Source of the DNA: a virus
Length of the DNA stretch: 53,416 bases
Reading direction: 5' to 3' (one strand)
IMG/VR virus record: IMGVR_UViG_3300033998_000181
Location: 1-53,416 of that record
The position numbers were made by a program, and so were the translations under genes. A model generated the notes under the pieces. It made no database searches. It had not been told where the DNA came from and saw nothing but the letters and a program-made list of their open reading frames with translations. Within the stretch, counting starts at the first letter, position 1; every line of letters starts with the position of its first letter. Shown here one piece after another: positions 1-53,416 of this stretch.

Positions 1-625
1 TGTGACCTGTAAAAGACCATTCTTGAGCACCACTAGAATTGATCTTACGAACTGTTCTATCTCTTGAACCGCTAAAACATCCACCATCAGTAGGGTGCGC
101 CGACACACTACCCACAGTATTGGTGTGACCTGTAAAAGACCATTCTTGAGCACCACTAGAATTGATCTTACGAACCGTGTTATCGTCTGAACCGCTAAAA
201 CATCCACCATCAGTAGGATGTGCAGACACACCGTACACAGTACTGGTGTGACCTGTAAAAGACCATTCTTGAGCACCACTAGAATTGATCTTACGAACTG
301 TTCTATCTCTTGAACCGCTAAAACATCCACCATCAGTAGGGTGCGCCGACACACTACCCACAGTATTGGTGTGACCTGTAAAAGACCATTCTTGAGCACC
401 ACTAGAATTGATCTTACGAACCGTGTTATCGTCTGAACCGCTAAAACATCCACCATCAGTAGGATGTGCAGACACACCGTACACAGTACTGGTGTGACCT
501 GTAAAAGACCATTTCTGTAATCCAGTAGCGTCAATTTTACGAACCGTGTTATCGTCTGAACCGCTAAAACATCCACCATCAGTAGGATGTGCAGACACAC
601 CGTACACAGTACTGGTGTGACCTGT
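1..625 (-). repeat. 123-bp tandem repeats coding WD40 units (array 1)
   Basis: About five copies of a 123-bp unit (41 codons); the shared GACCAT word recurs at 15, 138, 261, 384 and 507. Two main versions alternate, one coding SGSRDRTV with HTNTVG and one coding SGSDDNTV with HTSTVYG. The copies are nearly identical at DNA level except the most N-terminal one (near 507), which has diverged. Positions 1-127 are identical to 53264-53390. Confidence 0.95.
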
Positions 626-1234
626 AAATCTACCCACTATTGCTGGTTTTGTAAGACCTAACTTATCAGTGCTTATATAATCACCTATCTTGTAATCTCC
701 TTCTTTGACGGTGCCGGTAACTCCAAAAATTGTTACACCTTGTTTAATGTTCGAAGCTACTAAGTTCGCATCTCCTTTGACGTAGCCACTTCCATTGTGA
801 TAGCCAGCTGCTATCTCTTGGTTAGTAGTACCAGGCGTGATTACTACGGCACCTCTGTTAGGCATTGTACCTGTACGCTTCGCGCCGCCTTGATAGAAAG
901 TCTTACCGCTTAAAACATCACCTACAGCAGCATCAGCATCAGTAGAGATTGCACGTATCTTGTTTGCTAATGTATCGTAACTATCACTACCAGAAGCGGC
1001 TTGCCCCATAGCGGTAATAGCATCGGCTACAGTGGTTTTTCCGTTTACTGTATTAGTGTACAATTCATGTAGTGCGGCTTCGACGTTCTCAGCTACAAAA
1101 TGCCCTTCGGTGTCGATAAGTAGAATTCCGTCTGCGTTGCGTAGTACAGCGATGTTTCCTTCTATTCGATTCAAGTCAGTATCTGTTACCCCGTCTGCTG
1201 CAGTCCAGTTAGTTTTAGGAGTTTGCCAAGCCAA
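1..1234 (-). CDS. Tail fibre, N-terminal part, with WD40-like repeats (partial at window edge)
   Basis: Starts at TTG 1234 behind a strong GGGGAGG-type ribosome site and runs leftward off the window start. The N-terminus begins MAWQTPKTNW and contains a motif with DLNRIEGNI and an IDTEGHF motif, as seen in fibre proteins of Firmicutes phages. Next comes a segment with SGKTFYQGG and a TGTMPNRGAV motif, common in phage adhesins, then 41-residue WD40-like repeats (GH..TV..VSAHPTDGG.FSGS.D.TVR). It would sit at the tail tip and may bind the host surface. The reading frame matches the piece at 52776-53416, so both are probably one gene whose true length is unknown. Domain call by motif; binding role inferred. 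Confidence 0.8.
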   Translation of the reverse strand, partial: MAWQTPKTNWTAADGVTDTDLNRIEGNIAVLRNADGILLIDTEGHFVAENVEAALHELYTNTVNGKTTVADAITAMGQAASGSDSYDTLANKIRAISTDADAAVGDVLSGKTFYQGGAKRTGTMPNRGAVVITPGTTNQEIAAGYHNGSGYVKGDANLVASNIKQGVTIFGVTGTVKEGDYKIGDYISTDKLGLTKPAIVGRFTGHTSTVYGVSAHPTDGGCFSGSDDNTVRKIDATGLQKWSFTGHTSTVYGVSAHPTDGGCFSGSDDNTVRKINSSGAQEWSFTGHTNTVGSVSAHPTDGGCFSGSRDRTVRKINSSGAQEWSFTGHTSTVYGVSAHPTDGGCFSGSDDNTVRKINSSGAQEWSFTGHTNTVGSVSAHPTDGGCFSGSRDRTVRKINSSGAQEWSFTGH

Positions 1235-1246
1235 AAGCCTCCCCTC

Positions 1247-1438
1247 CTATCTAGTAACTGTATACAACTCATGTAAAGCACCTTCTAGAGTAGTGGATGT
1301 GAAATGTCCTTCTGTATCGATGATCAGTACATTGTCGGCCGTACGCAATAAACGAATGTTCTCTTCAATCCTGTTGAAGTCGTTGTAAGTTATACCTGGT
1401 ACCGAAGTCCAGTCGGTTTTAGGTGTTTGCCACGCCAG
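1247..1438 (-). CDS. Small protein duplicating the fibre N-terminal domain
   Basis: A 63-residue protein that matches the first ~60 residues of the WD40 fibre: WQTPKTDW, a FNRIEENI helix, IDTEGHF and ALHELYT. The in-frame start is a CTG at 1436-1438, nine bases behind AGGAGG; no ATG, GTG or TTG fits, because a TGA lies in frame four codons upstream. It ends at TAG 1247-1249, just before the fibre ribosome site. It is likely an orphan copy of the fibre attachment domain, perhaps a second fibre adaptor or the remnant of a duplicated fibre. Homology is seen in the sequence; the role is inferred. Confidence 0.7.
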   Translation of the reverse strand: MAWQTPKTDWTSVPGITYNDFNRIEENIRLLRTADNVLIIDTEGHFTSTTLEGALHELYTVTR

Positions 1439-1451
1439 AGTAGTTCACCTC

Positions 1452-4400
1452 CTATACCTTTTGTCCTTCCACTGTAGCCTCTAAAGATCCTGCCCAGTTA
1501 ATCTCTTGTCTCTTTACCATATACTCGTACGTAACGTTTTGTAGATGACCAGGTGCGACAACTCTGTGACCTAATTTAAGTGCTATATTACCTCTCGTGT
1601 TCATTACTATGTCATAGCGAGCGTTTTTGCACAAGTTTAACAGATCGTCTGCCAGCTGTTGTGCATACGCCCTGGTTTGGATGAAGTCGTGTTGTATTGT
1701 TGCTTTGATTTTACCAGTCTCTTTAATTAAAAGATCGTCTTTAGCTACAGCCACCACGCTACTCCTCTGCTCCAGTGGCTGCCCTTGTACTGTTATCTGT
1801 GTCACTCGTTCAGTGCCAGTACCATTGTTACGCAACTTGAGTGTAACACCCCACGCGTAGGAGGTGTAACTAACAAGTTGGATATCTGGATCGGCAACAA
1901 TTGTAGGAGCTTGCACGTTGACGACTGGGACGGAGGAGAAGCCATACGTGAGTTCAACTTCTTGTCCAGCAAGTATCTCTACTACTTCGTTACAATCGAG
2001 AACTGTACTAGCAGCACCTGGCGCCCACTGAGTTGCTACTACTTCGATATAGTTTGCAATTTGGTTCCATACCAGTGGGAAATCCTTGTCAAACAAGTTC
2101 TTATCATCGTCAAACGTATAGATTACAGTAGGCGTAGGCTGAGTTCTTTCTACTATAACTTTTCCATATTCCCTATCGCAGTAAACTTGTACAATAGCCA
2201 TACCAGCTAGTTGCTGAAGTGCGTCGCGATGGCTCATGCGATCGAACCATGCATATGGTATGATTATTGACTGTAGCGAAGGATCGATATAGTATTCATC
2301 GACTCTCAAACCTGCATCTCGAAGTACTAGCTCGAACAGCTGGTACAAACTATAGTTTTCATATACAGTAGACGTTACGAAATCTGTTTGTCTCAAAAGT
2401 TCAAGCCTATCACGTGCTGTTGTATATACCCATACCGATTGATCAGGAACTCTCCAAAGTACCGTCCAGAAGACTCCTAAGGGATGCCATTCAATCTCCC
2501 CGGGTACTATCTCGACACCCAGCCAAGCTCTTACTCTGCGGTTCTGTTTTAATAAACCGTTCAAAGGAGAAGCGGTGTTACCTAAATTGAACCTGCCGTC
2601 GGTGTTATCCAATGTAATATCTATTTCGTTAGATGAGACGGAGCCCAAAGTAACAGAAGCACTGGGGAACTCGAGCTCCTCTAGTAGATGTATGCTTTCA
2701 ATTTTATCTCCTTCGTATGTTTCTACAACGTTGGTGAAGAACTCTGTAATTTTCGCTACTTGGTTTGGCTTACTAATCCTAGTAATGGTAAGTACTATCT
2801 TCTTCACGTTTTGTACATCTGGTATGTCTTTGTGCCATACCGCTTGGTTGTTGTTCGTGACGACCTCTTCGTATAGTAGCAAGTTGTTTGAGTCGTATAG
2901 TTGTATTGAAAAGTCTACCGGATAGTTTTCCAACAACGAGTCACCGGCAACCATCAACTCATAAAGAAGACGTGGCTGTTGAAACTCGGCAGCTATAACT
3001 ACAGGAGTTGCGAAACGTCCTTCCGCATCGGAGAGCTCGGTGCCCCACCACCCTACAGAATATTCCTTGTTTCCTGGCATAGGATGGTAACTACCATCGA
3101 GTTTGTTGTCGTGCAAAGAGAACCACTTGTATTGTGGTTGCACGATGTTATCGGTGATTTGCTCAGGGTAAGTATATCGTCCAGTTGGTGGAGTAGTTAT
3201 TACCATGTCAGAATCCATAAATGGATTCGTATAAACTATTTCTACTTTGCCGTAGATGGTACGTGCATCCTCGTCCATCTTAGTATGGACATTAGTGGGT
3301 GTGCTTAGTTCTGCTAACACTGGTAGTAGTGTGTCAGGACGCGTTAAGTTTACAGTAATTTGACCGTCTTCAACACGAGACGATAGCAGAACCGTATCGG
3401 CTTTTGTAAAACGTACTGTAATGTCTTTTACCTCGTTAAGTTTAGATAGTAGTATATCTGTTTTTGTGAATTTGCTAACGACGGGCACTGATACTTCTTG
3501 TGTTTTAGGTAGTAGTGTGTCAGTTCTGCGGAATTGATACTGCCTGAAGAACGAACTATCTGCGACTTTAGGCAGCAAAGTATCTGCTTTGGCAAAACTT
3601 ACCGTGGTAGCTGCTTTGCTATCTACAAGCTTAGAAAGTAATGTGTCTGCCGACCATATACCTATGCCCACCGATAGTTTGGCGTCAGCTACTTTAGGTA
3701 ACAGAGTATCCTTACGTACTATAGAGAACTCGTTCGATGCCTCCGTTAGTACCACAGGGGAAGCTGCAGACATCTTATAAACGGTGACGTCCATTACAGT
3801 GAAGTCATAAGTCTGTGACAATACTTCAGACCATTGAACTTGTGTATTACCTCTAACCTGACGTTCTAGTAACTTGTTCGCGTTAGCGTCGTAGAGTTGT
3901 ATATCGAAATCGACAGGATAGGTATTGCGTTGTGTATCACCATGAACCCGTAACTTGTGCGCCGATCGTGGCGTGTCCAGCTTCCACCGAACTACAGAAG
4001 CACCAGGTACCTGTGTCCACGTAGCCCCGTAGATCGTACCATGGTTAGCATTCACAGTCTTATCGTAAACAACGTTACCTGAGCCTTCGTCCAAAGTCCA
4101 GTAACCAATTAAGCCTGATTCGTCACCCTTTAGGGGCTTGTTCATGTCACGTTGAATCTCTGCTTGCGAACGGACATAGTTCCATATCCTGAGTTCTAAC
4201 AGTACTCCAGGAAAACATCCATGACCTTCCGGCGGCGCCGAGGTACCACTAGGCCACGAAAATCTCCACCCGTTACTCGACTTGTCAAGCGCGCCGCCCC
4301 CAGATTTCATTACACCGCTGCGGCTAAGAGCACCGTTTTTATACGCGTAACCGTGTCCAGTAACACTGTCATAGGCGTAGGTTAGCCATGCGATTTCACC

Positions 4401-4880
4401 TACTGCTATTTGCTCACCTGAAAAGGCTCCACCGATACTCCGATAGTCGGTGTCACCTACCCGAACGGTAAAGTTGATTGTTCTGTTCTGCTCCAAAATA
4501 AGGAAGCAAGGTGCCGTCCAGCCTCGAGGATTCAACAACCATCTCCAGTTGTTGTTGTCATCGGTGTCTGGATTGGCTGTCAACATAATCTTTAACTCGA
4601 TGGTAATACTATCAGGCTGTAGTATAGATGCATAAGGAAAGTCTGTGTAGTCATCTATACCATCTAGATTGAGTGCAGGTCTCTGAATATTTCCACCGAC
4701 GTCCGGTAAGTATGCGCCGATGAAGCCTACTTGCTCACTACCATCTGCTGGTATAGGATGGAACGTACCATCCAGAAGATTGCCGGCGAGGGTGAACCAC
4801 TTACGGGCCGACCCTACAACTTCGTCAAAGACTTGCGCAGCAAACGAACCGTTTGCCTGTTTGGTTGTGATTACTCCCAT
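1452..4880 (-). CDS. Tail tip hub / receptor-binding protein with LamG-like domain
   Basis: A large protein (1,142 residues from ATG 4880, chosen for GGAGGG spacing over the upstream GTG). Residues ~70-290 look like a LamG/concanavalin-like domain (GIDDYTDF, then LIGYWTLDEGSG and a VYD..VNANHGT motif). Two discoidin-like segments (YPVDFDIQLYD and YPVDFSIQLYD) flank about seven short repeats built on (T/A)DTLLPK, roughly residues 385-530. The C-terminal ~400 residues (DNTDGRFN, AWLGVEI, DRLELLRQTDF, VIVERTQ) resemble siphovirus tail-hub proteins of the Tal/Gp37-like type. It follows the tape measure cluster, as expected of a baseplate protein. It probably unites hub and host-glycan binding in one chain; exact receptor unknown. 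Confidence 0.75.
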   Translation of the reverse strand: MGVITTKQANGSFAAQVFDEVVGSARKWFTLAGNLLDGTFHPIPADGSEQVGFIGAYLPDVGGNIQRPALNLDGIDDYTDFPYASILQPDSITIELKIMLTANPDTDDNNNWRWLLNPRGWTAPCFLILEQNRTINFTVRVGDTDYRSIGGAFSGEQIAVGEIAWLTYAYDSVTGHGYAYKNGALSRSGVMKSGGGALDKSSNGWRFSWPSGTSAPPEGHGCFPGVLLELRIWNYVRSQAEIQRDMNKPLKGDESGLIGYWTLDEGSGNVVYDKTVNANHGTIYGATWTQVPGASVVRWKLDTPRSAHKLRVHGDTQRNTYPVDFDIQLYDANANKLLERQVRGNTQVQWSEVLSQTYDFTVMDVTVYKMSAASPVVLTEASNEFSIVRKDTLLPKVADAKLSVGIGIWSADTLLSKLVDSKAATTVSFAKADTLLPKVADSSFFRQYQFRRTDTLLPKTQEVSVPVVSKFTKTDILLSKLNEVKDITVRFTKADTVLLSSRVEDGQITVNLTRPDTLLPVLAELSTPTNVHTKMDEDARTIYGKVEIVYTNPFMDSDMVITTPPTGRYTYPEQITDNIVQPQYKWFSLHDNKLDGSYHPMPGNKEYSVGWWGTELSDAEGRFATPVVIAAEFQQPRLLYELMVAGDSLLENYPVDFSIQLYDSNNLLLYEEVVTNNNQAVWHKDIPDVQNVKKIVLTITRISKPNQVAKITEFFTNVVETYEGDKIESIHLLEELEFPSASVTLGSVSSNEIDITLDNTDGRFNLGNTASPLNGLLKQNRRVRAWLGVEIVPGEIEWHPLGVFWTVLWRVPDQSVWVYTTARDRLELLRQTDFVTSTVYENYSLYQLFELVLRDAGLRVDEYYIDPSLQSIIIPYAWFDRMSHRDALQQLAGMAIVQVYCDREYGKVIVERTQPTPTVIYTFDDDKNLFDKDFPLVWNQIANYIEVVATQWAPGAASTVLDCNEVVEILAGQEVELTYGFSSVPVVNVQAPTIVADPDIQLVSYTSYAWGVTLKLRNNGTGTERVTQITVQGQPLEQRSSVVAVAKDDLLIKETGKIKATIQHDFIQTRAYAQQLADDLLNLCKNARYDIVMNTRGNIALKLGHRVVAPGHLQNVTYEYMVKRQEINWAGSLEATVEGQKV

Positions 4881-4908
4881 TTGGCTCACCCTCCCTTACC
4901 TAACGTTG

Positions 4909-5289
4909 TTAAGCACCAATATTAACAGTGATTTGCACTTCGAAAATCCATGTTTGTCCACTTAGTTTCGTTCCGTTATATTCAACCAAACGACTCAACA
5001 TAGTGCCTCCTGTAGCTGCGTTGAATACACCCCACTCCTGCCACTCAAAGTTTGCTTCAGTACCAGTGAAGGTAGATCTAAACGTGATTACATTGCCGCT
5101 ACGTGTAGGGTGTCCTGCATCCATTCCTTTGCGAAACTTGTTAGTTCCTTGTAAGTCCGTTTGCGCGGCATCAAAAGCAACTGTGCCGTCGCCGACGCCG
5201 ATGCAGGCATTCGCATTGTCAAACAAAACAGTTTCTGCACCAATCAACGCACCTGCAATGAAGTCACGTCCTGCATTAGTGAGTGGCAT
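4909..5289 (-). CDS. Phage tail/structural protein, fibre-associated
   Basis: A 126-residue protein starting MPLTNAGRDF behind AAGGAGGT. The LTNAGRDFIAGALIG opening and the pattern of an N-terminal helix followed by beta-rich sequence (WQEWGVFNAA, MLSRLVEYNGT, WIFEVQITVNI) are typical of small structural proteins found near tail-fibre genes in Gram-positive phages. It sits between the hub and the small tail protein genes in the late operon. No enzyme motif is visible. It is likely a tail or baseplate component; the family call is from general resemblance only. Confidence 0.65.
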   Translation of the reverse strand: MPLTNAGRDFIAGALIGAETVLFDNANACIGVGDGTVAFDAAQTDLQGTNKFRKGMDAGHPTRSGNVITFRSTFTGTEANFEWQEWGVFNAATGGTMLSRLVEYNGTKLSGQTWIFEVQITVNIGA

Positions 5290-5536
5290 TCTTGATACCT
5301 CCTTTATGCCGTCTCATACTCTTTAGCTCTTCAGGTGTAAGTAACCTGCCGCGACGTTTCACTTCTTCTGGATCGACGCCTTGTTCTCTAAGTAGACGCT
5401 CTGCTTCCTCTCCCTCTAGCGCATGTACTTTTTCTACTATTTCGAACGGTTCATCTGTTTCTGGATTTTGTCCCTCGTGAAACTTATAAATTCTGTTCCT
5501 TACAGTTACAGTTATCTTGACGCCATCTCCTAACAT
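5276..5536 (-). CDS. Small conserved phage protein of the tail cluster
   Basis: An 86-residue charged protein. ATG 5536 (MLGDGVKITV) lies behind AGGAGGG and is preferred over an ATG seven codons upstream that would overlap the previous gene. It overlaps the next gene start by 14 bases. Residues ~30-75 are rich in Glu and Arg (VEKVHALEGEEAERLL, PEEVKRRGRLLTPEEL) and are probably helical. I do not recognise a family; position implies tail assembly or structure. Confidence 0.6.
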   Translation of the reverse strand: MLGDGVKITVTVRNRIYKFHEGQNPETDEPFEIVEKVHALEGEEAERLLREQGVDPEEVKRRGRLLTPEELKSMRRHKGGIKNATH

Positions 5537-5546
5537 AATATCCCTC

Positions 5547-5891
5547 CTATTGTTCAATTAACGAAAATTCCACATCTGTCCAGTACCATTTGCCGTCAGT
5601 GCGGAAACGTTTGCGTTTGATTGCGCCCACATACACGATTGCACTACGTAACTGTCCATTATCTTCGTATTCTAGTGTAAAGAATGACTTGTCGCTGTAT
5701 AAAATGTTACGTATCTTTTCTAAATCCGTACCAGAAAGGACTTTGTAACTTAAATTAAACTTCCGTTTCTTAGCAATGACGTCCATCGTCATCTTACCAG
5801 AAGCGACCCTACCAGCTTTTGTTAGCTTATACTCCTCAACGTCCCAGTCGGTAGGATTTTTGATTTGAACACCGTCGATCTTGACTATCAA
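5547..5891 (-). CDS. Small tail protein, DUF6711-like, possible distal-tail role
   Basis: A 114-residue protein from TTG 5891 behind GAGGAGGT, overlapping the tape measure stop by four bases (translational coupling). The motifs IDGVQIKNPTDWDVEEY and LTKAGRVASGKMTMD, followed by beta-rich sequence ending DVEFSLIEQ, resemble the DUF6711 family of small phage tail proteins. Directly after the tape measure, siphoviruses usually encode the distal tail (Dit) protein, so an adaptor role between tube and hub is plausible. Family assignment is by memory of the motif, function by position. Confidence 0.6.
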   Translation of the reverse strand: MIVKIDGVQIKNPTDWDVEEYKLTKAGRVASGKMTMDVIAKKRKFNLSYKVLSGTDLEKIRNILYSDKSFFTLEYEDNGQLRSAIVYVGAIKRKRFRTDGKWYWTDVEFSLIEQ

Positions 5892-8800
5892 CGTATCCTA
5901 CCTCCTCTCCGTTGGGACTCTCTGAGATTGATAATCTCTAACTTCCTGGCAAGTTCTTTCAGTCCACGTTCGTCAGCAATCAATGTGCCTACATACAGAG
6001 GAGGCATTGGTGATGCGATGCCTTCTGGCATTACCGCAGCGATTGCATCTGCGATCATTTCCGCGAACGGTCTCGCAGCTTCTCCTTGCAACGGTATAAC
6101 AGCTTCAGGTCTGTTGTTACCTGCGAGTCTTACGATTGTATCTCTCGTCACGATGCCGCCGGTGTCTAAAAGTGGCAGCTCTGGAATGTCGGGCAGATCT
6201 ACAGTAAATCCACCAAACGTACCTACAAAAGGTATGTGAAACTCAGGTACACGAATTTGAATTCTATTAAACTTACGAATAAATTTGTTAATCGCTTCGA
6301 TTATATGGTTAATCGTACGTTTAATAGTATCTTTAATTTCATTCCACACCGACTGTGTAGCAGACTTCAAAGACTCCCATATACTCAAGACAGTGTTTTT
6401 CAACTCTTGAAATTTCCCAGTTACGCTTGTGTAAATACCTTGCACTATTCCGCTAATAGTTGTCTGTATAGTTGTCCAAACAGTCGTAACGCTGTTGCTG
6501 ATTTCTTGCATCAACGTTTCGATAGTAGTTTTGATGGCATCCCACCAAGTAAAAACAGACGTCCAAATATCAGTGAGAGCTGTTTCAATAGTAGTTTTGA
6601 TGGTATCCCACCAAGTAGAAACAGAGGTCCAAATATTAGTAAGAATTGTGTCGATAGTAGTTTTAATATTGTTCCACCAAGTGGAAACAGACGTCCAAAT
6701 AGCGACAAGCTTTGTTGTAATTGATGTTTTGATGGCATCCCACCGCGTTGTGATAGAAGTCCAGATTGCGTTAAGCTTCATTTCAATCGCTTGTTTTATC
6801 TGATCCCATTTCGTTTGTACTTCCTGCCTAGTCTGGTCTAACGTTGCAGCTGCTGCCTTCTTAGCATTCGTGAACATAGTAGTTACAACAAGTATAAAGG
6901 TAGCAGCGCCTGCAGCAACGGTCGCAGATATACTCGCAACCCAAGCAGCTACTGCAAAAACGATCGCACCGAGTATTCCAATAATCAACCCTTTATGCTC
7001 TTCGAAAAAGCTGGTTACGGCGCTCAGTCCTTCTGCTGCTCTCTGCTTAAAAGCGTCGAACGACTCGCCTACTCTTGCAGGTAGTTGTTTGATTACATCA
7101 ACGACTCCTTGTACTTTTTCCTGTACCGCCGTCCTAACATCTTCCCACACTTGCCATACCTTTGCGGGAAGGGCTTGAAACGCGTCGACGACACCACGAA
7201 CTCTTTGACGCACATCAGATTCGAAGCCTTCCCATGCTCTCCTCATCCGCTCGAGAGCATCTCTTAAAGGTTGTCCTAACCGATCTAAGCTCTCGTTAAA
7301 CCTGCGTACCCACTCACGCACTCCGGCAGTGGCAAGTGCGTAAAGCACAGCTAGCTTGGCAAGAAACGCAGCTAGATCTTCTACCACGGACGGTAGTGGA
7401 GGGAGGAACTGTGGCGGAGGAATAATAAGAGGTCCTTTATCCTTGAGAGACTTTCCTAACTCCTCCAACTTCTCCTTCAATCGATCTAGCCACCCTACTC
7501 CTTCTTTTAGCTTGCCTTCATCGATAGAAGGAGCACCAATCTCTGGTAGAGCAGGCACGTCAGGTATGTTAGGAATACCAGGTAGAAGGCCGCCCAGATC
7601 GCCTAAGCCTCCGGCACTCATATCTTTGACTTGTTCAGGAACTTCGTACACTTCGTCGAACGCAGCTAAAAACTTCTTAAACTCGCCCCCAGCTTTCTTT
7701 GCTTTGCCCCCTGCTTTCTTGGTGCTATCACCTACATCATCTATAGCATCCTTTGCTGTCCCCAAGCTCTGCCCGCTACTAATGAATTCTTTGAAACTCT
7801 TATTGTACTCACTCCACCATTTGTTTATAGCACTGGGATCTTCCGGCTGCAACATTGAGCCCATATCATATCCAAGCAGCTTCCCCATTTGCCTCATTAT
7901 ACGGTCGAGCCAAGCGCTGGCAGTTTTGGAACTTAAGGCCAGACCGATCAACGCAGCCGAAAGTAAAGTGATGACGCCAATTATCGGGTTTCGTACCATT
8001 GCTGCGTGCAAGGCAAGGATTGCGTTTTTCAACATTACAATTAAACGAGCTACAGGACCCGCAATAGCAAGTGCCTTGATCGCAAGTGCAAGTCGTTGGA
8101 GTAGACTTAACACCGTACCAGTGATGATGAGGGTAGCGATGGTACCTGCAAGGTGTCGCACTAATGGGACGTTGCTGGTAAGCCACTTAGCAAGTTCAGC
8201 TAGTGTCCTGACGAGAGCAGAGATGATAGGAAGTACTATTCCAAGAGTACGAAGGACTATCTCTCCAACGGCAGATGCAATAGGCATTACAGCGTCCCTT
8301 AAAGCTACAAAACCATCTGCTAAACTCTTCAAAGCTATAAGAATTGATTTGATGGTGCCTTGCAGCTGCGGCGGAAACAACTCCTGAAGTAGTGCACCTA
8401 GGCCACGTTCCCTTGTAATCTTCCTTAAATATTGCAACCTATCAGCTAACTGTTCCAATTTAACCCTGATGCTTTCAAAAACTGGAGTAAATACTGTATT
8501 ACCTAAGAACATCAGGTTATCGTGTATATTACTTATCAGTCCGCGAGTAGTCCTGTTAATTCTTTCTGCAGCGCCACCGAAGCGTTTTTCTATTCCAATA
8601 AGCAGTGCTCTAATAGCAGTTTCCGCAGGTATCCCTTGCTTACCTAGATTCTCCATTTGCTTAGCAGTCAACCCAAGTTCTTCCCGTAAAATCTGGAACG
8701 CAGGGATGCCGCGTTCGGCAAGCTGCATCATTTCTTCCCACTCGACCTTACCTTTGGTAAGGATCTGACCGAGTGCATTTGCAATACCTTCCACTACATC

Positions 8801-9328
8801 GGGGCCCGCACCACGCACCGTAGCGGCGTCAATGACTGCTTGCATTATGGGAATTACTGCCTTTGCGTTAAAACCTAAAGCCATCAGCTGCGTTGCGAGA
8901 CGCTGTGTCTGCTCATATACCAGTGGTGTTTTGGCAGTGAAATCCTCAAGAGCATAAAGGAAGCCTTCAGCTTCTCTTCTACTTCCCAAGAGCAGTTCGA
9001 AGGATACAGCGGCTTCTTGCATCTCAGCATTGAACCTACCGAGAGAGTAAACCGCACTCTCGACAGTGTTGAGCAAGTTGTAGAAGCTCTGGGATATTAA
9101 GATACCAGTGATAACCTTACTGGTATCTTTTACGTATCCCCGAACGGCCCAAGTGAACCGCTGAAATCTCTCTTCTGTCTTGTCAATTTCTTTTCTTGGT
9201 TTGGGCCCGAAGGACCTCTCCATCTCTTCGCCGAGTTTGCTGATTCGTCCTACGGCGTCATCAAGAGCCCTATGGAACTTAGATAAAGTTACGGAGAGGT
9301 CCAGACGCAAAGATCCAACGTTTAGCAT
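5888..9328 (-). CDS. Tape measure protein
   Basis: 1,146 residues, the longest gene, immediately after the frameshifted chaperones. Residues ~65-270 carry the tape measure N-terminal domain (MQEAAVSFELLLGSR, TAKTPLVYEQTQRLATQLMALG, GIPAFQILREELG). Hydrophobic spans near residues 370-480 and 780-830 fit membrane-passing segments. Residues ~850-990 contain about six near-copies of a ~24-residue helical repeat with WD.IKT.I and IWTSVSTWW motifs, the periodic rod expected of a tail ruler. The protein sets tail length and is ejected with DNA. Start ATG lies behind AGGAGGGG. Confidence 0.92.
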   Translation of the reverse strand: MLNVGSLRLDLSVTLSKFHRALDDAVGRISKLGEEMERSFGPKPRKEIDKTEERFQRFTWAVRGYVKDTSKVITGILISQSFYNLLNTVESAVYSLGRFNAEMQEAAVSFELLLGSRREAEGFLYALEDFTAKTPLVYEQTQRLATQLMALGFNAKAVIPIMQAVIDAATVRGAGPDVVEGIANALGQILTKGKVEWEEMMQLAERGIPAFQILREELGLTAKQMENLGKQGIPAETAIRALLIGIEKRFGGAAERINRTTRGLISNIHDNLMFLGNTVFTPVFESIRVKLEQLADRLQYLRKITRERGLGALLQELFPPQLQGTIKSILIALKSLADGFVALRDAVMPIASAVGEIVLRTLGIVLPIISALVRTLAELAKWLTSNVPLVRHLAGTIATLIITGTVLSLLQRLALAIKALAIAGPVARLIVMLKNAILALHAAMVRNPIIGVITLLSAALIGLALSSKTASAWLDRIMRQMGKLLGYDMGSMLQPEDPSAINKWWSEYNKSFKEFISSGQSLGTAKDAIDDVGDSTKKAGGKAKKAGGEFKKFLAAFDEVYEVPEQVKDMSAGGLGDLGGLLPGIPNIPDVPALPEIGAPSIDEGKLKEGVGWLDRLKEKLEELGKSLKDKGPLIIPPPQFLPPLPSVVEDLAAFLAKLAVLYALATAGVREWVRRFNESLDRLGQPLRDALERMRRAWEGFESDVRQRVRGVVDAFQALPAKVWQVWEDVRTAVQEKVQGVVDVIKQLPARVGESFDAFKQRAAEGLSAVTSFFEEHKGLIIGILGAIVFAVAAWVASISATVAAGAATFILVVTTMFTNAKKAAAATLDQTRQEVQTKWDQIKQAIEMKLNAIWTSITTRWDAIKTSITTKLVAIWTSVSTWWNNIKTTIDTILTNIWTSVSTWWDTIKTTIETALTDIWTSVFTWWDAIKTTIETLMQEISNSVTTVWTTIQTTISGIVQGIYTSVTGKFQELKNTVLSIWESLKSATQSVWNEIKDTIKRTINHIIEAINKFIRKFNRIQIRVPEFHIPFVGTFGGFTVDLPDIPELPLLDTGGIVTRDTIVRLAGNNRPEAVIPLQGEAARPFAEMIADAIAAVMPEGIASPMPPLYVGTLIADERGLKELARKLEIINLRESQRRGGRIR

Positions 9329-9339
9329 GTGTACCCCTC

Positions 9340-9914
9340 CTACAAGACTTGGTCGATATAACCAAGCCTCGAGGGTTTGCCTCGTCGACCTCGTTTCGTG
9401 TTAGCGTTTGTACTATTAGAATTCCTAATTACTTCTTCGTGCACATAGAGGAGCGCAATTAATCGCTTGGGTTGAGTACGCCAGAACTCTTCGTCTGACA
9501 TACCCAACACTACTGTACCTAGGTAGTACAGATACCTCCAATCCCATCCATCATCTACGTCTGAGAGTTTCCCGCGTCCACCTCAGCCTCAGCCTGAACG
9601 GGTTGCTCTCCCTTTTCTGGCAAGGAGCCGCCAATAGCTTCTGCCAACGCTTCGGTAACTCGCGGCAAAGTTTCCATATCCAACATAGCGCCCACTTGCT
9701 TAAGCGTCAAACTCTCATCTTCATGTATCAACCCTGCCCAAAGCACTGCACGAGCAGCCTTCATACTACCTTTCCTTACCTCTTCTAGCGCTTTGTTAAC
9801 AGAGCCGAACATGTCCTCAAGCTCGATGAAAGCGTTCAAATCAAACTTAATGGTACGTTCTCTATCTAGCATCAACTTAACTTTCTTTACCTTAACGTCT
9901 CTAGCATGACTCAT
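9340..9914 (-). CDS. Tail assembly chaperone, long form (gpGT-like, -1 frameshift product)
   Basis: Extension of the short chaperone by a -1 shift at GGGAAAC (9567-9573). The first 116 codons are shared; after the slip translation continues in the -1 frame for 75 residues (LSDVDDGWDWRYLYYLG, then EEFWRTQPKRLIALLY and a basic C-terminus) to TAG 9340-9342, giving 191 residues. The second frame lacks its own start. It lies between major tail protein and tape measure, where lambda gpG/gpGT and equivalents are found. It should bind the tape measure during tail assembly. Confidence 0.85.
9555..9914 (-). CDS. Tail assembly chaperone, short form (gpG-like)
   Basis: A 119-residue protein (ATG 9914) with the usual features: early KFDLNAFIELEDMFGS motif and an ALEEV helix, and an acidic, proline-containing tail (PEKGEQPVQAEAEV). 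It is the frame-0 product of the chaperone gene, ending at TAG just after the slippery site. It acts in cytoplasmic tail assembly and is not expected in the virion. Confidence 0.85.
   Translation of the reverse strand: MSHARDVKVKKVKLMLDRERTIKFDLNAFIELEDMFGSVNKALEEVRKGSMKAARAVLWAGLIHEDESLTLKQVGAMLDMETLPRVTEALAEAIGGSLPEKGEQPVQAEAEVDAGNSQT
9567..9573 (-). promoter_or_regulatory. -1 programmed frameshift slippery heptamer GGGAAAC
   Basis: Read on the minus strand the heptamer is G GGA AAC in the zero frame, a classic X XXY YYZ site. It lies 12 bases before the frame-0 stop, and the -1 frame downstream is open for 75 codons with protein-like sequence. Position between major tail protein and tape measure genes matches conserved tail-chaperone frameshifting. 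Confidence 0.85.
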
Positions 9915-9930
9915 AAAACCACTCTCCTAA

Positions 9931-10818
9931 TTACGCGGTGGTGAAGTTCAGTACGTACGGCGAGGCTAGCTTGTTACCGGCCAGGTCGCGAATACCAGTA
10001 GTAAGAATTAGTCTGTAGGCAGTTGTGGCAGCCAAACTAGATGCAGGAGTAAAGGTAACAGTCTTGCGATCTGAACTCAGTGAAACAGTTCCGCTAACAT
10101 AATTGTCGTTGGCATCTAGTAAGAATACTGTATCGGAATTGACACTAGACGCGGCAAGCGCTTCGCTGAAGGTGACCGATGGTGCGATTGAAGTAGCAAC
10201 ACCAGTAGCACCGTCAATAGGATTAGAGCTTTGCACTGTTGGAGGTGTAGTGTCAGAAATGCCGCCACCTACAACAGTGAACCAGCCCTGTCCGATCGAA
10301 GGTACGTAGTCAGGCAGATCCTCGTCGGTTTGATGCATCCATTCATCATCGAAATCACGCTTCACAAAGTTACCAGTGAGAGTAGGTGTCTGGAAATTCA
10401 CACTATCGCCGCGTGTTTCGTGATTTTGTTCGGGTTCAGAAAATTTACCTTTCAGAAGCCAAGTATAACGATACTTGCCGTTACTCTTCAATGCCCTGAA
10501 ACCGATGGCTACCCAAGGAGGCGAGCTACTTGCCTTTCTCTTCAAGATAGCGCCGCTCATAGTATGTCCCAGTAAAACTGCTTGTACATCCAGTGGGATA
10601 TCTGCAGCAACTAGTTCCAGTTCAATCTGCCCCATAGTGGCGGCAGTCTCCATGGGACCATCGTCAGCAAACAACGTTTCTACAGAAGGGTTCGGGTTGA
10701 TGTTGGCTTGAATCGCACCTGCGATCTTTACAGGAGTACCATACGCGACTCCGGTAGAATCGTCTTTCTCGAGCAGCGCGTAGTACAGATCCTTCAAACC
10801 TACCAGTACACCAGGCAT
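9931..10818 (-). CDS. Major tail tube protein with C-terminal Ig-like domain
   Basis: 295 residues. The first ~190 residues (MPGVLVGLKDLYYALLEKDD, GAIQANINPNPSVETLFADDG, a FRALKSNGKYRYTWLLKG motif) match major tail proteins of Gram-positive siphoviruses. Residues ~195-295 form a bacterial Ig-like/SbsA-type domain (DTTPPTVQSSNPIDG, APSVTFSEAL, YRLILTTGIRDLAGN). Such add-on domains decorate the tube and are thought to bind cell-surface sugars weakly. Upstream of the chaperones and tape measure, as expected. Confidence 0.85.
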   Translation of the reverse strand: MPGVLVGLKDLYYALLEKDDSTGVAYGTPVKIAGAIQANINPNPSVETLFADDGPMETAATMGQIELELVAADIPLDVQAVLLGHTMSGAILKRKASSSPPWVAIGFRALKSNGKYRYTWLLKGKFSEPEQNHETRGDSVNFQTPTLTGNFVKRDFDDEWMHQTDEDLPDYVPSIGQGWFTVVGGGISDTTPPTVQSSNPIDGATGVATSIAPSVTFSEALAASSVNSDTVFLLDANDNYVSGTVSLSSDRKTVTFTPASSLAATTAYRLILTTGIRDLAGNKLASPYVLNFTTA

Positions 10819-10835
10819 TCAAATCCCTCCTCGAA

Positions 10836-11225
10836 TTAGTCTCTAGGTGTGGTGATCGCTAGATTAAAACCCCATAAAATCCTGTTGTTCTCGTCTACGC
10901 CAATTTTAAATGGAGTTTGTCTGGCAGCAATTATAGCCCACCTGGTATCAGTAAGGTACAAGATTCGATCTTCGGGAACGTCTAATTCCTTGAAGATACT
11001 CCAAGCTTTCTGTTTGGCAGCGTCTGGATCTACATTACGCACCATAACTTGAACATTACGTACATCAGCAAGACCGGGAACGCCGCCATACTCGAACAGT
11101 ACTACCAGGTTGTTGGGAGCATTCGGGGCGAAGTCTCTAAAGGTGTCAATGCCGTCACCGGTCACGTGACCCTTATGCTGTAGGTACGTAACTAGATCCA
11201 GTAACAAGTCTGCCAATTTTCTCAC
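10836..11225 (-). CDS. Tail terminator / minor capsid-like protein
   Basis: 129 residues from GTG 11225, overlapping the upstream gene by four bases (GTGA). The N-terminal helix MRKLADLLLDLVTYL, the VVLFEYGGVPG strand, the VRNVDPDAAKQKAWSIFKEL segment and the TDTRWAIIAARQTPF motif match the phage minor capsid/tail-terminator family. It should cap the tail tube at the head-proximal end. Gene order (adaptor, closure, HK97 gp10-like, terminator, tube) is standard. Confidence 0.8.
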   Translation of the reverse strand: MRKLADLLLDLVTYLQHKGHVTGDGIDTFRDFAPNAPNNLVVLFEYGGVPGLADVRNVQVMVRNVDPDAAKQKAWSIFKELDVPEDRILYLTDTRWAIIAARQTPFKIGVDENNRILWGFNLAITTPRD

Positions 11226-11653
11226 CTACCTAAAATAGTTATAACACGAGCAGCTAGTCTTTTCTCTAAACCGACTCGAGCTTCGTTGAGTGGATCTTCC
11301 AAAAACTTAGCTTTTCCTACGGGGTGCTTCACGTCTAGTCTCTCATGGACGTAGATCGCATAGTCTTTTGTTGGCTGTCCGGTTTTTGGATTGACAACCG
11401 AATCAGTACCAAAACCACACACTACTTTTACTTCGTCTTTCTTCTTTATAGGAGGTGTTACGAAGCGGCTGCGAAGCAGTGCGCCTGTATCTACTGGTAC
11501 TTGTTTAGCAGCTTCCTCTATTACTTCCTTGCCTTCAGCGAAGAGAGCCTTCCCTAGAGCACCAATTACTTTGTCCTCAGTTTGCTGGGGTTTTCGAGCT
11601 ATTCTTTTGATACCACGTACGTTGGCACGTAGTATACCTCTAGATTGAGGCAT
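11222..11653 (-). CDS. HK97 gp10-like tail component
   Basis: 143 residues. The central signature EVIEEAAKQVPVDTGALLRS is the hallmark of HK97 gp10-like head-tail proteins; YAIYVHERLDVKHPVGKAKFLEDPL completes the family pattern. It joins the head-tail interface or the upper tail. It is tightly packed between the closure and terminator genes, sharing the start/stop overlap upstream at 11653. Confidence 0.88.
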   Translation of the reverse strand: MPQSRGILRANVRGIKRIARKPQQTEDKVIGALGKALFAEGKEVIEEAAKQVPVDTGALLRSRFVTPPIKKKDEVKVVCGFGTDSVVNPKTGQPTKDYAIYVHERLDVKHPVGKAKFLEDPLNEARVGLEKRLAARVITILGR

Positions 11654-11973
11654 TACAGATACACCTCGTAGTGATCAACGTTACCTTTACTATCATAAAG
11701 AGGGCTGATTAAAATGATGGGCGGCTGCTCTCCTGAAGGTAACGTGATTCTATCTTGCAGTGTCATCGAAGCAACACGAGAATCGTCGAAGTAGAGAGTC
11801 CAATTACTGATGACTTCTTCTCCGCGTCTGTCACGTACAATTCTACGAACACCCTCCATAAAACACTTTAACTCCACAGCCGGATCGTAGGTAGGCTTAC
11901 CAGTACCAGAGTAGGAGGTGAAAGGTTCCCAGATCACTGTAGTGTTTAACCAACTCTTTAGTACTGGGTCCAT
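11653..11973 (-). CDS. Head closure / stopper protein
   Basis: 106 residues from ATG 11973 behind AGGAGGTGAG. Pattern WLNTTVIWEP, a VELKCFMEGVRRIVRDRRGEE stretch, and a C-terminal SGEQPPIILISPLYD match small head-closure (putative minor capsid) proteins that seal the portal after packaging. Located between the adaptor and the gp10-like gene. Confidence 0.75.
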   Translation of the reverse strand: MDPVLKSWLNTTVIWEPFTSYSGTGKPTYDPAVELKCFMEGVRRIVRDRRGEEVISNWTLYFDDSRVASMTLQDRITLPSGEQPPIILISPLYDSKGNVDHYEVYL

Positions 11974-11990
11974 CCTCTCACCTCCTACTT

Positions 11991-12365
11991 CTATTTAACA
12001 TCGCTGACGTAATCCATCATTCCTCGCGAAAATGCCGCATCACCTTCGGTACCCCCTGCATAAGGTGTACCATAACCAACAACTCTACGTCTCAATTCCT
12101 TAGCTTTCTTGGTGTACTGCTCAAACTTGGCTGTAGCTTGGATGCTAGTCTTGCCGATAGTAGAGTTCGCGAGTCGAGCAAACTTAGACGCTATTGCCTC
12201 ACAACACTTAACAGCAGCTCTAAGTACGTTACCTCCTGACTGTGTTAACTCGTACTGTATTTCCTCGTCTGCCAGTAGCGGATCCGACTGAATTGTGTCC
12301 CCTATTAAGAACCTCACTGCGTCCAGAGGACTGTTCGACGGATTCCCGCTGTACGACCATGCCAT
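11991..12365 (-). CDS. Head-tail adaptor (gp6-like connector)
   Basis: 124 residues, ATG 12365 behind AGAGGAGGCGG. The opening SPLDAVRFLIGDTIQSDPLLADEEI is diagnostic of connector proteins (LDAVRFLIGDT..SDPLLxDEEI), followed by helices with CCEAIASKFARLA. It forms the ring below the portal. Its first 137 bases overlap the end of the upstream gene in another frame. Confidence 0.85.
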   Translation of the reverse strand: MAWSYSGNPSNSPLDAVRFLIGDTIQSDPLLADEEIQYELTQSGGNVLRAAVKCCEAIASKFARLANSTIGKTSIQATAKFEQYTKKAKELRRRVVGYGTPYAGGTEGDAAFSRGMMDYVSDVK

Positions 12366-12576
12366 CTTTCACCGCCTCCTCTGTTCGAGGTTGCGCGGCA
12401 GTCCCTGCGGTAGAAGGTGCCGACGAACTGTTCGTCGACACCTCTTTCTTTACTAGAAAACCTGCCGAAATTAGAGCACGAAACGTTGGAAGCTTCTCTG
12501 CATTGGGTACAATTTCTCCGGGTTCGTACTTTACTCCGTTAATCAGCATACGTCGATGTGCTACGTAAGCAGTCAT
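12229..12576 (-). CDS. Small head-cluster protein of unknown function
   Basis: 115 residues from ATG 12576. The first ~50 residues (YVAHRRMLINGVKYEPGEIV, then LPTFRALISAGFLVKKE) look like the small conserved proteins found after the capsid gene in many Gram-positive phages. The remainder is Ser/Thr/Arg-rich and low in complexity. It overlaps the adaptor gene by 137 bases, unusual here. A frameshift that lengthened the C-terminus at the cost of overlap is possible. Confidence 0.6.
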   Translation of the reverse strand: MTAYVAHRRMLINGVKYEPGEIVPNAEKLPTFRALISAGFLVKKEVSTNSSSAPSTAGTAAQPRTEEAVKDGMVVQRESVEQSSGRSEVLNRGHNSVGSATGRRGNTVRVNTVRR

Positions 12577-12588
12577 CTAACCACCTAC

Positions 12589-13575
12589 CTACGCAACGGC
12601 ATTGGCGAAGAAGGCACCAAGATCAGGGGCGACAACCTTTATGTCGAATGCCATCTCGCCTTCAATCCTCTCGGTTCCTATACCTAGCATATCCATGGGG
12701 AACCTCACAATACGTCCGCCGTAAGCATTAGCACCCAACAACCCTTGCCACGCAAAGATGTACCCAGCACTCGGAGTCTTCAGGCCCGGTCTAGGTGCAG
12801 CGTAGGCTAATAGCGCATGCTTCCCTAAAATAAACTGGTAACTCGGAGTAGCGCCTTTAGCCGCAGTGTTCTTAACTGCACCTGCTATAACAACCTTGTC
12901 TACATCAAACAGCATAGCAAGTAGCTCCGGAGTCACGACGCCGCGTTGAGTATACTTAATGCGATCCAAAATGCTAGGATGGTTTTTCAGCGCTTTGTAG
13001 ACCCACGTACCCAGTACCAGTACGTTGGGTTTGAATCCAGTTAGCTCCTGAATGGTGGTTTGAGCTTTGTCGATGTCTTCTATAGGTGTCGAAGCAGCGT
13101 CGTTCCACTGTAAGAACTGGCCGCTGGTAGGCGCGGACGCTACACCAGTATACTCGGTGCCCCACACACCAGCAGTAAAGTATTTCGAAGCCCACAGAAC
13201 TTCACGCTTCAGCAGTAATTTTTGAGTAACAAACTGCATAGCGTCTTCGTCAGGCTTCAGCGGGCTGTCCGCGTTGACCCTGTCCTCTTCGGTAACGTCT
13301 TTGTGATAGGCGTACTTCTGGCAGAAGTACGTAGGAGTATTGTCAATGTCATAACCGCCACCCGCAGACTCGGTTGCCGGCGCCCTTAGTTGAGCCTCAT
13401 CACGGAACCAATCCTCACGCTTATATACGAAGTAGCGATCACTTTGCTTTTGTACTGGTACAATGGGAAAGACTTTGTCTGCGACAAATGCGCTCTCTTG
13501 CTGGATGTAAGCTACGCTCATATTGGTGAGCGCAGTGTCAATATGAATTTGCCTGTAGGAAGGGTTGGTCGGCAT
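12589..13575 (-). CDS. Major capsid protein
   Basis: 328 residues, single gene after the decoration protein. Patterns such as TALTNMSVAYIQQESAFVAD, KVFPIVPVQKQSDRYFVY and PNVLVLGTWVYKALKNHP, followed by PELLAMLFDVDKVVIAGAV, are those of HK97-fold capsid proteins of the type with a leading ADKVFP.VPV motif. The scaffold and protease are separate genes upstream. It builds the icosahedral shell. Confidence 0.88.
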   Translation of the reverse strand: MPTNPSYRQIHIDTALTNMSVAYIQQESAFVADKVFPIVPVQKQSDRYFVYKREDWFRDEAQLRAPATESAGGGYDIDNTPTYFCQKYAYHKDVTEEDRVNADSPLKPDEDAMQFVTQKLLLKREVLWASKYFTAGVWGTEYTGVASAPTSGQFLQWNDAASTPIEDIDKAQTTIQELTGFKPNVLVLGTWVYKALKNHPSILDRIKYTQRGVVTPELLAMLFDVDKVVIAGAVKNTAAKGATPSYQFILGKHALLAYAAPRPGLKTPSAGYIFAWQGLLGANAYGGRIVRFPMDMLGIGTERIEGEMAFDIKVVAPDLGAFFANAVA

Positions 13576-13605
13576 TTAAGTCACTCCTTTCTACTAGTTA
13601 ACTAG

Positions 13606-13989
13606 TTAAGCGGTTTGGAAGCCAAAACTCTTCAACAAGATGGCACCTTCTTCACCAGCTGCGCCACCGGTAAGTGCCACTCCTACAACGTGGTTCGTTG
13701 CACCTGCGCCAGGAGCGGCATAAGGAACAAACTGACCGTCTGCATTTACCATCAATTTGTTGCCAGGCGCTACGCTTGCACCGTAAATAGCCTTAGTCAC
13801 ACCAAATACCATGACAGTGGCAGCTTGGCCGATGCCGGGGTCGTTTTGTAGTACTCCAACCGCGGGTTCACCAGCGCTGGCGAGGGCAGCCTTGCCATTG
13901 GCGTCGACTTTGATGGCGTGATATTGCTTGGTACTTAAATCAGCAGCGGCTTCCAAAGTAATACTTTGAAGCGGAATTTCGTATCCCAT
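13606..13989 (-). CDS. Capsid decoration protein, DUF2190-like
   Basis: 127 residues, small beta-rich and Gly/Ala-rich: AAADLSTKQYHAIKVDANGK, PAVGVLQNDPGIGQAATV, VFGVTKAIYGASVAPGNKL. These are typical of the DUF2190/decoration family (HK97 gpD analogue) that stabilises the mature capsid. It lies directly upstream of the capsid gene. Confidence 0.85.
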   Translation of the reverse strand: MGYEIPLQSITLEAAADLSTKQYHAIKVDANGKAALASAGEPAVGVLQNDPGIGQAATVMVFGVTKAIYGASVAPGNKLMVNADGQFVPYAAPGAGATNHVVGVALTGGAAGEEGAILLKSFGFQTA

Positions 13990-14015
13990 AGTCGCACCTC
14001 CATTGTTTATTAAAG

Positions 14016-15053
14016 TTAGCTCATTAACTCTTTCCGATACTCTTCATAGAGCTGCGGATTCTCGTGCATGACCTTGGAAATGGCGCTTTCTAACGTCATG
14101 TTAGGGTCACTCTTACGTACTTCTTCAGCCTTCTTAACAATGCGATCCCATGCAGATGAACCTTCCCCTTCACCATTGCTACCATAAGCCTTAAAGAGCC
14201 CACTAGTTTCGATGGCGTTATTTGCCGCCTTTAAAACAGCCTCCAACTTGACGTACTCTTCCGGACAAGCCTCAGCGACCTTCTTGAGCACTAGACCAAA
14301 CTCTTCTGGTTTGATGCCTAACGCGGAGAGTTGCTTCGCCTTAGCAATATATTCCTGTTTGAGTCGGGTCTCTCTTTCGGCTTTAGCAATCTCCTCTGCT
14401 TCTTCCGCCCTCTTGTTGGCCTCTTCTACCATCTTGCGGACGGGTTCAGGAAGTCCTTTAAGAATATCTTCTTCAGAGCCGCTAGTCTGAGTGCTCTTTT
14501 GAAGCTCTTCTACCTTCTTCTCCAGCTCCTCTACCCTAGCCGCTTTCTTTTCCAGTTCTTCGATTTTTTCCAGCTCCTTCCTAACTTCCTCGGGTAAGTT
14601 TTTGATTATCTCTTCGCTAAACTTAGGCACATTAGCTCCCTCCTTACTTTTATTAACTGAACTCCCATTTTGAGGGAAGTTTATCAAATTAAGAGCTTGT
14701 TGGAAGCCATTCGACACAAACTCGGAGAAATCACTTAGCGCTTGCCGGATGGCTGCTATCTTATCAGTTACAGTACCATCAGCTATAATGGATTGGATAG
14801 TACTCTTCAACGCCCAGTGCGCATCGTATAACATATCTGATAGCTGACTATCCATCGTTTCATAAGCAAGTGCTTGTGTAAAAGTAACTGCACCTGCCTT
14901 CTCCGGAAGGTATTGTTTGATGATATTAGCTAATTTCTCCTTTAAAGTGTGGCCCGGTGCCGCACTCTTCACTATTAGAAATTTTCGCATATTCGCAGGA
15001 GAACCGACGCCCGACACCTCTTTGATCTTGATATCCACTAGTTTATTGGGCAC
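14016..15053 (-). CDS. Scaffold-like protein with coiled coil
   Basis: 345 residues. GTG 15053 is preferred because AGGAGG is eight bases away, whereas GTG 15062 touches it. The opening IKIKEVSGVGSPANMRKFLIVK resembles XkdF-type protease tails (EVS.V..PAN.RKFLIVK). Residues ~165-245 form a strongly charged coiled coil (KELEKIEELEKKAARVEELE). The C-terminus is helical, as in scaffolds. Position between protease and capsid genes supports an assembly scaffold; cleavage by the protease is inferred. Confidence 0.75.
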   Translation of the reverse strand: MPNKLVDIKIKEVSGVGSPANMRKFLIVKSAAPGHTLKEKLANIIKQYLPEKAGAVTFTQALAYETMDSQLSDMLYDAHWALKSTIQSIIADGTVTDKIAAIRQALSDFSEFVSNGFQQALNLINFPQNGSSVNKSKEGANVPKFSEEIIKNLPEEVRKELEKIEELEKKAARVEELEKKVEELQKSTQTSGSEEDILKGLPEPVRKMVEEANKRAEEAEEIAKAERETRLKQEYIAKAKQLSALGIKPEEFGLVLKKVAEACPEEYVKLEAVLKAANNAIETSGLFKAYGSNGEGEGSSAWDRIVKKAEEVRKSDPNMTLESAISKVMHENPQLYEEYRKELMS

Positions 15054-15054
15054 T

Positions 15055-15747
15055 CTATACACCTCCTTCTACTGGTATTCGTATCGCGGTGCCTCCCATA
15101 CTATACCCTGTTATCTCACCTTTCTTAACCTTCTCGTAGTACTCAGGCGTCCAGATAACGCCCATTAACCAAGTACCCTTCTTCACAGTCTGATCGCCAA
15201 TTACCATGTCGACGGGTGCGATGTAGTTCTCGACGATCTCGCCGATCCCATCACTCCAAACGGCGTGCATGTATCCTAAGCCAACTCCGTCGCTTTTCTC
15301 GACACGTTCTAGGAGATCTGTTACGTCTAACTTCAATGTTTCGTTGTTTTTTGCAGCCTTCACTACTATATCGAGTAGCTGCAGCCCCATCTTCGCAAGT
15401 GGTGTTTGTGCTTGTAAGAGTCTGCTGAACTCCCAACACGCTTTTTCTATTTCATCGGCCGTAGTAAAGTCACCTTGCGAGTCTATCGTATCAGGCCCAT
15501 AAACTATACCTAAAGTATATCTACGCTCGTCGTTTTTCTCTATAAATACCGTTTTCTTTACCCAATTACCTTGTTCATTTTTCTTCCAGCCGTTCTTCAC
15601 AGCGCTCCAAGCAATTCGCGCAGCCTCTGACTCGTCCTTACCTTGTCCTACAGCACTGTTAAATGCTTTCCTCCATACTGTCTGCGCCTCTGCTGGGAGG
15701 TTGTTCTTGACTCCTTCTGGGAGTTCGCTGTTCGTTTTGTACGGCAT
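15055..15747 (-). CDS. Prohead protease, XkdF-like, with ChaB N-terminal domain
   Basis: 230 residues from ATG 15747 (spacing from AGGAGG fits better than the upstream GTG 15759). Residues 1-60 are a ChaB-like domain (PYKTNSELPEGVKNNLPAEA, AFNSAVGQGKDESEAARIAW, VKNGW). Residues ~75-230 match XkdF, a putative serine protease: YGPDTIDSQGDFTTADEIEKA, GYMHAVWSDG, then TWLMGVIWTPEYYEKVKKGE and GYSMGG. It should cleave scaffold or capsid during maturation. It overlaps the portal gene by 89 bases. Confidence 0.82.
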   Translation of the reverse strand: MPYKTNSELPEGVKNNLPAEAQTVWRKAFNSAVGQGKDESEAARIAWSAVKNGWKKNEQGNWVKKTVFIEKNDERRYTLGIVYGPDTIDSQGDFTTADEIEKACWEFSRLLQAQTPLAKMGLQLLDIVVKAAKNNETLKLDVTDLLERVEKSDGVGLGYMHAVWSDGIGEIVENYIAPVDMVIGDQTVKKGTWLMGVIWTPEYYEKVKKGEITGYSMGGTAIRIPVEGGV

Positions 15748-17038
15748 TCTCCGTGTCACCTCCTCCCGTTGCCTGCTTCTGCTTTATCTCCTCCTCAGGC
15801 AAGCGAGGCATGCTAGCCATCTCTCTAAGGTAATTCTGTGTAGCAGGATCGTCTAAACTGATCTTAGCTCCTGTGAGTGCTGTAATGAAACGTGCAAGCT
15901 CGTCTAACGGTACTGATTCTATCTCGCCGTGTCTCAATTTTGGATAGTCAGTGATACCAGGGAACGCGTTGAGACGGAAGAGCCTCGGTACAGCATACTT
16001 GTTGATGACCTCTGTCGCACCATCTAATAAAGCCTCTAAGCCCGCAGCAAACATACTCTTCTTGACATCGGCTAGTGCAAAACTTCCTACTTTGTCAGCT
16101 CCGAGCATTACTAGGTCAGCTAAAATAGTTATCGCGATCCGTTGGTCGTAGCGGTTGATAATCGCGTTAGTATCGAACTGCCTCCTAGACCCCGTAGAAA
16201 GAAGCTTTAACTCCCATCCAAATGGCAAGACAACTCCTTCACTTCTATCCCTTCGAATATTCGTGACAAGAGCTTCCGCAGTTGCTCTCAGCTTTTGTGA
16301 ATCTTCATTAGATACATCCCATAAGTCAACGTCTTCAGGTGGCGTGAGTACTGGTAAACCTGCCAGGTCACGCTCGATACCTATGCCCTCGATTTCCTCA
16401 ATCCTCTTCTTAAAGTACCAGGGGCGGTAGGCGTTTCTCAGCAACGAACGCCCTTCAGGGTTGTCAAGGTTTGGTTCGGTTCTAAACAAGAGTGCCTTTT
16501 GTATCGGGATGACAACTCGTTTATATTCGGGTGGAGCTAGCTGTACCATTGCGCTTACGCCGCCATCATCATCAAATTGCCATTCACATAAGGAGTCCTG
16601 TGCCCTCCTAGGTAATTTTCGCCAACCGATCCTACCGTCGTTGAACTTGCTGTTGTATCGAGGATCTCTATTGTCGCCTCTGCGTACTTTGTAAACAATT
16701 TCATGGAAGCTCCATCCATAGACAATCATCGAAAGCATTTCTGTTATGAAGTCTGACCAGGTCATACTCATGTCATCCATGCACGATCGTAGGAAGTCGG
16801 CTGCCTCTAAATCGGCCCTCGAGCTACTTGCAGGCTCTACGCGCCATGTAGCTTTACGTATCAGCTGTTTGGCTGCGTACAAAATAGCGCCGATTACAGG
16901 GTCGTTAGAGGACATCTCTTTATAAATCTTCATACCTCTCGGTCCCCGTAACGCAGGGAGGAACTCGTCAAATACATGTCCTCCCCATCGATTGAGACCT
17001 GTTATACCTATTTCTGTGAGGATCGGTTGTCTAGGCAT
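15659..17038 (-). CDS. Portal protein, DUF935/gp29-like
   Basis: 459 residues. Motifs DPVIGAILYAAKQLIRKATW, MIVYGWSFHEIVYKVRRG, RSLLRNAYRPWYFKKRIEEI and DQRIAITILADLVMLG are those of DUF935-type portals (Mu gp29 relatives). It forms the dodecameric ring for packaging and ejection. It is placed between the terminase and the protease; its 3' end overlaps the protease start in another frame, which is common in this gene order. Confidence 0.88.
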   Translation of the reverse strand: MPRQPILTEIGITGLNRWGGHVFDEFLPALRGPRGMKIYKEMSSNDPVIGAILYAAKQLIRKATWRVEPASSSRADLEAADFLRSCMDDMSMTWSDFITEMLSMIVYGWSFHEIVYKVRRGDNRDPRYNSKFNDGRIGWRKLPRRAQDSLCEWQFDDDGGVSAMVQLAPPEYKRVVIPIQKALLFRTEPNLDNPEGRSLLRNAYRPWYFKKRIEEIEGIGIERDLAGLPVLTPPEDVDLWDVSNEDSQKLRATAEALVTNIRRDRSEGVVLPFGWELKLLSTGSRRQFDTNAIINRYDQRIAITILADLVMLGADKVGSFALADVKKSMFAAGLEALLDGATEVINKYAVPRLFRLNAFPGITDYPKLRHGEIESVPLDELARFITALTGAKISLDDPATQNYLREMASMPRLPEEEIKQKQATGGGDTENAVQNEQRTPRRSQEQPPSRGADSMEESI

Positions 17039-17049
17039 ATTTTCACCCT

Positions 17050-19395
17050 CTATACGGCGTACGTCCAGTAGGAATCAGTATCTAAACCAACCTCTATCGG
17101 AATCGCACTTATGTTGGGTGCCTTATCTATTACCTCAAAAGCACCGCTAAGAGCATCTACCTGGTCGTCATGTGTTCCCCCAGGGAACATTTCTAACTCA
17201 TCTAGGAAGTCATTGATCCAAGGACCACGAACCAGCTTAATTGCTCCTCTTTGTGCGTGTGCACTAACAGGATTCGCCCTGAGAACCTTACTCCCCGTCG
17301 TTCTATGTCCCCTCACGGCAAAGCCTTTTAACAGTTGAGCAAAATGCTCGATTACATACAATCCACTTGATCCAGGCTCCTGTTCTATATAGATACTTAC
17401 GTGACGACCGTCCTTGTATGCTGTTTCCTTAACAAGCTCCTCGACATCGTGCGGCGCCAACCTGTCTCTTTTCACGTCGAGTATGTACCAGTTGGATCTG
17501 GTAGCGCCTAATAGAAGCCCTACGGTCCAGTCGGGGTCCTTTGCTTTTGACTTACCTCTTTGTTGGCCTTTCTCAGTGCCTGCTAAATCCCAATAACGCA
17601 CAATCTTTCTTAGGTGAGGTACTCTATCCACAATTGGGAACCACTGTCTCTTAAACATGTACCCTGCTTCCTTAACGTCCCAATTACCCCACCTCAGCTG
17701 TGCTCTTGTAACAGGATCGAGTTTCGACAGCGACTCTTCGTACTGTGCATGATCGAGGAAAGGATTATCCTCCATACGGGCCGGTATAAATATGCGTCCC
17801 TTACTGGCGCCTTCTATAATAAAGCGTTGTTTTACCCAATCATGCCCTTCGCCGCCCGGGTTACTAGCTGCTCTCATTCTCACCGGCACGGGGAAGCCCT
17901 TCAAGCGACGCAGACGAGAGAAGAGGTAAGTGTATTGTGTCTCCGTAAACTGCGTGAGTTCGTCAAAACCAATAAACTGAAACTCTGCAGATTGATAGCG
18001 GTACTTGTCCTTCTCACTTTCTAGATACCCAAAAGTCAACGTAGCGCCGCTCGGAAAGATCCACTTCTTCTCCCTGTCGTCCCATTTCACTTCAGGGATG
18101 AAGGGTGTTAACAGTTCACGTGCACGATCCAACAACGCTCCTGGAAGCGCCAAGTCAGAATATGTACGACGGAAGAGGATCGCATTATAACCAGGCGTAT
18201 CTACATATTGCAATGCAGCCAAGAGAAGCGCTTCGCTATTGTGTGTCGGAATTAACTCTTTACCTATCAAGAAGATATGACTTAGGTGCTTAATCCGAAT
18301 ACATTTCACGTCTCTTTTGCCTACGTATTTGACACTCTTCACAAACACTTTATTACTGCATACTCTCTTAGATAACAGAGCCTTCTTTCTCTGTAGCCGA
18401 AAGACTTCCAAAGTAGTACTAAATGTTATTCTATGTGAAGGACACTTCTTTCCTTTGTAACTCGAAGGCGCTACAGACCTCGAATACGTAATACCCAACG
18501 ACGACAATAACGTGCAGATGTCATCTGCAAGCCGCTTCTCCTTAAATGCGATCTCACAACGCCCTCTTTTCTGGATGGAACCATCAGAATCCATAATGCC
18601 CTGCAATAAGCTGAGACGTTGCTTAAACGAGCTCAAAAAGTATATCTCTGGAATGTATTTTGTTTCGGGAGCTGTAGTTCTATTGTCATGCTTATCTCTC
18701 AACAATCCCAGCAATCTTAATTGTGTAGTAAGTCCTTCTGCCGTATATTGATTAGGCATACTAGCGTATCTATGCAAAGGCGGCAGATAATTCTTGACCT
18801 CTTCGTAATCCTGCTCTCCTATTGTAATACTACCAGTTCTACTATTTCCATCCCCCAGCCAATAACCAAGTACATAGGGGTCAATAGGTAAATCTTTCTC
18901 TTCGCCTACAACGGCCAACGCTGAAACCAACTTGTCTCCTTCTCTGAGGTCCTTTGTGGTGCAAATCAAATTTCGCCAATACTTTCTATGCTTATATTCT
19001 GTTATGGCCCATAGGTGTTCAGCATCTGCTACGATTTTAGCTCCGTTATTGAAAGTAATTTCATAACAATCATGATCCTTCTGGACGTCCGTAATATATT
19101 CGATATCTGACCAAGTCCCATCTTGCGCCAGCACTTTATCCTCAAGCGTTAACGTACCTATCGTCTTCCAACCCTTATCTGTCAAGATTGGTGTATCCAA
19201 CGCAAGCGCTTTGCCACCACCCGCCGCACCTCCGTAGAGGGCTTCGAGGGTATCTAAGAGGAGGAACGCAATCTGCTTCTCGGTCATAGTCTGGCGCATA
19301 TATTTTGTGGTTTTAGGCGTCATAGCTCTGAGTAACCGGTGGTATACGTCGTATGGCAGCGACGCTGTTTGATTAGATGACACCAAGATCACCAC
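17050..19395 (-). CDS. Terminase large subunit interrupted by an intein
   Basis: 781 residues before splicing, ~457 after. Walker A is split: GGAAGGGK (residues 55-62) ends the N-extein and S387 starts the C-extein. Walker B-like FIGFDELTQF follows. The nuclease has RYWDLAGTEKG, KDPDWTVGLLLG, YIEQEPGSSG and a final GGTHDDQVDALSG. It packages and cuts DNA with the small subunit. The start is uncertain: GTG 19395 or TTG 19386 behind GGTGG. Confidence 0.93.
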   Translation of the reverse strand: MVILVSSNQTASLPYDVYHRLLRAMTPKTTKYMRQTMTEKQIAFLLLDTLEALYGGAAGGGKALALDTPILTDKGWKTIGTLTLEDKVLAQDGTWSDIEYITDVQKDHDCYEITFNNGAKIVADAEHLWAITEYKHRKYWRNLICTTKDLREGDKLVSALAVVGEEKDLPIDPYVLGYWLGDGNSRTGSITIGEQDYEEVKNYLPPLHRYASMPNQYTAEGLTTQLRLLGLLRDKHDNRTTAPETKYIPEIYFLSSFKQRLSLLQGIMDSDGSIQKRGRCEIAFKEKRLADDICTLLSSLGITYSRSVAPSSYKGKKCPSHRITFSTTLEVFRLQRKKALLSKRVCSNKVFVKSVKYVGKRDVKCIRIKHLSHIFLIGKELIPTHNSEALLLAALQYVDTPGYNAILFRRTYSDLALPGALLDRARELLTPFIPEVKWDDREKKWIFPSGATLTFGYLESEKDKYRYQSAEFQFIGFDELTQFTETQYTYLFSRLRRLKGFPVPVRMRAASNPGGEGHDWVKQRFIIEGASKGRIFIPARMEDNPFLDHAQYEESLSKLDPVTRAQLRWGNWDVKEAGYMFKRQWFPIVDRVPHLRKIVRYWDLAGTEKGQQRGKSKAKDPDWTVGLLLGATRSNWYILDVKRDRLAPHDVEELVKETAYKDGRHVSIYIEQEPGSSGLYVIEHFAQLLKGFAVRGHRTTGSKVLRANPVSAHAQRGAIKLVRGPWINDFLDELEMFPGGTHDDQVDALSGAFEVIDKAPNISAIPIEVGLDTDSYWTYAV
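18238..19209 (-). mobile_element. Ala1-type intein with LAGLIDADG (DOD) homing endonuclease in terL
   Basis: 324 residues (63-386 of the precursor). It begins ALALDTPILT (block A with Ala instead of Cys/Ser), contains block C LGYWLGDG, block D KYIPEIYF, block E LLQGIMDSDGS, and ends HIFLIGKELIPTHN before Ser+1. Both DOD acidic motifs are intact, so the endonuclease is probably active and the element mobile. The insertion splits the Walker A motif exactly between Lys and Ser. An Ala1 start needs the non-canonical splicing route known for KlbA-type inteins. Confidence 0.95.
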
Positions 19396-19414
19396 CTAAC
19401 GTATACGTTTGATT

Positions 19415-19460
19415 ACGTTGACTGTTGCTTGCCGAAGGTGTCTACGTTGACTGTTGCTTG
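19415..19460. repeat. 17-bp direct repeat at the terS-terL junction
   Basis: ACGTTGACTGTTGCTTG occurs at 19415-19431 and 19444-19460, 29 bases apart, straddling the terS stop codon. A local duplication of the gene end is the simplest explanation; a packaging-site role is possible but unsupported. Confidence 0.85.
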
Positions 19461-20431
19461 TCAATGGTAACTATATCGATTACTTTGTCGTCTTCGTCGG
19501 TTGGCTGCTGATCGTTGACCGTTGATTGACCGTCAGTTTCTTTGATTCCTTGTAAGTCTATCGGCAACGCGCCCGCTTGATTGAGGATTCGCAGTATCTC
19601 GAAGAGTCGACTCTCGCCCGCCTTCTGCCCTGTACCAGTGGTTAGGGTGCCTTGGTCGCTAGGGGTGTTCTGTTGTAGTATATTGAAGACGGCAGTTGTT
19701 CCACCGTGACAGTCGCCTTGTTTCGGCGGGCCGTCGGGCGGGAGCCCTAACGAGGTGCGGTGCAACCGTACCGCAAGTTCGAGAAGTTCGATGACCGTCT
19801 TGCCGTTTATCTCTTCGGGATTCTGTTCAAGGAACTGTAACGCCCTATCGAATAGCTTTTCAGCGGCTTTGGCGTGCTTATTCTCTAACTTTTCTATCTC
19901 CTTGCGTCTGCGAAGCTCCCTCTCTGCTTCAGTAAATTTGTCATACGCCATACACCGAACACGCCAGTGCCGTAGCTTGGAAAGAGCCATGAGTGCTTTA
20001 GGATGCACTTTTGTAAGCTCTGCTAACTTGGCAATAGATCTGGTACCGCTGAGAGGGTTATAAGGCATGTCCCTATACTGTTTAAACAAATTGTAATCGT
20101 CGATACTCTCATTCTCGAGTCGCTCCCAGATAGGAACACCATCTATAGTGGGAAACCCCTCAAGGTAATTGATGGGTATTGCAGCATCTAAAGGGTCATC
20201 CGCAACAGAAAATGTAGCAAGCGTAGGCGCATCTATAAGCGCAGTAGGAAGCCCTTCGTTACGTGGGTCCTTGCAAGTAGGTATTACACTCTGTGCCTGA
20301 ACCACTCTCTCTGCGAGTTGCGACATAAAGGCAACTTCTTTGGCTCCCCACATTTTGACCGACGTGAAGTTACCTGTGCTAGTTAGGTTGTAGTTGTGAT
20401 TGTTGGTAGTGTTATTAGTAGTGTTGTTCAT
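19442..20431 (-). CDS. Terminase small subunit-like protein
   Basis: 329 residues directly upstream of terL and first gene behind the late promoter. The Asn/Thr-rich N-terminus (MNNTTNNTTNN) is followed by a region with YDKFTEAERELRRRKEIEKL and a KHAKAAEKLFDRALQFLE helix typical of small terminases, then GKTVIELLELAVRLHRTSLGL. The acidic, Gln-rich C-terminus (QQPTDEDDKVIDIV) may contact the large subunit. It would recognise the packaging site. HTH (SIAKLAELTKVHPKALMALS) near residues 128-150 fits DNA binding. Confidence 0.8.
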   Translation of the reverse strand: MNNTTNNTTNNHNYNLTSTGNFTSVKMWGAKEVAFMSQLAERVVQAQSVIPTCKDPRNEGLPTALIDAPTLATFSVADDPLDAAIPINYLEGFPTIDGVPIWERLENESIDDYNLFKQYRDMPYNPLSGTRSIAKLAELTKVHPKALMALSKLRHWRVRCMAYDKFTEAERELRRRKEIEKLENKHAKAAEKLFDRALQFLEQNPEEINGKTVIELLELAVRLHRTSLGLPPDGPPKQGDCHGGTTAVFNILQQNTPSDQGTLTTGTGQKAGESRLFEILRILNQAGALPIDLQGIKETDGQSTVNDQQPTDEDDKVIDIVTIDKQQST

Positions 20432-20455
20432 TTTAGACGACTCCTTCTTACTTTA

Positions 20456-20484
20456 ATTATACATCAAAATCAAGGACAAGGCAA
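20456..20484 (-). promoter_or_regulatory. Late promoter (sigma-A-like) for the structural operon
   Basis: On the minus strand TTGCCT, 17 bases, TATAAT, ending 24 bases before the terS start at 20431. An inverted repeat CAAGGACA/TGTCCTTG (around 20471-20519) brackets the -35 side and may be an operator. It is the only good promoter seen upstream of the whole late operon. Confidence 0.8.
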
Positions 20485-21121
20485 CGGTTGTTTTTGTGTT
20501 TTTGATTTCGTGTCCTTGAGGGATTGCAAGGAATCGTGAGGGACTACATAATTTTGTAACAAAATGTTACCTGTAGTTTTGAGTAGTGTGTGGTGGTACA
20601 ACAAGGGTATGTTTTCGTTCGCGAGGAGCATTTGCTTTATATACGAGTGGTGTCTCAGTAAAGGTGCATTGTTCCCCGCGAAGTTTCACGTCATGTCACC
20701 TTTGGCCGCGATGCCCCTGCCCGGGCGCGTCGGACGTGAAGCGCGTTGCTTTTTAACCTAGTAAACAACTAAGTCGTGCCCTGTTTAACCTAGTAAACAA
20801 GTACACTACCGGCGTTTTACTAAGTTAAACTGGCAAACTGTCTACTGAGTAAACAATTAGTCAGCTAACACTTTAACTTAGTAAACTTGTACACTAATCC
20901 ACAGCCATACATCGAACCTGCTGGCCCCTGGGCGCCGCATGGCCCATCCTCTCTGTACCGGGCCTGTAGTATACATTGGGCGCCCACGTTACATGGGGTA
21001 AGGCGTTTTCTAGGGAGCCCCCATTTTGGGTGGTAAGTAGTCAGCGTTTTCTAGGGAGCCCATGATTGTCGGAAGTTAAATGTATAGCGGGCGCCCACGT
21101 TGGGCCTGCTAGGGAATATTA
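20485..21121. other. Gene-free control region upstream of the late operon
   Basis: No convincing coding sequence. It holds the operator-like repeats at 20751-20888, box B at 20977-20987 and 21089-21098, and box A at 21003-21020 and 21044-21061. A GC-rich stretch near 20710-20740 (CCCCTGCCCGGGCGCG) lies beside the small terminase promoter and could belong to a packaging or control site, but no direct evidence is visible. Confidence 0.6.
20751..20888. repeat. Five operator/iteron-like repeats, (G/T)TTTAACYTAGTAAAC
   Basis: Copies near 20752 (TTTAACCTAGTAAACAA), 20783 (GTTTAACCTAGTAAAC, an inverted repeat with 5-bp arms), 20815 (opposite orientation, TTTTACTAAGTTAAAC), 20846 (partial, GAGTAAACAA) and 20872 (TTTAACTTAGTAAAC). 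They lie ~300 bp upstream of the late promoter and near terS. They could bind a phage regulator or the small terminase. Related CTAAGTTAAC words recur at 25721-25750. Confidence 0.75.
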
Positions 21122-21145
21122 AGAGCCCAGATTGTGTCTGGGCTC
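21122..21145 (-). terminator. Hairpin terminator after the small Cys-rich gene
   Basis: AGAGCCCAG, six-base loop, CTGGGCTCT: a 9-bp perfect stem directly after the leftward gene at 21155-21322. On the minus strand it is followed by TTAATATT, a weak T-rich tail, so termination is likely but not certain. Confidence 0.7.
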
Positions 21146-21154
21146 TCTGTACTG

Positions 21155-21322
21155 TTATTCTCTGTCTTCATCTGTGACTACCTCGTCTTCATCTGTGACT
21201 ACGTTGTTAGGAAAGGGCCACCCGTAAGGTCCTACACCTTCTTCTACTTTACAATACGCGCAGTGGTCAATCCCATCATAACATAACTTGCAGACGGTTC
21301 CACACAGTTCGCTTCTCTTCAT
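21155..21322 (-). CDS. Small Cys-rich, zinc-ribbon-like protein
   Basis: 55 residues, ATG 21322 behind AAGGAGGC. Cysteines at 7, 11, 14, 21 and 24 (CGTVCKLCYDGIDHCAYC) suggest a small metal-binding fold. The C-terminus is an acidic tandem duplication (VVTDEDE, VVTDEDR) coded by a 21-bp direct repeat. It has its own promoter (21353-21382) and hairpin terminator, so it is a monocistronic unit. Possible regulator or host-takeover peptide; no family recognised. Confidence 0.75.
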   Translation of the reverse strand: MKRSELCGTVCKLCYDGIDHCAYCKVEEGVGPYGWPFPNNVVTDEDEVVTDEDRE

Positions 21323-21811
21323 TGTAGTGCCTCCTTTATCTTATTTTTGTTTATTATATACAAAACATAGTACCAAAATCAATATGGTAGTGTTATATTT
21401 TCGAAGCATATCCCGGTATACAGACGGCAACCACTTACATACAGGTCTAACGTTTTCATGAGGCGCCTGCAGCGGTACCGACCCTCAGGTTCTATGCAGA
21501 GCTGGTTTTATATGTGTTCTGCGTTTTCTAGGGCGCCCACTTTGAGTTTGGTTATATAAGGGCGAGGCGTTTTCTAGGGCGCCCGTACCAGTTGTGTGTA
21601 GGGGCCTATTACCGGTCCGCGTGCGTTAAAGAGGTGGCTGAGGAAGATGCTACGCCAAGCGCTAGTGGGCGCCCACTATATCGTAGTAGCAAGACGCGGG
21701 CGTTTTCTAGTTCCTGCCCAGCACTCGTGGGCTCCCACGATACAGCTGGCACATAAGTTACAGTGTTTTCTGATGCCTGCCCAGCATACTTGGGCGCCCA
21801 CGTGTTGGGAG
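21323..21811. other. Gene-free stretch rich in box A/B repeats
   Basis: No supported gene. Contains the promoter of the 55-residue gene, a segment (21429-21475, AACCACTTA and ATGAGGCGCC) that resembles 22702-22735 upstream of the next promoter, and six to eight box elements. Two tandem ~64-bp units at ~21700-21740 and ~21763-21805 each carry GTTTTCT, then CCTGCCCAGCA, then a box B. Confidence 0.6.
21353..21382 (-). promoter_or_regulatory. Family I promoter for the 55-residue gene
   Basis: Minus strand TTGATT, 18 bases, TATAAT. The -35 continues as TTGATTTTGGTAC, shared with the promoters at 22643 and 23190. An inverted repeat (GTACCA ... TGGTA) is centred on the -35, a possible operator. Confidence 0.75.
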
Positions 21812-21840
21812 CAAAAAGAAAGGAGGGCGTGTAGCCCTCT
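21812..21840 (-). terminator. Rho-independent terminator of the leftward small-gene operon
   Basis: On the minus strand AGAGGGC, five-base loop, GCCCTCC, then TTTCTTTTTG. It lies 29 bases after the stop of the 64-residue gene at 21869. Confidence 0.85.
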
Positions 21841-21868
21841 GTGCTTAGCTACGCGTCGAGTCTCCTCT

Positions 21869-22063
21869 TTATAACATAGCGAACACTTCGTTCCACTCTT
21901 CATCTAGTCGTAATACAGTAGCTAAGTCGCAAATAGCTCCTATCAATTCCAGCGCGCGTAGGAAGTAATCGTGTTTGCCAGTTAGTACATAACTTTCCAT
22001 ACGGTCACTGACATGCTCCATTTGCATCTTGTAGAAACATTCGAACGTTTGCTTCTTATCCAT
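21869..22063 (-). CDS. Small helical protein of unknown function
   Basis: 64 residues, ATG 22063 (MDKKQTFECFYKM) behind AGAGGAGGT, better placed than an upstream start. Mostly helical: FLRALELIGAICDLATVLRL and EEWNEVF. It is the last gene of a three-gene leftward operon starting at 22599 and overlaps the upstream gene by eight bases. No family recognised. Confidence 0.7.
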   Translation of the reverse strand: MDKKQTFECFYKMQMEHVSDRMESYVLTGKHDYFLRALELIGAICDLATVLRLDEEWNEVFAML

Positions 22064-22220
22064 AGTTGATGTACCTCCTCTTGGTGTAATCACTTGTCAC
22101 CTTCATCACTACGAACCATGGGGTCACTAATATCGCTTTTCCGTACCAAGGCCCGACTCTGAAGTAGTGCCCCATTGTTGGCTTGATCATCTGTTTTGTC
22201 CCAAACACCTTCAGCCTCAT
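22056..22220 (-). CDS. Small basic protein of unknown function
   Basis: 54 residues, ATG 22220 behind GGAGGCG. Sequence is Lys/Arg and aromatic rich (MRLKVFGTKQMIKPTMGHYF, GPWYGKAILVTPWFVV). The stop codon lies inside the start region of the next gene, so the pair is translationally coupled. No family recognised; it fits a small nucleic-acid or protein-binding peptide. Confidence 0.7.
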   Translation of the reverse strand: MRLKVFGTKQMIKPTMGHYFRVGPWYGKAILVTPWFVVMKVTSDYTKRRYINYG

Positions 22221-22269
22221 AGTGTCGCCTCCTCGTACTTGTGGTTTAGGTAGGAAAAGGAGGTAAGCC

Positions 22270-22599
22270 TTAGCTTACCTCTGAACTCTCTTGTTCGTCC
22301 TCCTCGTTGCCTTCCTCTAACTGTTGGCGGAACTTTCTAACTACTTGGTGCACAAATGCGTAGTTGGTGTTCAGCTTCTTAGCAATTTGACCCGGAGTTA
22401 ATCCTTGTGCTGCAAGCTCCCTGATCATCTGGGAAGTGGTTACTGGATTAGCCTTCCTCACCTCTTCTCCCTTCTTAGCACAGTGACGCGATATCACGTT
22501 GTACGCAAACTGGTAACGCACTCCTACGGCCTCCGCGATCTCCGCTACTGTCATGTTAGTGTTGTCGTACATCTCTCTAATCTGTGCACTCTTAGACAC
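22270..22599 (-). CDS. Double HTH-module DNA-binding protein
   Basis: 109 residues from GTG 22599 behind AGGAGGGG. Two HTH modules in tandem: residues ~5-40 (QIREMYDNTNMTVAEIAEAV then RYQFAYNVI) and ~54-92 (MIRELAAQGLTPGQIAKKLN then YAFVHQVVRKF). The tail is acidic (EEGNEEDEQESSEVS). The modules resemble those of the triple-HTH protein at 31660. It is first in its operon, under a promoter with a dyad on the -35, suggesting autoregulation. Probable transcriptional regulator; target unknown. Confidence 0.8.
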   Translation of the reverse strand: MSKSAQIREMYDNTNMTVAEIAEAVGVRYQFAYNVISRHCAKKGEEVRKANPVTTSQMIRELAAQGLTPGQIAKKLNTNYAFVHQVVRKFRQQLEEGNEEDEQESSEVS

Positions 22600-22934
22600 G
22601 GTAAACCCCTCCTGTTATTGGTTATTGTGTATTGTTACTTTTATTATATCACATCTTGAGTACCAAAATCAAGGTGGTACTTCAAAATTTTTCTGAAGTG
22701 TAACCACTTAAAGGTAAAGAGCGTTTATATGAGGCCCACGTTTTATATGCGACCCCGCCTCGCCTTGGGCGCCCACCGGTGGCCGGCTAGCAGTTTCTTT
22801 GAGGAGCCATAGAAAACGACCTGCACTTAGCAACAACTCTCTTTAAGGAGACATAGAAAACGCGCCGTCCTCATGTAACAAAAGACTCATGAGACGTCTA
22901 TCTAGTGGGCGCCCAATGGGCCTCGGGAGCTTCA
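22600..22934. other. Gene-free stretch with promoter and box repeats
   Basis: Holds the promoter at 22643-22672, the AACCACTTA ... ATGAGGC segment (22702-22735), box B copies at 22766 and 22905 and inverted box A copies at 22803 and 22847. No coding sequence supported. Confidence 0.6.
22643..22672 (-). promoter_or_regulatory. Family I promoter for the HTH operon, with dyad operator
   Basis: Minus strand TTGATT, 18 bases, TATAAT, 44 bases before the GTG start. The -35 lies in a perfect 6-bp inverted repeat GTACCA-N9-TGGTAC, a likely repressor or activator site. Confidence 0.8.
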
Positions 22935-22946
22935 TCAAGAAGCTCC
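22926..22946. other. 8-bp hairpin overlapping the end of the HTH remnant
   Basis: GGAGCTTC, five bases, GAAGCTCC, followed on the plus strand by TTTACTT. It could be a weak terminator; no strong T-run on either side. Confidence 0.5.
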
Positions 22947-23167
22947 TTTACTTGTCTCTGCCCTAGCAGCGCGCCTACTCAGCAACTTTGCTATATTGCG
23001 GACAAATGTAATGTTTACATCGAGAGATTCCGCAATTTCCTCTGGTGTGAATCCCATCTCCAGAAAAGTTCTAATCTCAGAAGCCTTATTTCAGCTATGA
23101 CCTGCTTCAACAAGCCACGCGGCTCCCTACCAGTGTTGGGTGCATTCTGCACAGTGGGTGCGGCCAC
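22935..23167 (-). pseudogene. Frameshifted HTH gene related to the double/triple HTH proteins
   Basis: From GTG 23167 the frame codes VAAPTVQNAPNTGREPRGLL then KQVIAEI; at ~23090 the sequence needs a -1 shift to continue as ASEIRTFLEMGFTPEEIAES, then NITFVRNIAKLLSRR, ending TGA 22935-22937. The second half is clearly an HTH like that of the 109-residue protein (TP..IA..L...Y/FV). There is no good slippery site or ribosome site, so decay is more likely than programmed shifting. Confidence 0.6.
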
Positions 23168-23189
23168 TTGAAGAATTTCAAATGCCCTC

Positions 23190-23219
23190 TTGATTTTGGT
23201 TCTTGATTCATGATATAAT
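23190..23219 (+). promoter_or_regulatory. Family I promoter for the rightward small-gene operon
   Basis: TTGATT at 23190-23195, 18 bases, TATAAT at 23214-23219; the -35 continues TTGATTTTGGTTCTT as in the two leftward family I promoters. Drives 23268 to 24549. Confidence 0.8.
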
Positions 23220-23267
23220 CATATCAAAGATTATTGATCAAAACTACACAGGAGAGGAGGTGATGTC

Positions 23268-23489
23268 ATGTTCTGTCCTCTACTTTCGGTGCCGGCGGAT
23301 GAATACATTCCGTGCCCGCACACGAACGGTATAAGTGAAAAGAACGAAGCGGCACGCTGTTGCTGGTGGAACTCTATGGCACAAGAGTGCTCTTTCACAA
23401 CGTTAGCGAAAGCCTTTACACCTAGACATGTCGAGGTGAGTACCCATGAAAAGACGCAATCACGGTGGTTTAGAAAAGACGCAGACTGA
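23268..23489 (+). CDS. Small Cys-containing protein, first gene of rightward operon
   Basis: 73 residues, ATG 23268 behind GAGGAGGTGA. Cysteines at 3, 16, 31, 32 and 41 (MFCPLLSVP, YIPCPHTNG, ARCCWWN, QECSF) hint at metal binding. It overlaps the next gene by 44 bases. No family recognised. Confidence 0.65.
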   Translation: MFCPLLSVPADEYIPCPHTNGISEKNEAARCCWWNSMAQECSFTTLAKAFTPRHVEVSTHEKTQSRWFRKDAD

Positions 23490-23670
23490 GCGACTGAAGG
23501 AGCGTTGTTTGGAGTCGCTTGCTAAAACAGTGAGAGTTCTCGATGTAAACGCTGACGACCCTGACCGGATCGTAGTTACGCTGATGTGTGAAACACCATG
23601 TGAGACTGTTTACTTGACGTTCTATGTTAATGATAAAGGTGCTGAGCTCATGGACGCATGCGCTGAGTAG
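23446..23670 (+). CDS. Small conserved-looking protein of unknown function
   Basis: 74 residues, ATG 23446 behind GAGGTGAG. Helical first half (TERLKERCLESLAKTVRVLD), beta second half (DRIVVTLMCETPCETVYLTF, then YVNDKGAE). It overlaps the upstream gene in another frame; the ribosome site is good, so both may be used. Confidence 0.65.
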   Translation: MKRRNHGGLEKTQTERLKERCLESLAKTVRVLDVNADDPDRIVVTLMCETPCETVYLTFYVNDKGAELMDACAE

Positions 23671-23719
23671 CAACTTAACAAGTCAAATAACTAACTTAAC
23701 CAAGGAGGGTCAAATAAAC

Positions 23720-23923
23720 ATGAAGGTACAAAACAACACTGTAAGTGCGGAGTTTCTTGAGAGGAAGGAGACAAAAGGGACATACTCGTTCTACGAAGTG
23801 GATGACGGGACCGGAGAGCAACTCACTGGGATCATCTACATCAAAAAGGGAGCGCTGCGCAAACTCGGGTATAAAACAGGAGACATTGTTGTAGTTACTG
23901 TCAGCGTCAAAAAGGAGGGCTAG
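23720..23923 (+). CDS. Small beta-barrel-like protein, possibly nucleic-acid binding
   Basis: 67 residues. ATG 23720 behind AAGGAGGG is chosen over an upstream in-frame ATG. Pattern: VSAEFLERKETKGTYSFYEV, GIIYIKKGALRKLGY, KTGDIVVVTVSVKK. The closing strand with KTGDIVVVTV looks like an OB-type or AbrB-like small barrel. Function not determined; no family recognised with confidence. Confidence 0.7.
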   Translation: MKVQNNTVSAEFLERKETKGTYSFYEVDDGTGEQLTGIIYIKKGALRKLGYKTGDIVVVTVSVKKEG

Positions 23924-24403
23924 ATGATGGTGACGCAAAGTTACGAAGAGATCATAGCTGAGCTGAAGGAGAGGCTTGCTATTCGCGATGCGTTCGCGGG
24001 GTTGAAGAGAAGCTTCGAGGACCTAGTGAAGCTTTTCGGTTTGTACGGATTACATTACAGTGTGCACGGTGAACTCGAAGTACATGTAGAAAAAGGGAAA
24101 CTCCAGAGGTTGTGTCGTGTACTAGGTACCGAACTGCACACCATCAAAAGGAGTAGTTATAAGTTCTACCCCATAGAGCTCTACACATACGTCGAAGGCA
24201 TCAAAGTTTACGCATTGACAGGAGATGAAAATTATGCGCAAGAGACGTTGGAACCCGAACAAGTGTGTACCACTACAGATTCTGCACTACCTGATAGGGG
24301 CGCTAGCTCTAACACCGATCCTACTATACCTCATGAAGGGTATAATGTAGAGGAGTCAGAATTCGAAAGAGAAGAGGAACGGAGTGGTCGAGATTCCTAC
24401 TAA
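23924..24403 (+). CDS. Unknown protein with acidic C-terminal tail
   Basis: 159 residues, ATG directly after the previous stop, behind AAGGAGGG. Helical N-terminus (SYEEIIAELKERLAIRDAFA), beta-rich middle (HYSVHGELEVHVEKGKLQRL, SSYKFYPIELYTYVEGIKVY), then a disordered acidic tail (DPTIPHEGYNVEESEFEREE). No known domain is recognised. It is the fourth gene of the 23.2-24.5 kb operon. Confidence 0.7.
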   Translation: MMVTQSYEEIIAELKERLAIRDAFAGLKRSFEDLVKLFGLYGLHYSVHGELEVHVEKGKLQRLCRVLGTELHTIKRSSYKFYPIELYTYVEGIKVYALTGDENYAQETLEPEQVCTTTDSALPDRGASSNTDPTIPHEGYNVEESEFEREEERSGRDSY

Positions 24404-24549
24404 GACAATCGCTCAAACAACGCGCTCCAGTCATTACCTACAACGTGACGATTGAGCAACTGAACCTGTATCTACAAGGAAACATCGAGGAGCTCATTCC
24501 TAAGTCAGGGCGATTCGAAGTCTATAACCCACGAAGAAGAAAGAGATAG
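24361..24549 (+). CDS. Possible small basic protein with an ATT start
   Basis: 62 residues if ATT 24361 is used, five bases behind an excellent AGAGGAG. No ATG, GTG or TTG fits near the ribosome site. The peptide is protein-like and basic (RRGTEWSRFLLRQSLKQRAP, TYNVTIEQLNLYLQGNIEEL, ending RRRKR), overlaps the upstream gene in another frame and ends two bases before the terminator. Real ATT starts are rare, so this is tentative. Confidence 0.45.
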   Translation: MRKRRGTEWSRFLLRQSLKQRAPVITYNVTIEQLNLYLQGNIEELIPKSGRFEVYNPRRRKR

Positions 24550-24578
24550 AGGAGGCGGTACAGCCTCCTTTCTTTCTT
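24550..24578 (+). terminator. Rho-independent terminator of the rightward small-gene operon
   Basis: GGAGGC, six bases, GCCTCC, then TTTCTTTCTTC, immediately after the last stop codon. Confidence 0.9.
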
Positions 24579-25693
24579 CGCGCTGCCTCTTCTTTCTACC
24601 ATGGGGTATGTGGTGCGTACTTTAAAACGCCGCGGTGCTTTGTGAGAGCATGACTCTTGCAAAAGTCCGTGGTTGTGGGGAAATATTTTCAGAAAATTCA
24701 GAATTTTGAAACTGGATCTGTTGGATCCAAAAATTTTTAACTTCTTTTTTTATATATTTTTATTCCCCATATTAATTAATATATTTAATTATTTCTATAT
24801 TAATTATTTCTATATTAACTATTTCTTTTTTCTTTATATTTTTTTTTTTAATTTTTTAGATCCAAAAGATCCAATTTATTCCCCATTCAATATTTATAAA
24901 GGTTTTTTAATGCACTTTTAATTGATTTCCCCTAAACTCAGGATCGTATACAAAAATTTACAATCTCTAACAAAAAGGCAACAAAATTAACAAAAGCTAC
25001 TAAATTAAACAGTTTGATAAAATTTTTACTCTACAACTGTCACACGTTCGCTCACTATAACTCACTTTTTTTACTTATTTTCCAAAAACTCTTACAAAAG
25101 CTAACAAAAACTAACAAAAAGTTACAAAAGTTTCCTAATTTGGATCAGAGCCTTGCTCCAAAATCACCGATCCAAACAAAATTTAACAAAAGCTAACAAA
25201 ACTTCACAAAAACTAACAAAAAATAACAAAAACTTACTCCCCCTCACTGAAAAATCTGACATTCGGAAACTCACAAAAACTAACAAAACTTCACAAAAAC
25301 TTACTCCCCAAACTTACTTAACTACAGAAATGATTAAGTCACCTAAACAATTTCTAAATTTTTTCCAAAAATAAATTCAAAATTTCTTGATCCAACAGAT
25401 CCAATCTGTTCCCCATTCAATAATCTCTAAGCTCCCCACGAGGATCTATTTTTCTTCCCCAAAATTTCAAACCAATCAAACCAATCACACAACGAACCTT
25501 AACACAGAGCCTCGAACCGCCAATGACACCACGCCGAATGCACCCAAAAAACCCACCTGGTAGAGTCGAGGCACAGACTGCGCCTACCAATCGTTCGAGG
25601 TGGTGAGCTGAAGCGCAAGAAATTACAGGCACTCAACGGACTGTGGGCACCCAAAGACCTAATCACAGAGCAAGTTATCCGAACTAGACAGAC
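24579..25693. other. AT-rich island with iterons: candidate replication origin
   Basis: No supported gene. 24690-25400 is far more AT-rich than the rest of the window. It has nine exact TAACAAAA copies (24968, 24988, 25102, 25112, 25184, 25194, 25214, 25224, 25281) plus many variants, all on the plus strand. It is bounded by 34-bp direct repeats at 24859-24892 and 25389-25422 (three mismatches) and an inverted GGATCTGTTGGATCC at 24714-24728. The primase-helicase lies next on the right. An AT-rich unwinding region with same-strand iterons is typical of a phage origin. Confidence 0.65.
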
Positions 25694-25722
25694 AAAGGCC
25701 TACTAAAACGTAGGCCTTTCCT
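25694..25722. terminator. Bidirectional terminator
   Basis: AAAGGCCTAC, six-base loop, GTAGGCCTTT: a 10-bp stem with A-run and T-run on the two flanks, so it can stop the leftward early operon and rightward transcription. Confidence 0.85.
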
Positions 25723-25753
25723 AAGTTAACTACCAGCTTCCTAAGTTAACTTC
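25721..25753. repeat. 22-bp direct repeat with CTAAGTTAAC
   Basis: CCTAAGTTAACTACC and CCTAAGTTAACTTC lie 22 bases apart between the terminator and the end of the leftward early operon. The core CTAAGTTAAC resembles the operator-like repeats at 20751-20888 and may bind the same protein. Confidence 0.6.
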
Positions 25754-25759
25754 AATTCT

Positions 25760-26014
25760 CTAAGCCAATTGTATGTTAATTTCTACTTTAGCTTGTCCAA
25801 CCTTCTCAAACCTCCACTTGTGACGTCCGTTAAACTCGATTCTTGTTCGAAAGTCAAACAGTGGGTAGACGTAAAGTTTCCTGTCTTCTAATCGCATGCA
25901 AACCACTGTACTCGCATTGGATCTAGAGTCTCGTGCAATGCCTAATATTACGTACTCTTTCCCTCGATGGCACTGCCAGATATCGCCTACCACCGGAGAA
26001 GGTCTCGTCTTCAT
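25760..26014 (-). CDS. DUF1653-like small protein
   Basis: 84 residues, ATG 26014 behind GGAGGT. VVGDIWQCHRGKEYVILGIA, MRLEDRKLYVYPLFDFRTRI and HKWRFEKV follow the DUF1653 pattern (G..Y.H.KGK.Y.VLGIA). The family is common in phages and of unknown biochemical role. It overlaps the tiny upstream leader by four bases (ATGA). Last gene of the leftward early operon. Confidence 0.65.
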   Translation of the reverse strand: MKTRPSPVVGDIWQCHRGKEYVILGIARDSRSNASTVVCMRLEDRKLYVYPLFDFRTRIEFNGRHKWRFEKVGQAKVEINIQLA

Positions 26015-26091
26015 AAGTGCACCTCCATAAACGATTTCACTTTCAATAATGCCCCTCGCTCCTTCATCCGCTCCTTCATCCGCTCCTTCAT
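26011..26091 (-). CDS. Possible 26-residue leader peptide with tandem MKER repeats
   Basis: ATG 26091 behind AAGGAG; the 12-bp tandem repeat (26063-26100) codes MKERMKERMKER, followed by GALLKVKSFMEVHL. Each repeat unit also recreates a GGAG-plus-ATG. Its TGA overlaps the ATG of the DUF1653-like gene. The tight coupling favours translation, but the peptide is short and repeat-based. Confidence 0.45.
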   Translation of the reverse strand: MKERMKERMKERGALLKVKSFMEVHL

Positions 26092-26100
26092 CCGCTCCTT
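26063..26100. repeat. 12-bp tandem repeat (ATCCGCTCCTTC), about three copies
   Basis: On the plus strand ATCCGCTCCTTC is repeated in tandem between two early genes. On the coding (minus) strand each unit is GAAGGAGCGGAT, offering repeated GGAG ribosome-like sites and ATG codons. Confidence 0.9.
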
Positions 26101-26341
26101 ACTTCTGTCCTTGTCTCCTTAGTTGAAACTGTGTACCATCCTTCAACTCTATTGTGTCAAACATTTTTAGTGGGCCGCGCCACTCTCCGTTTCTCTTCAC
26201 GTACAGCTTATCGTCCGCGCGCGCTTTGCACCAGATGCGAACAAAATAAGCACTGACAGTACCTGCAGTGGTGCAGATTACTGTTTTACCATTGACAATT
26301 ACTGGTCGTAGCTGTCTCGCTTCGCCGCCACCAGTCACCAC
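26099..26341 (-). CDS. Small beta-rich protein with a repeat-disrupted start
   Basis: ~80 residues: ARQLRPVIVNGKTVICTTAG, FVRIWCKARADDKLYVKRNG, PLKMFDTIELKDGTQFQLRR. The good ribosome site (AGGAGGT) and ATG at 26374 are in frame, but four copies of a 10-bp repeat introduce TGA at codon 10. Initiation must use the GTG at 26341 or nearby, or reinitiate after that stop. With one repeat copy the frame from ATG 26374 would be intact. No family recognised. Confidence 0.6.
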   Translation of the reverse strand: MVTGGGEARQLRPVIVNGKTVICTTAGTVSAYFVRIWCKARADDKLYVKRNGEWRGPLKMFDTIELKDGTQFQLRRQGQK

Positions 26342-26371
26342 CAGTCACCACCAGTCACCACCAGTCACCAC
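26331..26371. repeat. 10-bp tandem repeat (CCAGTCACCA), four copies
   Basis: Perfect tandem copies at 26331, 26341, 26351 and 26361, inside the 5' end of the small early gene. The unit length is not a multiple of three, so copy-number change alters the reading frame. Confidence 0.95.
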
Positions 26372-26414
26372 CATCTTTGACCTCCTACATGATTCCTGTT
26401 TCTTGCCCCGGGGC

Positions 26415-28787
26415 TTAAGCTTCTAATACATTAACGACGAAGTTAAACTCCTTCTCGAATTCAGGCTTCACCCATATTCTCAGAAATGATGGTGTGCGAG
26501 TCTTGTTGTCTGCAGGCGCAGTCAAACTGGTACCTTTCCTTGGTGGTCTAGGTGCAACTTCGATGCCGTAGTTTCTGAGGCATCTTGTGAATTCTGTAAT
26601 ACTTACAGGGCGAAAGCCGCACTCGTTGCAGTACCATCGATAGTATTTATAAAGAGCCTCCTTATTAATGTAGAATGCGCCTAACGTCCCGCCTCTGCCT
26701 TTTCCTTTCCAAGGGGGCACCTCTATCTCACCTTTGATTACCGCTTCTTTCAACGTTTCTTCATACAACAAGCGCTCGACGACAAAGTTTGCAATATTGT
26801 CATTCTCTAATGCATACTCTTTCATTGCATCTAACACCGTTTGTGCTTCTGTAAATCTATTGTTGTTGTCTAATTTCAGTCTACGTAAACCCTCAATTGC
26901 CCAGTTCAACATGCCAGGCAGTTCCTTGGAAATAGCTTTCTCGAATTCTATTTTGAACGCAGAATTTCTCTCGAATCGAATAGGAAACTCTACTAGCTTC
27001 CACCTACTATACCAGCCTTCAGATCTGTCTCTTGCACGAGGTATCTCATTGGCGCTGAATAACAAACGCACTACGGGAGTAAAATGAAAGCTCTTACCAT
27101 GTTTATACTCACCTATAATTTTATCACCTGAAATAATCGCCTTCAGTACGCCAGTTTCTGACAAGTATTTGGGATCAATATCACCACAAACGTTGATTAG
27201 CTTGCCTTGCAAGTATGCAGTTTCGAAACGCTCTGCTAATCTGTGGAGAGGCGTAAAGTGTATTGCGTCGCCGAATAGCTTGGAGATTGCATCGATAAAC
27301 ATACTTTTACCGTTCGATCCTCTGCCATATAGAAACACTGCAGTCCTAAACGATGTATCCGGGATTAAACACAGGCCTATATATTCTTGCAGAAACGCTC
27401 GTACATCAGGATCTGGAAGCCACTGTTCAAGCGCTTCTAACCAAGTAGGGCACTCTGCGTCTGGATCCCATTCTACAGGCAACTGCGTCGTTAAGTAAGT
27501 TTGTGTATCCCATGGATAGAGTTCTAACTCTCTCCAGTCCAGTAAGCCGTTTGCTACGGAGATATAGTTTAAAACGTCAGGGCGCATCTGTACGTTTTGT
27601 CCTAAGTCTAAATACTCATCGATCGTGGGATTTGCCAATTCTTCTTTAATCGCTTCCATGGCTTCATTAACAAATCTTTGATAGTCCCACTCTTCTTTTT
27701 CTGCTATTAAAGCGAGGCGTACGTCTCTTGCTACTAACTGCTTATCATATATTCGCCAAGGGCCTTTTGTATCATCACAAATATAAAAACATCCATTTTT
27801 AATAGAGTAGTGCCATGAAAATCCTGCTCTCTTCTGGTCCTCGATGAACTTCTTCGCGAAAGCAGATGGCCTCAGCACTTCCTTTCCTTGCTCATTTAGT
27901 CGGCTAACAGCCTTGGATTGCTCTGAATAAGCTAAACCTTCTACCATTCGCTCCAGTTCCTCATCTGTTAAGGGAGGGTTGCAGTGACGCAAATTCCAAT
28001 GCTTAAGGAAAGCGAGTACCTCTTCCTTCGGAATAGTACCTCTGTGGAGCAAAGAGCCAGCTAACCTTACTATGCGGTCCTGTCTGCTTCCCTCATACAC
28101 AGTGCCTTTCCATTCTTCTTCAGTGACTCTAGGGCTAAGTTCGAACTCTTCGTCAGTATCTAAGTCGTTACTCTTCTTTTTGGACTTTCGAACCATCAAG
28201 TCAAGTATCCACTTAGGTGCTTGTGCAGGTTCTGGCATGTCGAACGGTGATCGTCCTTCCACCCAACTGTATTCGTAGCCCGAAGCATGAACAGAAGGAG
28301 GGATCACGGTCTGTTGACCGTCCCCAAGTAAAGCAAGCTCTTCATGAACAGCACCTTTCTCTGCTTGTTTGAACTTCTTAACTCTTACCCCTTCGGGCAA
28401 AGCATACAAAAGGCGTCGTCCTTTACCCGTCCTGAATTCCCACGTTTCAGGAAGGTCACCTTTAGAAAGCTCTTGTAAGAACTTCTCACCCGCTTCACCA
28501 TCTACATCTATACCAATCAAGCGCGAAGCATTTCCCATTGGAAGTCCTAAATTTCGTTTAGGATGTGCCGCGAACCATCTGAATAACTCTTCTTCCTTCG
28601 TCTCTGTACGCGTCTGCCAACCGAGTATGACGGGCACTTTACCAGGTGTCTTGCAAATCTCTTTGTGATTTAAACTCTCACTGCTATGGTCTGGGGCACA
28701 TATTGGGATGACTGGTAGCCCTAACCGTACGTACTCGCGTGCCGCTAGATATATCTTATTCTGTGCTAGTAAGTTCCTCAATTCCAT
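26415..28787 (-). CDS. Primase-helicase (Prim-Pol plus D5-like SF3 helicase)
   Basis: ~790 residues; ATG 28787 behind GAGAGGGTG. N-terminal bifunctional primase-polymerase domain: LGLPVIPICAP, then GKVPVILGWQ, LIGIDVDGEAGEKFL (acidic motif), FRTGKGRRLLYALPEGV and LLGDGQQTVIPPSVH. A PriCT-like linker follows. Helicase: Walker A FLYGRGSNGKSMF (~residue 490), LINVCGDIDPKYLSETG and RLLFSANEIPRARD. It would prime and unwind DNA at the phage origin, which may be the AT-rich island 1 kb away. Overlaps the HNH gene end by 32 bases. Confidence 0.9.
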   Translation of the reverse strand: MELRNLLAQNKIYLAAREYVRLGLPVIPICAPDHSSESLNHKEICKTPGKVPVILGWQTRTETKEEELFRWFAAHPKRNLGLPMGNASRLIGIDVDGEAGEKFLQELSKGDLPETWEFRTGKGRRLLYALPEGVRVKKFKQAEKGAVHEELALLGDGQQTVIPPSVHASGYEYSWVEGRSPFDMPEPAQAPKWILDLMVRKSKKKSNDLDTDEEFELSPRVTEEEWKGTVYEGSRQDRIVRLAGSLLHRGTIPKEEVLAFLKHWNLRHCNPPLTDEELERMVEGLAYSEQSKAVSRLNEQGKEVLRPSAFAKKFIEDQKRAGFSWHYSIKNGCFYICDDTKGPWRIYDKQLVARDVRLALIAEKEEWDYQRFVNEAMEAIKEELANPTIDEYLDLGQNVQMRPDVLNYISVANGLLDWRELELYPWDTQTYLTTQLPVEWDPDAECPTWLEALEQWLPDPDVRAFLQEYIGLCLIPDTSFRTAVFLYGRGSNGKSMFIDAISKLFGDAIHFTPLHRLAERFETAYLQGKLINVCGDIDPKYLSETGVLKAIISGDKIIGEYKHGKSFHFTPVVRLLFSANEIPRARDRSEGWYSRWKLVEFPIRFERNSAFKIEFEKAISKELPGMLNWAIEGLRRLKLDNNNRFTEAQTVLDAMKEYALENDNIANFVVERLLYEETLKEAVIKGEIEVPPWKGKGRGGTLGAFYINKEALYKYYRWYCNECGFRPVSITEFTRCLRNYGIEVAPRPPRKGTSLTAPADNKTRTPSFLRIWVKPEFEKEFNFVVNVLEA

Positions 28788-29370
28788 CACCCTCTCTCGA
28801 CTCCGTATTTTCTAATTTCTCTTCATATTCAAGAGTGTACCTACGTACAAAGTTAACTATTTTGTCCAGTCGTTCAGTCGAAAAGAAGGGATGGAGCATA
28901 TACCATTCTAAGAAGTCACAGTCCGCCTTACTTGCATTACAGTTAGGACAAGCAGGCACGATGTTATATTTCGAAAAGCTGCCACCCTTTACTACTGGTA
29001 CAAGATGGTCCTTTTGTAACTCTCGATCCTTACGTCCACAGTAAGCGCAAGCATATTCGAACTCTTTTAGTGTTTCCTGCCACTGCTCTTCTGTCAGCGT
29101 ATTAGGTAGTGCAGCCATTTTCTCGTCTCTTCTCTGCCGTGCCTTCTTCCTTGTCGCCTTCCTCTTCAGTTGTTTTCTGCGCTCTCTGTAGTAAAATTTT
29201 ACCTCCTCTTTCCTCTCTTCGTAGTACTTTTTGTTTTGTCGTTTGGTGCACTCTTTGCACATCCCGTTTAATCCATCTTTCTTCGTACGGTCTTTATGGA
29301 ACTCTGTAACAGGTAGCTCCTGCTTGCATCGACAGCACCTCTTTGTTTTGGTGGTCGTTGTGTTTTCCAT
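28756..29370 (-). CDS. HNH endonuclease with N-terminal zinc ribbon
   Basis: 204 residues; ATG 29370 behind AGGGGGG. N-terminal CCRCKQELPVTEFHKDRTKK with CKEC, a DNA-binding ribbon seen in phage and homing HNH proteins, then a very basic segment (ERRKQLKRKATRKKARQRRD). HNH core: CAYCGRKDRELQKDHLVPV, then NIVPACPNCNASK. It cuts DNA; it could be a homing enzyme or serve replication/recombination. It lies between the ligase and primase genes in the same operon. Confidence 0.85.
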   Translation of the reverse strand: MENTTTTKTKRCCRCKQELPVTEFHKDRTKKDGLNGMCKECTKRQNKKYYEERKEEVKFYYRERRKQLKRKATRKKARQRRDEKMAALPNTLTEEQWQETLKEFEYACAYCGRKDRELQKDHLVPVVKGGSFSKYNIVPACPNCNASKADCDFLEWYMLHPFFSTERLDKIVNFVRRYTLEYEEKLENTESREGDGIEELTSTE

Positions 29371-29372
29371 AT

Positions 29373-30497
29373 TTACCCCCCTATAACACACTCTCTTGGA
29401 TTTTTGTCACTGTGAATAGCTACGAAACTACAGTGTCTATAAGCACCATCTCTGGTATATTCCATTAACTTTACTCTTGCTACTTTACCTATATAAGCTT
29501 CAGGAGACTTTGAGAACCTTTCACGCATCGCTTCATCCATACCAGAACAGGTCCCTAGACGGACGAGATTTCCTTCTTTGTCATACTTCCCGAAAACAAT
29601 TGAACCTATCCAGTTTTTAGCGTAGTACTTTGTTACCGGATACCATTCAGGTCCTGGTTGCGGTCCTATAACGATTATTTCATCTGATGCGTAATCTATA
29701 TTGCAAGAGGCGTAACCTTCCGGCAGTATACACCACCCGTCGGCTCTGCGTCCCCAGTAGATCCAGTTCTCTACATATTTACCTGTGTAAATCTTTTCCG
29801 GCGGTTCGAAACCCATGATGACTACATCATCTTCCATTTCTACTTTACATTTAATCCAGTTCCAAGCTGGTCTCTTTCCTATGAGGTATTTGCCACCTAT
29901 ATTCTTTAACACAACACCTTCTTTACCTTGACCTAGAAGTTCGTCTAAGTATTGGCGTTTTCCTTGTATAGTAGTCAACGTTAAGTCGATGCCTTGCTCC
30001 TCCAGTTTCTCACCTAACTCACAGAACAACTGTTCCAGGTATTCTCTTCTTCTATACCATGGCAGGTTAGTGAGCCAATTTCCTTTTGCATCTCGCAAGA
30101 CATCGAATACCATGTAGCGTAGCCAGTTTCCAGACCTTTCTTGTTTAGCTATTGCTTCATCAGGTAATGAACCCGTGACCGTTATAACGTCTTGTGCCTT
30201 TCCTCCTGGATAGTAAACTTCTCCGTCCAAAATTAAGTTGCTCCCAAATTTACGTAGTGCTCCACTGATATGTGGCAACTGTTGTGTCTTCTCTACTGGA
30301 ATACCGTCTACATCAGAAATCCGTGGACTGAAGATACGTCCACCGATTGCAAAGTAGCGACAGCCGTCGATTTTCTCTTCAGCTACGTAAAGCTCAGATT
30401 CGAAAGCCTTCTCTAATGTCTTTTGACCACTCACTGTTTTTGGTGGCTTGGCTGGCTTCATTGGCTGAAGGAAGAAATTGAGCGGGTAATCTCTCAT
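29373..30497 (-). CDS. ATP-dependent DNA ligase
   Basis: 374 residues; ATG 30497 behind AAGGAGGT. Motif I VAEEKIDGCRYF (Lys42 adenylated), motif III-like LILDGEVYYPGG, motif IV EGVVLKN, motif V NWIKCKVE. The C-terminal region (VVIMGFEPPEK, GSIVFGKYDKEGNL, GKVARVKLMEYTRDG) is an OB domain. It seals nicks during replication and recombination; it is in the early leftward operon with primase and HNH. Confidence 0.9.
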   Translation of the reverse strand: MRDYPLNFFLQPMKPAKPPKTVSGQKTLEKAFESELYVAEEKIDGCRYFAIGGRIFSPRISDVDGIPVEKTQQLPHISGALRKFGSNLILDGEVYYPGGKAQDVITVTGSLPDEAIAKQERSGNWLRYMVFDVLRDAKGNWLTNLPWYRRREYLEQLFCELGEKLEEQGIDLTLTTIQGKRQYLDELLGQGKEGVVLKNIGGKYLIGKRPAWNWIKCKVEMEDDVVIMGFEPPEKIYTGKYVENWIYWGRRADGWCILPEGYASCNIDYASDEIIVIGPQPGPEWYPVTKYYAKNWIGSIVFGKYDKEGNLVRLGTCSGMDEAMRERFSKSPEAYIGKVARVKLMEYTRDGAYRHCSFVAIHSDKNPRECVIGG

Positions 30498-30522
30498 GAC
30501 TTTACCTCCTTTGTTTAACCCT

Positions 30523-30861
30523 TCAGTCTAAATACATGGACAGTACTGACCGCCACGTCTGGTCAATGTCGCGTAATAGCTTTCGGCACTCATCTTCTGA
30601 AAAACCGTCGGCGGCAATCCCTGCATCATTGCACACAGTCAAGATTTTGTCTAACAGTGTTTCTAACTTCCGCACCCGCTGAAGCCAGTAGGGAATAGCT
30701 TCGCGAGCTTCGGCGATGAAGCGGGCGTCTGCAGCATTAACATGTTCGCAAATGTATGGCATTATCCGCTGCGCATATACTTCCGCGCGCCATGGCCCTG
30801 GGGTAGCTGCTTGGCACAATTCCCAATCCTTTTGCCAATCGCGCTTACTCTGCTTACTCAT
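30523..30861 (-). CDS. Ea22-like conserved phage protein
   Basis: 112 residues. Motifs CQAATPGPWRAEVY and ADARFIAEAREAIPYWL are the common opening and middle of small phage proteins of the Ea22-like type (ATPGPW ... DA.FIA.AR..IP.LL), followed by a coiled C-terminal helix. Function unknown. It overlaps the upstream gene by eight bases. Confidence 0.7.
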   Translation of the reverse strand: MSKQSKRDWQKDWELCQAATPGPWRAEVYAQRIMPYICEHVNAADARFIAEAREAIPYWLQRVRKLETLLDKILTVCNDAGIAADGFSEDECRKLLRDIDQTWRSVLSMYLD

Positions 30862-31078
30862 TTGCTTTTGCCTCCTCTATCTCACTGCTCTTTGCTTTTA
30901 TGTTTGCAACTACTAACACTTGCCCTTTACCCATTCCTAGCCCAATTCCATATGTGGAGAAGTGTTCATCACACATATATGCCCATCCACTCATAGTCGT
31001 CTTGCCATCATATATAGCAGGCCGCTCACAGAAATCACACTTCGGTCTCTTGTTTACGATAGCTACCATAAAAGACAT
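30854..31078 (-). CDS. Small Cys-containing phage protein
   Basis: 74 residues. CDFCERPAIYDGKTTMSGWA, YMCDEH and GIGLGMGKGQVL recur in small phage and plasmid proteins. Two Cys-x2-Cys/Cys-x-x-His ligand pairs suggest a zinc ribbon. No known activity. Confidence 0.7.
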   Translation of the reverse strand: MSFMVAIVNKRPKCDFCERPAIYDGKTTMSGWAYMCDEHFSTYGIGLGMGKGQVLVVANIKAKSSEIEEAKANE

Positions 31079-31133
31079 AGGAGCACACCTTCCTTTCTTT
31101 CATTTCAAATTACATCAATATCAAAACAGTCCA

Positions 31134-31409
31134 TCAACCACCCCGTTCCCCCTTCGTGGTCACCTCCTGAGCTACTTTCTTAACTTGTCTAATCTCTTCC
31201 GTTGCTCGTGCAATCAGTTGTTCTGTTTCTTGTTTTTGCTGTTCGAGCCATAGTCTAGCTGCTTGTTCAACTGCTTGAGCCATAGTTAATCCACATCTAA
31301 TGGCTTCAATTTTAAACTCTGTGAACAATGCAGTCGGAATATCCCCACACAACCTCCTTACTTTCGGATTTACTACTGCTTCAGCTTCTGTTTTAGTGTT
31401 AACGCTCAT
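31134..31409 (-). CDS. Ribbon-helix-helix-like regulator
   Basis: 91 residues; ATG 31409 behind GGAGGT, directly under the leftward early promoter. The middle (GDIPTALFTEFKIEAIRCGL, MAQAVEQAARLWLEQQK) reads as an RHH-like DNA-binding domain followed by a coiled coil (ATEEIRQVKKVAQEV). First in the early leftward operon and divergent from the triple-HTH gene, a typical place for an autoregulator. Fold inferred from pattern. Confidence 0.65.
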   Translation of the reverse strand: MSVNTKTEAEAVVNPKVRRLCGDIPTALFTEFKIEAIRCGLTMAQAVEQAARLWLEQQKQETEQLIARATEEIRQVKKVAQEVTTKGERGG

Positions 31410-31453
31410 AGTTACACCTCCGCACATTCATTTGATCAAATTTTTCTATGAAA

Positions 31454-31482
31454 ATTATATCAAAAATTCTTTTTCAAGTCAA
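31454..31482 (-). promoter_or_regulatory. Early leftward promoter
   Basis: Minus strand TTGACT, 17 bases, TATAAT, 45 bases before ATG 31409. Strong match to sigma-A consensus. Divergent from the rightward promoter at 31574. Confidence 0.85.
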
Positions 31483-31573
31483 GAAGTACTTTAAAGAAAT
31501 TTTGACGAGGGCATCGCCAAACTGCACATATGGGCTGCGAAAAAGAAATTTTCAAAGTCCCTAAAGGCCCATC

Positions 31574-31603
31574 TTGCTTTAGTTTAGATTTCTGTTTTAT
31601 AAT
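31574..31603 (+). promoter_or_regulatory. Family II promoter for the triple-HTH gene
   Basis: TTGCTT (31574-31579), 18 bases, TATAAT (31598-31603), followed by AGAATCA. Upstream GTCCCTAAAGG. The TTGCTTT ... TATAATAGAATCA frame recurs at 32451 and 38159. Confidence 0.8.
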
Positions 31604-31659
31604 AGAATCAACAAACAATTAAGACTAAACCATTAATAACTAAAAGGAGGTTTTACTTT

Positions 31660-32325
31660 ATGACATTCACCAAGCAGGAAGATGGGAAGTACCAATTAGA
31701 GGACGGTCGGGTAGTAAGTAGAGCTGAGTTGATTCGTGAGCTGTTCAACACCGACTGGCACCGAAGGGACATTGCCAAAGAGCTCGACGTGCCTTACAAT
31801 GTTGTGTTTCAAGCAACTGCGAACATGACAAACAAACACCACCAACCTGGTAGGGGCGGCGTTGCTGTAGCTAAGACCGTTACCTTGCCTGACGGAACTG
31901 AAATGCCTCGAGCCGAGTACATCCGGCAAGAGGTTGCTAAGGGGCGGTCTAAAGCAGAGATCGCTAAGGAACTTGGTGTTAGCTACAGTGTCGTTTGGAA
32001 CGCAACTAAAGGCATGAGTGAGGCCAATAAAACCCAGCGCCATTATGTAGAACTTCCCGACGGAACTAAGATGCCGAGGACAGAGTACATCCGCAAACGC
32101 TTCGCGGAAGGTGCTACTCGTCGAGAGATTGCCAACGAGCTGGGTTGTGATTACACTGTTGTATGGCAAGCGACTCGGACGCTTAAAAAGGACGAGAGTG
32201 TTGCTAACGACGCCAACGACGCTGAAAATACTCAAACACCTTCAAACATCGTTGGTGGAGGTAGCGAAAGCAGCGAAAGTGTAGTTGTCGGTGACGGTGA
32301 CGTGGATGTAAACTTCCCTGAGTAA
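31660..32325 (+). CDS. Triple HTH-module DNA-binding protein
   Basis: 221 residues; ATG behind AAAGGAGG. Three tandem ~50-residue modules, each with an opening (M)PR.EYIR or SRAELIR helix and an IA.EL.V.Y..V..AT HTH: residues ~20-55, ~78-115, ~132-170. Short linkers with LPDGT..P precede modules two and three. The C-terminal ~50 residues are acidic and disordered (ANDAENTQTPS, ESVVVGDGDVDV). It sits alone under a family II promoter with its own terminator, divergent from the early operon. Probable master regulator of gene-class switching; targets unknown. Confidence 0.8.
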   Translation: MTFTKQEDGKYQLEDGRVVSRAELIRELFNTDWHRRDIAKELDVPYNVVFQATANMTNKHHQPGRGGVAVAKTVTLPDGTEMPRAEYIRQEVAKGRSKAEIAKELGVSYSVVWNATKGMSEANKTQRHYVELPDGTKMPRTEYIRKRFAEGATRREIANELGCDYTVVWQATRTLKKDESVANDANDAENTQTPSNIVGGGSESSESVVVGDGDVDVNFPE

Positions 32326-32356
32326 TAAACCCCTCCTTTATATCCTCTCACCCCCT

Positions 32357-32410
32357 GATAAGGTGATAGGTAGCAGGTCCAGAGTACTGTTGCCTATCGC
32401 CTTATTTTTT
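32357..32410 (+). terminator. Rho-independent terminator of the triple-HTH gene
   Basis: Long stem (GATAAGGTGATAGGTAGCA with TGTTGCCTATCGCCTTATT, including G-U pairs), loop GGTCCAGAGTAC, then a T6 run. Ends the 31660-32325 transcript. Confidence 0.9.
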
Positions 32411-32450
32411 GTGTGTTGGGCCAGGGATCTTAAAACTTTTAAGTCCCTTC

Positions 32451-32479
32451 TTGCTTTTTTGTACAAAATTTAATAAAAT
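32451..32479 (+). promoter_or_regulatory. Family II promoter for the rightward replication operon
   Basis: TTGCTT (32451-32456), 17 bases, TAAAAT (32474-32479), then AGAATCA. Upstream AAAACTTTTAAGTCCC matches sequence upstream of the other family II promoters. Directly followed by the heptanucleotide repeat in the 5' untranslated region. Confidence 0.75.
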
Positions 32480-32492
32480 AGAATCATAGAAC

Positions 32493-32618
32493 AGAGAATA
32501 GAGAATAGAGAATAGAGAATAGAGAATAGAGAATAGAGAATAGAGAATAGAGAATAGAGAATAGAGAATAGAGAATAGAGAATAGAGAATAGAGAATAGA
32601 GAATAGAGAATAGAGAAC
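32493..32618 (+). repeat. Heptanucleotide microsatellite, AGAGAAT x17 plus one variant
   Basis: Seventeen perfect AGAGAAT units and a final AGAGAAC, between the promoter (32451-32479) and the ribosome site of the next gene. Purine-rich in the transcript. Copy number is expected to vary by replication slippage. Confidence 0.97.
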
Positions 32619-32635
32619 AGGAAGGAGGTGTGGAG

Positions 32636-32869
32636 TTGTATAGATATAGTCGTAGGAGCAGATACATGGACCCATTGACGAAACTACTACAGAAGGAGGA
32701 AGAGGAACAGGATTCGGAGTTCGTCAAGAAACGGCGCAGAGTTATGGCGATGATTGATAAGAGGCTCGAAGAGGAGGAGCGTCGACTGCGCAAGTTAGGT
32801 ACGTGTCCTATCTGCAATGTATATCTTACAACTACTGGACACTGCCCCTACGGGCACGTTAAGGAGTAG
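32636..32869 (+). CDS. Small basic zinc-ribbon-like protein
   Basis: 77 residues; TTG 32636, seven bases behind AAGGAGG, is preferred over the in-frame GTG that touches the site. Highly charged helix (LQKEEEEQDSEFVKKRRRVM) then C-terminal CPICNVYLTTTGHCPYGH, a four-ligand zinc motif. First gene after the heptanucleotide repeat. Probably nucleic-acid binding; unknown family. Confidence 0.7.
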   Translation: MYRYSRRSRYMDPLTKLLQKEEEEQDSEFVKKRRRVMAMIDKRLEEEERRLRKLGTCPICNVYLTTTGHCPYGHVKE

Positions 32870-32924
32870 GAGAGGTAAATAGTACAAGGACTTGCGGTTC
32901 AAAGGTAGGAGGACGCGGGCAGCG

Positions 32925-33033
32925 GGCCGAATTCCATCTGCCTATAGAAACCTATATCGCAGGCGGCCCATGCGAGTTAGGTGGCTAGGTAGCCAGAACG
33001 GGATGTAACCCATAGTGCCGATGGAATTCGGCC
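32925..33033 (+). ncRNA. Stem-closed structured RNA candidate 1
   Basis: A perfect 14-bp pairing GGCCGAATTCCATC (32925-32938) with GATGGAATTCGGCC (33020-33033) encloses ~80 bases containing small hairpins: TATAG-AAAC-CTATA, TGGC-TAGGTA-GCCA and GGG-ATGTAA-CCC. No coding sequence covers it, and it is not followed by a T-run, so it is not a simple terminator. It precedes a short gene and thyX. A cis-regulatory or independent phage RNA is possible. Confidence 0.6.
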
Positions 33034-33061
33034 TATGACATTTTCGAAAGGAGGTGAGCAC

Positions 33062-33220
33062 ATGTCACAACCACTGGTAAGTGATGGAGCACACAAGAGC
33101 ACAACACGATCGACCAGCGATGGCTGTGTTCAAGAGCACACAAGGATGAGTTGGGAGGGAACTAAACATGATTGTCTTAAAACCGACTTTCGAGATCATT
33201 ACACCTATGCCATGGGATGA
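33062..33220 (+). CDS. Short gene upstream of thyX, overlapping it
   Basis: 52 residues; ATG 33062 behind AAAGGAGGTGAG, one of the best ribosome sites here. Ser/Thr/His-rich (SQPLVSDGAHKSTTRSTSDG) without known motifs. Overlaps thyX by 53 bases. It may be a translated leader rather than a functional protein. Confidence 0.5.
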   Translation: MSQPLVSDGAHKSTTRSTSDGCVQEHTRMSWEGTKHDCLKTDFRDHYTYAMG

Positions 33221-33872
33221 AATGGTTAAGCACGTTGAGAGAGCTGGCCGCGTATGTTATAAGTCTGAATACAGAATCAAGCAAGGGTCCGCGACACAAT
33301 TCATCCGATATATGATTGATAGAGGTCATGAAAGTGTTATCGAACACATTGGCTTCTCAGTACTCTTTACAGTCGATCGCGGCATCACCCACGAACTGGT
33401 ACGGCATCGGCTCGCAAGCTACTCTCAGGAAAGTACCAGATACTGTAATTATGCAAATGCTCGATTCGGCAGTGAGATTGCCGTTATTGGCTTAGGCAAA
33501 GCAATGGATTTGGATTTTAGTATGGATGCCATTACGCCTGAAGAGGCGACACTCATCTTGCAAGAGTGGTTTCAAGCAATGCAGGATGCAGAGCAGCACT
33601 ACATGAAAATGATCGACCTTGGTGCTTCTGCACAAATCGCACGATCCGTTTTACCGCAAAGTGTCAAAGCGGACATTATGGTGACTGCTAACATTAGAGA
33701 ATGGAGACACATCCTTCGCTTACGTACATCTAGAGCAGCGCACCCACAAATGAGAGAAGTCATGATACCATTGCTTTTGAAACTAAAAACGGAATGTCCT
33801 GTGTTCTTCGGTGACATTAAGCCCGATCCTGAAAGTGTAAGGAGGCTTGGTCTTGATGATCCAAATCATTAA
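33168..33872 (+). CDS. thyX: Flavin-dependent thymidylate synthase ThyX
   Basis: 234 residues. ThyX signature RHRLASYSQESTRY (residues 79-92; RHR.7S), with an opening VCYKSEYRIKQGSATQFIRY, SVIEHIGFSVLFTVDRGITH, and a closing WRHILRLRTSRAAHPQMREV. It converts dUMP to dTMP using methylenetetrahydrofolate and FADH2. With dCMP deaminase and ribonucleotide reductase it supplies dTTP. ATG behind GGGAGGG. Confidence 0.96.
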   Translation: MIVLKPTFEIITPMPWDEMVKHVERAGRVCYKSEYRIKQGSATQFIRYMIDRGHESVIEHIGFSVLFTVDRGITHELVRHRLASYSQESTRYCNYANARFGSEIAVIGLGKAMDLDFSMDAITPEEATLILQEWFQAMQDAEQHYMKMIDLGASAQIARSVLPQSVKADIMVTANIREWRHILRLRTSRAAHPQMREVMIPLLLKLKTECPVFFGDIKPDPESVRRLGLDDPNH

Positions 33873-34092
33873 GGAGAATGGAGAAGTAATTCTCTGCGAA
33901 AAACTTTTAGGAGTCGCTTTTCGAGGTGGCGAAGTGTACCATGTAGTTGAGGGGAAGCTTGACCTAGTTGACATTCTCTATACGAAACATGTCATGAAAC
34001 ATCATGAGCTTAGTATACTTGATACTGTTCTCGCTAAACGAGCGCAGGGCAAAACTCTTCAAGTAGTGAAAGACTTTCCGCACCAACAGTAG
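33856..34092 (+). CDS. Small unknown protein after thyX
   Basis: 78 residues from ATG 33856 (a TTG at 33853 is equally well placed). It overlaps the thyX end by 17 bases. MIQIIKENGEVILCEKLLGV, GEVYHVVEGKLDLVDILYTK: small alpha/beta pattern with no family recognised. Confidence 0.6.
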   Translation: MIQIIKENGEVILCEKLLGVAFRGGEVYHVVEGKLDLVDILYTKHVMKHHELSILDTVLAKRAQGKTLQVVKDFPHQQ

Positions 34093-34162
34093 CGAACGTG
34101 GATGTGCAGCCGAAACGAAATAAGAATCACAATAGAGCACACAACGGACGCGGGGTGAGTAA

Positions 34163-34537
34163 ATGAACGCCAAAAATACTTTAAAAGAGGAGTGTAGTAG
34201 AAGGACTCAGTTGCGAGAAAAATATACTTGGAATGATTTCGAGCTGCGTCCTAGAAAACAGTTTCGCTTCCTTATTATGACTGAAGAAGGGTTAATCTAT
34301 AAGGAGAGTCAACTCCTCACAAAGATTCAGGAGCTGGAATCCAAAAGGGACGCAGAGCTGCACATGATTGCGGAGAAGTATAACAAACAAATCGATGAAC
34401 TAGTGAAGCAGTGCAATCACTGTTGGGATGATGGCTCCTCTGCGATCCGCGAACATAGAGCAGGATACGCCTCATACATGAGCGTATGTCAAGTTTGCGG
34501 TAAGGTTATAGATATGATTACAGGTGAAGGAAAATGA
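34163..34537 (+). CDS. Unknown protein with C-terminal zinc ribbon
   Basis: 124 residues. Basic N-terminus, a central coiled coil (QLLTKIQELESKRDAELHMI, EKYNKQIDELVKQ), then CNHCWDDG and CQVCGKVIDM, a treble-cleft-like four-Cys motif. It overlaps the resolvase start by four bases (ATGA), suggesting a partner role for the resolvase or nucleic-acid binding. Confidence 0.65.
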   Translation: MNAKNTLKEECSRRTQLREKYTWNDFELRPRKQFRFLIMTEEGLIYKESQLLTKIQELESKRDAELHMIAEKYNKQIDELVKQCNHCWDDGSSAIREHRAGYASYMSVCQVCGKVIDMITGEGK

Positions 34538-35076
34538 ACGATAACAGCAGAAATAGCTTTACTGAATTACTACAACAGGTACGTAGCAATATGAAACAAC
34601 AGCTGTTTATGGGACGTTTGTTAGCAATCGACCCAGGAGAAACTGTAGGTTGGGCACTGTTTCAAGCAGGGCAACTGACTGCGCATGGACAAATTACAGG
34701 ATCAGGCGAGGAGGTTATGGTAGCAACAGCCAATCTTATATATAAAACCTCTCCTGAAGTTGTAGTGTGCGAAGCGTATCGCATCTACAGTTGGAAGAAA
34801 GATCAGCACACTTGGAGTGATCTCTTCACGCCACGCTTAATAGGTGTAATTGAATACATGTGCGCAGCTCACGAACCATCGATTCCGCTTTTTTTCCAAA
34901 TGGCAGGAACTGCAAAAGGCTTCTGTACAGACGCAAAGTTAAAACAGTGGGGTTATTATAAACCAGGATTAAAACACGCACGTGATGCAATTCGTCACGG
35001 ATGTTACTGGTTGTTGTTCCACACCCCGATAGATGTCAAGGTTGAGCAGGGAGCAGGCAGACAGAGCAATAGGTAG
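34534..35076 (+). CDS. RuvC-like Holliday-junction resolvase
   Basis: 180 residues. RNase H-fold motifs: LLAIDPGETVGWAL (Asp33), EVVVCEAYRI (Glu80), GLKHARDAIRHGCYWLL (Asp151 and neighbours). They match phage RuvC-type resolvases that cut branched DNA before packaging. The first ~26 residues are an extension. Between a zinc-ribbon gene and the second RNA candidate. Confidence 0.82.
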   Translation: MNDNSRNSFTELLQQVRSNMKQQLFMGRLLAIDPGETVGWALFQAGQLTAHGQITGSGEEVMVATANLIYKTSPEVVVCEAYRIYSWKKDQHTWSDLFTPRLIGVIEYMCAAHEPSIPLFFQMAGTAKGFCTDAKLKQWGYYKPGLKHARDAIRHGCYWLLFHTPIDVKVEQGAGRQSNR

Positions 35077-35104
35077 GTTCGAGTTGTATCATGATATTGC
35101 TTGG

Positions 35105-35190
35105 TACTTAAATTGAGTCGCACCTTATCATGAAGGGGTATGGGGAGGGCGGCGTGGTTGGCGTACTCCTTCTAGGTGCGACCTAAAGTA
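35105..35190 (+). ncRNA. Stem-closed structured RNA candidate 2
   Basis: Nested pairings: TACTT (35105) with AAGTA (35186); GTCGCACCT (35117-35125) with AGGTGCGAC (35174-35182), 9 bp; GAAGGGGTA (35132-35140) with TACTCCTTC (35164-35172), 9 bp with one G-U. The apical loop is G-rich (GGGGAGGGCGGCG). It lies in a 133-base gap between the resolvase and a small gene. No T-run follows, so it is not a standard terminator. Confidence 0.6.
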
Positions 35191-35209
35191 CTGATGGAGG
35201 GTGGCGACG

Positions 35210-35525
35210 ATGTGCGACTGTCGTGAGCATCGAGCAGATGAAATTAAACGGCTAAAATCTCGTATACAGGTGTTGGAATCCTGCACGATAGACTTAATAA
35301 AAGCCGCTAGGCCCGCTTTAGAGTTTGTAGGGCGGTTCTTAAACTTTTGACCAGACCAAGGAAGAAGATATCTGTATTGACTTAGGTACAGTTATTCAAC
35401 GCGCTGAAGCTGCTATAGGACACGCATCACAGGGACAAGGAATCTCTGTAGTTTACAAAGGTATACCTGCGTCAAGAGAAATTGAGTATTGTCCGTTCTG
35501 CAGCAGTAGATTAAGTTGTGACTAA
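35210..35525 (+). CDS. Small zinc-ribbon protein, apparently read through a +1 frameshift
   Basis: ATG 35210 behind GGAGGG codes MCDCREHRADEIKRLKSRIQ and stops at TGA 35348-35350. Shifting +1 on TTTTGAC (TTT TGA C) continues in the next frame: FDQTKEEDICIDLGTVIQRA, GISVVYKGIPASREIEYCPF, CSSRLSCD to TAA 35523-35525. The combined 104-residue protein has Cys motifs at both ends. The second half has no start of its own. Programmed shift at an RF2-like site or a one-base indel; see findings. Confidence 0.6.
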
Positions 35526-35566
35526 AACCACATTGATGGTACAGATATCTGAAGGGAGGTATTTAG

Positions 35567-35674
35567 ATGCGCTGTCCTCGTTGTGGTGCAGATATGGTGC
35601 TTATACCTATTTCAGTAAAAGCTGGAAATTATGTATGTCCTCGTTGTGGTTATAAAGAGTACGTTCACGACTGA
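35567..35674 (+). CDS. 35-residue zinc ribbon
   Basis: ATG 35567 behind AAGGGAGGT. CPRCGADMVLIP and VCPRCGYKEY give a clean Cys4 zinc ribbon in 35 residues. Probably a nucleic-acid or protein-binding peptide; immediate neighbour of the dCMP deaminase. Confidence 0.75.
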   Translation: MRCPRCGADMVLIPISVKAGNYVCPRCGYKEYVHD

Positions 35675-35686
35675 TGAGGTGATACA

Positions 35687-36139
35687 ATGAGGCCTTCATG
35701 GGATGAGTTTTTTATGAATGTAGCGGTAAACCTTAAAACACGCTCTACTTGTCTACGAAGACAGGTTGGCGCTGTGCTTGTTGCTGAAAGACGTATACTT
35801 GCTACTGGCTACAATGGATCACCTCCCGGTGACGAACATTGCTCGGATATTGGCTGCCTGCGCCAAACTCTTGACATTCCATCTGGGGAGCGTCACGAAA
35901 TTTGTCGCGCAGTTCATGCGGAACAAAATTTGCTCGTGCAACTCGCCAAACATGGTACTACTTGGCCGAGTAGTGCTTGTGTAAAAGTTTACTGTACTAC
36001 GTTTCCTTGTTATATATGTGCAAAGCTTTTAGTGAGTATAGGTGTTAAAGAAATTTACTACATCGATGGTTATCCAGACAAATTATCGGAAGAGCTTCTC
36101 AAACGTATGAATGTGAGATGTATTCAGATGAAACTGTAA
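35687..36139 (+). CDS. dCMP deaminase
   Basis: 150 residues, ComEB/dCMP deaminase family: ATGYNGSPPGDEHC, catalytic HAEQN (His78, Glu80), FPCYICAKLL (zinc Cys108 and Cys111), IKEIYY-like GVKEIYYIDG. It converts dCMP to dUMP, feeding ThyX. Usual length. ATG behind GAGGTGA. Confidence 0.93.
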   Translation: MRPSWDEFFMNVAVNLKTRSTCLRRQVGAVLVAERRILATGYNGSPPGDEHCSDIGCLRQTLDIPSGERHEICRAVHAEQNLLVQLAKHGTTWPSSACVKVYCTTFPCYICAKLLVSIGVKEIYYIDGYPDKLSEELLKRMNVRCIQMKL

Positions 36140-36154
36140 GACGGAGGTGGGAAT

Positions 36155-36346
36155 ATGACAGACAGAGAACAGATTCTTATTAGCTGGGTCATTGAAGAGT
36201 CCAAACGAGTTGGTAGAGAATTAATCGAAGGATTCGACTATGAAGTACGCAATGAAGGCGACGCATTAATCTTAGTATATTACACTGACCCTGATTTCAG
36301 CAACGTACAGATCTTCGAAATTACTGATAATCCATTACTACACTAA
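36155..36346 (+). CDS. Small acidic protein of unknown function
   Basis: 63 residues; ATG behind GGAGGTGG. Helical opening (ISWVIEESKRVGRELIEGFD), then beta (GDALILVYYTDPDFSNVQIF). No family recognised. Follows the deaminase by 15 bases. Confidence 0.65.
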   Translation: MTDREQILISWVIEESKRVGRELIEGFDYEVRNEGDALILVYYTDPDFSNVQIFEITDNPLLH

Positions 36347-36356
36347 GGAGGCCATC

Positions 36357-36509
36357 ATGCAAAAGGAAAATAGTGGAGATAAAATGTTAAGACGGCTCGG
36401 GGATATAATGTCCTTAACGTCGGACGCGTTAACTATTGTTGCTTCTGTACTTATCATCAGATTCCTTTTAGAGACGTTGAAGGTTATTGAAGCGTTACGT
36501 ACTTTTTAG
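36357..36509 (+). CDS. Small membrane protein
   Basis: 50 residues; ATG 36357 behind AAGGAGG. One transmembrane helix near residues 24-42 (ALTIVASVLIIRFLLETL) after a charged N-terminus. Likely inner-membrane located; role unknown. Two further tiny genes follow directly. Confidence 0.65.
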   Translation: MQKENSGDKMLRRLGDIMSLTSDALTIVASVLIIRFLLETLKVIEALRTF

Positions 36510-36520
36510 GAGGTTAGATA

Positions 36521-36595
36521 GTGGTCAAAAATATTGTGTGGTTAGGTTATGTAGCTTTAGTAATTATGTACTTATATGCGACTATAAAAGGATAG
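36521..36595 (+). CDS. 24-residue membrane peptide
   Basis: GTG 36521 behind AGGAGGT. MVKNIVWLGYVALVIMYLYA then TIKG: almost entirely one transmembrane helix with a basic end. Ribosome site and spacing are good, so it is probably translated. Confidence 0.6.
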   Translation: MVKNIVWLGYVALVIMYLYATIKG

Positions 36596-36611
36596 AAAGG
36601 AGAAGAGATCA

Positions 36612-36752
36612 ATAACGAAAAGAAACTTATCGAGAGTTGAGAGACGTAAAGCGTGGCGTACTCGTTGGAAAGCAACAAAAACGTTACTAGAAGGCAACAG
36701 AAGCGAAAGACGTAGACAATGGAGGGAAAGTTGGAAAGAATATACGGTATAG
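36612..36752 (+). CDS. Possible 46-residue basic peptide with ATA start
   Basis: No standard start; ATA 36612 lies behind AAAGGAGAAGAG. The sequence is Arg/Lys/Trp-rich (TKRNLSRVERRKAWRTRWKA, RSERRRQWRESWKEYTV). Ends 12 bases before the helicase gene. Tentative. Confidence 0.35.
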   Translation: MTKRNLSRVERRKAWRTRWKATKTLLEGNRSERRRQWRESWKEYTV

Positions 36753-36764
36753 TGAGGGATCAAC

Positions 36765-38132
36765 ATGCAAGCACTTGAGTTAAAGCCACATCAGATAGAG
36801 GGCATAGATATACTAGTACGTCACGGAAGATTCCTGCTCGCAGACAAAGCTGGATTAGGTAAGACAGCAACTGTATTGAAAGCGGTCGAGAAACTCCAAG
36901 CTTTCCCTGCTCTAGTACTAGCTCCCAAGAACGCGCTCGGTGTATGGGAGTCAGAAGCTGAACAATGGCTCGACATGCCGGTAGCTATTTACAGTGGACC
37001 TCCTAAATGGAGGAAACAAGCTTGGCTACGTTTCGTAGAAAATCAACTACCATTTTTAGTAGCTAACTACGCCTTCATAGAAGAAATCTCAAAGCTCAAA
37101 AGTACGTGGCCAATTATAATAGCAGATGAAATTCACTTAGCAGGCTTGCTAAACCATAAATCGCAAACGTTCAGAAGGTTCAAGAATCTATTAAGGAGTA
37201 AGTATCTGTTCCTCGTAACAGGCTCTCCAATGAGGAAAAATCCTGCAGACTTATATGCACCACTCCATCTAATTGCACCCAAAGATTTTCCTAGCTACTG
37301 GAAATTTGTCTATCAACACTGTGTTGTAATAGAAGAGCCGTTTGGCAAAACTATCGAACCACTTCCTAAGAATCCTACTGCATTCCGTGCAATGGTAAAG
37401 AGGTATATGCTTCGGAGGTCAGAGCTCCCAGACTTGCCTCCGAAGCAACGTTTCCCTTTACCAATCATTATGACACCTAAACAGGAAGAATTGTATATAG
37501 AAATGGCCGAGGAAATGATCGCCGCAATGGACAATCAAATTGCTATTGCTCCCAACCCAATGGTAAGGGACATGCGGCTGCGTCAGTTGTTGGTAAGTCC
37601 CCTCTTGTTAGGTTTCAAAGACAAAGGTGCTATACTAGAAACACTCCCTGAGTTTGTGTGGACTGAGTATAGAGAAGACAACGCAGTTGCAGTTTTTACA
37701 CCTTTTAGAGAGGCAGTACCATTAATAGTAGACGAACTTAAGAAGGTATCGGATTTCGTCGGTACTATAACAGGTGGGATGAGCTACAAAGCAATTTCTG
37801 ATACCTACAAACATTTTCAGTCACTGAGTACTAAGAGGAAAGCTATTGTTTGTACAATTGCAAGTAGTACATCCTTTACCATTCACGAAGCGAATGTTGC
37901 ATATTTCGCCGGATGTGAGTGGGACTTTAACATGAATGAGCAAGCAGAGAAACGCATCCATAGAGAAGGACAAAAGAAGAATGTACGCATATACTATATG
38001 ATGCATAGAGGTACCATTGACGAGCATGTTATAGATATTGTAATCAACAAAAAAGTAGGTATTGATGTGGTACTCAGTCCAGAGCACTTACTGCCGATCA
38101 ATTACAAAAGACGGTTGGTACAGCAAACTTGA
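36765..38132 (+). CDS. SNF2-type DNA helicase / ATPase
   Basis: 455 residues. Motif I LLADKAGLGKTATVLKA (Lys33), Ia VLAPKNALGVWESE, II IIADEIHLA (DEIH 121-124), III LVTGSPMRKNPADLY, V-VI CTIASSTSFTIHEA and EQAEKRIHREGQKKNVRIYY. This is the superfamily 2 SNF2-like arrangement (short form) common in phages. Likely DNA remodelling during replication or recombination. Starts the module that continues with nuclease, Sak4-like ATPase and SSB-like protein. Confidence 0.9.
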   Translation: MQALELKPHQIEGIDILVRHGRFLLADKAGLGKTATVLKAVEKLQAFPALVLAPKNALGVWESEAEQWLDMPVAIYSGPPKWRKQAWLRFVENQLPFLVANYAFIEEISKLKSTWPIIIADEIHLAGLLNHKSQTFRRFKNLLRSKYLFLVTGSPMRKNPADLYAPLHLIAPKDFPSYWKFVYQHCVVIEEPFGKTIEPLPKNPTAFRAMVKRYMLRRSELPDLPPKQRFPLPIIMTPKQEELYIEMAEEMIAAMDNQIAIAPNPMVRDMRLRQLLVSPLLLGFKDKGAILETLPEFVWTEYREDNAVAVFTPFREAVPLIVDELKKVSDFVGTITGGMSYKAISDTYKHFQSLSTKRKAIVCTIASSTSFTIHEANVAYFAGCEWDFNMNEQAEKRIHREGQKKNVRIYYMMHRGTIDEHVIDIVINKKVGIDVVLSPEHLLPINYKRRLVQQT

Positions 38133-38158
38133 AACTTTTAAAAGCTTTTAAAATCCTC

Positions 38159-38187
38159 TTGCTTTTTGTTGCATTTTGTAATATAAT
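38159..38187 (+). promoter_or_regulatory. Family II promoter for the recombination/replication genes
   Basis: TTGCTT (38159-38164), 17 bases, TATAAT (38182-38187), then AGAATCA. Upstream AACTTTTAAAAGCTTTTAAAAT. A second entry point inside the rightward operon. Confidence 0.8.
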
Positions 38188-38214
38188 AGAATCAGAAGAA
38201 AGGAAGTGATGCTA

Positions 38215-38316
38215 TTGCGGAAGTGGTTAACAGACATTCAAGAACTGCGTGTGGCATGTGTCCTTAACTCTTTAGCTATACTTGCGTTAGCTATAACACT
38301 TCTCATACGCAAGTAA
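38215..38316 (+). CDS. 33-residue membrane peptide
   Basis: TTG 38215 behind AAGGAAG (an ATG at 38209 is closer to the site). RKWLTDIQELRVACV then LNSLAILALAITLLIRK: one transmembrane helix. First open frame after the promoter at 38159. Role unknown. Confidence 0.55.
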   Translation: MRKWLTDIQELRVACVLNSLAILALAITLLIRK

Positions 38317-38334
38317 TGTGAGAGGAGGTGTTGT

Positions 38335-39438
38335 ATGGAAGACAAAAATTATATCTCTTTGCACACTCATGACAGGATCAATTTTAAGAGGTGTCGTTTG
38401 AGATGGTACCTGGCTAGCGATCTTAAATTGCACCTAGTACCGAAGGAAGAATCGAGTAGTGCTCTTTGGTTTGGGACTGGGATACACTTTGCACTTGAGG
38501 ACTTCCACGGCTATAGACGCTTCTCTTCACCAAGACATGCGTTTCAGGCCTTCTACAATTGCTTTAGAGATTACTACCCCGAACAGATGCCTGTAGATCA
38601 CGAAGACTTACTTGAGTTAGGACACGGTATCTTAGAGTACTATCCGATTTGGTTATCACAGCGAGACGAGTACAAAACACTTTGGGTAGACGGAGTACCT
38701 CAAGTAGAGGTTGATTTCAGTATTCCTATTCCCGAACTAACAGAGTACGTAGGAAAGGAGGTTAGATACGAAGGAACGTTTGACCGCGTCGTTACTGACC
38801 CCTTTGGGCGTCTTTGGGTAATGGACTACAAGACAGCAAAGCAGTTTGATACACTAAAACTGGAACTAGATGCTCAGGTTAGTGCTTACGCTTGGGCTGC
38901 AGAACAACACTATGGAAGGCCTGTAGAAGGTATGATTTATTTACAATTTAAGAAGGCTTATCCAAAATACCCTCGTAAGACATCTCAAGGCCTGAGCGTC
39001 GATAAGAAGCAGTATACAACAGCAAGACTGTTCAAATTAGCATTAGCTGAGATGGGTTACGTACCAGGAAAAACGTTGCCCGAAAAGTATGTCGACTTTA
39101 TCAATTATTTAGTTGAACAAGAGACGCCGGAGGGGGATAGATTCATACGTTGGGACTTGGTAAGACGTAACGATGCGGCGAAACAGTTCGAGTATAATAA
39201 CATCGTACTCGAAGGTATGGACATGCTAGATCCTAACCTTCGAATTTATCCTAACCCTACTCGAGACTGTTCGTGGGATTGCCCTTACCGTAGTGTGCAT
39301 TTAGCGATGATGGATGGTAGTGATTGGGAGTATATATTAGAAGAAGGATTCAGAAAGAAAGAGGAGGATAGGAGACCGTGGTTGAGCAAAATCAAGTGGG
39401 AGGATCCGCAACTGCCTCAAACGTCACTTCTTCGGTAA
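38335..39438 (+). CDS. PD-(D/E)XK nuclease (RecB/Cas4-like)
   Basis: 367 residues; ATG behind GAGGAGGTG. INFKRCRLRWYLASDLKLHL opening, ALWFGTGIHFALEDF, then catalytic YEGTFDRVVTD ... WVMDYKTAKQFD with LDAQVSAYAWAAEQHYGRPV (motifs I-III of the family). A C-terminal CSWDCPYRS could hold part of an Fe-S cluster. It pairs with the Sak4-like ATPase that overlaps it by 61 bases, pointing to recombination. Confidence 0.88.
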   Translation: MEDKNYISLHTHDRINFKRCRLRWYLASDLKLHLVPKEESSSALWFGTGIHFALEDFHGYRRFSSPRHAFQAFYNCFRDYYPEQMPVDHEDLLELGHGILEYYPIWLSQRDEYKTLWVDGVPQVEVDFSIPIPELTEYVGKEVRYEGTFDRVVTDPFGRLWVMDYKTAKQFDTLKLELDAQVSAYAWAAEQHYGRPVEGMIYLQFKKAYPKYPRKTSQGLSVDKKQYTTARLFKLALAEMGYVPGKTLPEKYVDFINYLVEQETPEGDRFIRWDLVRRNDAAKQFEYNNIVLEGMDMLDPNLRIYPNPTRDCSWDCPYRSVHLAMMDGSDWEYILEEGFRKKEEDRRPWLSKIKWEDPQLPQTSLLR

Positions 39439-40271
39439 AGACAACGTCAACGCAAACGTCGCGACCACCGTTCACGATTGTGTCATCCAAAAGAGTACAT
39501 CGATGGTTAAAGGCTATGATTTACGGTGATTTTGGCGTAGGTAAAACTACACTTGCTACTAGTTCGGTGGAAGTACCAGAGATGAACGATTGTTTATTCT
39601 GTTCAGCGGAAGCAGGCGACATGTCCATCTCTGACTTCGACATTGATATGGTTTCCGTGCGAAATTATGCACAACTTGCACGTCTGCATGAGTTTTTACG
39701 TTTACATTGTAAGTATCGGGACGAAAACGACATCGAATCACTACGCAAGTTAGAAGCTAAGTACAAACAAGTGCCAGTGGAAGAGATTGAGGAACCAAGA
39801 CAATACCGCACAGTAATTTTGGATACCCTGAACGAAATTCAGAAGTACGCGATGTACCAGCTGTTGGGTATCGTAGTCGGTGAACAGCCGCTCGATGTGG
39901 AGCCTGAAAGTCCGCAATTTAAAGAGTGGAACTTAGCCACCGAAATGATCCGCCTACTGGTACGTTCCTTCCGTGACTTACCAATGCACGTCATCTTTGT
40001 GTGTTCAGAGCAAGTCAGCGAAGATGAGCGCAAACGGCGAATTCGCACTCCTGGACTACCGGGTAAACTGGCCAACGAAGTACAAGGGTTCTTGGACATG
40101 GTTGGCTACTACGTAGCTGCTCAAATGGAAGGCGGCGAAATCAAAAGGCGGTTATTCTTAGTGCCTGGCCAAACGTACCAGGCGAAGAATAGATTTGCAG
40201 GTTGGGATGGCAAGTACATTGACAATCCGACGATGAAGGACATTTACGCTCTTATGCGAAAAAGAGCCTAG
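39378..40271 (+). CDS. Sak4-like RecA-fold ATPase
   Basis: 297 residues; GTG 39378 behind GGATAGGAG, inside the nuclease gene. Walker A MIYGDFGVGKTTLAT, Walker B YRTVILDTLNEIQ, then HVIFVCSEQVSED. This is the AAA_24/Sak4 single-strand annealing ATPase group. Works with the SSB-like protein downstream in phage recombination. The first ~35 residues are a low-complexity Ser/Thr extension. Confidence 0.85.
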   Translation: MVEQNQVGGSATASNVTSSVKTTSTQTSRPPFTIVSSKRVHRWLKAMIYGDFGVGKTTLATSSVEVPEMNDCLFCSAEAGDMSISDFDIDMVSVRNYAQLARLHEFLRLHCKYRDENDIESLRKLEAKYKQVPVEEIEEPRQYRTVILDTLNEIQKYAMYQLLGIVVGEQPLDVEPESPQFKEWNLATEMIRLLVRSFRDLPMHVIFVCSEQVSEDERKRRIRTPGLPGKLANEVQGFLDMVGYYVAAQMEGGEIKRRLFLVPGQTYQAKNRFAGWDGKYIDNPTMKDIYALMRKRA

Positions 40272-40320
40272 GCGCGGGGCTCACTACCATATAGTAAACA
40301 AATATAAGGAGGTTTCTTAA

Positions 40321-40815
40321 ATGAGCAGAGACTTACTTGATCCTGATGCCATTATGGATCTGAGGGGCGACGGAAGCAACGACGAGAACTTCGACAATAT
40401 GGTATTAAACCTGGATGAGGTTAGTGAAGAACTACCAAAGTTCGAGGCAATACCTCCTGGTACCTACAATGCTATCGTTGAAAATGTCACCTTTGGCCCT
40501 TCTCAGAACAGTGGCAGTCCTATGCTGACTTGGGAATTCCGTATTACGGATCCTGCGTACGAAAACAGGAAGCTATTCTTCCATACTGTGCTTAACAAAG
40601 AGTTTGGTGTTAAGATGTTAAAGCGTACATTGCTGCGTATTTGTCCAGATATCGACTTGTCTAACTTTAGCCCCAAGGCTTTCGCCGAGACTGGTGCTGC
40701 TCTCGGGTTGCCTTGTAGGTTAAAAGTGACTGTACGTACCTACCAAGGCGAAAAACGTAACAACGTCAAAGAGGTTCTGCCTCCTGAGGGCGCTGACGAG
40801 TTCTTTGACGCTTAG
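40321..40815 (+). CDS. DUF669-type single-strand-binding-like protein
   Basis: 164 residues. EAIPPGTYNAIVENVTFGPS, NSGSPMLTWEFRITDPAYEN, RKLFFHTVLNKEFGVKMLKR, then GLPCRLKVTVRTYQGEKRNN are the DUF669 pattern, used as SSB-like partners of Sak4. Acidic C-terminus (GADEFFDA), as in SSB proteins. ATG behind AAGGAGGT. Confidence 0.87.
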   Translation: MSRDLLDPDAIMDLRGDGSNDENFDNMVLNLDEVSEELPKFEAIPPGTYNAIVENVTFGPSQNSGSPMLTWEFRITDPAYENRKLFFHTVLNKEFGVKMLKRTLLRICPDIDLSNFSPKAFAETGAALGLPCRLKVTVRTYQGEKRNNVKEVLPPEGADEFFDA

Positions 40816-40823
40816 GAGGCAAC

Positions 40824-40860
40824 ATGGGTGAGTTAAGTACGCGCCACTTAACTCACCCAT
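40824..40860 (+). promoter_or_regulatory. 14-bp perfect hairpin covering a start codon
   Basis: ATGGGTGAGTTAAG (40824-40837), nine-base loop, CTTAACTCACCCAT (40847-40860). AGGAGG lies ten bases before the stem's ATG. No T-run follows. It could reduce translation or protect the upstream message end; the downstream HTH gene starts 33 bases later. Confidence 0.7.
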
Positions 40861-40893
40861 ACCTTACCAATACGACAACGGAGGGAGATGTGT

Positions 40894-41091
40894 ATGGAAA
40901 AAGCTGCAGCCCGTCGCAGGGAGCTTACCTTACACGAAGCTGCGGAAAGGATAGGTAAGCATTACATCACTACATTGAAACTTGCTCGTAGTGGTAAGCT
41001 GCGTGCGATAAAAAAGGGAGGACAATGGTACGTAACGGAAGAAGAGGTAGAAAGATTCAACAGAGAAGGTAATTACAAAGGGGACGATTAA
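40894..41091 (+). CDS. Excisionase/MerR-type HTH protein
   Basis: 65 residues; ATG 40894 (six bases behind GGAGGGAG; an ATG at 40888 touches it). LTLHEAAERIGKHYITTLKL and ARSGKLRAIKKGGQWYVTEE with VERFNREG: the HTH_17 family. A small DNA-binding regulator. No integrase is present, so an Xis role is unlikely. Confidence 0.8.
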   Translation: MEKAAARRRELTLHEAAERIGKHYITTLKLARSGKLRAIKKGGQWYVTEEEVERFNREGNYKGDD

Positions 41092-41092
41092 G

Positions 41093-41476
41093 GTGGCCAA
41101 TAATTTAACCGATACACGTTTATCTCCTTATATGGAAGATTGTGATGCACTTGACCGTAAGTTCAATCTTACGCATTTGCACGAGCCAAAGATGGTTCAC
41201 GTTGCGTTCTTTACACTTGCCTTGGCAGGTGAAGTAGGTGAATTAACAAATATAGTCAAAAAGATTTGGCGAGACGGAGAAAGTCCGGAGCTTTGGCAAA
41301 AGTTCGACGAAGAGATGGTTGATATCCTGATCTATTTTGTCGAACTTTTAAACGTTACGCGCTGTTCTTTTGATGAAGCATGGAGGAAGAAACGTGAAAT
41401 TCTCAGTAGACGTATGAAGGCGCAAACGGGTTACCAAGTGAAAGACTGGCTGCTATCGTTGATGCGAGAACTCTAA
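41093..41476 (+). CDS. MazG-like nucleotide pyrophosphohydrolase
   Basis: 127 residues from GTG 41093. FFTLALAGEVGELTNIVKKI and FDEEMVDILIYFVELLNVTR hold the acidic motif pairs (E..E and E..D) of the MazG fold; all-helical. It hydrolyses (d)NTPs to monophosphates, tuning the pool in the modification and replication operon. It is placed two bases after the HTH gene. Confidence 0.85.
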   Translation: MANNLTDTRLSPYMEDCDALDRKFNLTHLHEPKMVHVAFFTLALAGEVGELTNIVKKIWRDGESPELWQKFDEEMVDILIYFVELLNVTRCSFDEAWRKKREILSRRMKAQTGYQVKDWLLSLMREL

Positions 41477-41488
41477 GGAGGTAACTAC

Positions 41489-42034
41489 ATGCCTATTGTT
41501 GCGATTGTTGGCCCTGACGGTGCCGGGAAAACAACTATTGTAGAAGCACTACGAAGCAAGTTGGATTGTGACTATCACAAAGGTTCGTATGAGCCACCAG
41601 ACAAAATGGTTCATACATTGGTAGAGGTCATTTCGAGAGCTCGTCCGAGTAGGATCTTGCTTTGTGATCGCCTTCATTACCCCGACGATATAGTATACTC
41701 TAGAGCAGTACGAAACATTCCTTCTACTTTAGAGTTTGTGGTACCTTTATGTGAATATGTTTTACGTGAGAATGATACGTTCTTACTCTACGTCAACGCA
41801 GGGTTGCACGTCTTAAAGCTTAGGCTCCTCGCTAGGGGCGATGATTATGTCAAAGATTTAAGTGTTTTACCTTTAATACAACGTTACTATGAAGATTTCC
41901 TGAGCAGAACTAGACTACCTTATAAGGTGATAGATACGAGTTGGGCTGATCCTGAAACGGTTGCCGAGCGCGCCGAAATGTATATCGCAGAGCGTTGGCC
42001 AAGACTATATAAGGAGGCTCTTAAACATGAGTAA
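41489..42034 (+). CDS. Thymidylate/deoxynucleotide kinase-like P-loop protein
   Basis: 181 residues. Walker A MPIVAIVGPDGAGKTTIVEA, then LLCDRLHYPDDIVYSRA (DR-type substrate loop), LYVNAGLHVLKLRLLARGDD. This is a thymidylate-kinase-like fold. Its gene overlaps queC by eight bases. It may phosphorylate a dNMP, perhaps dTMP from ThyX. Confidence 0.8.
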   Translation: MPIVAIVGPDGAGKTTIVEALRSKLDCDYHKGSYEPPDKMVHTLVEVISRARPSRILLCDRLHYPDDIVYSRAVRNIPSTLEFVVPLCEYVLRENDTFLLYVNAGLHVLKLRLLARGDDYVKDLSVLPLIQRYYEDFLSRTRLPYKVIDTSWADPETVAERAEMYIAERWPRLYKEALKHE

Positions 42035-42686
42035 AGCTATAGTATTACTAAGCGGCGGTATGGATTCTGCAGTTACTGCGGCAGTAGCACGTCGAGAAAA
42101 CGAAGAAGTAATCGCGTTAAACGCTTACTATGGACAAAAACATTCCGTCGAGCGTGAGTGCGCTCGCAAGTTAGTAGGGCTACTGAAACTAGATGGCTAT
42201 ATTGAATTAGATTTAAGTTTCATTTTTACGCATATGCGTAGCTCACTCTTACGACTATCCAACATTCCTATTGACGATAACCAACCAAAAAACGAGGTAG
42301 GCGCAACATATGTACCAGGGAGGAATTCGATCTTCTTGTCAATTGCAGCAGGCATAGCAGACTCCATGGGAGCGCAGTTTGTATACTATGGGGCACATCA
42401 AGAGGACCATGCAGGATACCCTGATTGTAGAGCAGAATACTTTGTGGCAATCCGTGACGCTCTCAGATTGGGCACTAAGAATGAAGTGGTTCTCAAGGCA
42501 CCTTTTATCACTAAGCCTAAGAGCTACATTGTCCGAACTGGTATAGAACTCGGCGTCCCGTTCGAACATACACATTCCTGTTATCGCGGCGAGAGACCCG
42601 CGTGCGGCACATGTCCAACGTGTCAGATAAGGTTACAAGCGTTTGCAGAAGCTGGAATCGAGGATCCCTTGCCGTATAGGAGGTAG
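42027..42686 (+). CDS. queC: 7-cyano-7-deazaguanine (preQ0) synthase QueC
   Basis: 219 residues; ATG 42027 behind AAGGAGG. PP-loop LLSGGMDSAVTAAV (residues 7-20) and C-terminal zinc set Cys185, Cys193, Cys196, Cys199 (ERPACGTCPTC). YVPGRNSIFLSIA motif present. It makes preQ0 from 7-carboxy-7-deazaguanine with ATP and ammonia. Single domain, not fused to an amidotransferase. Starts the 7-deazaguanine block queC-queD-queE-folE-dpdA. Confidence 0.95.
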   Translation: MSKAIVLLSGGMDSAVTAAVARRENEEVIALNAYYGQKHSVERECARKLVGLLKLDGYIELDLSFIFTHMRSSLLRLSNIPIDDNQPKNEVGATYVPGRNSIFLSIAAGIADSMGAQFVYYGAHQEDHAGYPDCRAEYFVAIRDALRLGTKNEVVLKAPFITKPKSYIVRTGIELGVPFEHTHSCYRGERPACGTCPTCQIRLQAFAEAGIEDPLPYRR

Positions 42687-42691
42687 TTAAT

Positions 42692-43120
42692 ATGTACGCC
42701 GTTTCTAAAACGTTTACTTTTGACTGTGCTCATATGTTACCTTTTCATGAAGGACAGTGTAAGAACTTACACGGACATACGTACAAGTTAGAGGTCACTG
42801 TAGCACGAGATATCTTGAATGCTGGAAATAACATGATTGTAGACTTCGCAGAATTAAAGAGTATAGTACAGGAACGCATTATAGATCGTTTTGATCATGC
42901 TTTTGTGTATTGTCAACGTAACGAGTTTGAATGTGAAGTAGCCGAACTATTGGAGAAGCATAACCTGAAAACATTGAAGTTACCTAGTCCTACTACGGTA
43001 GAGAATATGTCTGCATATATTTATAATGTACTCGAAATAGCATTGGAAGACAAGGGCGTAAAACTGGTAAAGGTGCAGTTATGGGAAACCCCTACGAGTC
43101 ATGCTGCTTATTGGAGGTAA
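42692..43120 (+). CDS. queD: 6-carboxy-tetrahydropterin synthase QueD
   Basis: 142 residues. FDCAHMLPFHEGQCKNLHGH with zinc ligands His14, His27, His29 and catalytic Cys23; TTVENMSAYIYNVLE and VQLWETPTSHAAY at the end. It makes 6-carboxytetrahydropterin from the FolE product. Five bases after queC, ribosome site AGGAGGT. Confidence 0.95.
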   Translation: MYAVSKTFTFDCAHMLPFHEGQCKNLHGHTYKLEVTVARDILNAGNNMIVDFAELKSIVQERIIDRFDHAFVYCQRNEFECEVAELLEKHNLKTLKLPSPTTVENMSAYIYNVLEIALEDKGVKLVKVQLWETPTSHAAYWR

Positions 43121-43124
43121 TGTG

Positions 43125-43721
43125 ATGTATAAACTACCAGTACTAGAAATATTTTCAAGTATTCAGGGCGAAGGATATCATATGGGCAAATGGACAATGT
43201 TTATTCGACTAGCCGGATGTAATTTAAAATGTCCTTGGTGTGATACCAAAGACATAATGCAGATGGCTGCGCGAGATCTTACTGTAGATGATATAGTGAA
43301 AATAGTAGCCAAAAGAAACGCCTCCGTTGTAACTATCACTGGCGGAGAGCCTACCATACATGATATGGAGGCTCTCTCCTACCTAATTTACAAGTTACAG
43401 CTGTTAGGCAAGTACGTTACAATTGAAACCAATGGCACTAACCCTACGCCTGCGAATGTCAATTGGGTTACATGTTCGCCAAAACCTGGTAATGATTACA
43501 AGATTCACTCCAAGTGTAGATACAACGAATTAAAGTACGTAGTAGACGAAACTTTTGCGCCTGAGTATATAACGACATTAGCGATATCGAGAAGGGTACC
43601 TATTTACGTACAGCCTGAAGGAATGAAACCAGAGAACATACGTCGTTGTCTGGAGCTAGTGCAGCATTTTCCTTTTCTTACTCTTGGTGTGCAATTACAC
43701 AAAGTATTGGGGGTACAATAA
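43125..43721 (+). CDS. queE: 7-carboxy-7-deazaguanine synthase QueE (radical SAM)
   Basis: 198 residues; ATG 43125 behind [26 protein letters not shown] and [15 protein letters not shown] with Cys32, Cys36, Cys39 (CxxxCxxC, Fe-S/SAM); [19 protein letters not shown]. It forms the 7-deazaguanine ring from the QueD product. Its stop overlaps the folE start (TAATG). Confidence 0.95.
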
Positions 43722-44278
43722 TGAAAGCACCGAATTTCGTTGAAGCTGGATTTAGAATGATGCTTATCGGGTTAGGTGAAGATCCGGATCGAGAAGGATT
43801 GAAGGCTACTCCACGACGAGTACGTGAAATGTGGGAAGAGATCTTCCGAGGATTAGAATGCGATCCAAAACGTCATTTAGAAACTACTTTCCAAGAAGAT
43901 CACCAAGAGATGGTAGTTGTGAGAGATATTCCGTTCTACTCTATGTGCGAACACCACTTTGTACCTTTCTTTGGAAAAGCACATATCGCCTATATCCCAC
44001 AAGGCAAAGTAGTCGGACTTAGTAAGCTGGCACGTACCTTGGAGGAGTACGCCAGAAGGCCGCAGGTACAGGAACGCCTGACTTCACAAATAGCTGACGC
44101 TATCGACGAAGTGCTGAAGCCCTTAGGAGTAGGAGTAGTGATAGAAGCAGAACATATGTGTATGACAATGAGGGGTATCAAAAAGCCAGGGAGCAAGACT
44201 ATTACCTCTGCGATGCGGGGCGTGTTTCTTGATAAACCGGAGGTACGTGCCGAGTTCATGAACCTTATAGGGAGGTAA
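43721..44278 (+). CDS. folE: GTP cyclohydrolase I
   Basis: 185 residues. [40 protein letters not shown] (Cys76), [36 protein letters not shown] (Cys147). First step from GTP to dihydroneopterin triphosphate. In this operon it feeds QueD; phages with 7-deazaguanine DNA often carry their own folE. Confidence 0.95.
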
Positions 44279-44282
44279 CAAT

Positions 44283-45059
44283 ATGCAAGTTGCTTCCATT
44301 GTACCTATACACTATCTTCCTCTCATCAAGGGCAAACCGTACCATTTGTGTCTTGCTCACTTAGCTCTCAATTACACCGAGTATCGAGACTTTTACAAAG
44401 AGGAAGCACAAAACGGAAGCTATGTGATATTAGACAACGGAGCTGCGGAAGGAGAAACAGTAGAAATACAGGAGCTTTTACAACTCGCTATATACCTAGG
44501 AGCTTCCGAAGTGATTCTCCCGGACTTTATAGGGGATTACGAGAAAACTATAACAGAGTCTTATAGAGCATTACACTACATCAAAAGTAGAGAAGACTAC
44601 AAAGGAAAGGTTATGGCAGTGCCTCAAGCAAGTTCATTTAAGAGCTGGCTAACAGCTGCAGAGGAGATGTTAACTTGGCCTATCGATACCTTGGGGATAC
44701 CTAAATTTCTAACATACGCCTTCGGGCCTTGTGCTCGTTTACTTGCCTTACATCGCTTAAGATCCTCACTCAGCTTTCTTAGAGCACAAGGTAAAATACA
44801 GATTCACTTGCTTGGATGTGCGTATGATCCACGTGAGGTTGGTACCATAAAGGAACTGTCACCGATACCAGTCAGAGGGGTAGATAGCTCGTTGCCTTAT
44901 CTATTAGCGCGCGACGGACATTATTTGTTGCATGCATACAGGCATCATATACAACGCAGTCAAGAGCCTGTAGATTTCCTGGACAAAGAAACAGATCCAG
45001 GCTTCGTAGCTGCGAACATACAAGTGTGGGAAGACATATGTGCCGGCGAGCTTGTATAG
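44283..45059 (+). CDS. dpdA: DpdA-like DNA 7-deazaguanine transglycosylase
   Basis: 258 residues, a TGT-like (beta/alpha)8 protein. YVILDNGAAEGETV (Asp51), GASEVILPDFIGDYEKTI (Asp81), KVMAVPQASSF, TLGIPKFLTY, IQIHLLGCAYDP, and RGVDSSLPYLLARDG (Asp201) match phage DpdA proteins, which replace guanine with 7-deazaguanines in DNA. The family is shorter than tRNA-guanine transglycosylases and lacks their zinc motif, as here. Directly after folE and before the polymerase. tRNA modification is less likely in this context. Confidence 0.88.
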   Translation: MQVASIVPIHYLPLIKGKPYHLCLAHLALNYTEYRDFYKEEAQNGSYVILDNGAAEGETVEIQELLQLAIYLGASEVILPDFIGDYEKTITESYRALHYIKSREDYKGKVMAVPQASSFKSWLTAAEEMLTWPIDTLGIPKFLTYAFGPCARLLALHRLRSSLSFLRAQGKIQIHLLGCAYDPREVGTIKELSPIPVRGVDSSLPYLLARDGHYLLHAYRHHIQRSQEPVDFLDKETDPGFVAANIQVWEDICAGELV

Positions 45060-45071
45060 GAGGTTGGGCAA

Positions 45072-47450
45072 ATGTCACAATGGTCTCATTTATGTAAAGG
45101 ATGTGTATATGAGCGTTATCCAAAGATACCGCCTAGTCCTTTAAAAGGGGCTAGGCTCGCTATTGTTGGCGAAGCACCAGGTGTAATAGAACTTGCACGC
45201 AAGAAACCTTTTGTAGGGCCTTCAGGGGAGTTGTTGAGGAAAACGTTTCAGCACGTAGGGTTGCCTAATTTAGACGAAGTCTTTATAACCAATGCACTCT
45301 TATGTCGACCTCCTAAAGGTCAGATCAACAAACAAGCAGTGAGCTTGTGTAGTCGAAGGTTAATCGATGAACTCGTCAGAGTGAGTCCTAGAGTAATAAT
45401 TGCTTTCGGTAATACTGCGATTCATGCATTGACGGGTGACTTCAAGTTAAAGATAACTCAAATACAAGGACAGGTGTTACAGTCTGACTTACTAAAACCT
45501 TGCAACCCTGCTATTGTACCAGTGTTGCATCCGGCAGCAGTGCTTCGTGCTGGAGGCGCCTTTGGGCAATTTGTACAGGCGTTGCGCAGAGCATACGAAG
45601 TATACGTCACAGGAGAAGTAAGAAAGTTGCCCGAGCCGACATTTACAGTCATCGAAAACGGAGCTATGTTAGAACGTGCAATTAAAGGACTAGTCAAACG
45701 TCCCTTGCTTGGCGGGGACATTGAAACCCACGGTAACCCTCGTACTGGACGTATATTGTGCTTAGGTGTGTGCTGGAACGAACCAAAAGGGACGGATCCT
45801 GAACCGGGACGAGTATTGATTTTCCCAGAGGATATGATTCCGTACACCAAACCACTCCTCGAGCACCCTTACCCTAAGTGGATATGGCAAGGTGGAAAGT
45901 ATGATATGGAATGGCTATGGGAGAGAGGCATTAAAGCGCGACTCGATCACGATACTATGATGTTACACTACGCTCTCTGCGAACAAACTGGTACTCATGG
46001 GCTAGATAAGTTGTCGGTGCTCTACCTGGGTGACGAGCCTTATAAGCATGTAGTTCGTGACTACAGTAAAGGCAAGAAAAAAGAAGGCTTCGGCGATGTA
46101 CCGAAGGAAGTGTTGTATCCTTACTTGGCAAAAGACGTAGACAGAATGGTACGTCTGTTCCATATATTCTACCCAAAGGTTATGTCAGACAGAGACCTTA
46201 TGAAATTGTACTACAGACTATTACTTCCAGCGAATCGTTTCCTTGTTAAAGTACAAAGCAGAGGACTCCTGGTAAACTTCGAAGAATTAGAGGAGGAAGA
46301 TGCGCGTCTACAGGAGGAAATAGAACAATTAGAGAGGGAGATTATAGAGCTAGCAGCGCCCTACTGGGACCCTGACGAGTACTTAGCACAAACAGACAGG
46401 AAAACAGCGACAGAAATTTTCAAGCCCAGTAGTACGTACCAGTTGGCGTGGCTGTTGTATGAAAAACTAGGATTACGTGCCAAGTATATGAAGGGGAGGA
46501 GTACCAAAGAAGAGGTTCTCGAGCAGTTAAAGGGACAACATCCAATAGTAGACAAGATTTTGGAGTATCGTGAGGTCAAAAAGTTACATTCGACGTACAT
46601 TAGAGGTACCCAAAAATGGATTGAGGAGGACGGTAGAGTACATACAGGATACAAGGTACACGGTACCGTCACGGGAAGGTTAAGTTCAAGCCAACCTAAT
46701 GTTCAAAACATACCAAAGAAGATTCGTAGAATCTATCACGCGCCTCCCGGATTCGTTTTAATTGATGCTGACTATAGCGGCGCCGAGTTACGCATACTAG
46801 CGTACGTTAGCGGCGACAAAGAACTGGTACAGATTTTTAAGGAAGGACGCAGCTTGCATAAGGAAGTGGCTAGAGAGTTCTTCGGCCCTAACTATACAGA
46901 TGAGCAGTACATGAGGGCGAAAGCAGTAAACTTTGGCATAGCCTATGGTAGGACAGCGTTCTCGCTATCCGTCGAGATGGACATTCCTCAAGAAGAAGCA
47001 CAATCGTATATCGATCGCTGGTATGCGCGGTTCCCTGAAGCGCATAAATACTTGTTAGAGTGCGATGCAGCTGCACGTCGTGGAGAAGTACTCGTTACTG
47101 ACTTAGGCAGAAAGCGGAGATTTGGTCTCGTGACACCTGAGAACGTAGATACTCTAGAAAATGAAGCACGTAACTTTAGAATCCAATCACTAGCGAGTGA
47201 TATGACGCTTATCTCTGCTATACGCATGGATCCACTTATCAATCGTTGGGGCGCTCGAGTTGTAAACTTGGTTCATGACAGTATTGTCATTGAGTGTCCT
47301 ATTACCGAAGTAAAAAGAACAATTCGTCTTGCACACAACATCATGGTACGTACGCCTAGAGAAATATTAAAGACAGACATCCCATTCGAAGCTGAGTTCA
47401 AAGTAGGCTTTGTTTGGGGTAAAGACATGATGGAATTTAAAGTCGAGTAG
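45072..47450 (+). CDS. DNA polymerase I with N-terminal family-4 uracil-DNA glycosylase
   Basis: 792 residues. Residues 1-180: Cys8, Cys11, Cys78, Cys93 (Fe-S ligands), GEAPGVIELARKKPFVGPSG, ITNALLCRPPKGQ and VLHPAAVLR, the family-4 UDG motifs. Residues ~210-400: 3'-5' exonuclease (GGDIETHGN, Asp216/Glu218; later LAKDVDRM). Residues ~420-792: polymerase A, motif A LIDADYSGAELRIL (Asp567), motif B RAKAVNFGIAYG, motif C VHDSIVIE (~735). The replicative polymerase of the phage; the glycosylase could remove uracil at or ahead of synthesis. Confidence 0.9.
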   Translation: MSQWSHLCKGCVYERYPKIPPSPLKGARLAIVGEAPGVIELARKKPFVGPSGELLRKTFQHVGLPNLDEVFITNALLCRPPKGQINKQAVSLCSRRLIDELVRVSPRVIIAFGNTAIHALTGDFKLKITQIQGQVLQSDLLKPCNPAIVPVLHPAAVLRAGGAFGQFVQALRRAYEVYVTGEVRKLPEPTFTVIENGAMLERAIKGLVKRPLLGGDIETHGNPRTGRILCLGVCWNEPKGTDPEPGRVLIFPEDMIPYTKPLLEHPYPKWIWQGGKYDMEWLWERGIKARLDHDTMMLHYALCEQTGTHGLDKLSVLYLGDEPYKHVVRDYSKGKKKEGFGDVPKEVLYPYLAKDVDRMVRLFHIFYPKVMSDRDLMKLYYRLLLPANRFLVKVQSRGLLVNFEELEEEDARLQEEIEQLEREIIELAAPYWDPDEYLAQTDRKTATEIFKPSSTYQLAWLLYEKLGLRAKYMKGRSTKEEVLEQLKGQHPIVDKILEYREVKKLHSTYIRGTQKWIEEDGRVHTGYKVHGTVTGRLSSSQPNVQNIPKKIRRIYHAPPGFVLIDADYSGAELRILAYVSGDKELVQIFKEGRSLHKEVAREFFGPNYTDEQYMRAKAVNFGIAYGRTAFSLSVEMDIPQEEAQSYIDRWYARFPEAHKYLLECDAAARRGEVLVTDLGRKRRFGLVTPENVDTLENEARNFRIQSLASDMTLISAIRMDPLINRWGARVVNLVHDSIVIECPITEVKRTIRLAHNIMVRTPREILKTDIPFEAEFKVGFVWGKDMMEFKVE

Positions 47451-47465
47451 AAAGGAGGGATAAAG

Positions 47466-47495
47466 ATGTACAAAACAAGGTGGAGGCTTTCTTGA
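47466..47495 (+). CDS. Possible 9-residue leader (MYKTRWRLS)
   Basis: ATG 47466 behind AAAGGAGGG; its TGA overlaps the TTG start of the next gene (TTGA). A translated leader that couples to the downstream start is plausible. Confidence 0.4.
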   Translation: MYKTRWRLS

Positions 47496-47659
47496 AGGAG
47501 TTATCAGAGTTAACTCAAAAGTATGGACTTGTTATCGAGTCCTGTGGGTGCTGCAACGGTCCTTGGTTAAGAGATCTACACAAAGACAAAGTTGTAGCCC
47601 GCTTGATTATGTTTGACAAAGAGAAACAAAAGTATGAGAAATTTGAGTTTAGCAAATAG
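47492..47659 (+). CDS. Small Cys-containing protein upstream of the reductase
   Basis: 55 residues from TTG 47492 behind GGTGGAGG (GTG 47480 is in frame but has no ribosome site). LKELSELTQKYGLVIESCGC, CNGPWLRDL, KVVARLIMFDKEKQKYEKFE. An N-terminal helix and a CGCC motif. Function unknown; may assist the adjacent ribonucleotide reductase. Confidence 0.6.
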   Translation: MKELSELTQKYGLVIESCGCCNGPWLRDLHKDKVVARLIMFDKEKQKYEKFEFSK

Positions 47660-47673
47660 ACAGGAGGGGTAAT

Positions 47674-49848
47674 ATGAACAAATGGACGGCTCAACGCGAC
47701 ATTGTGTTTAAGGATCGTTATGCTTTAAGAGATGAAAACGGCAATCTAATCGAAACTACACCTGAGCAAATGTGGAGAAGAGTTGCTAACACTGTTGGCC
47801 AAAATGCAGGAGAGAGAATGCAATTTTATGAGATTCTCAAAGACTTCAAATTTGTGCCAGGCGGGAGGATACTCTCAGGGGCTGGCACAGAGCGCTTAGT
47901 GACGTTCTACAACTGCTACGTTATCCCCGTACGGTCCTCTGACCCATCAAAAGGGAACGACAGTCGTCAGGGGATAATGGACACCATAAAAACCATAGTT
48001 GAAATCACGTCACGCGGCGGCGGTGTCGGAGTGAACTGGTCAACTTTGAGACCTAGAGGTGCTTATGTCAAAGGCGTCAATGGTACCAGTTCAGGGCCAG
48101 TAAGTTGGATGATAGGAGCCGACGCTATTATACAGCAAGTAGAGCAAGGCGGCTCTAGACGTGGTGCGCAAATGTACATGCTTGATGACTGGCATCCTAG
48201 CGTTATTGAATTTATCCAAGCGAAACAGGATTTGAAAGTGATACAAAGTGCAAACTTGTCTGTAGGCGTATCAGATAAGTTCATGAAAGCAGTTGAGAAG
48301 GATGAAGATTGGACTTTCATTTTCCCTGATACAAAACATCCTGACTACAACAAGGTGTGGAACGGCGACATTCAAGAATGGCTTGACCGCGGCTTGCCTG
48401 TTGTAGAGTATGGTACCATTGGGGCGCGCGAACTCTGGAACATGATTTGTGAGTCTGCATGGAAGTGCGGTGAACCTGGTGTCGTCTGGACAGAACGGTA
48501 CAATAAAATGTCCAACACCTGGTACCTTGAACGTATTAGATGTGTCAACCCTTGTGGTGAGCAAGGACTAGGTGAATGGGGTGTATGTAACTTAGGATCT
48601 ATAAATTTGGCAGCCTTTGTCAAGAATAATAAGTTAGATTTCGAGAGCTTAGGAAGTACTATAGCTGTTGCTGTCAGGTTCCTCGACAATGTTATAGAAA
48701 TCAATCAGTACATCAATGAAGAAATGAAAAACCATCAGTTTAAGGTGAGACGCGTCGGCTTAGGTACCATGGGGTTGGCAGATGCGTTATTGTTACTTGG
48801 ACTACGATATGGCAGTGATGAAGCAGCCAGCTTCGTAGAGCTTTTGTTTAAGTTTATACGAGACGAAGCGTACAAGGCGAGCATACAGTTGGCTAAAGAA
48901 CGCGGCCCGGCACCAGGCTTCGACAAAGAGAAGTACTTACAAGGCGAATTTATACAACGACTTCCACAGGAAATTATTGAATCGATTGCCACGCACGGGA
49001 TACGTAACTTGGTCTTGCTAACACAGGCACCAACTGGTACTACGTCAATATTGGCTGGCGTCAGCTCTGGTATTGAACCTATCTATAGTTGGACTTATAA
49101 ACGTAAGGATCGTACCGGAGAACACATTGTTAAGCACCCACTGTACGAGCAGTATGAAGGCAAAGAACTTCCCAGCTACTTTGTAACTGCTATGGAACTT
49201 ACACCTGAAGAGCATGTACGAATGCAAGCGGCTATACAGAAATATGTCGATAGCAGTATCAGTAAGACTGTTAACGCACCTCAAAACCATACTGTAGATC
49301 AAGTTAAAAAGTTATTCACACTAGCATATAAATTAGGTTGCAAGGGGATTACTTACTACAGGGAAGGGTCAAGAGAAGGAGTATTACAAACAATTAAGGA
49401 GCAGTCATTAGAACCCTGTAAGAGGCCCAGGAAACTACAGGGGGTAACAGTCGATTGGGAGACGCCTCTAGGCAAACTGTTTGTAACTCTAAACAGAAAC
49501 CCGGAAGGAAGACCATTTGAAGTATTTTGTCAGATAGGTAAAGCTGGTTCAGATGTAGCTGCCTTTACAGAAGCGATCGCACGTCTTATTTCATTGTGTC
49601 TTAGAAGCGGGGTAGATATCAAACATGTTGTCGATCAACTCTACGGTATCGGCGGTTATATGCAGATAGGCTTCGGAGCTAACAGAGTACGTTCGGTGCC
49701 AGACGCGATCGCGCAAGCATTACATTACTTGATTGATGATAAAATAATAGGCACCGAACTTGGTATCTGTCCTTCTTGTGGCGCAGGCGCGCTAGTGCAA
49801 GAGGAAGGCTGCTCTAAATGTATGAGCTGCGGTTACAGCCAATGCTAA
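47674..49848 (+). CDS. nrdJ: Class II (adenosylcobalamin-dependent) ribonucleotide reductase
   Basis: 724 residues. Redox and active-site motifs TFYNCYVIPV (Cys81), CVNPCGEQGLGEWGVCNLGS (thiyl Cys ~294), RVGLGTMGLADALL, LLTQAPTGTTSILAGVSSG; C-terminal zinc ribbon CPSCGAGALVQEEGCSKCMS. Makes deoxynucleotides without oxygen, needing host B12, which fits an anaerobe or facultative host. Last gene of the rightward operon. ATG behind AGGAGGGG. Confidence 0.95.
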   Translation: MNKWTAQRDIVFKDRYALRDENGNLIETTPEQMWRRVANTVGQNAGERMQFYEILKDFKFVPGGRILSGAGTERLVTFYNCYVIPVRSSDPSKGNDSRQGIMDTIKTIVEITSRGGGVGVNWSTLRPRGAYVKGVNGTSSGPVSWMIGADAIIQQVEQGGSRRGAQMYMLDDWHPSVIEFIQAKQDLKVIQSANLSVGVSDKFMKAVEKDEDWTFIFPDTKHPDYNKVWNGDIQEWLDRGLPVVEYGTIGARELWNMICESAWKCGEPGVVWTERYNKMSNTWYLERIRCVNPCGEQGLGEWGVCNLGSINLAAFVKNNKLDFESLGSTIAVAVRFLDNVIEINQYINEEMKNHQFKVRRVGLGTMGLADALLLLGLRYGSDEAASFVELLFKFIRDEAYKASIQLAKERGPAPGFDKEKYLQGEFIQRLPQEIIESIATHGIRNLVLLTQAPTGTTSILAGVSSGIEPIYSWTYKRKDRTGEHIVKHPLYEQYEGKELPSYFVTAMELTPEEHVRMQAAIQKYVDSSISKTVNAPQNHTVDQVKKLFTLAYKLGCKGITYYREGSREGVLQTIKEQSLEPCKRPRKLQGVTVDWETPLGKLFVTLNRNPEGRPFEVFCQIGKAGSDVAAFTEAIARLISLCLRSGVDIKHVVDQLYGIGGYMQIGFGANRVRSVPDAIAQALHYLIDDKIIGTELGICPSCGAGALVQEEGCSKCMSCGYSQC

Positions 49849-49930
49849 CCCTGGCTCGGGGAAACAATTTATTCCCCATCACTTAAAAATCAAGTGCTAG
49901 AGAAGTTATTTTCTAAACCATTTTAATCCA

Positions 49931-49970
49931 AATAATAAGACACCAGGTATTAACCTGGTGTTTTATTATT
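49931..49970. terminator. Bidirectional terminator between replication and lysis genes
   Basis: ACACCAGGT, four bases, ACCTGGTGT, with AATAATAA on the left and TTTATTATT on the right. It ends both the rightward nrdJ transcript and the leftward late transcript, overlapping the holin stop. Confidence 0.92.
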
Positions 49971-50276
49971 TACTCGCGCAGTACGCACGTAGTTTAACAG
50001 TTCATAGATGACATCACTGCCGGCCGCGATCAGGAAGCCTGTTATGGTGATTTCTACCCAAGCATGCTTCACTGCTAAGCCCAAAGCACCCAAAATACCG
50101 GTGTTAGTTTCGTACGCTAACAGAACACCTAAAATAACCGACACTGTAATAGAAGTATACCTATGAAAGTTCTCAGGAAGCTTCAAATATTGTGTCCAAA
50201 GTTTAATTAGATCAACTACTACCTTAACAACAAACGACAAAGCTATAATCAACGAAACAGTTTGTTCGTTCACCAT
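49950..50276 (-). CDS. Holin-like membrane protein
   Basis: 108 residues with about three hydrophobic spans: VSLIIALSFVVKVVVDLI, ITVSVILGVLLAYE and VEITITGFLIAAGSDVIYEL, ending in a basic tail. Placed directly after the lysin. Typical of phage holins that permeabilise the membrane; last gene of the late operon. Confidence 0.75.
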   Translation of the reverse strand: MVNEQTVSLIIALSFVVKVVVDLIKLWTQYLKLPENFHRYTSITVSVILGVLLAYETNTGILGALGLAVKHAWVEITITGFLIAAGSDVIYELLNYVRTARVNNKTPG

Positions 50277-50900
50277 TTATGATTCTCCTTTCAAATACTT
50301 TATCGCCTTCACTACCATGGAGATTACCTCTGCACGTGTTGGATGATCGTCTGGCCTTATAGTTCCGTCGGGGTATCCTCCAACAATTCCCATCTTTATG
50401 GCTGCTTCAATATCTGCTTCAGCCCAATGATCCTTATAGTCTTTGTCGTCCAGTTGAGCGTATAGTCTATCCATCCATCGAGCCACCTTCTCTGCCCATT
50501 TCGGATCGGAAGCATAGCTTACGTTCATACCACGAAGTGTTGGCCCATGATAATGCCTACCTCCAGGAGTGAGATAGTGCTTCTTCATGTATCCAGCGCA
50601 ATAGTCGATACAATGTTCAAAAGAGTTAAACCGCATGGCACTGCCGTATGGGTCTTTATCGTAAGCCATAAAACCAAACAGATTCTTCTTATCACGCGCG
50701 ATTTGACTACGTCCGAAGTCGCTTTCATGAATGGCTAAAGCTACCAGAAAGACTCCATTCATCTGGTACTTCTGTTCGGCATTCACGAATGCGTCTCCGA
50801 GCCCTTGTAACGGAGTGTCCTTAAAAAGAGCATCTAACTGTCGAGGGGACACCCTTGAAGGTGTATTCAAGTTCAAATCCAAGTATCGTTGAAAACTCAT
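50277..50900 (-). CDS. Endolysin: glucosaminidase with C-terminal SLH domain
   Basis: 207 residues; ATG 50900 behind GGGAGGTG. Glucosaminidase domain residues ~30-150: NAEQKYQMNGVFLVALAIHE (Glu), SDFGRSQIARDKKNLFGFMA, YASDPKWAEKVARWM. Residues ~150-205 are one S-layer homology domain (HWAEADIEAAIKMGIVGGYP, DGTIRPDDHPTRAEVISMVV). The SLH part would anchor the enzyme to secondary wall polymers of an S-layer host. Lysis enzyme; acts after holin. Confidence 0.88.
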   Translation of the reverse strand: MSFQRYLDLNLNTPSRVSPRQLDALFKDTPLQGLGDAFVNAEQKYQMNGVFLVALAIHESDFGRSQIARDKKNLFGFMAYDKDPYGSAMRFNSFEHCIDYCAGYMKKHYLTPGGRHYHGPTLRGMNVSYASDPKWAEKVARWMDRLYAQLDDKDYKDHWAEADIEAAIKMGIVGGYPDGTIRPDDHPTRAEVISMVVKAIKYLKGES

Positions 50901-50904
50901 GACT

Positions 50905-51171
50905 TCACCTCCCAACTAACATGCCTATAACACCTATACAGATACCCAATAAAGTACACAAAATGGAAACGAATGCGGTACCCCATGGAGGCAGTCGATT
51001 GCTGTACATCGTCAAGATTGCGTTCAACTTATCATAGATGTCGGTTACCGTGTCTCTTTGATCTCTTTCGTGTTCTTCAAAGTCTGCCCGTAGCCGGTCA
51101 ACTCTCTCTTTGATTGTAGCACCTCCATAAGGACACTTCAGAATCTCGGCAGCCGCTCCATTGCTAGACAA
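50905..51171 (-). CDS. XhlA-like membrane-associated lysis protein
   Basis: 88 residues from TTG 51171 behind GGGAGGAGG. Coiled coil (ATIKERVDRLRADFEEHERD then VTDIYDKLNAILTMY) followed by a C-terminal transmembrane helix (AFVSILCTLLGICIGVIGML). This is the pattern of XhlA (haemolysin) proteins beside PBSX-type lysis genes. Probably helps lysis or forms a holin partner. Confidence 0.75.
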   Translation of the reverse strand: MSSNGAAAEILKCPYGGATIKERVDRLRADFEEHERDQRDTVTDIYDKLNAILTMYSNRLPPWGTAFVSILCTLLGICIGVIGMLVGR

Positions 51172-51187
51172 CGTAGCGCCTCCTCCC

Positions 51188-52255
51188 TTAAAGTGTTATG
51201 GTTACTTTTCGAGTCTTTTCGTCCCACTCCACTCGTGCGTTTAGTCCCTCTGCCACGAATCGAACCGGGACGAATGTGCGCCCGTCTTTAAGAAATGGAG
51301 CTACATCCATGGTACTTTTCAGCCCGTTCACTGTGTACTCTTTCTGTCCTATAGTCATTACGACTTCGCGTGGGACGGTGTCATCAGCATGAAAGCGACC
51401 GAAGCTGAAAACACCGAAACCATAACGTTCGTCCTTACCAGGTACACCTAAGTCATCTGCGTACAAATTCAACGCTACTCGGATCTCTTCAGGTGCCAGC
51501 TTCCTTCCGAAACGTTTCAGCGCTTTTGCTTGTAGGATTGCACAAGCACCTGCAATGTGCGGACACGCCATGCTGGTACCAGAAAGGAGGGCATACTGAC
51601 CGTTTAGATAAGTACTGTAGACATCTACTCCTGCGGCTGCCAAGTCCAATTCTAAGCCGTAAGCGGACCATTCGGCAGGCTTCTTGTCGATATCGACTGC
51701 AGCGACGGCAAGAACTTCTGGATACTTTGCTGGATATAAAACACCATAATCTCTGCCGAAGTTACCTGCAGCAGCTACCATGACGATGCCTGCTTCGTAA
51801 CACTTTTTGATTTCCTGACGTATCGAACTGTCGTCGGAGGGACTACCGAAAGACATCGATATGATATCTATTTTGTTCTTTTGACACCACTGTAAGGCTC
51901 CTGCTATTGCAGCAGGCGAGGCGCTTCCTTGATCAGGAAAAACCTTCAAGGTAACAAGCTCGACTTCTGGTGCTACACCTTTAATTTTCCCATTTGCAGC
52001 AATAATACCACAACAGTGAGTAGAGTGACCGCGACGATCTTCTACACCAGTACCAGTAAAGTCGACGTAATCAGCAATACGCAAGTCCGAATGGTTAGGT
52101 TTACCAGTGTCAATAACTGCAACTTTGATTCCCTTTCCTTTTGTTTCAGGCCACTCCAACGGGGCGCCAATCATCTGCACACCGTAAGGAATCTCTGGCG
52201 GTGCTTCAGACTGAACGTCTACTACGTGAAAGTAGGGTAACCGAAACTCGCACAA
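51188..52255 (-). CDS. Subtilisin-like (S8) serine protease with copper-amine-oxidase-like C-terminal domain
   Basis: 355 residues from TTG 52255 behind GGGAGG. Catalytic Asp49 (VAVIDTGKPNHSD), His80 (RGHSTHCCGI), Ser ~230 (LSGTSMACPH). No signal peptide is visible. Residues ~295-355 (YTVNGLKSTMDVAPFLKDGR, FVPVRFVAEGLNARVEW) match the Cu_amine_oxidN1-type wall-associated domain seen in anaerobic Firmicutes. It sits between fibre-end genes and the lysis genes. May cleave host surface or S-layer proteins, or phage proteins. Confidence 0.88.
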   Translation of the reverse strand: MCEFRLPYFHVVDVQSEAPPEIPYGVQMIGAPLEWPETKGKGIKVAVIDTGKPNHSDLRIADYVDFTGTGVEDRRGHSTHCCGIIAANGKIKGVAPEVELVTLKVFPDQGSASPAAIAGALQWCQKNKIDIISMSFGSPSDDSSIRQEIKKCYEAGIVMVAAAGNFGRDYGVLYPAKYPEVLAVAAVDIDKKPAEWSAYGLELDLAAAGVDVYSTYLNGQYALLSGTSMACPHIAGACAILQAKALKRFGRKLAPEEIRVALNLYADDLGVPGKDERYGFGVFSFGRFHADDTVPREVVMTIGQKEYTVNGLKSTMDVAPFLKDGRTFVPVRFVAEGLNARVEWDEKTRKVTITL

Positions 52256-52336
52256 TGTATATTCCTCCCTTCGAGTAGTTAATACATGATTTTAATATTC
52301 ATAAACTACACCTTCTATTATATTGTATATTAAGTC

Positions 52337-52462
52337 CTATTGTGTAGAAGCTAATCTACGCTCTACTTCTGCTTTATAATCTGGATCCTTGATTTGATCA
52401 ACAGTTAACTTACCATCCTTTATTAACGTAATAAGTGCCTGAACATAACTTTCCAATAACAT
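52337..52462 (-). CDS. Small XkdX-like protein
   Basis: 41 residues; ATG 52462 behind GGAGGG, start overlapping the upstream stop (TAATG). LITLIKDGKLTVDQIKDPDY resembles the XkdX-type short proteins found after tail fibres in PBSX-like phages. Role in tail unclear. A 75-base gap to the protease gene contains no gene. Confidence 0.6.
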   Translation of the reverse strand: MLLESYVQALITLIKDGKLTVDQIKDPDYKAEVERRLASTQ

Positions 52463-52764
52463 TAGATAATACCCTCCTTTTCCAACATCATTAGCATGAG
52501 TGCACTCATCTTGTCATTTTGTTCTTCAATAGCCTCTTCTGGCGTCAAGGGTCTATCGACGAACTCGTACCAAAACTCACCAGTTTGGGGGTTACAATAC
52601 TCAAGTGCTGTCTTACCTTTTTGATAAGGCTTCGCTGGTATTTCATCAATAGTAATGTACGGCATGTTAATTTCTGCTAGCTCTTCTGGAGTCGGTTCCC
52701 TAAAGTAAATCAACATTACTCTAGCTTTGGTATCAGTTTCCTTTTCGTAAAATAACCACTTCAT
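52462..52764 (-). CDS. Small late protein after the fibre
   Basis: 100 residues; ATG 52764 behind AGGAGGT. Mixed charged sequence: WLFYEKETDTKARVMLIYFR, PTPEELAEINMPYITIDEIP, then PLTPEEAIEEQNDKMSALML. The arrangement (short protein plus XkdX-like gene after the fibre) is common in Gram-positive phages. Function unknown. Confidence 0.65.
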   Translation of the reverse strand: MKWLFYEKETDTKARVMLIYFREPTPEELAEINMPYITIDEIPAKPYQKGKTALEYCNPQTGEFWYEFVDRPLTPEEAIEEQNDKMSALMLMMLEKEGII

Positions 52765-52775
52765 AACGATACCTC

Positions 52776-53416
52776 CTAACCTGTTATTTTTAATTTATCT
52801 ATAAACTTAGTTACTGTAAAAAATCCACTGGTAGTGAGACCAACAAAACAACCGCTAATGTTAGAGCCTGGGATTGCAGATATACTGTATATATAACCAT
52901 CCGAGTAGGCCCACTCTTGGGCACCACTAGAATTGATCTTACGAACTGTTCTATCTCTTGAACCGCTAAAACATCCACCATCAGTAGGGTGCGCCGACAC
53001 ACTACCCACAGTATTGGTGTGTCCTGTAAAAGACCATACTTGAGCTCCACTAGAATTGATCTTACGAACTGTTCTATCTCTTGAACCGCTAAAACATCCA
53101 CCATCAGTAGGATGTGCAGACACACCGTACACAGTACTGGTGTGACCTGTAAAAGACCATTCTTGAGCACCACTAGAATTGATCTTACGAACCGTGTTAT
53201 CGTCTGAACCGCTAAAACATCCACCATCAGTAGGATGTGCAGACACACCGTACACAGTACTGGTGTGACCTGTAAAAGACCATTCTTGAGCACCACTAGA
53301 ATTGATCTTACGAACTGTTCTATCTCTTGAACCGCTAAAACATCCACCATCAGTAGGGTGCGCCGACACACTACCCACAGTATTGGTGTGTCCTGTAAAA
53401 GACCATACTTGAGCTC
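52776..53416 (-). CDS. Tail fibre, C-terminal part, with WD40-like repeats (partial at window edge)
   Basis: About 213 codons entering from the right edge, the C-terminal continuation of the fibre begun at 1234. About five 41-residue WD40-like units (SVSAHPTDGG.FSGSRDRTV and the DDN version), then a final non-repeat cap (YIYSISAIPGSNISGCFVGL, TSGFFTVTKFIDKLKIT). Frame is consistent with 1-1234 across the junction. The number of missing units is unknown. Confidence 0.8.
   Translation of the reverse strand, partial: AQVWSFTGHTNTVGSVSAHPTDGGCFSGSRDRTVRKINSSGAQEWSFTGHTSTVYGVSAHPTDGGCFSGSDDNTVRKINSSGAQEWSFTGHTSTVYGVSAHPTDGGCFSGSRDRTVRKINSSGAQVWSFTGHTNTVGSVSAHPTDGGCFSGSRDRTVRKINSSGAQEWAYSDGYIYSISAIPGSNISGCFVGLTTSGFFTVTKFIDKLKITG
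52915..53416 (-). repeat. 123-bp tandem repeats coding WD40 units (array 2)
   Basis: Continues the array at 1-625. A variant unit (TCCTGTAAAAGACCATAC with GAGCTC) occurs at 53021-53046 and again at 53390-53416, exactly 369 bases (three units) apart, indicating a higher-order period of three units. Confidence 0.95.

Follow-up and report, generated by a model that had tools for sequence, protein, structure and literature searches.

A single tail-fibre gene, carried on the minus strand, is split between the two ends of the window (the whole 53,416-nt stretch analysed, from IMG/VR record IMGVR_UViG_3300033998_000181): its N-terminus lies at 1-1234 and its C-terminus at 52776-53416. The split falls within an array of at least ten 123-bp units, each of which is predicted to be one blade of a WD40 β-propeller. 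We consider it quite probable that the fibre tip is a receptor-binding propeller evolving by shuffling and homogenisation of its units, in the way of the fungal HET-E/HET-D sensors.

Layout of the fibre gene

The features of the gene and of its neighbours are listed in Table 1. The initial annotation had located the repeats at 52776-53416 only; this holds for the C-terminal half and leaves out the N-terminal half at 1-1234. The left piece is an N-terminal fragment of 411 aa preceded by a strong RBS, and the right piece comprises 212 aa of the C-terminal part, up to a stop codon. Tandem Repeats Finder (TRF) reported a 123-bp array in each, at 1-628 (5.1 copies, 89% matches, score 986) and at 52916-53414 (4.1 copies, 91%, score 807), both far beyond chance. 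Unit boundaries were set by cutting at TTTACAGG, which gave five complete units on the left, four on the right, and 13 and 17 bp of interrupted units, i.e. nine complete units, or ten with the one cut by the contig ends. The partner of the diverged terminal blade is probably the N-terminal d strand KPAIVGRFTGH, going by an inferred strand assignment. For the short gene upstream of the fibre, CTG is the only near start and the start is thus uncertain; as to the small gene downstream, a 110-aa gene occupies the matching position in L034, a viral contig with a WD40 fibre.

Table 1. Coordinates of the fibre gene, its repeat units and the adjacent genes
Feature	Position	Strand	Remarks
N-terminal fibre anchor/shaft	629..1234	-	WQTPKTNW...NRIEGNI; TMPNRGAVVITPGT...GYHNGSGYVKGD; TTG start, good RBS; PHROG tail fibre 26419
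WD40 unit u1	506..628	-	type A with diverged 3' end, DATGLQKWS (A*)
WD40 unit u2	383..505	-	type A
WD40 unit u3	260..382	-	type B
WD40 unit u4	137..259	-	type A
WD40 unit u5	14..136	-	type B
Start of interrupted unit, contig end	1..13	-	
Last 17 bp of interrupted unit (probably type C), contig end	53400..53416	-	
WD40 unit v1	53277..53399	-	type B'
WD40 unit v2	53154..53276	-	type A
WD40 unit v3	53031..53153	-	type C: 5' half like A, codons 25-28 like B, tail GGAGCTCAAGTATGG of its own
WD40 unit v4	52908..53030	-	type B', last regular unit
Diverged terminal blade and stop codon	52776..52907	-	YIYSISAIP / GCFVGL / FFTVTKF
Short gene upstream of fibre	1247..1438	-	63 aa; copy of the fibre's N-terminal module as a separate gene, directly upstream
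Small gene directly downstream of fibre	52462..52764	-	100 aa
S8 subtilase with Cu_amine_oxidN1 domain	51188..52255	-	synteny marker near fibre

The repeat unit as a WD40 blade

A WD40 propeller had been proposed at the outset, and both profile searches and structure prediction agree with it. The Pfam family PF00400 was matched with 95.7 and 83.1 bits (cut-off 27; E = 1.1e-27 and 1.1e-23). Single-sequence AlphaFold2 gave a pLDDT of only 33 for the N-terminal half, and a model based on a ten-row alignment of related repeats was used instead. For residues 190-411 this model reached a pLDDT of 94.9 and a pTM of 0.89; its 20 strands form five four-stranded blades, arranged as an arc without ring closure. 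Its best Foldseek match was the highly repetitive WD40 propeller 2ymu (TMq 0.90, rmsd 1.3), also found by phmmer (1.1e-117), which we take to be Npun_R6612 of Nostoc. These predictions indicate that each 123-bp unit encodes one WD40 blade.

Unit types, their order and recombination

Read along the gene, the left part runs A*, A, B, A, B plus 13 bp, and the right part 17 bp (the tail of a C), B', A, C, B' and the diverged terminal blade. The three regular A units (u2, u4 and v2) are identical (0/123 differences), as are the B units u3 and u5; v1 (B') departs from B at a single silent base, and v4 does likewise apart from its 3' end. Thus there are 0-1 differences within a unit type, against 14 bases between A and B. 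Type C (v3) resembles A as far as codon 24 and B at codons 25-28, and has a tail of its own; it occurs once whole and once as the 17-bp tail, the unit cut by the contig ends being probably of this type. The units alternate by two on the left (A B A B), and a three-unit order is seen only on the right (C B' A C B'). The earlier description, i.e. at least ten near-identical 123-bp units in alternating versions with a three-unit higher order, therefore stands, with the two kinds of order on opposite sides.

Consecutive blades are nearly identical at the DNA level too, as is expected of a recent amplification. Since the A copies are identical and the C unit is a hybrid, we favour a recent expansion accompanied by recombination between units, in keeping with the expansion or gene conversion suggested in the initial annotation. 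Type C is an A/B recombinant as assembled; in principle it could be an assembly chimera, SPAdes having been reported to create chimeric repeats in such WD40 arrays (PMC12222747), and the assembled copy order may itself be prone to assembly errors.

A/B differences cluster at the predicted binding face

Amino-acid differences between types A and B are found at positions 6, 9, 10, 25 and 27, and silent changes at 12, 13, 14 and 28. All five amino-acid differences are at the d-a or b-c turns, and the change at positions 25-27, from D-D-N in A to R-D-R in B, is from acidic to basic. In the fungal HET-D/HET-E repeats codons 7, 9, 25 and 27, located in the d-a loop and the b-c turn on the interaction face, are positively selected while 8 and 26 are conserved (PMC1805685). 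The phage unit appears to share this register, judging from the landmarks V8 and D26, both constant. Three of the four fungal sites (9, 25 and 27) vary in the phage, in addition to 6 and 10 (hypergeometric p=0.0036, computed post hoc). The same trend was found in five other viral WD40 arrays, where positions 5, 6, 7, 9 and the two b-c positions show about double the within-array variety of the remaining ones, a contrast that none of 20,000 randomly drawn position sets equalled. In L034, for instance, face positions have 4.5 distinct residues versus 2.2 elsewhere.

Between A and B, dN is 0.10 and dS 0.21, i.e. a dN/dS of about 0.5, so that positive selection of the differences is not demonstrated. 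The clustering of the variation supports selection for binding and does not prove it, because such loops vary in WD40 proteins generally.

A conserved N-terminus with an exchangeable tip

The N-terminus of the fibre is 67% and 56% identical to that of the fibres of two other phage contigs, L005 and L006, and the WQTPKTNW...NRIEGN module stands at the head of many otherwise different fibres, on viral as well as Bacillota contigs. When Bacillota assemblies were scanned with the fibre, only N-terminal relatives were recovered. The pair formed by the short gene and the fibre is found in the same order in L005, L006 and L043. What follows the shared N-terminus is variable: in L006 the tip is made of Kelch repeats (PF01344, 5.2e-18), and in L005 it is a non-propeller domain with a weak BclA_C match below the cut-off. 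A conserved fibre N-terminus followed by a variable C-terminus, within a tail operon, is what characterizes a tail fibre, and the assignment of the gene as such is upheld by this conservation and by its position.

The exchangeable tip also bears on the possibility that the propeller is a structural spacer or a tail decoration, and its repetitiveness the outcome of mutational expansion only. Highly repetitive propellers do arise continuously in many families, apparently because blades tend in general to be amplified (PMC9218822), and the A/B dN/dS is not above 1, both of which would suit a spacer. Neither the confinement of the A/B amino-acid differences to the d-a and b-c turns nor the replacement, in related fibres, of exactly this part by other domains, a Kelch propeller included, would be expected of one, and we regard this explanation as unlikely compared with a receptor-binding tip.

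Why the contig breaks inside the array

The 127 bp at the right end (53290-53416) have exactly one other exact copy, with a mismatch at base 128. Those at the left end (1-127) likewise have an exact match elsewhere bounded by a mismatch, and a longer match of 267 bp as well, the latter because u2u3 = u4u5. The largest k-mer usually used by SPAdes and metaSPAdes being 127, both ends look like k=127 vertices of an assembly graph. Direct joining of the ends is in frame and leaves a 30-bp stub of a unit, which bears out the earlier remark that they form no proper repeat. IMG/VR classes the record as linear, because no end repeats were found.

The related phage L005 carries on one contig the short WQTPKTNW gene, the fibre and the S8 subtilase, which directly follows the fibre and is there fused to an Amidase_2 domain. 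The window has the short gene at one end and the subtilase at the other; minus-strand genes and a negative GC skew continue across these ends. From the 127-bp repeats, the gene order in L005, the GC skew and the gene strand, we concluded that both fragments belong to the same gene and that the genome maps as a circle. It is the assembly that introduced the break, as the initial annotation had suspected and as the repeats at both ends and the synteny with L005 bear out; the record probably lacks little more than a few repeat units. SPAdes assemblies of fungal WD40 arrays similarly contain fragmented, shortened or chimeric repeats (PMC12222747).

That the ends are instead those of a genuine linear genome, with two separate fibre genes carrying related arrays, is very improbable. 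Such a genome would account for the linear class, for the lack of end repeats and for the window by itself giving an N-terminal and a C-terminal piece, but each end interrupts an open frame, at a 127-bp repeat that is exact and is delimited by a mismatch, one piece is without a C-terminus and the other without an N-terminus, and the flanking genes are contiguous around one fibre in L005. Fibre genes of this kind can be broken or miscounted in short-read virus catalogues, where a circular-mapping phage that is nearly complete can also be listed as a linear fragment.

Number of blades

A closed WD40 ring has seven blades (6-8). The array, interrupted by the contig end, contains at least ten units; a single ring of seven blades is therefore excluded if the assembled units are real. 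If the N-terminal d strand closes the diverged terminal blade, ten units plus this blade would make 11 blades. When only the unit adjacencies observed in the contig are allowed, paths of 11, 13, 14, 15 or more units can be drawn. Thirteen units would give 14 blades, i.e. two seven-bladed propellers, and we put this forward as one compatible solution; 14 blades as a unique total was rejected, since 11, 13, 14 or more units all fit the adjacencies. Two seven-bladed rings are suggested by the layout in the Clostridioides phage pCD1602_4 (seven blades, a linker and seven blades) and by the model of fungal HET-E, which has 11 conserved and 3 cryptic blades (PMC12222747).

As to variation in length, an exact 21-bp scan of viral contigs yielded no second record with the array, and neither half of the window had a megablast match among phage records. 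The Clostridioides-type fibres L034 and L118, which are related and can be aligned over the greater part of their length, have seven and five blades, respectively, before the linker; for the length variation proposed in the initial annotation this difference is indirect support only.

Comparison with known systems

The closest match in sequence and fold is with the highly repetitive (WRAP-type) WD40 propellers such as 2ymu, made of near-identical tandem blades. Highly repetitive WD40 arrays occur in all domains of life and in viruses (PMC9218822). The phage blades differ from the WRAP type in forming the tip of a tail fibre, and in having two alternating top-face types plus a recombinant.

The fungal HET-E/HET-D (HNWD) repeats are near-identical units of 126 bp, against 123 bp in the phage. 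The two share variation at turn positions, including 9, 25 and 27 (PMC1805685), and an array that short-read assemblies fragment or miscount (PMC12222747); unequal crossing-over has been proposed for the fungal repeats (PMC1805685, PMC12222747). Unlike the HNWD proteins, the phage protein has neither a HET nor a NACHT domain (Pfam), is a fibre rather than an intracellular immune receptor, and has units that are far less diverse in the one sequence seen.

Among phages, pCD1602_4 (CP069348) and its relative L118 have, like the window, a fibre-like gene encoding WD40 blades, with a small gene after it and an amidase-like one at a greater distance. Their blades are nevertheless diverged, without near-identity, and are preceded by a different N-terminus; the layout is 7 + linker + 7 in pCD1602_4 and 5 + 7 in L118. 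WD40 arrays were also seen on other viral proteins, for example the L118 fibre and a 778-aa protein in twelve contigs (L105-L116), which we take to resemble a phage tail or baseplate protein. The S. aureus phage phi11, a Gram-positive siphophage, likewise has a propeller domain in its receptor-binding protein Gp45 (PMC4901313); this propeller is five-bladed, non-WD40, without near-identical blades, and followed by tower domains. Gp45 and the pCD1602_4 fibre show that a propeller is in itself nothing unusual for a receptor-binding protein of a phage; the initial annotation had called WD40 propellers unusual as fibre domains. Repetitive WD40 propellers, propeller receptor-binding proteins of phages (PMC4901313) and repeat-based recognition in fungi are thus already known; what is new is that they come together in a phage fibre in which two top-face codes alternate. 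No paper dedicated to WD40 phage tail fibres was found among the open-access papers searched.

Proposed mechanism

The phage would be a tailed phage of the Bacillota type, whose fibre is presumably attached to the tail by the conserved N-terminal module. The C-terminal tip would be a WD40 β-propeller, most likely a pair of them, that binds a structure on the host surface. Its blades would have been amplified recently as 123-bp units, and unequal recombination, gene conversion or both would keep the scaffold homogeneous. The same recombination could reshuffle the two top-face codes, carried by acidic D-D-N and basic R-D-R blades, to yield hybrids such as type C, and it would probably change the number of blades.

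We tentatively extend the proposal: shuffled WD40 blades with swappable acidic and basic faces might constitute a generator of receptor specificity that needs no retroelement and gives rise to fibre-length variants in the population. It is conceivable, at a similarly low level of confidence, that this generator is an independent phage counterpart of the HET-E/HET-D repertoire. If blade shuffling does alter the choice of receptor, phages could vary their host specificity without any retroelement, in a manner resembling the repertoire for self/non-self recognition in fungi. That a diversity-generating retroelement targets the fibre and makes the variable positions is very improbable: such elements diversify some phage tail proteins and the A/B differences are clustered, but no reverse transcriptase was found among the larger ORFs scanned, and whole units are copied together with their linked silent changes (TCT/TCG, GCA/GCG, CAT/CAC).

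Other features of the record

Adjacent genes at 41961-44278 code for QueC, a PTPS/QueD-like protein, a radical SAM (QueE-like) protein and GTP cyclohydrolase I, i.e. the preQ0 pathway, which suggests 7-deazaguanine modification of the DNA; a search of the record gave no TGT/DpdA-type protein (PF01702). A single ORF at 45072-47450 joins a uracil-DNA glycosylase domain, at the N-terminus, to a family A DNA polymerase. The region 20400-26400 (about 6 kb) has few clear genes and contains dispersed 36-bp repeats ending in GCGTTTTCTAGGG(C/A)GCCC, and at 24769-25234 there is an AT-rich stretch with short tandem repeats. At 32488-32617, just upstream of the RBS that starts the plus-strand gene block, AGAATAG is repeated 18.6 times with 99% identity; this 7-bp period is not a multiple of three. 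Lastly, tandem repeats of 66 bp, in about three copies, are present at 6516-6744 inside the tape-measure gene.
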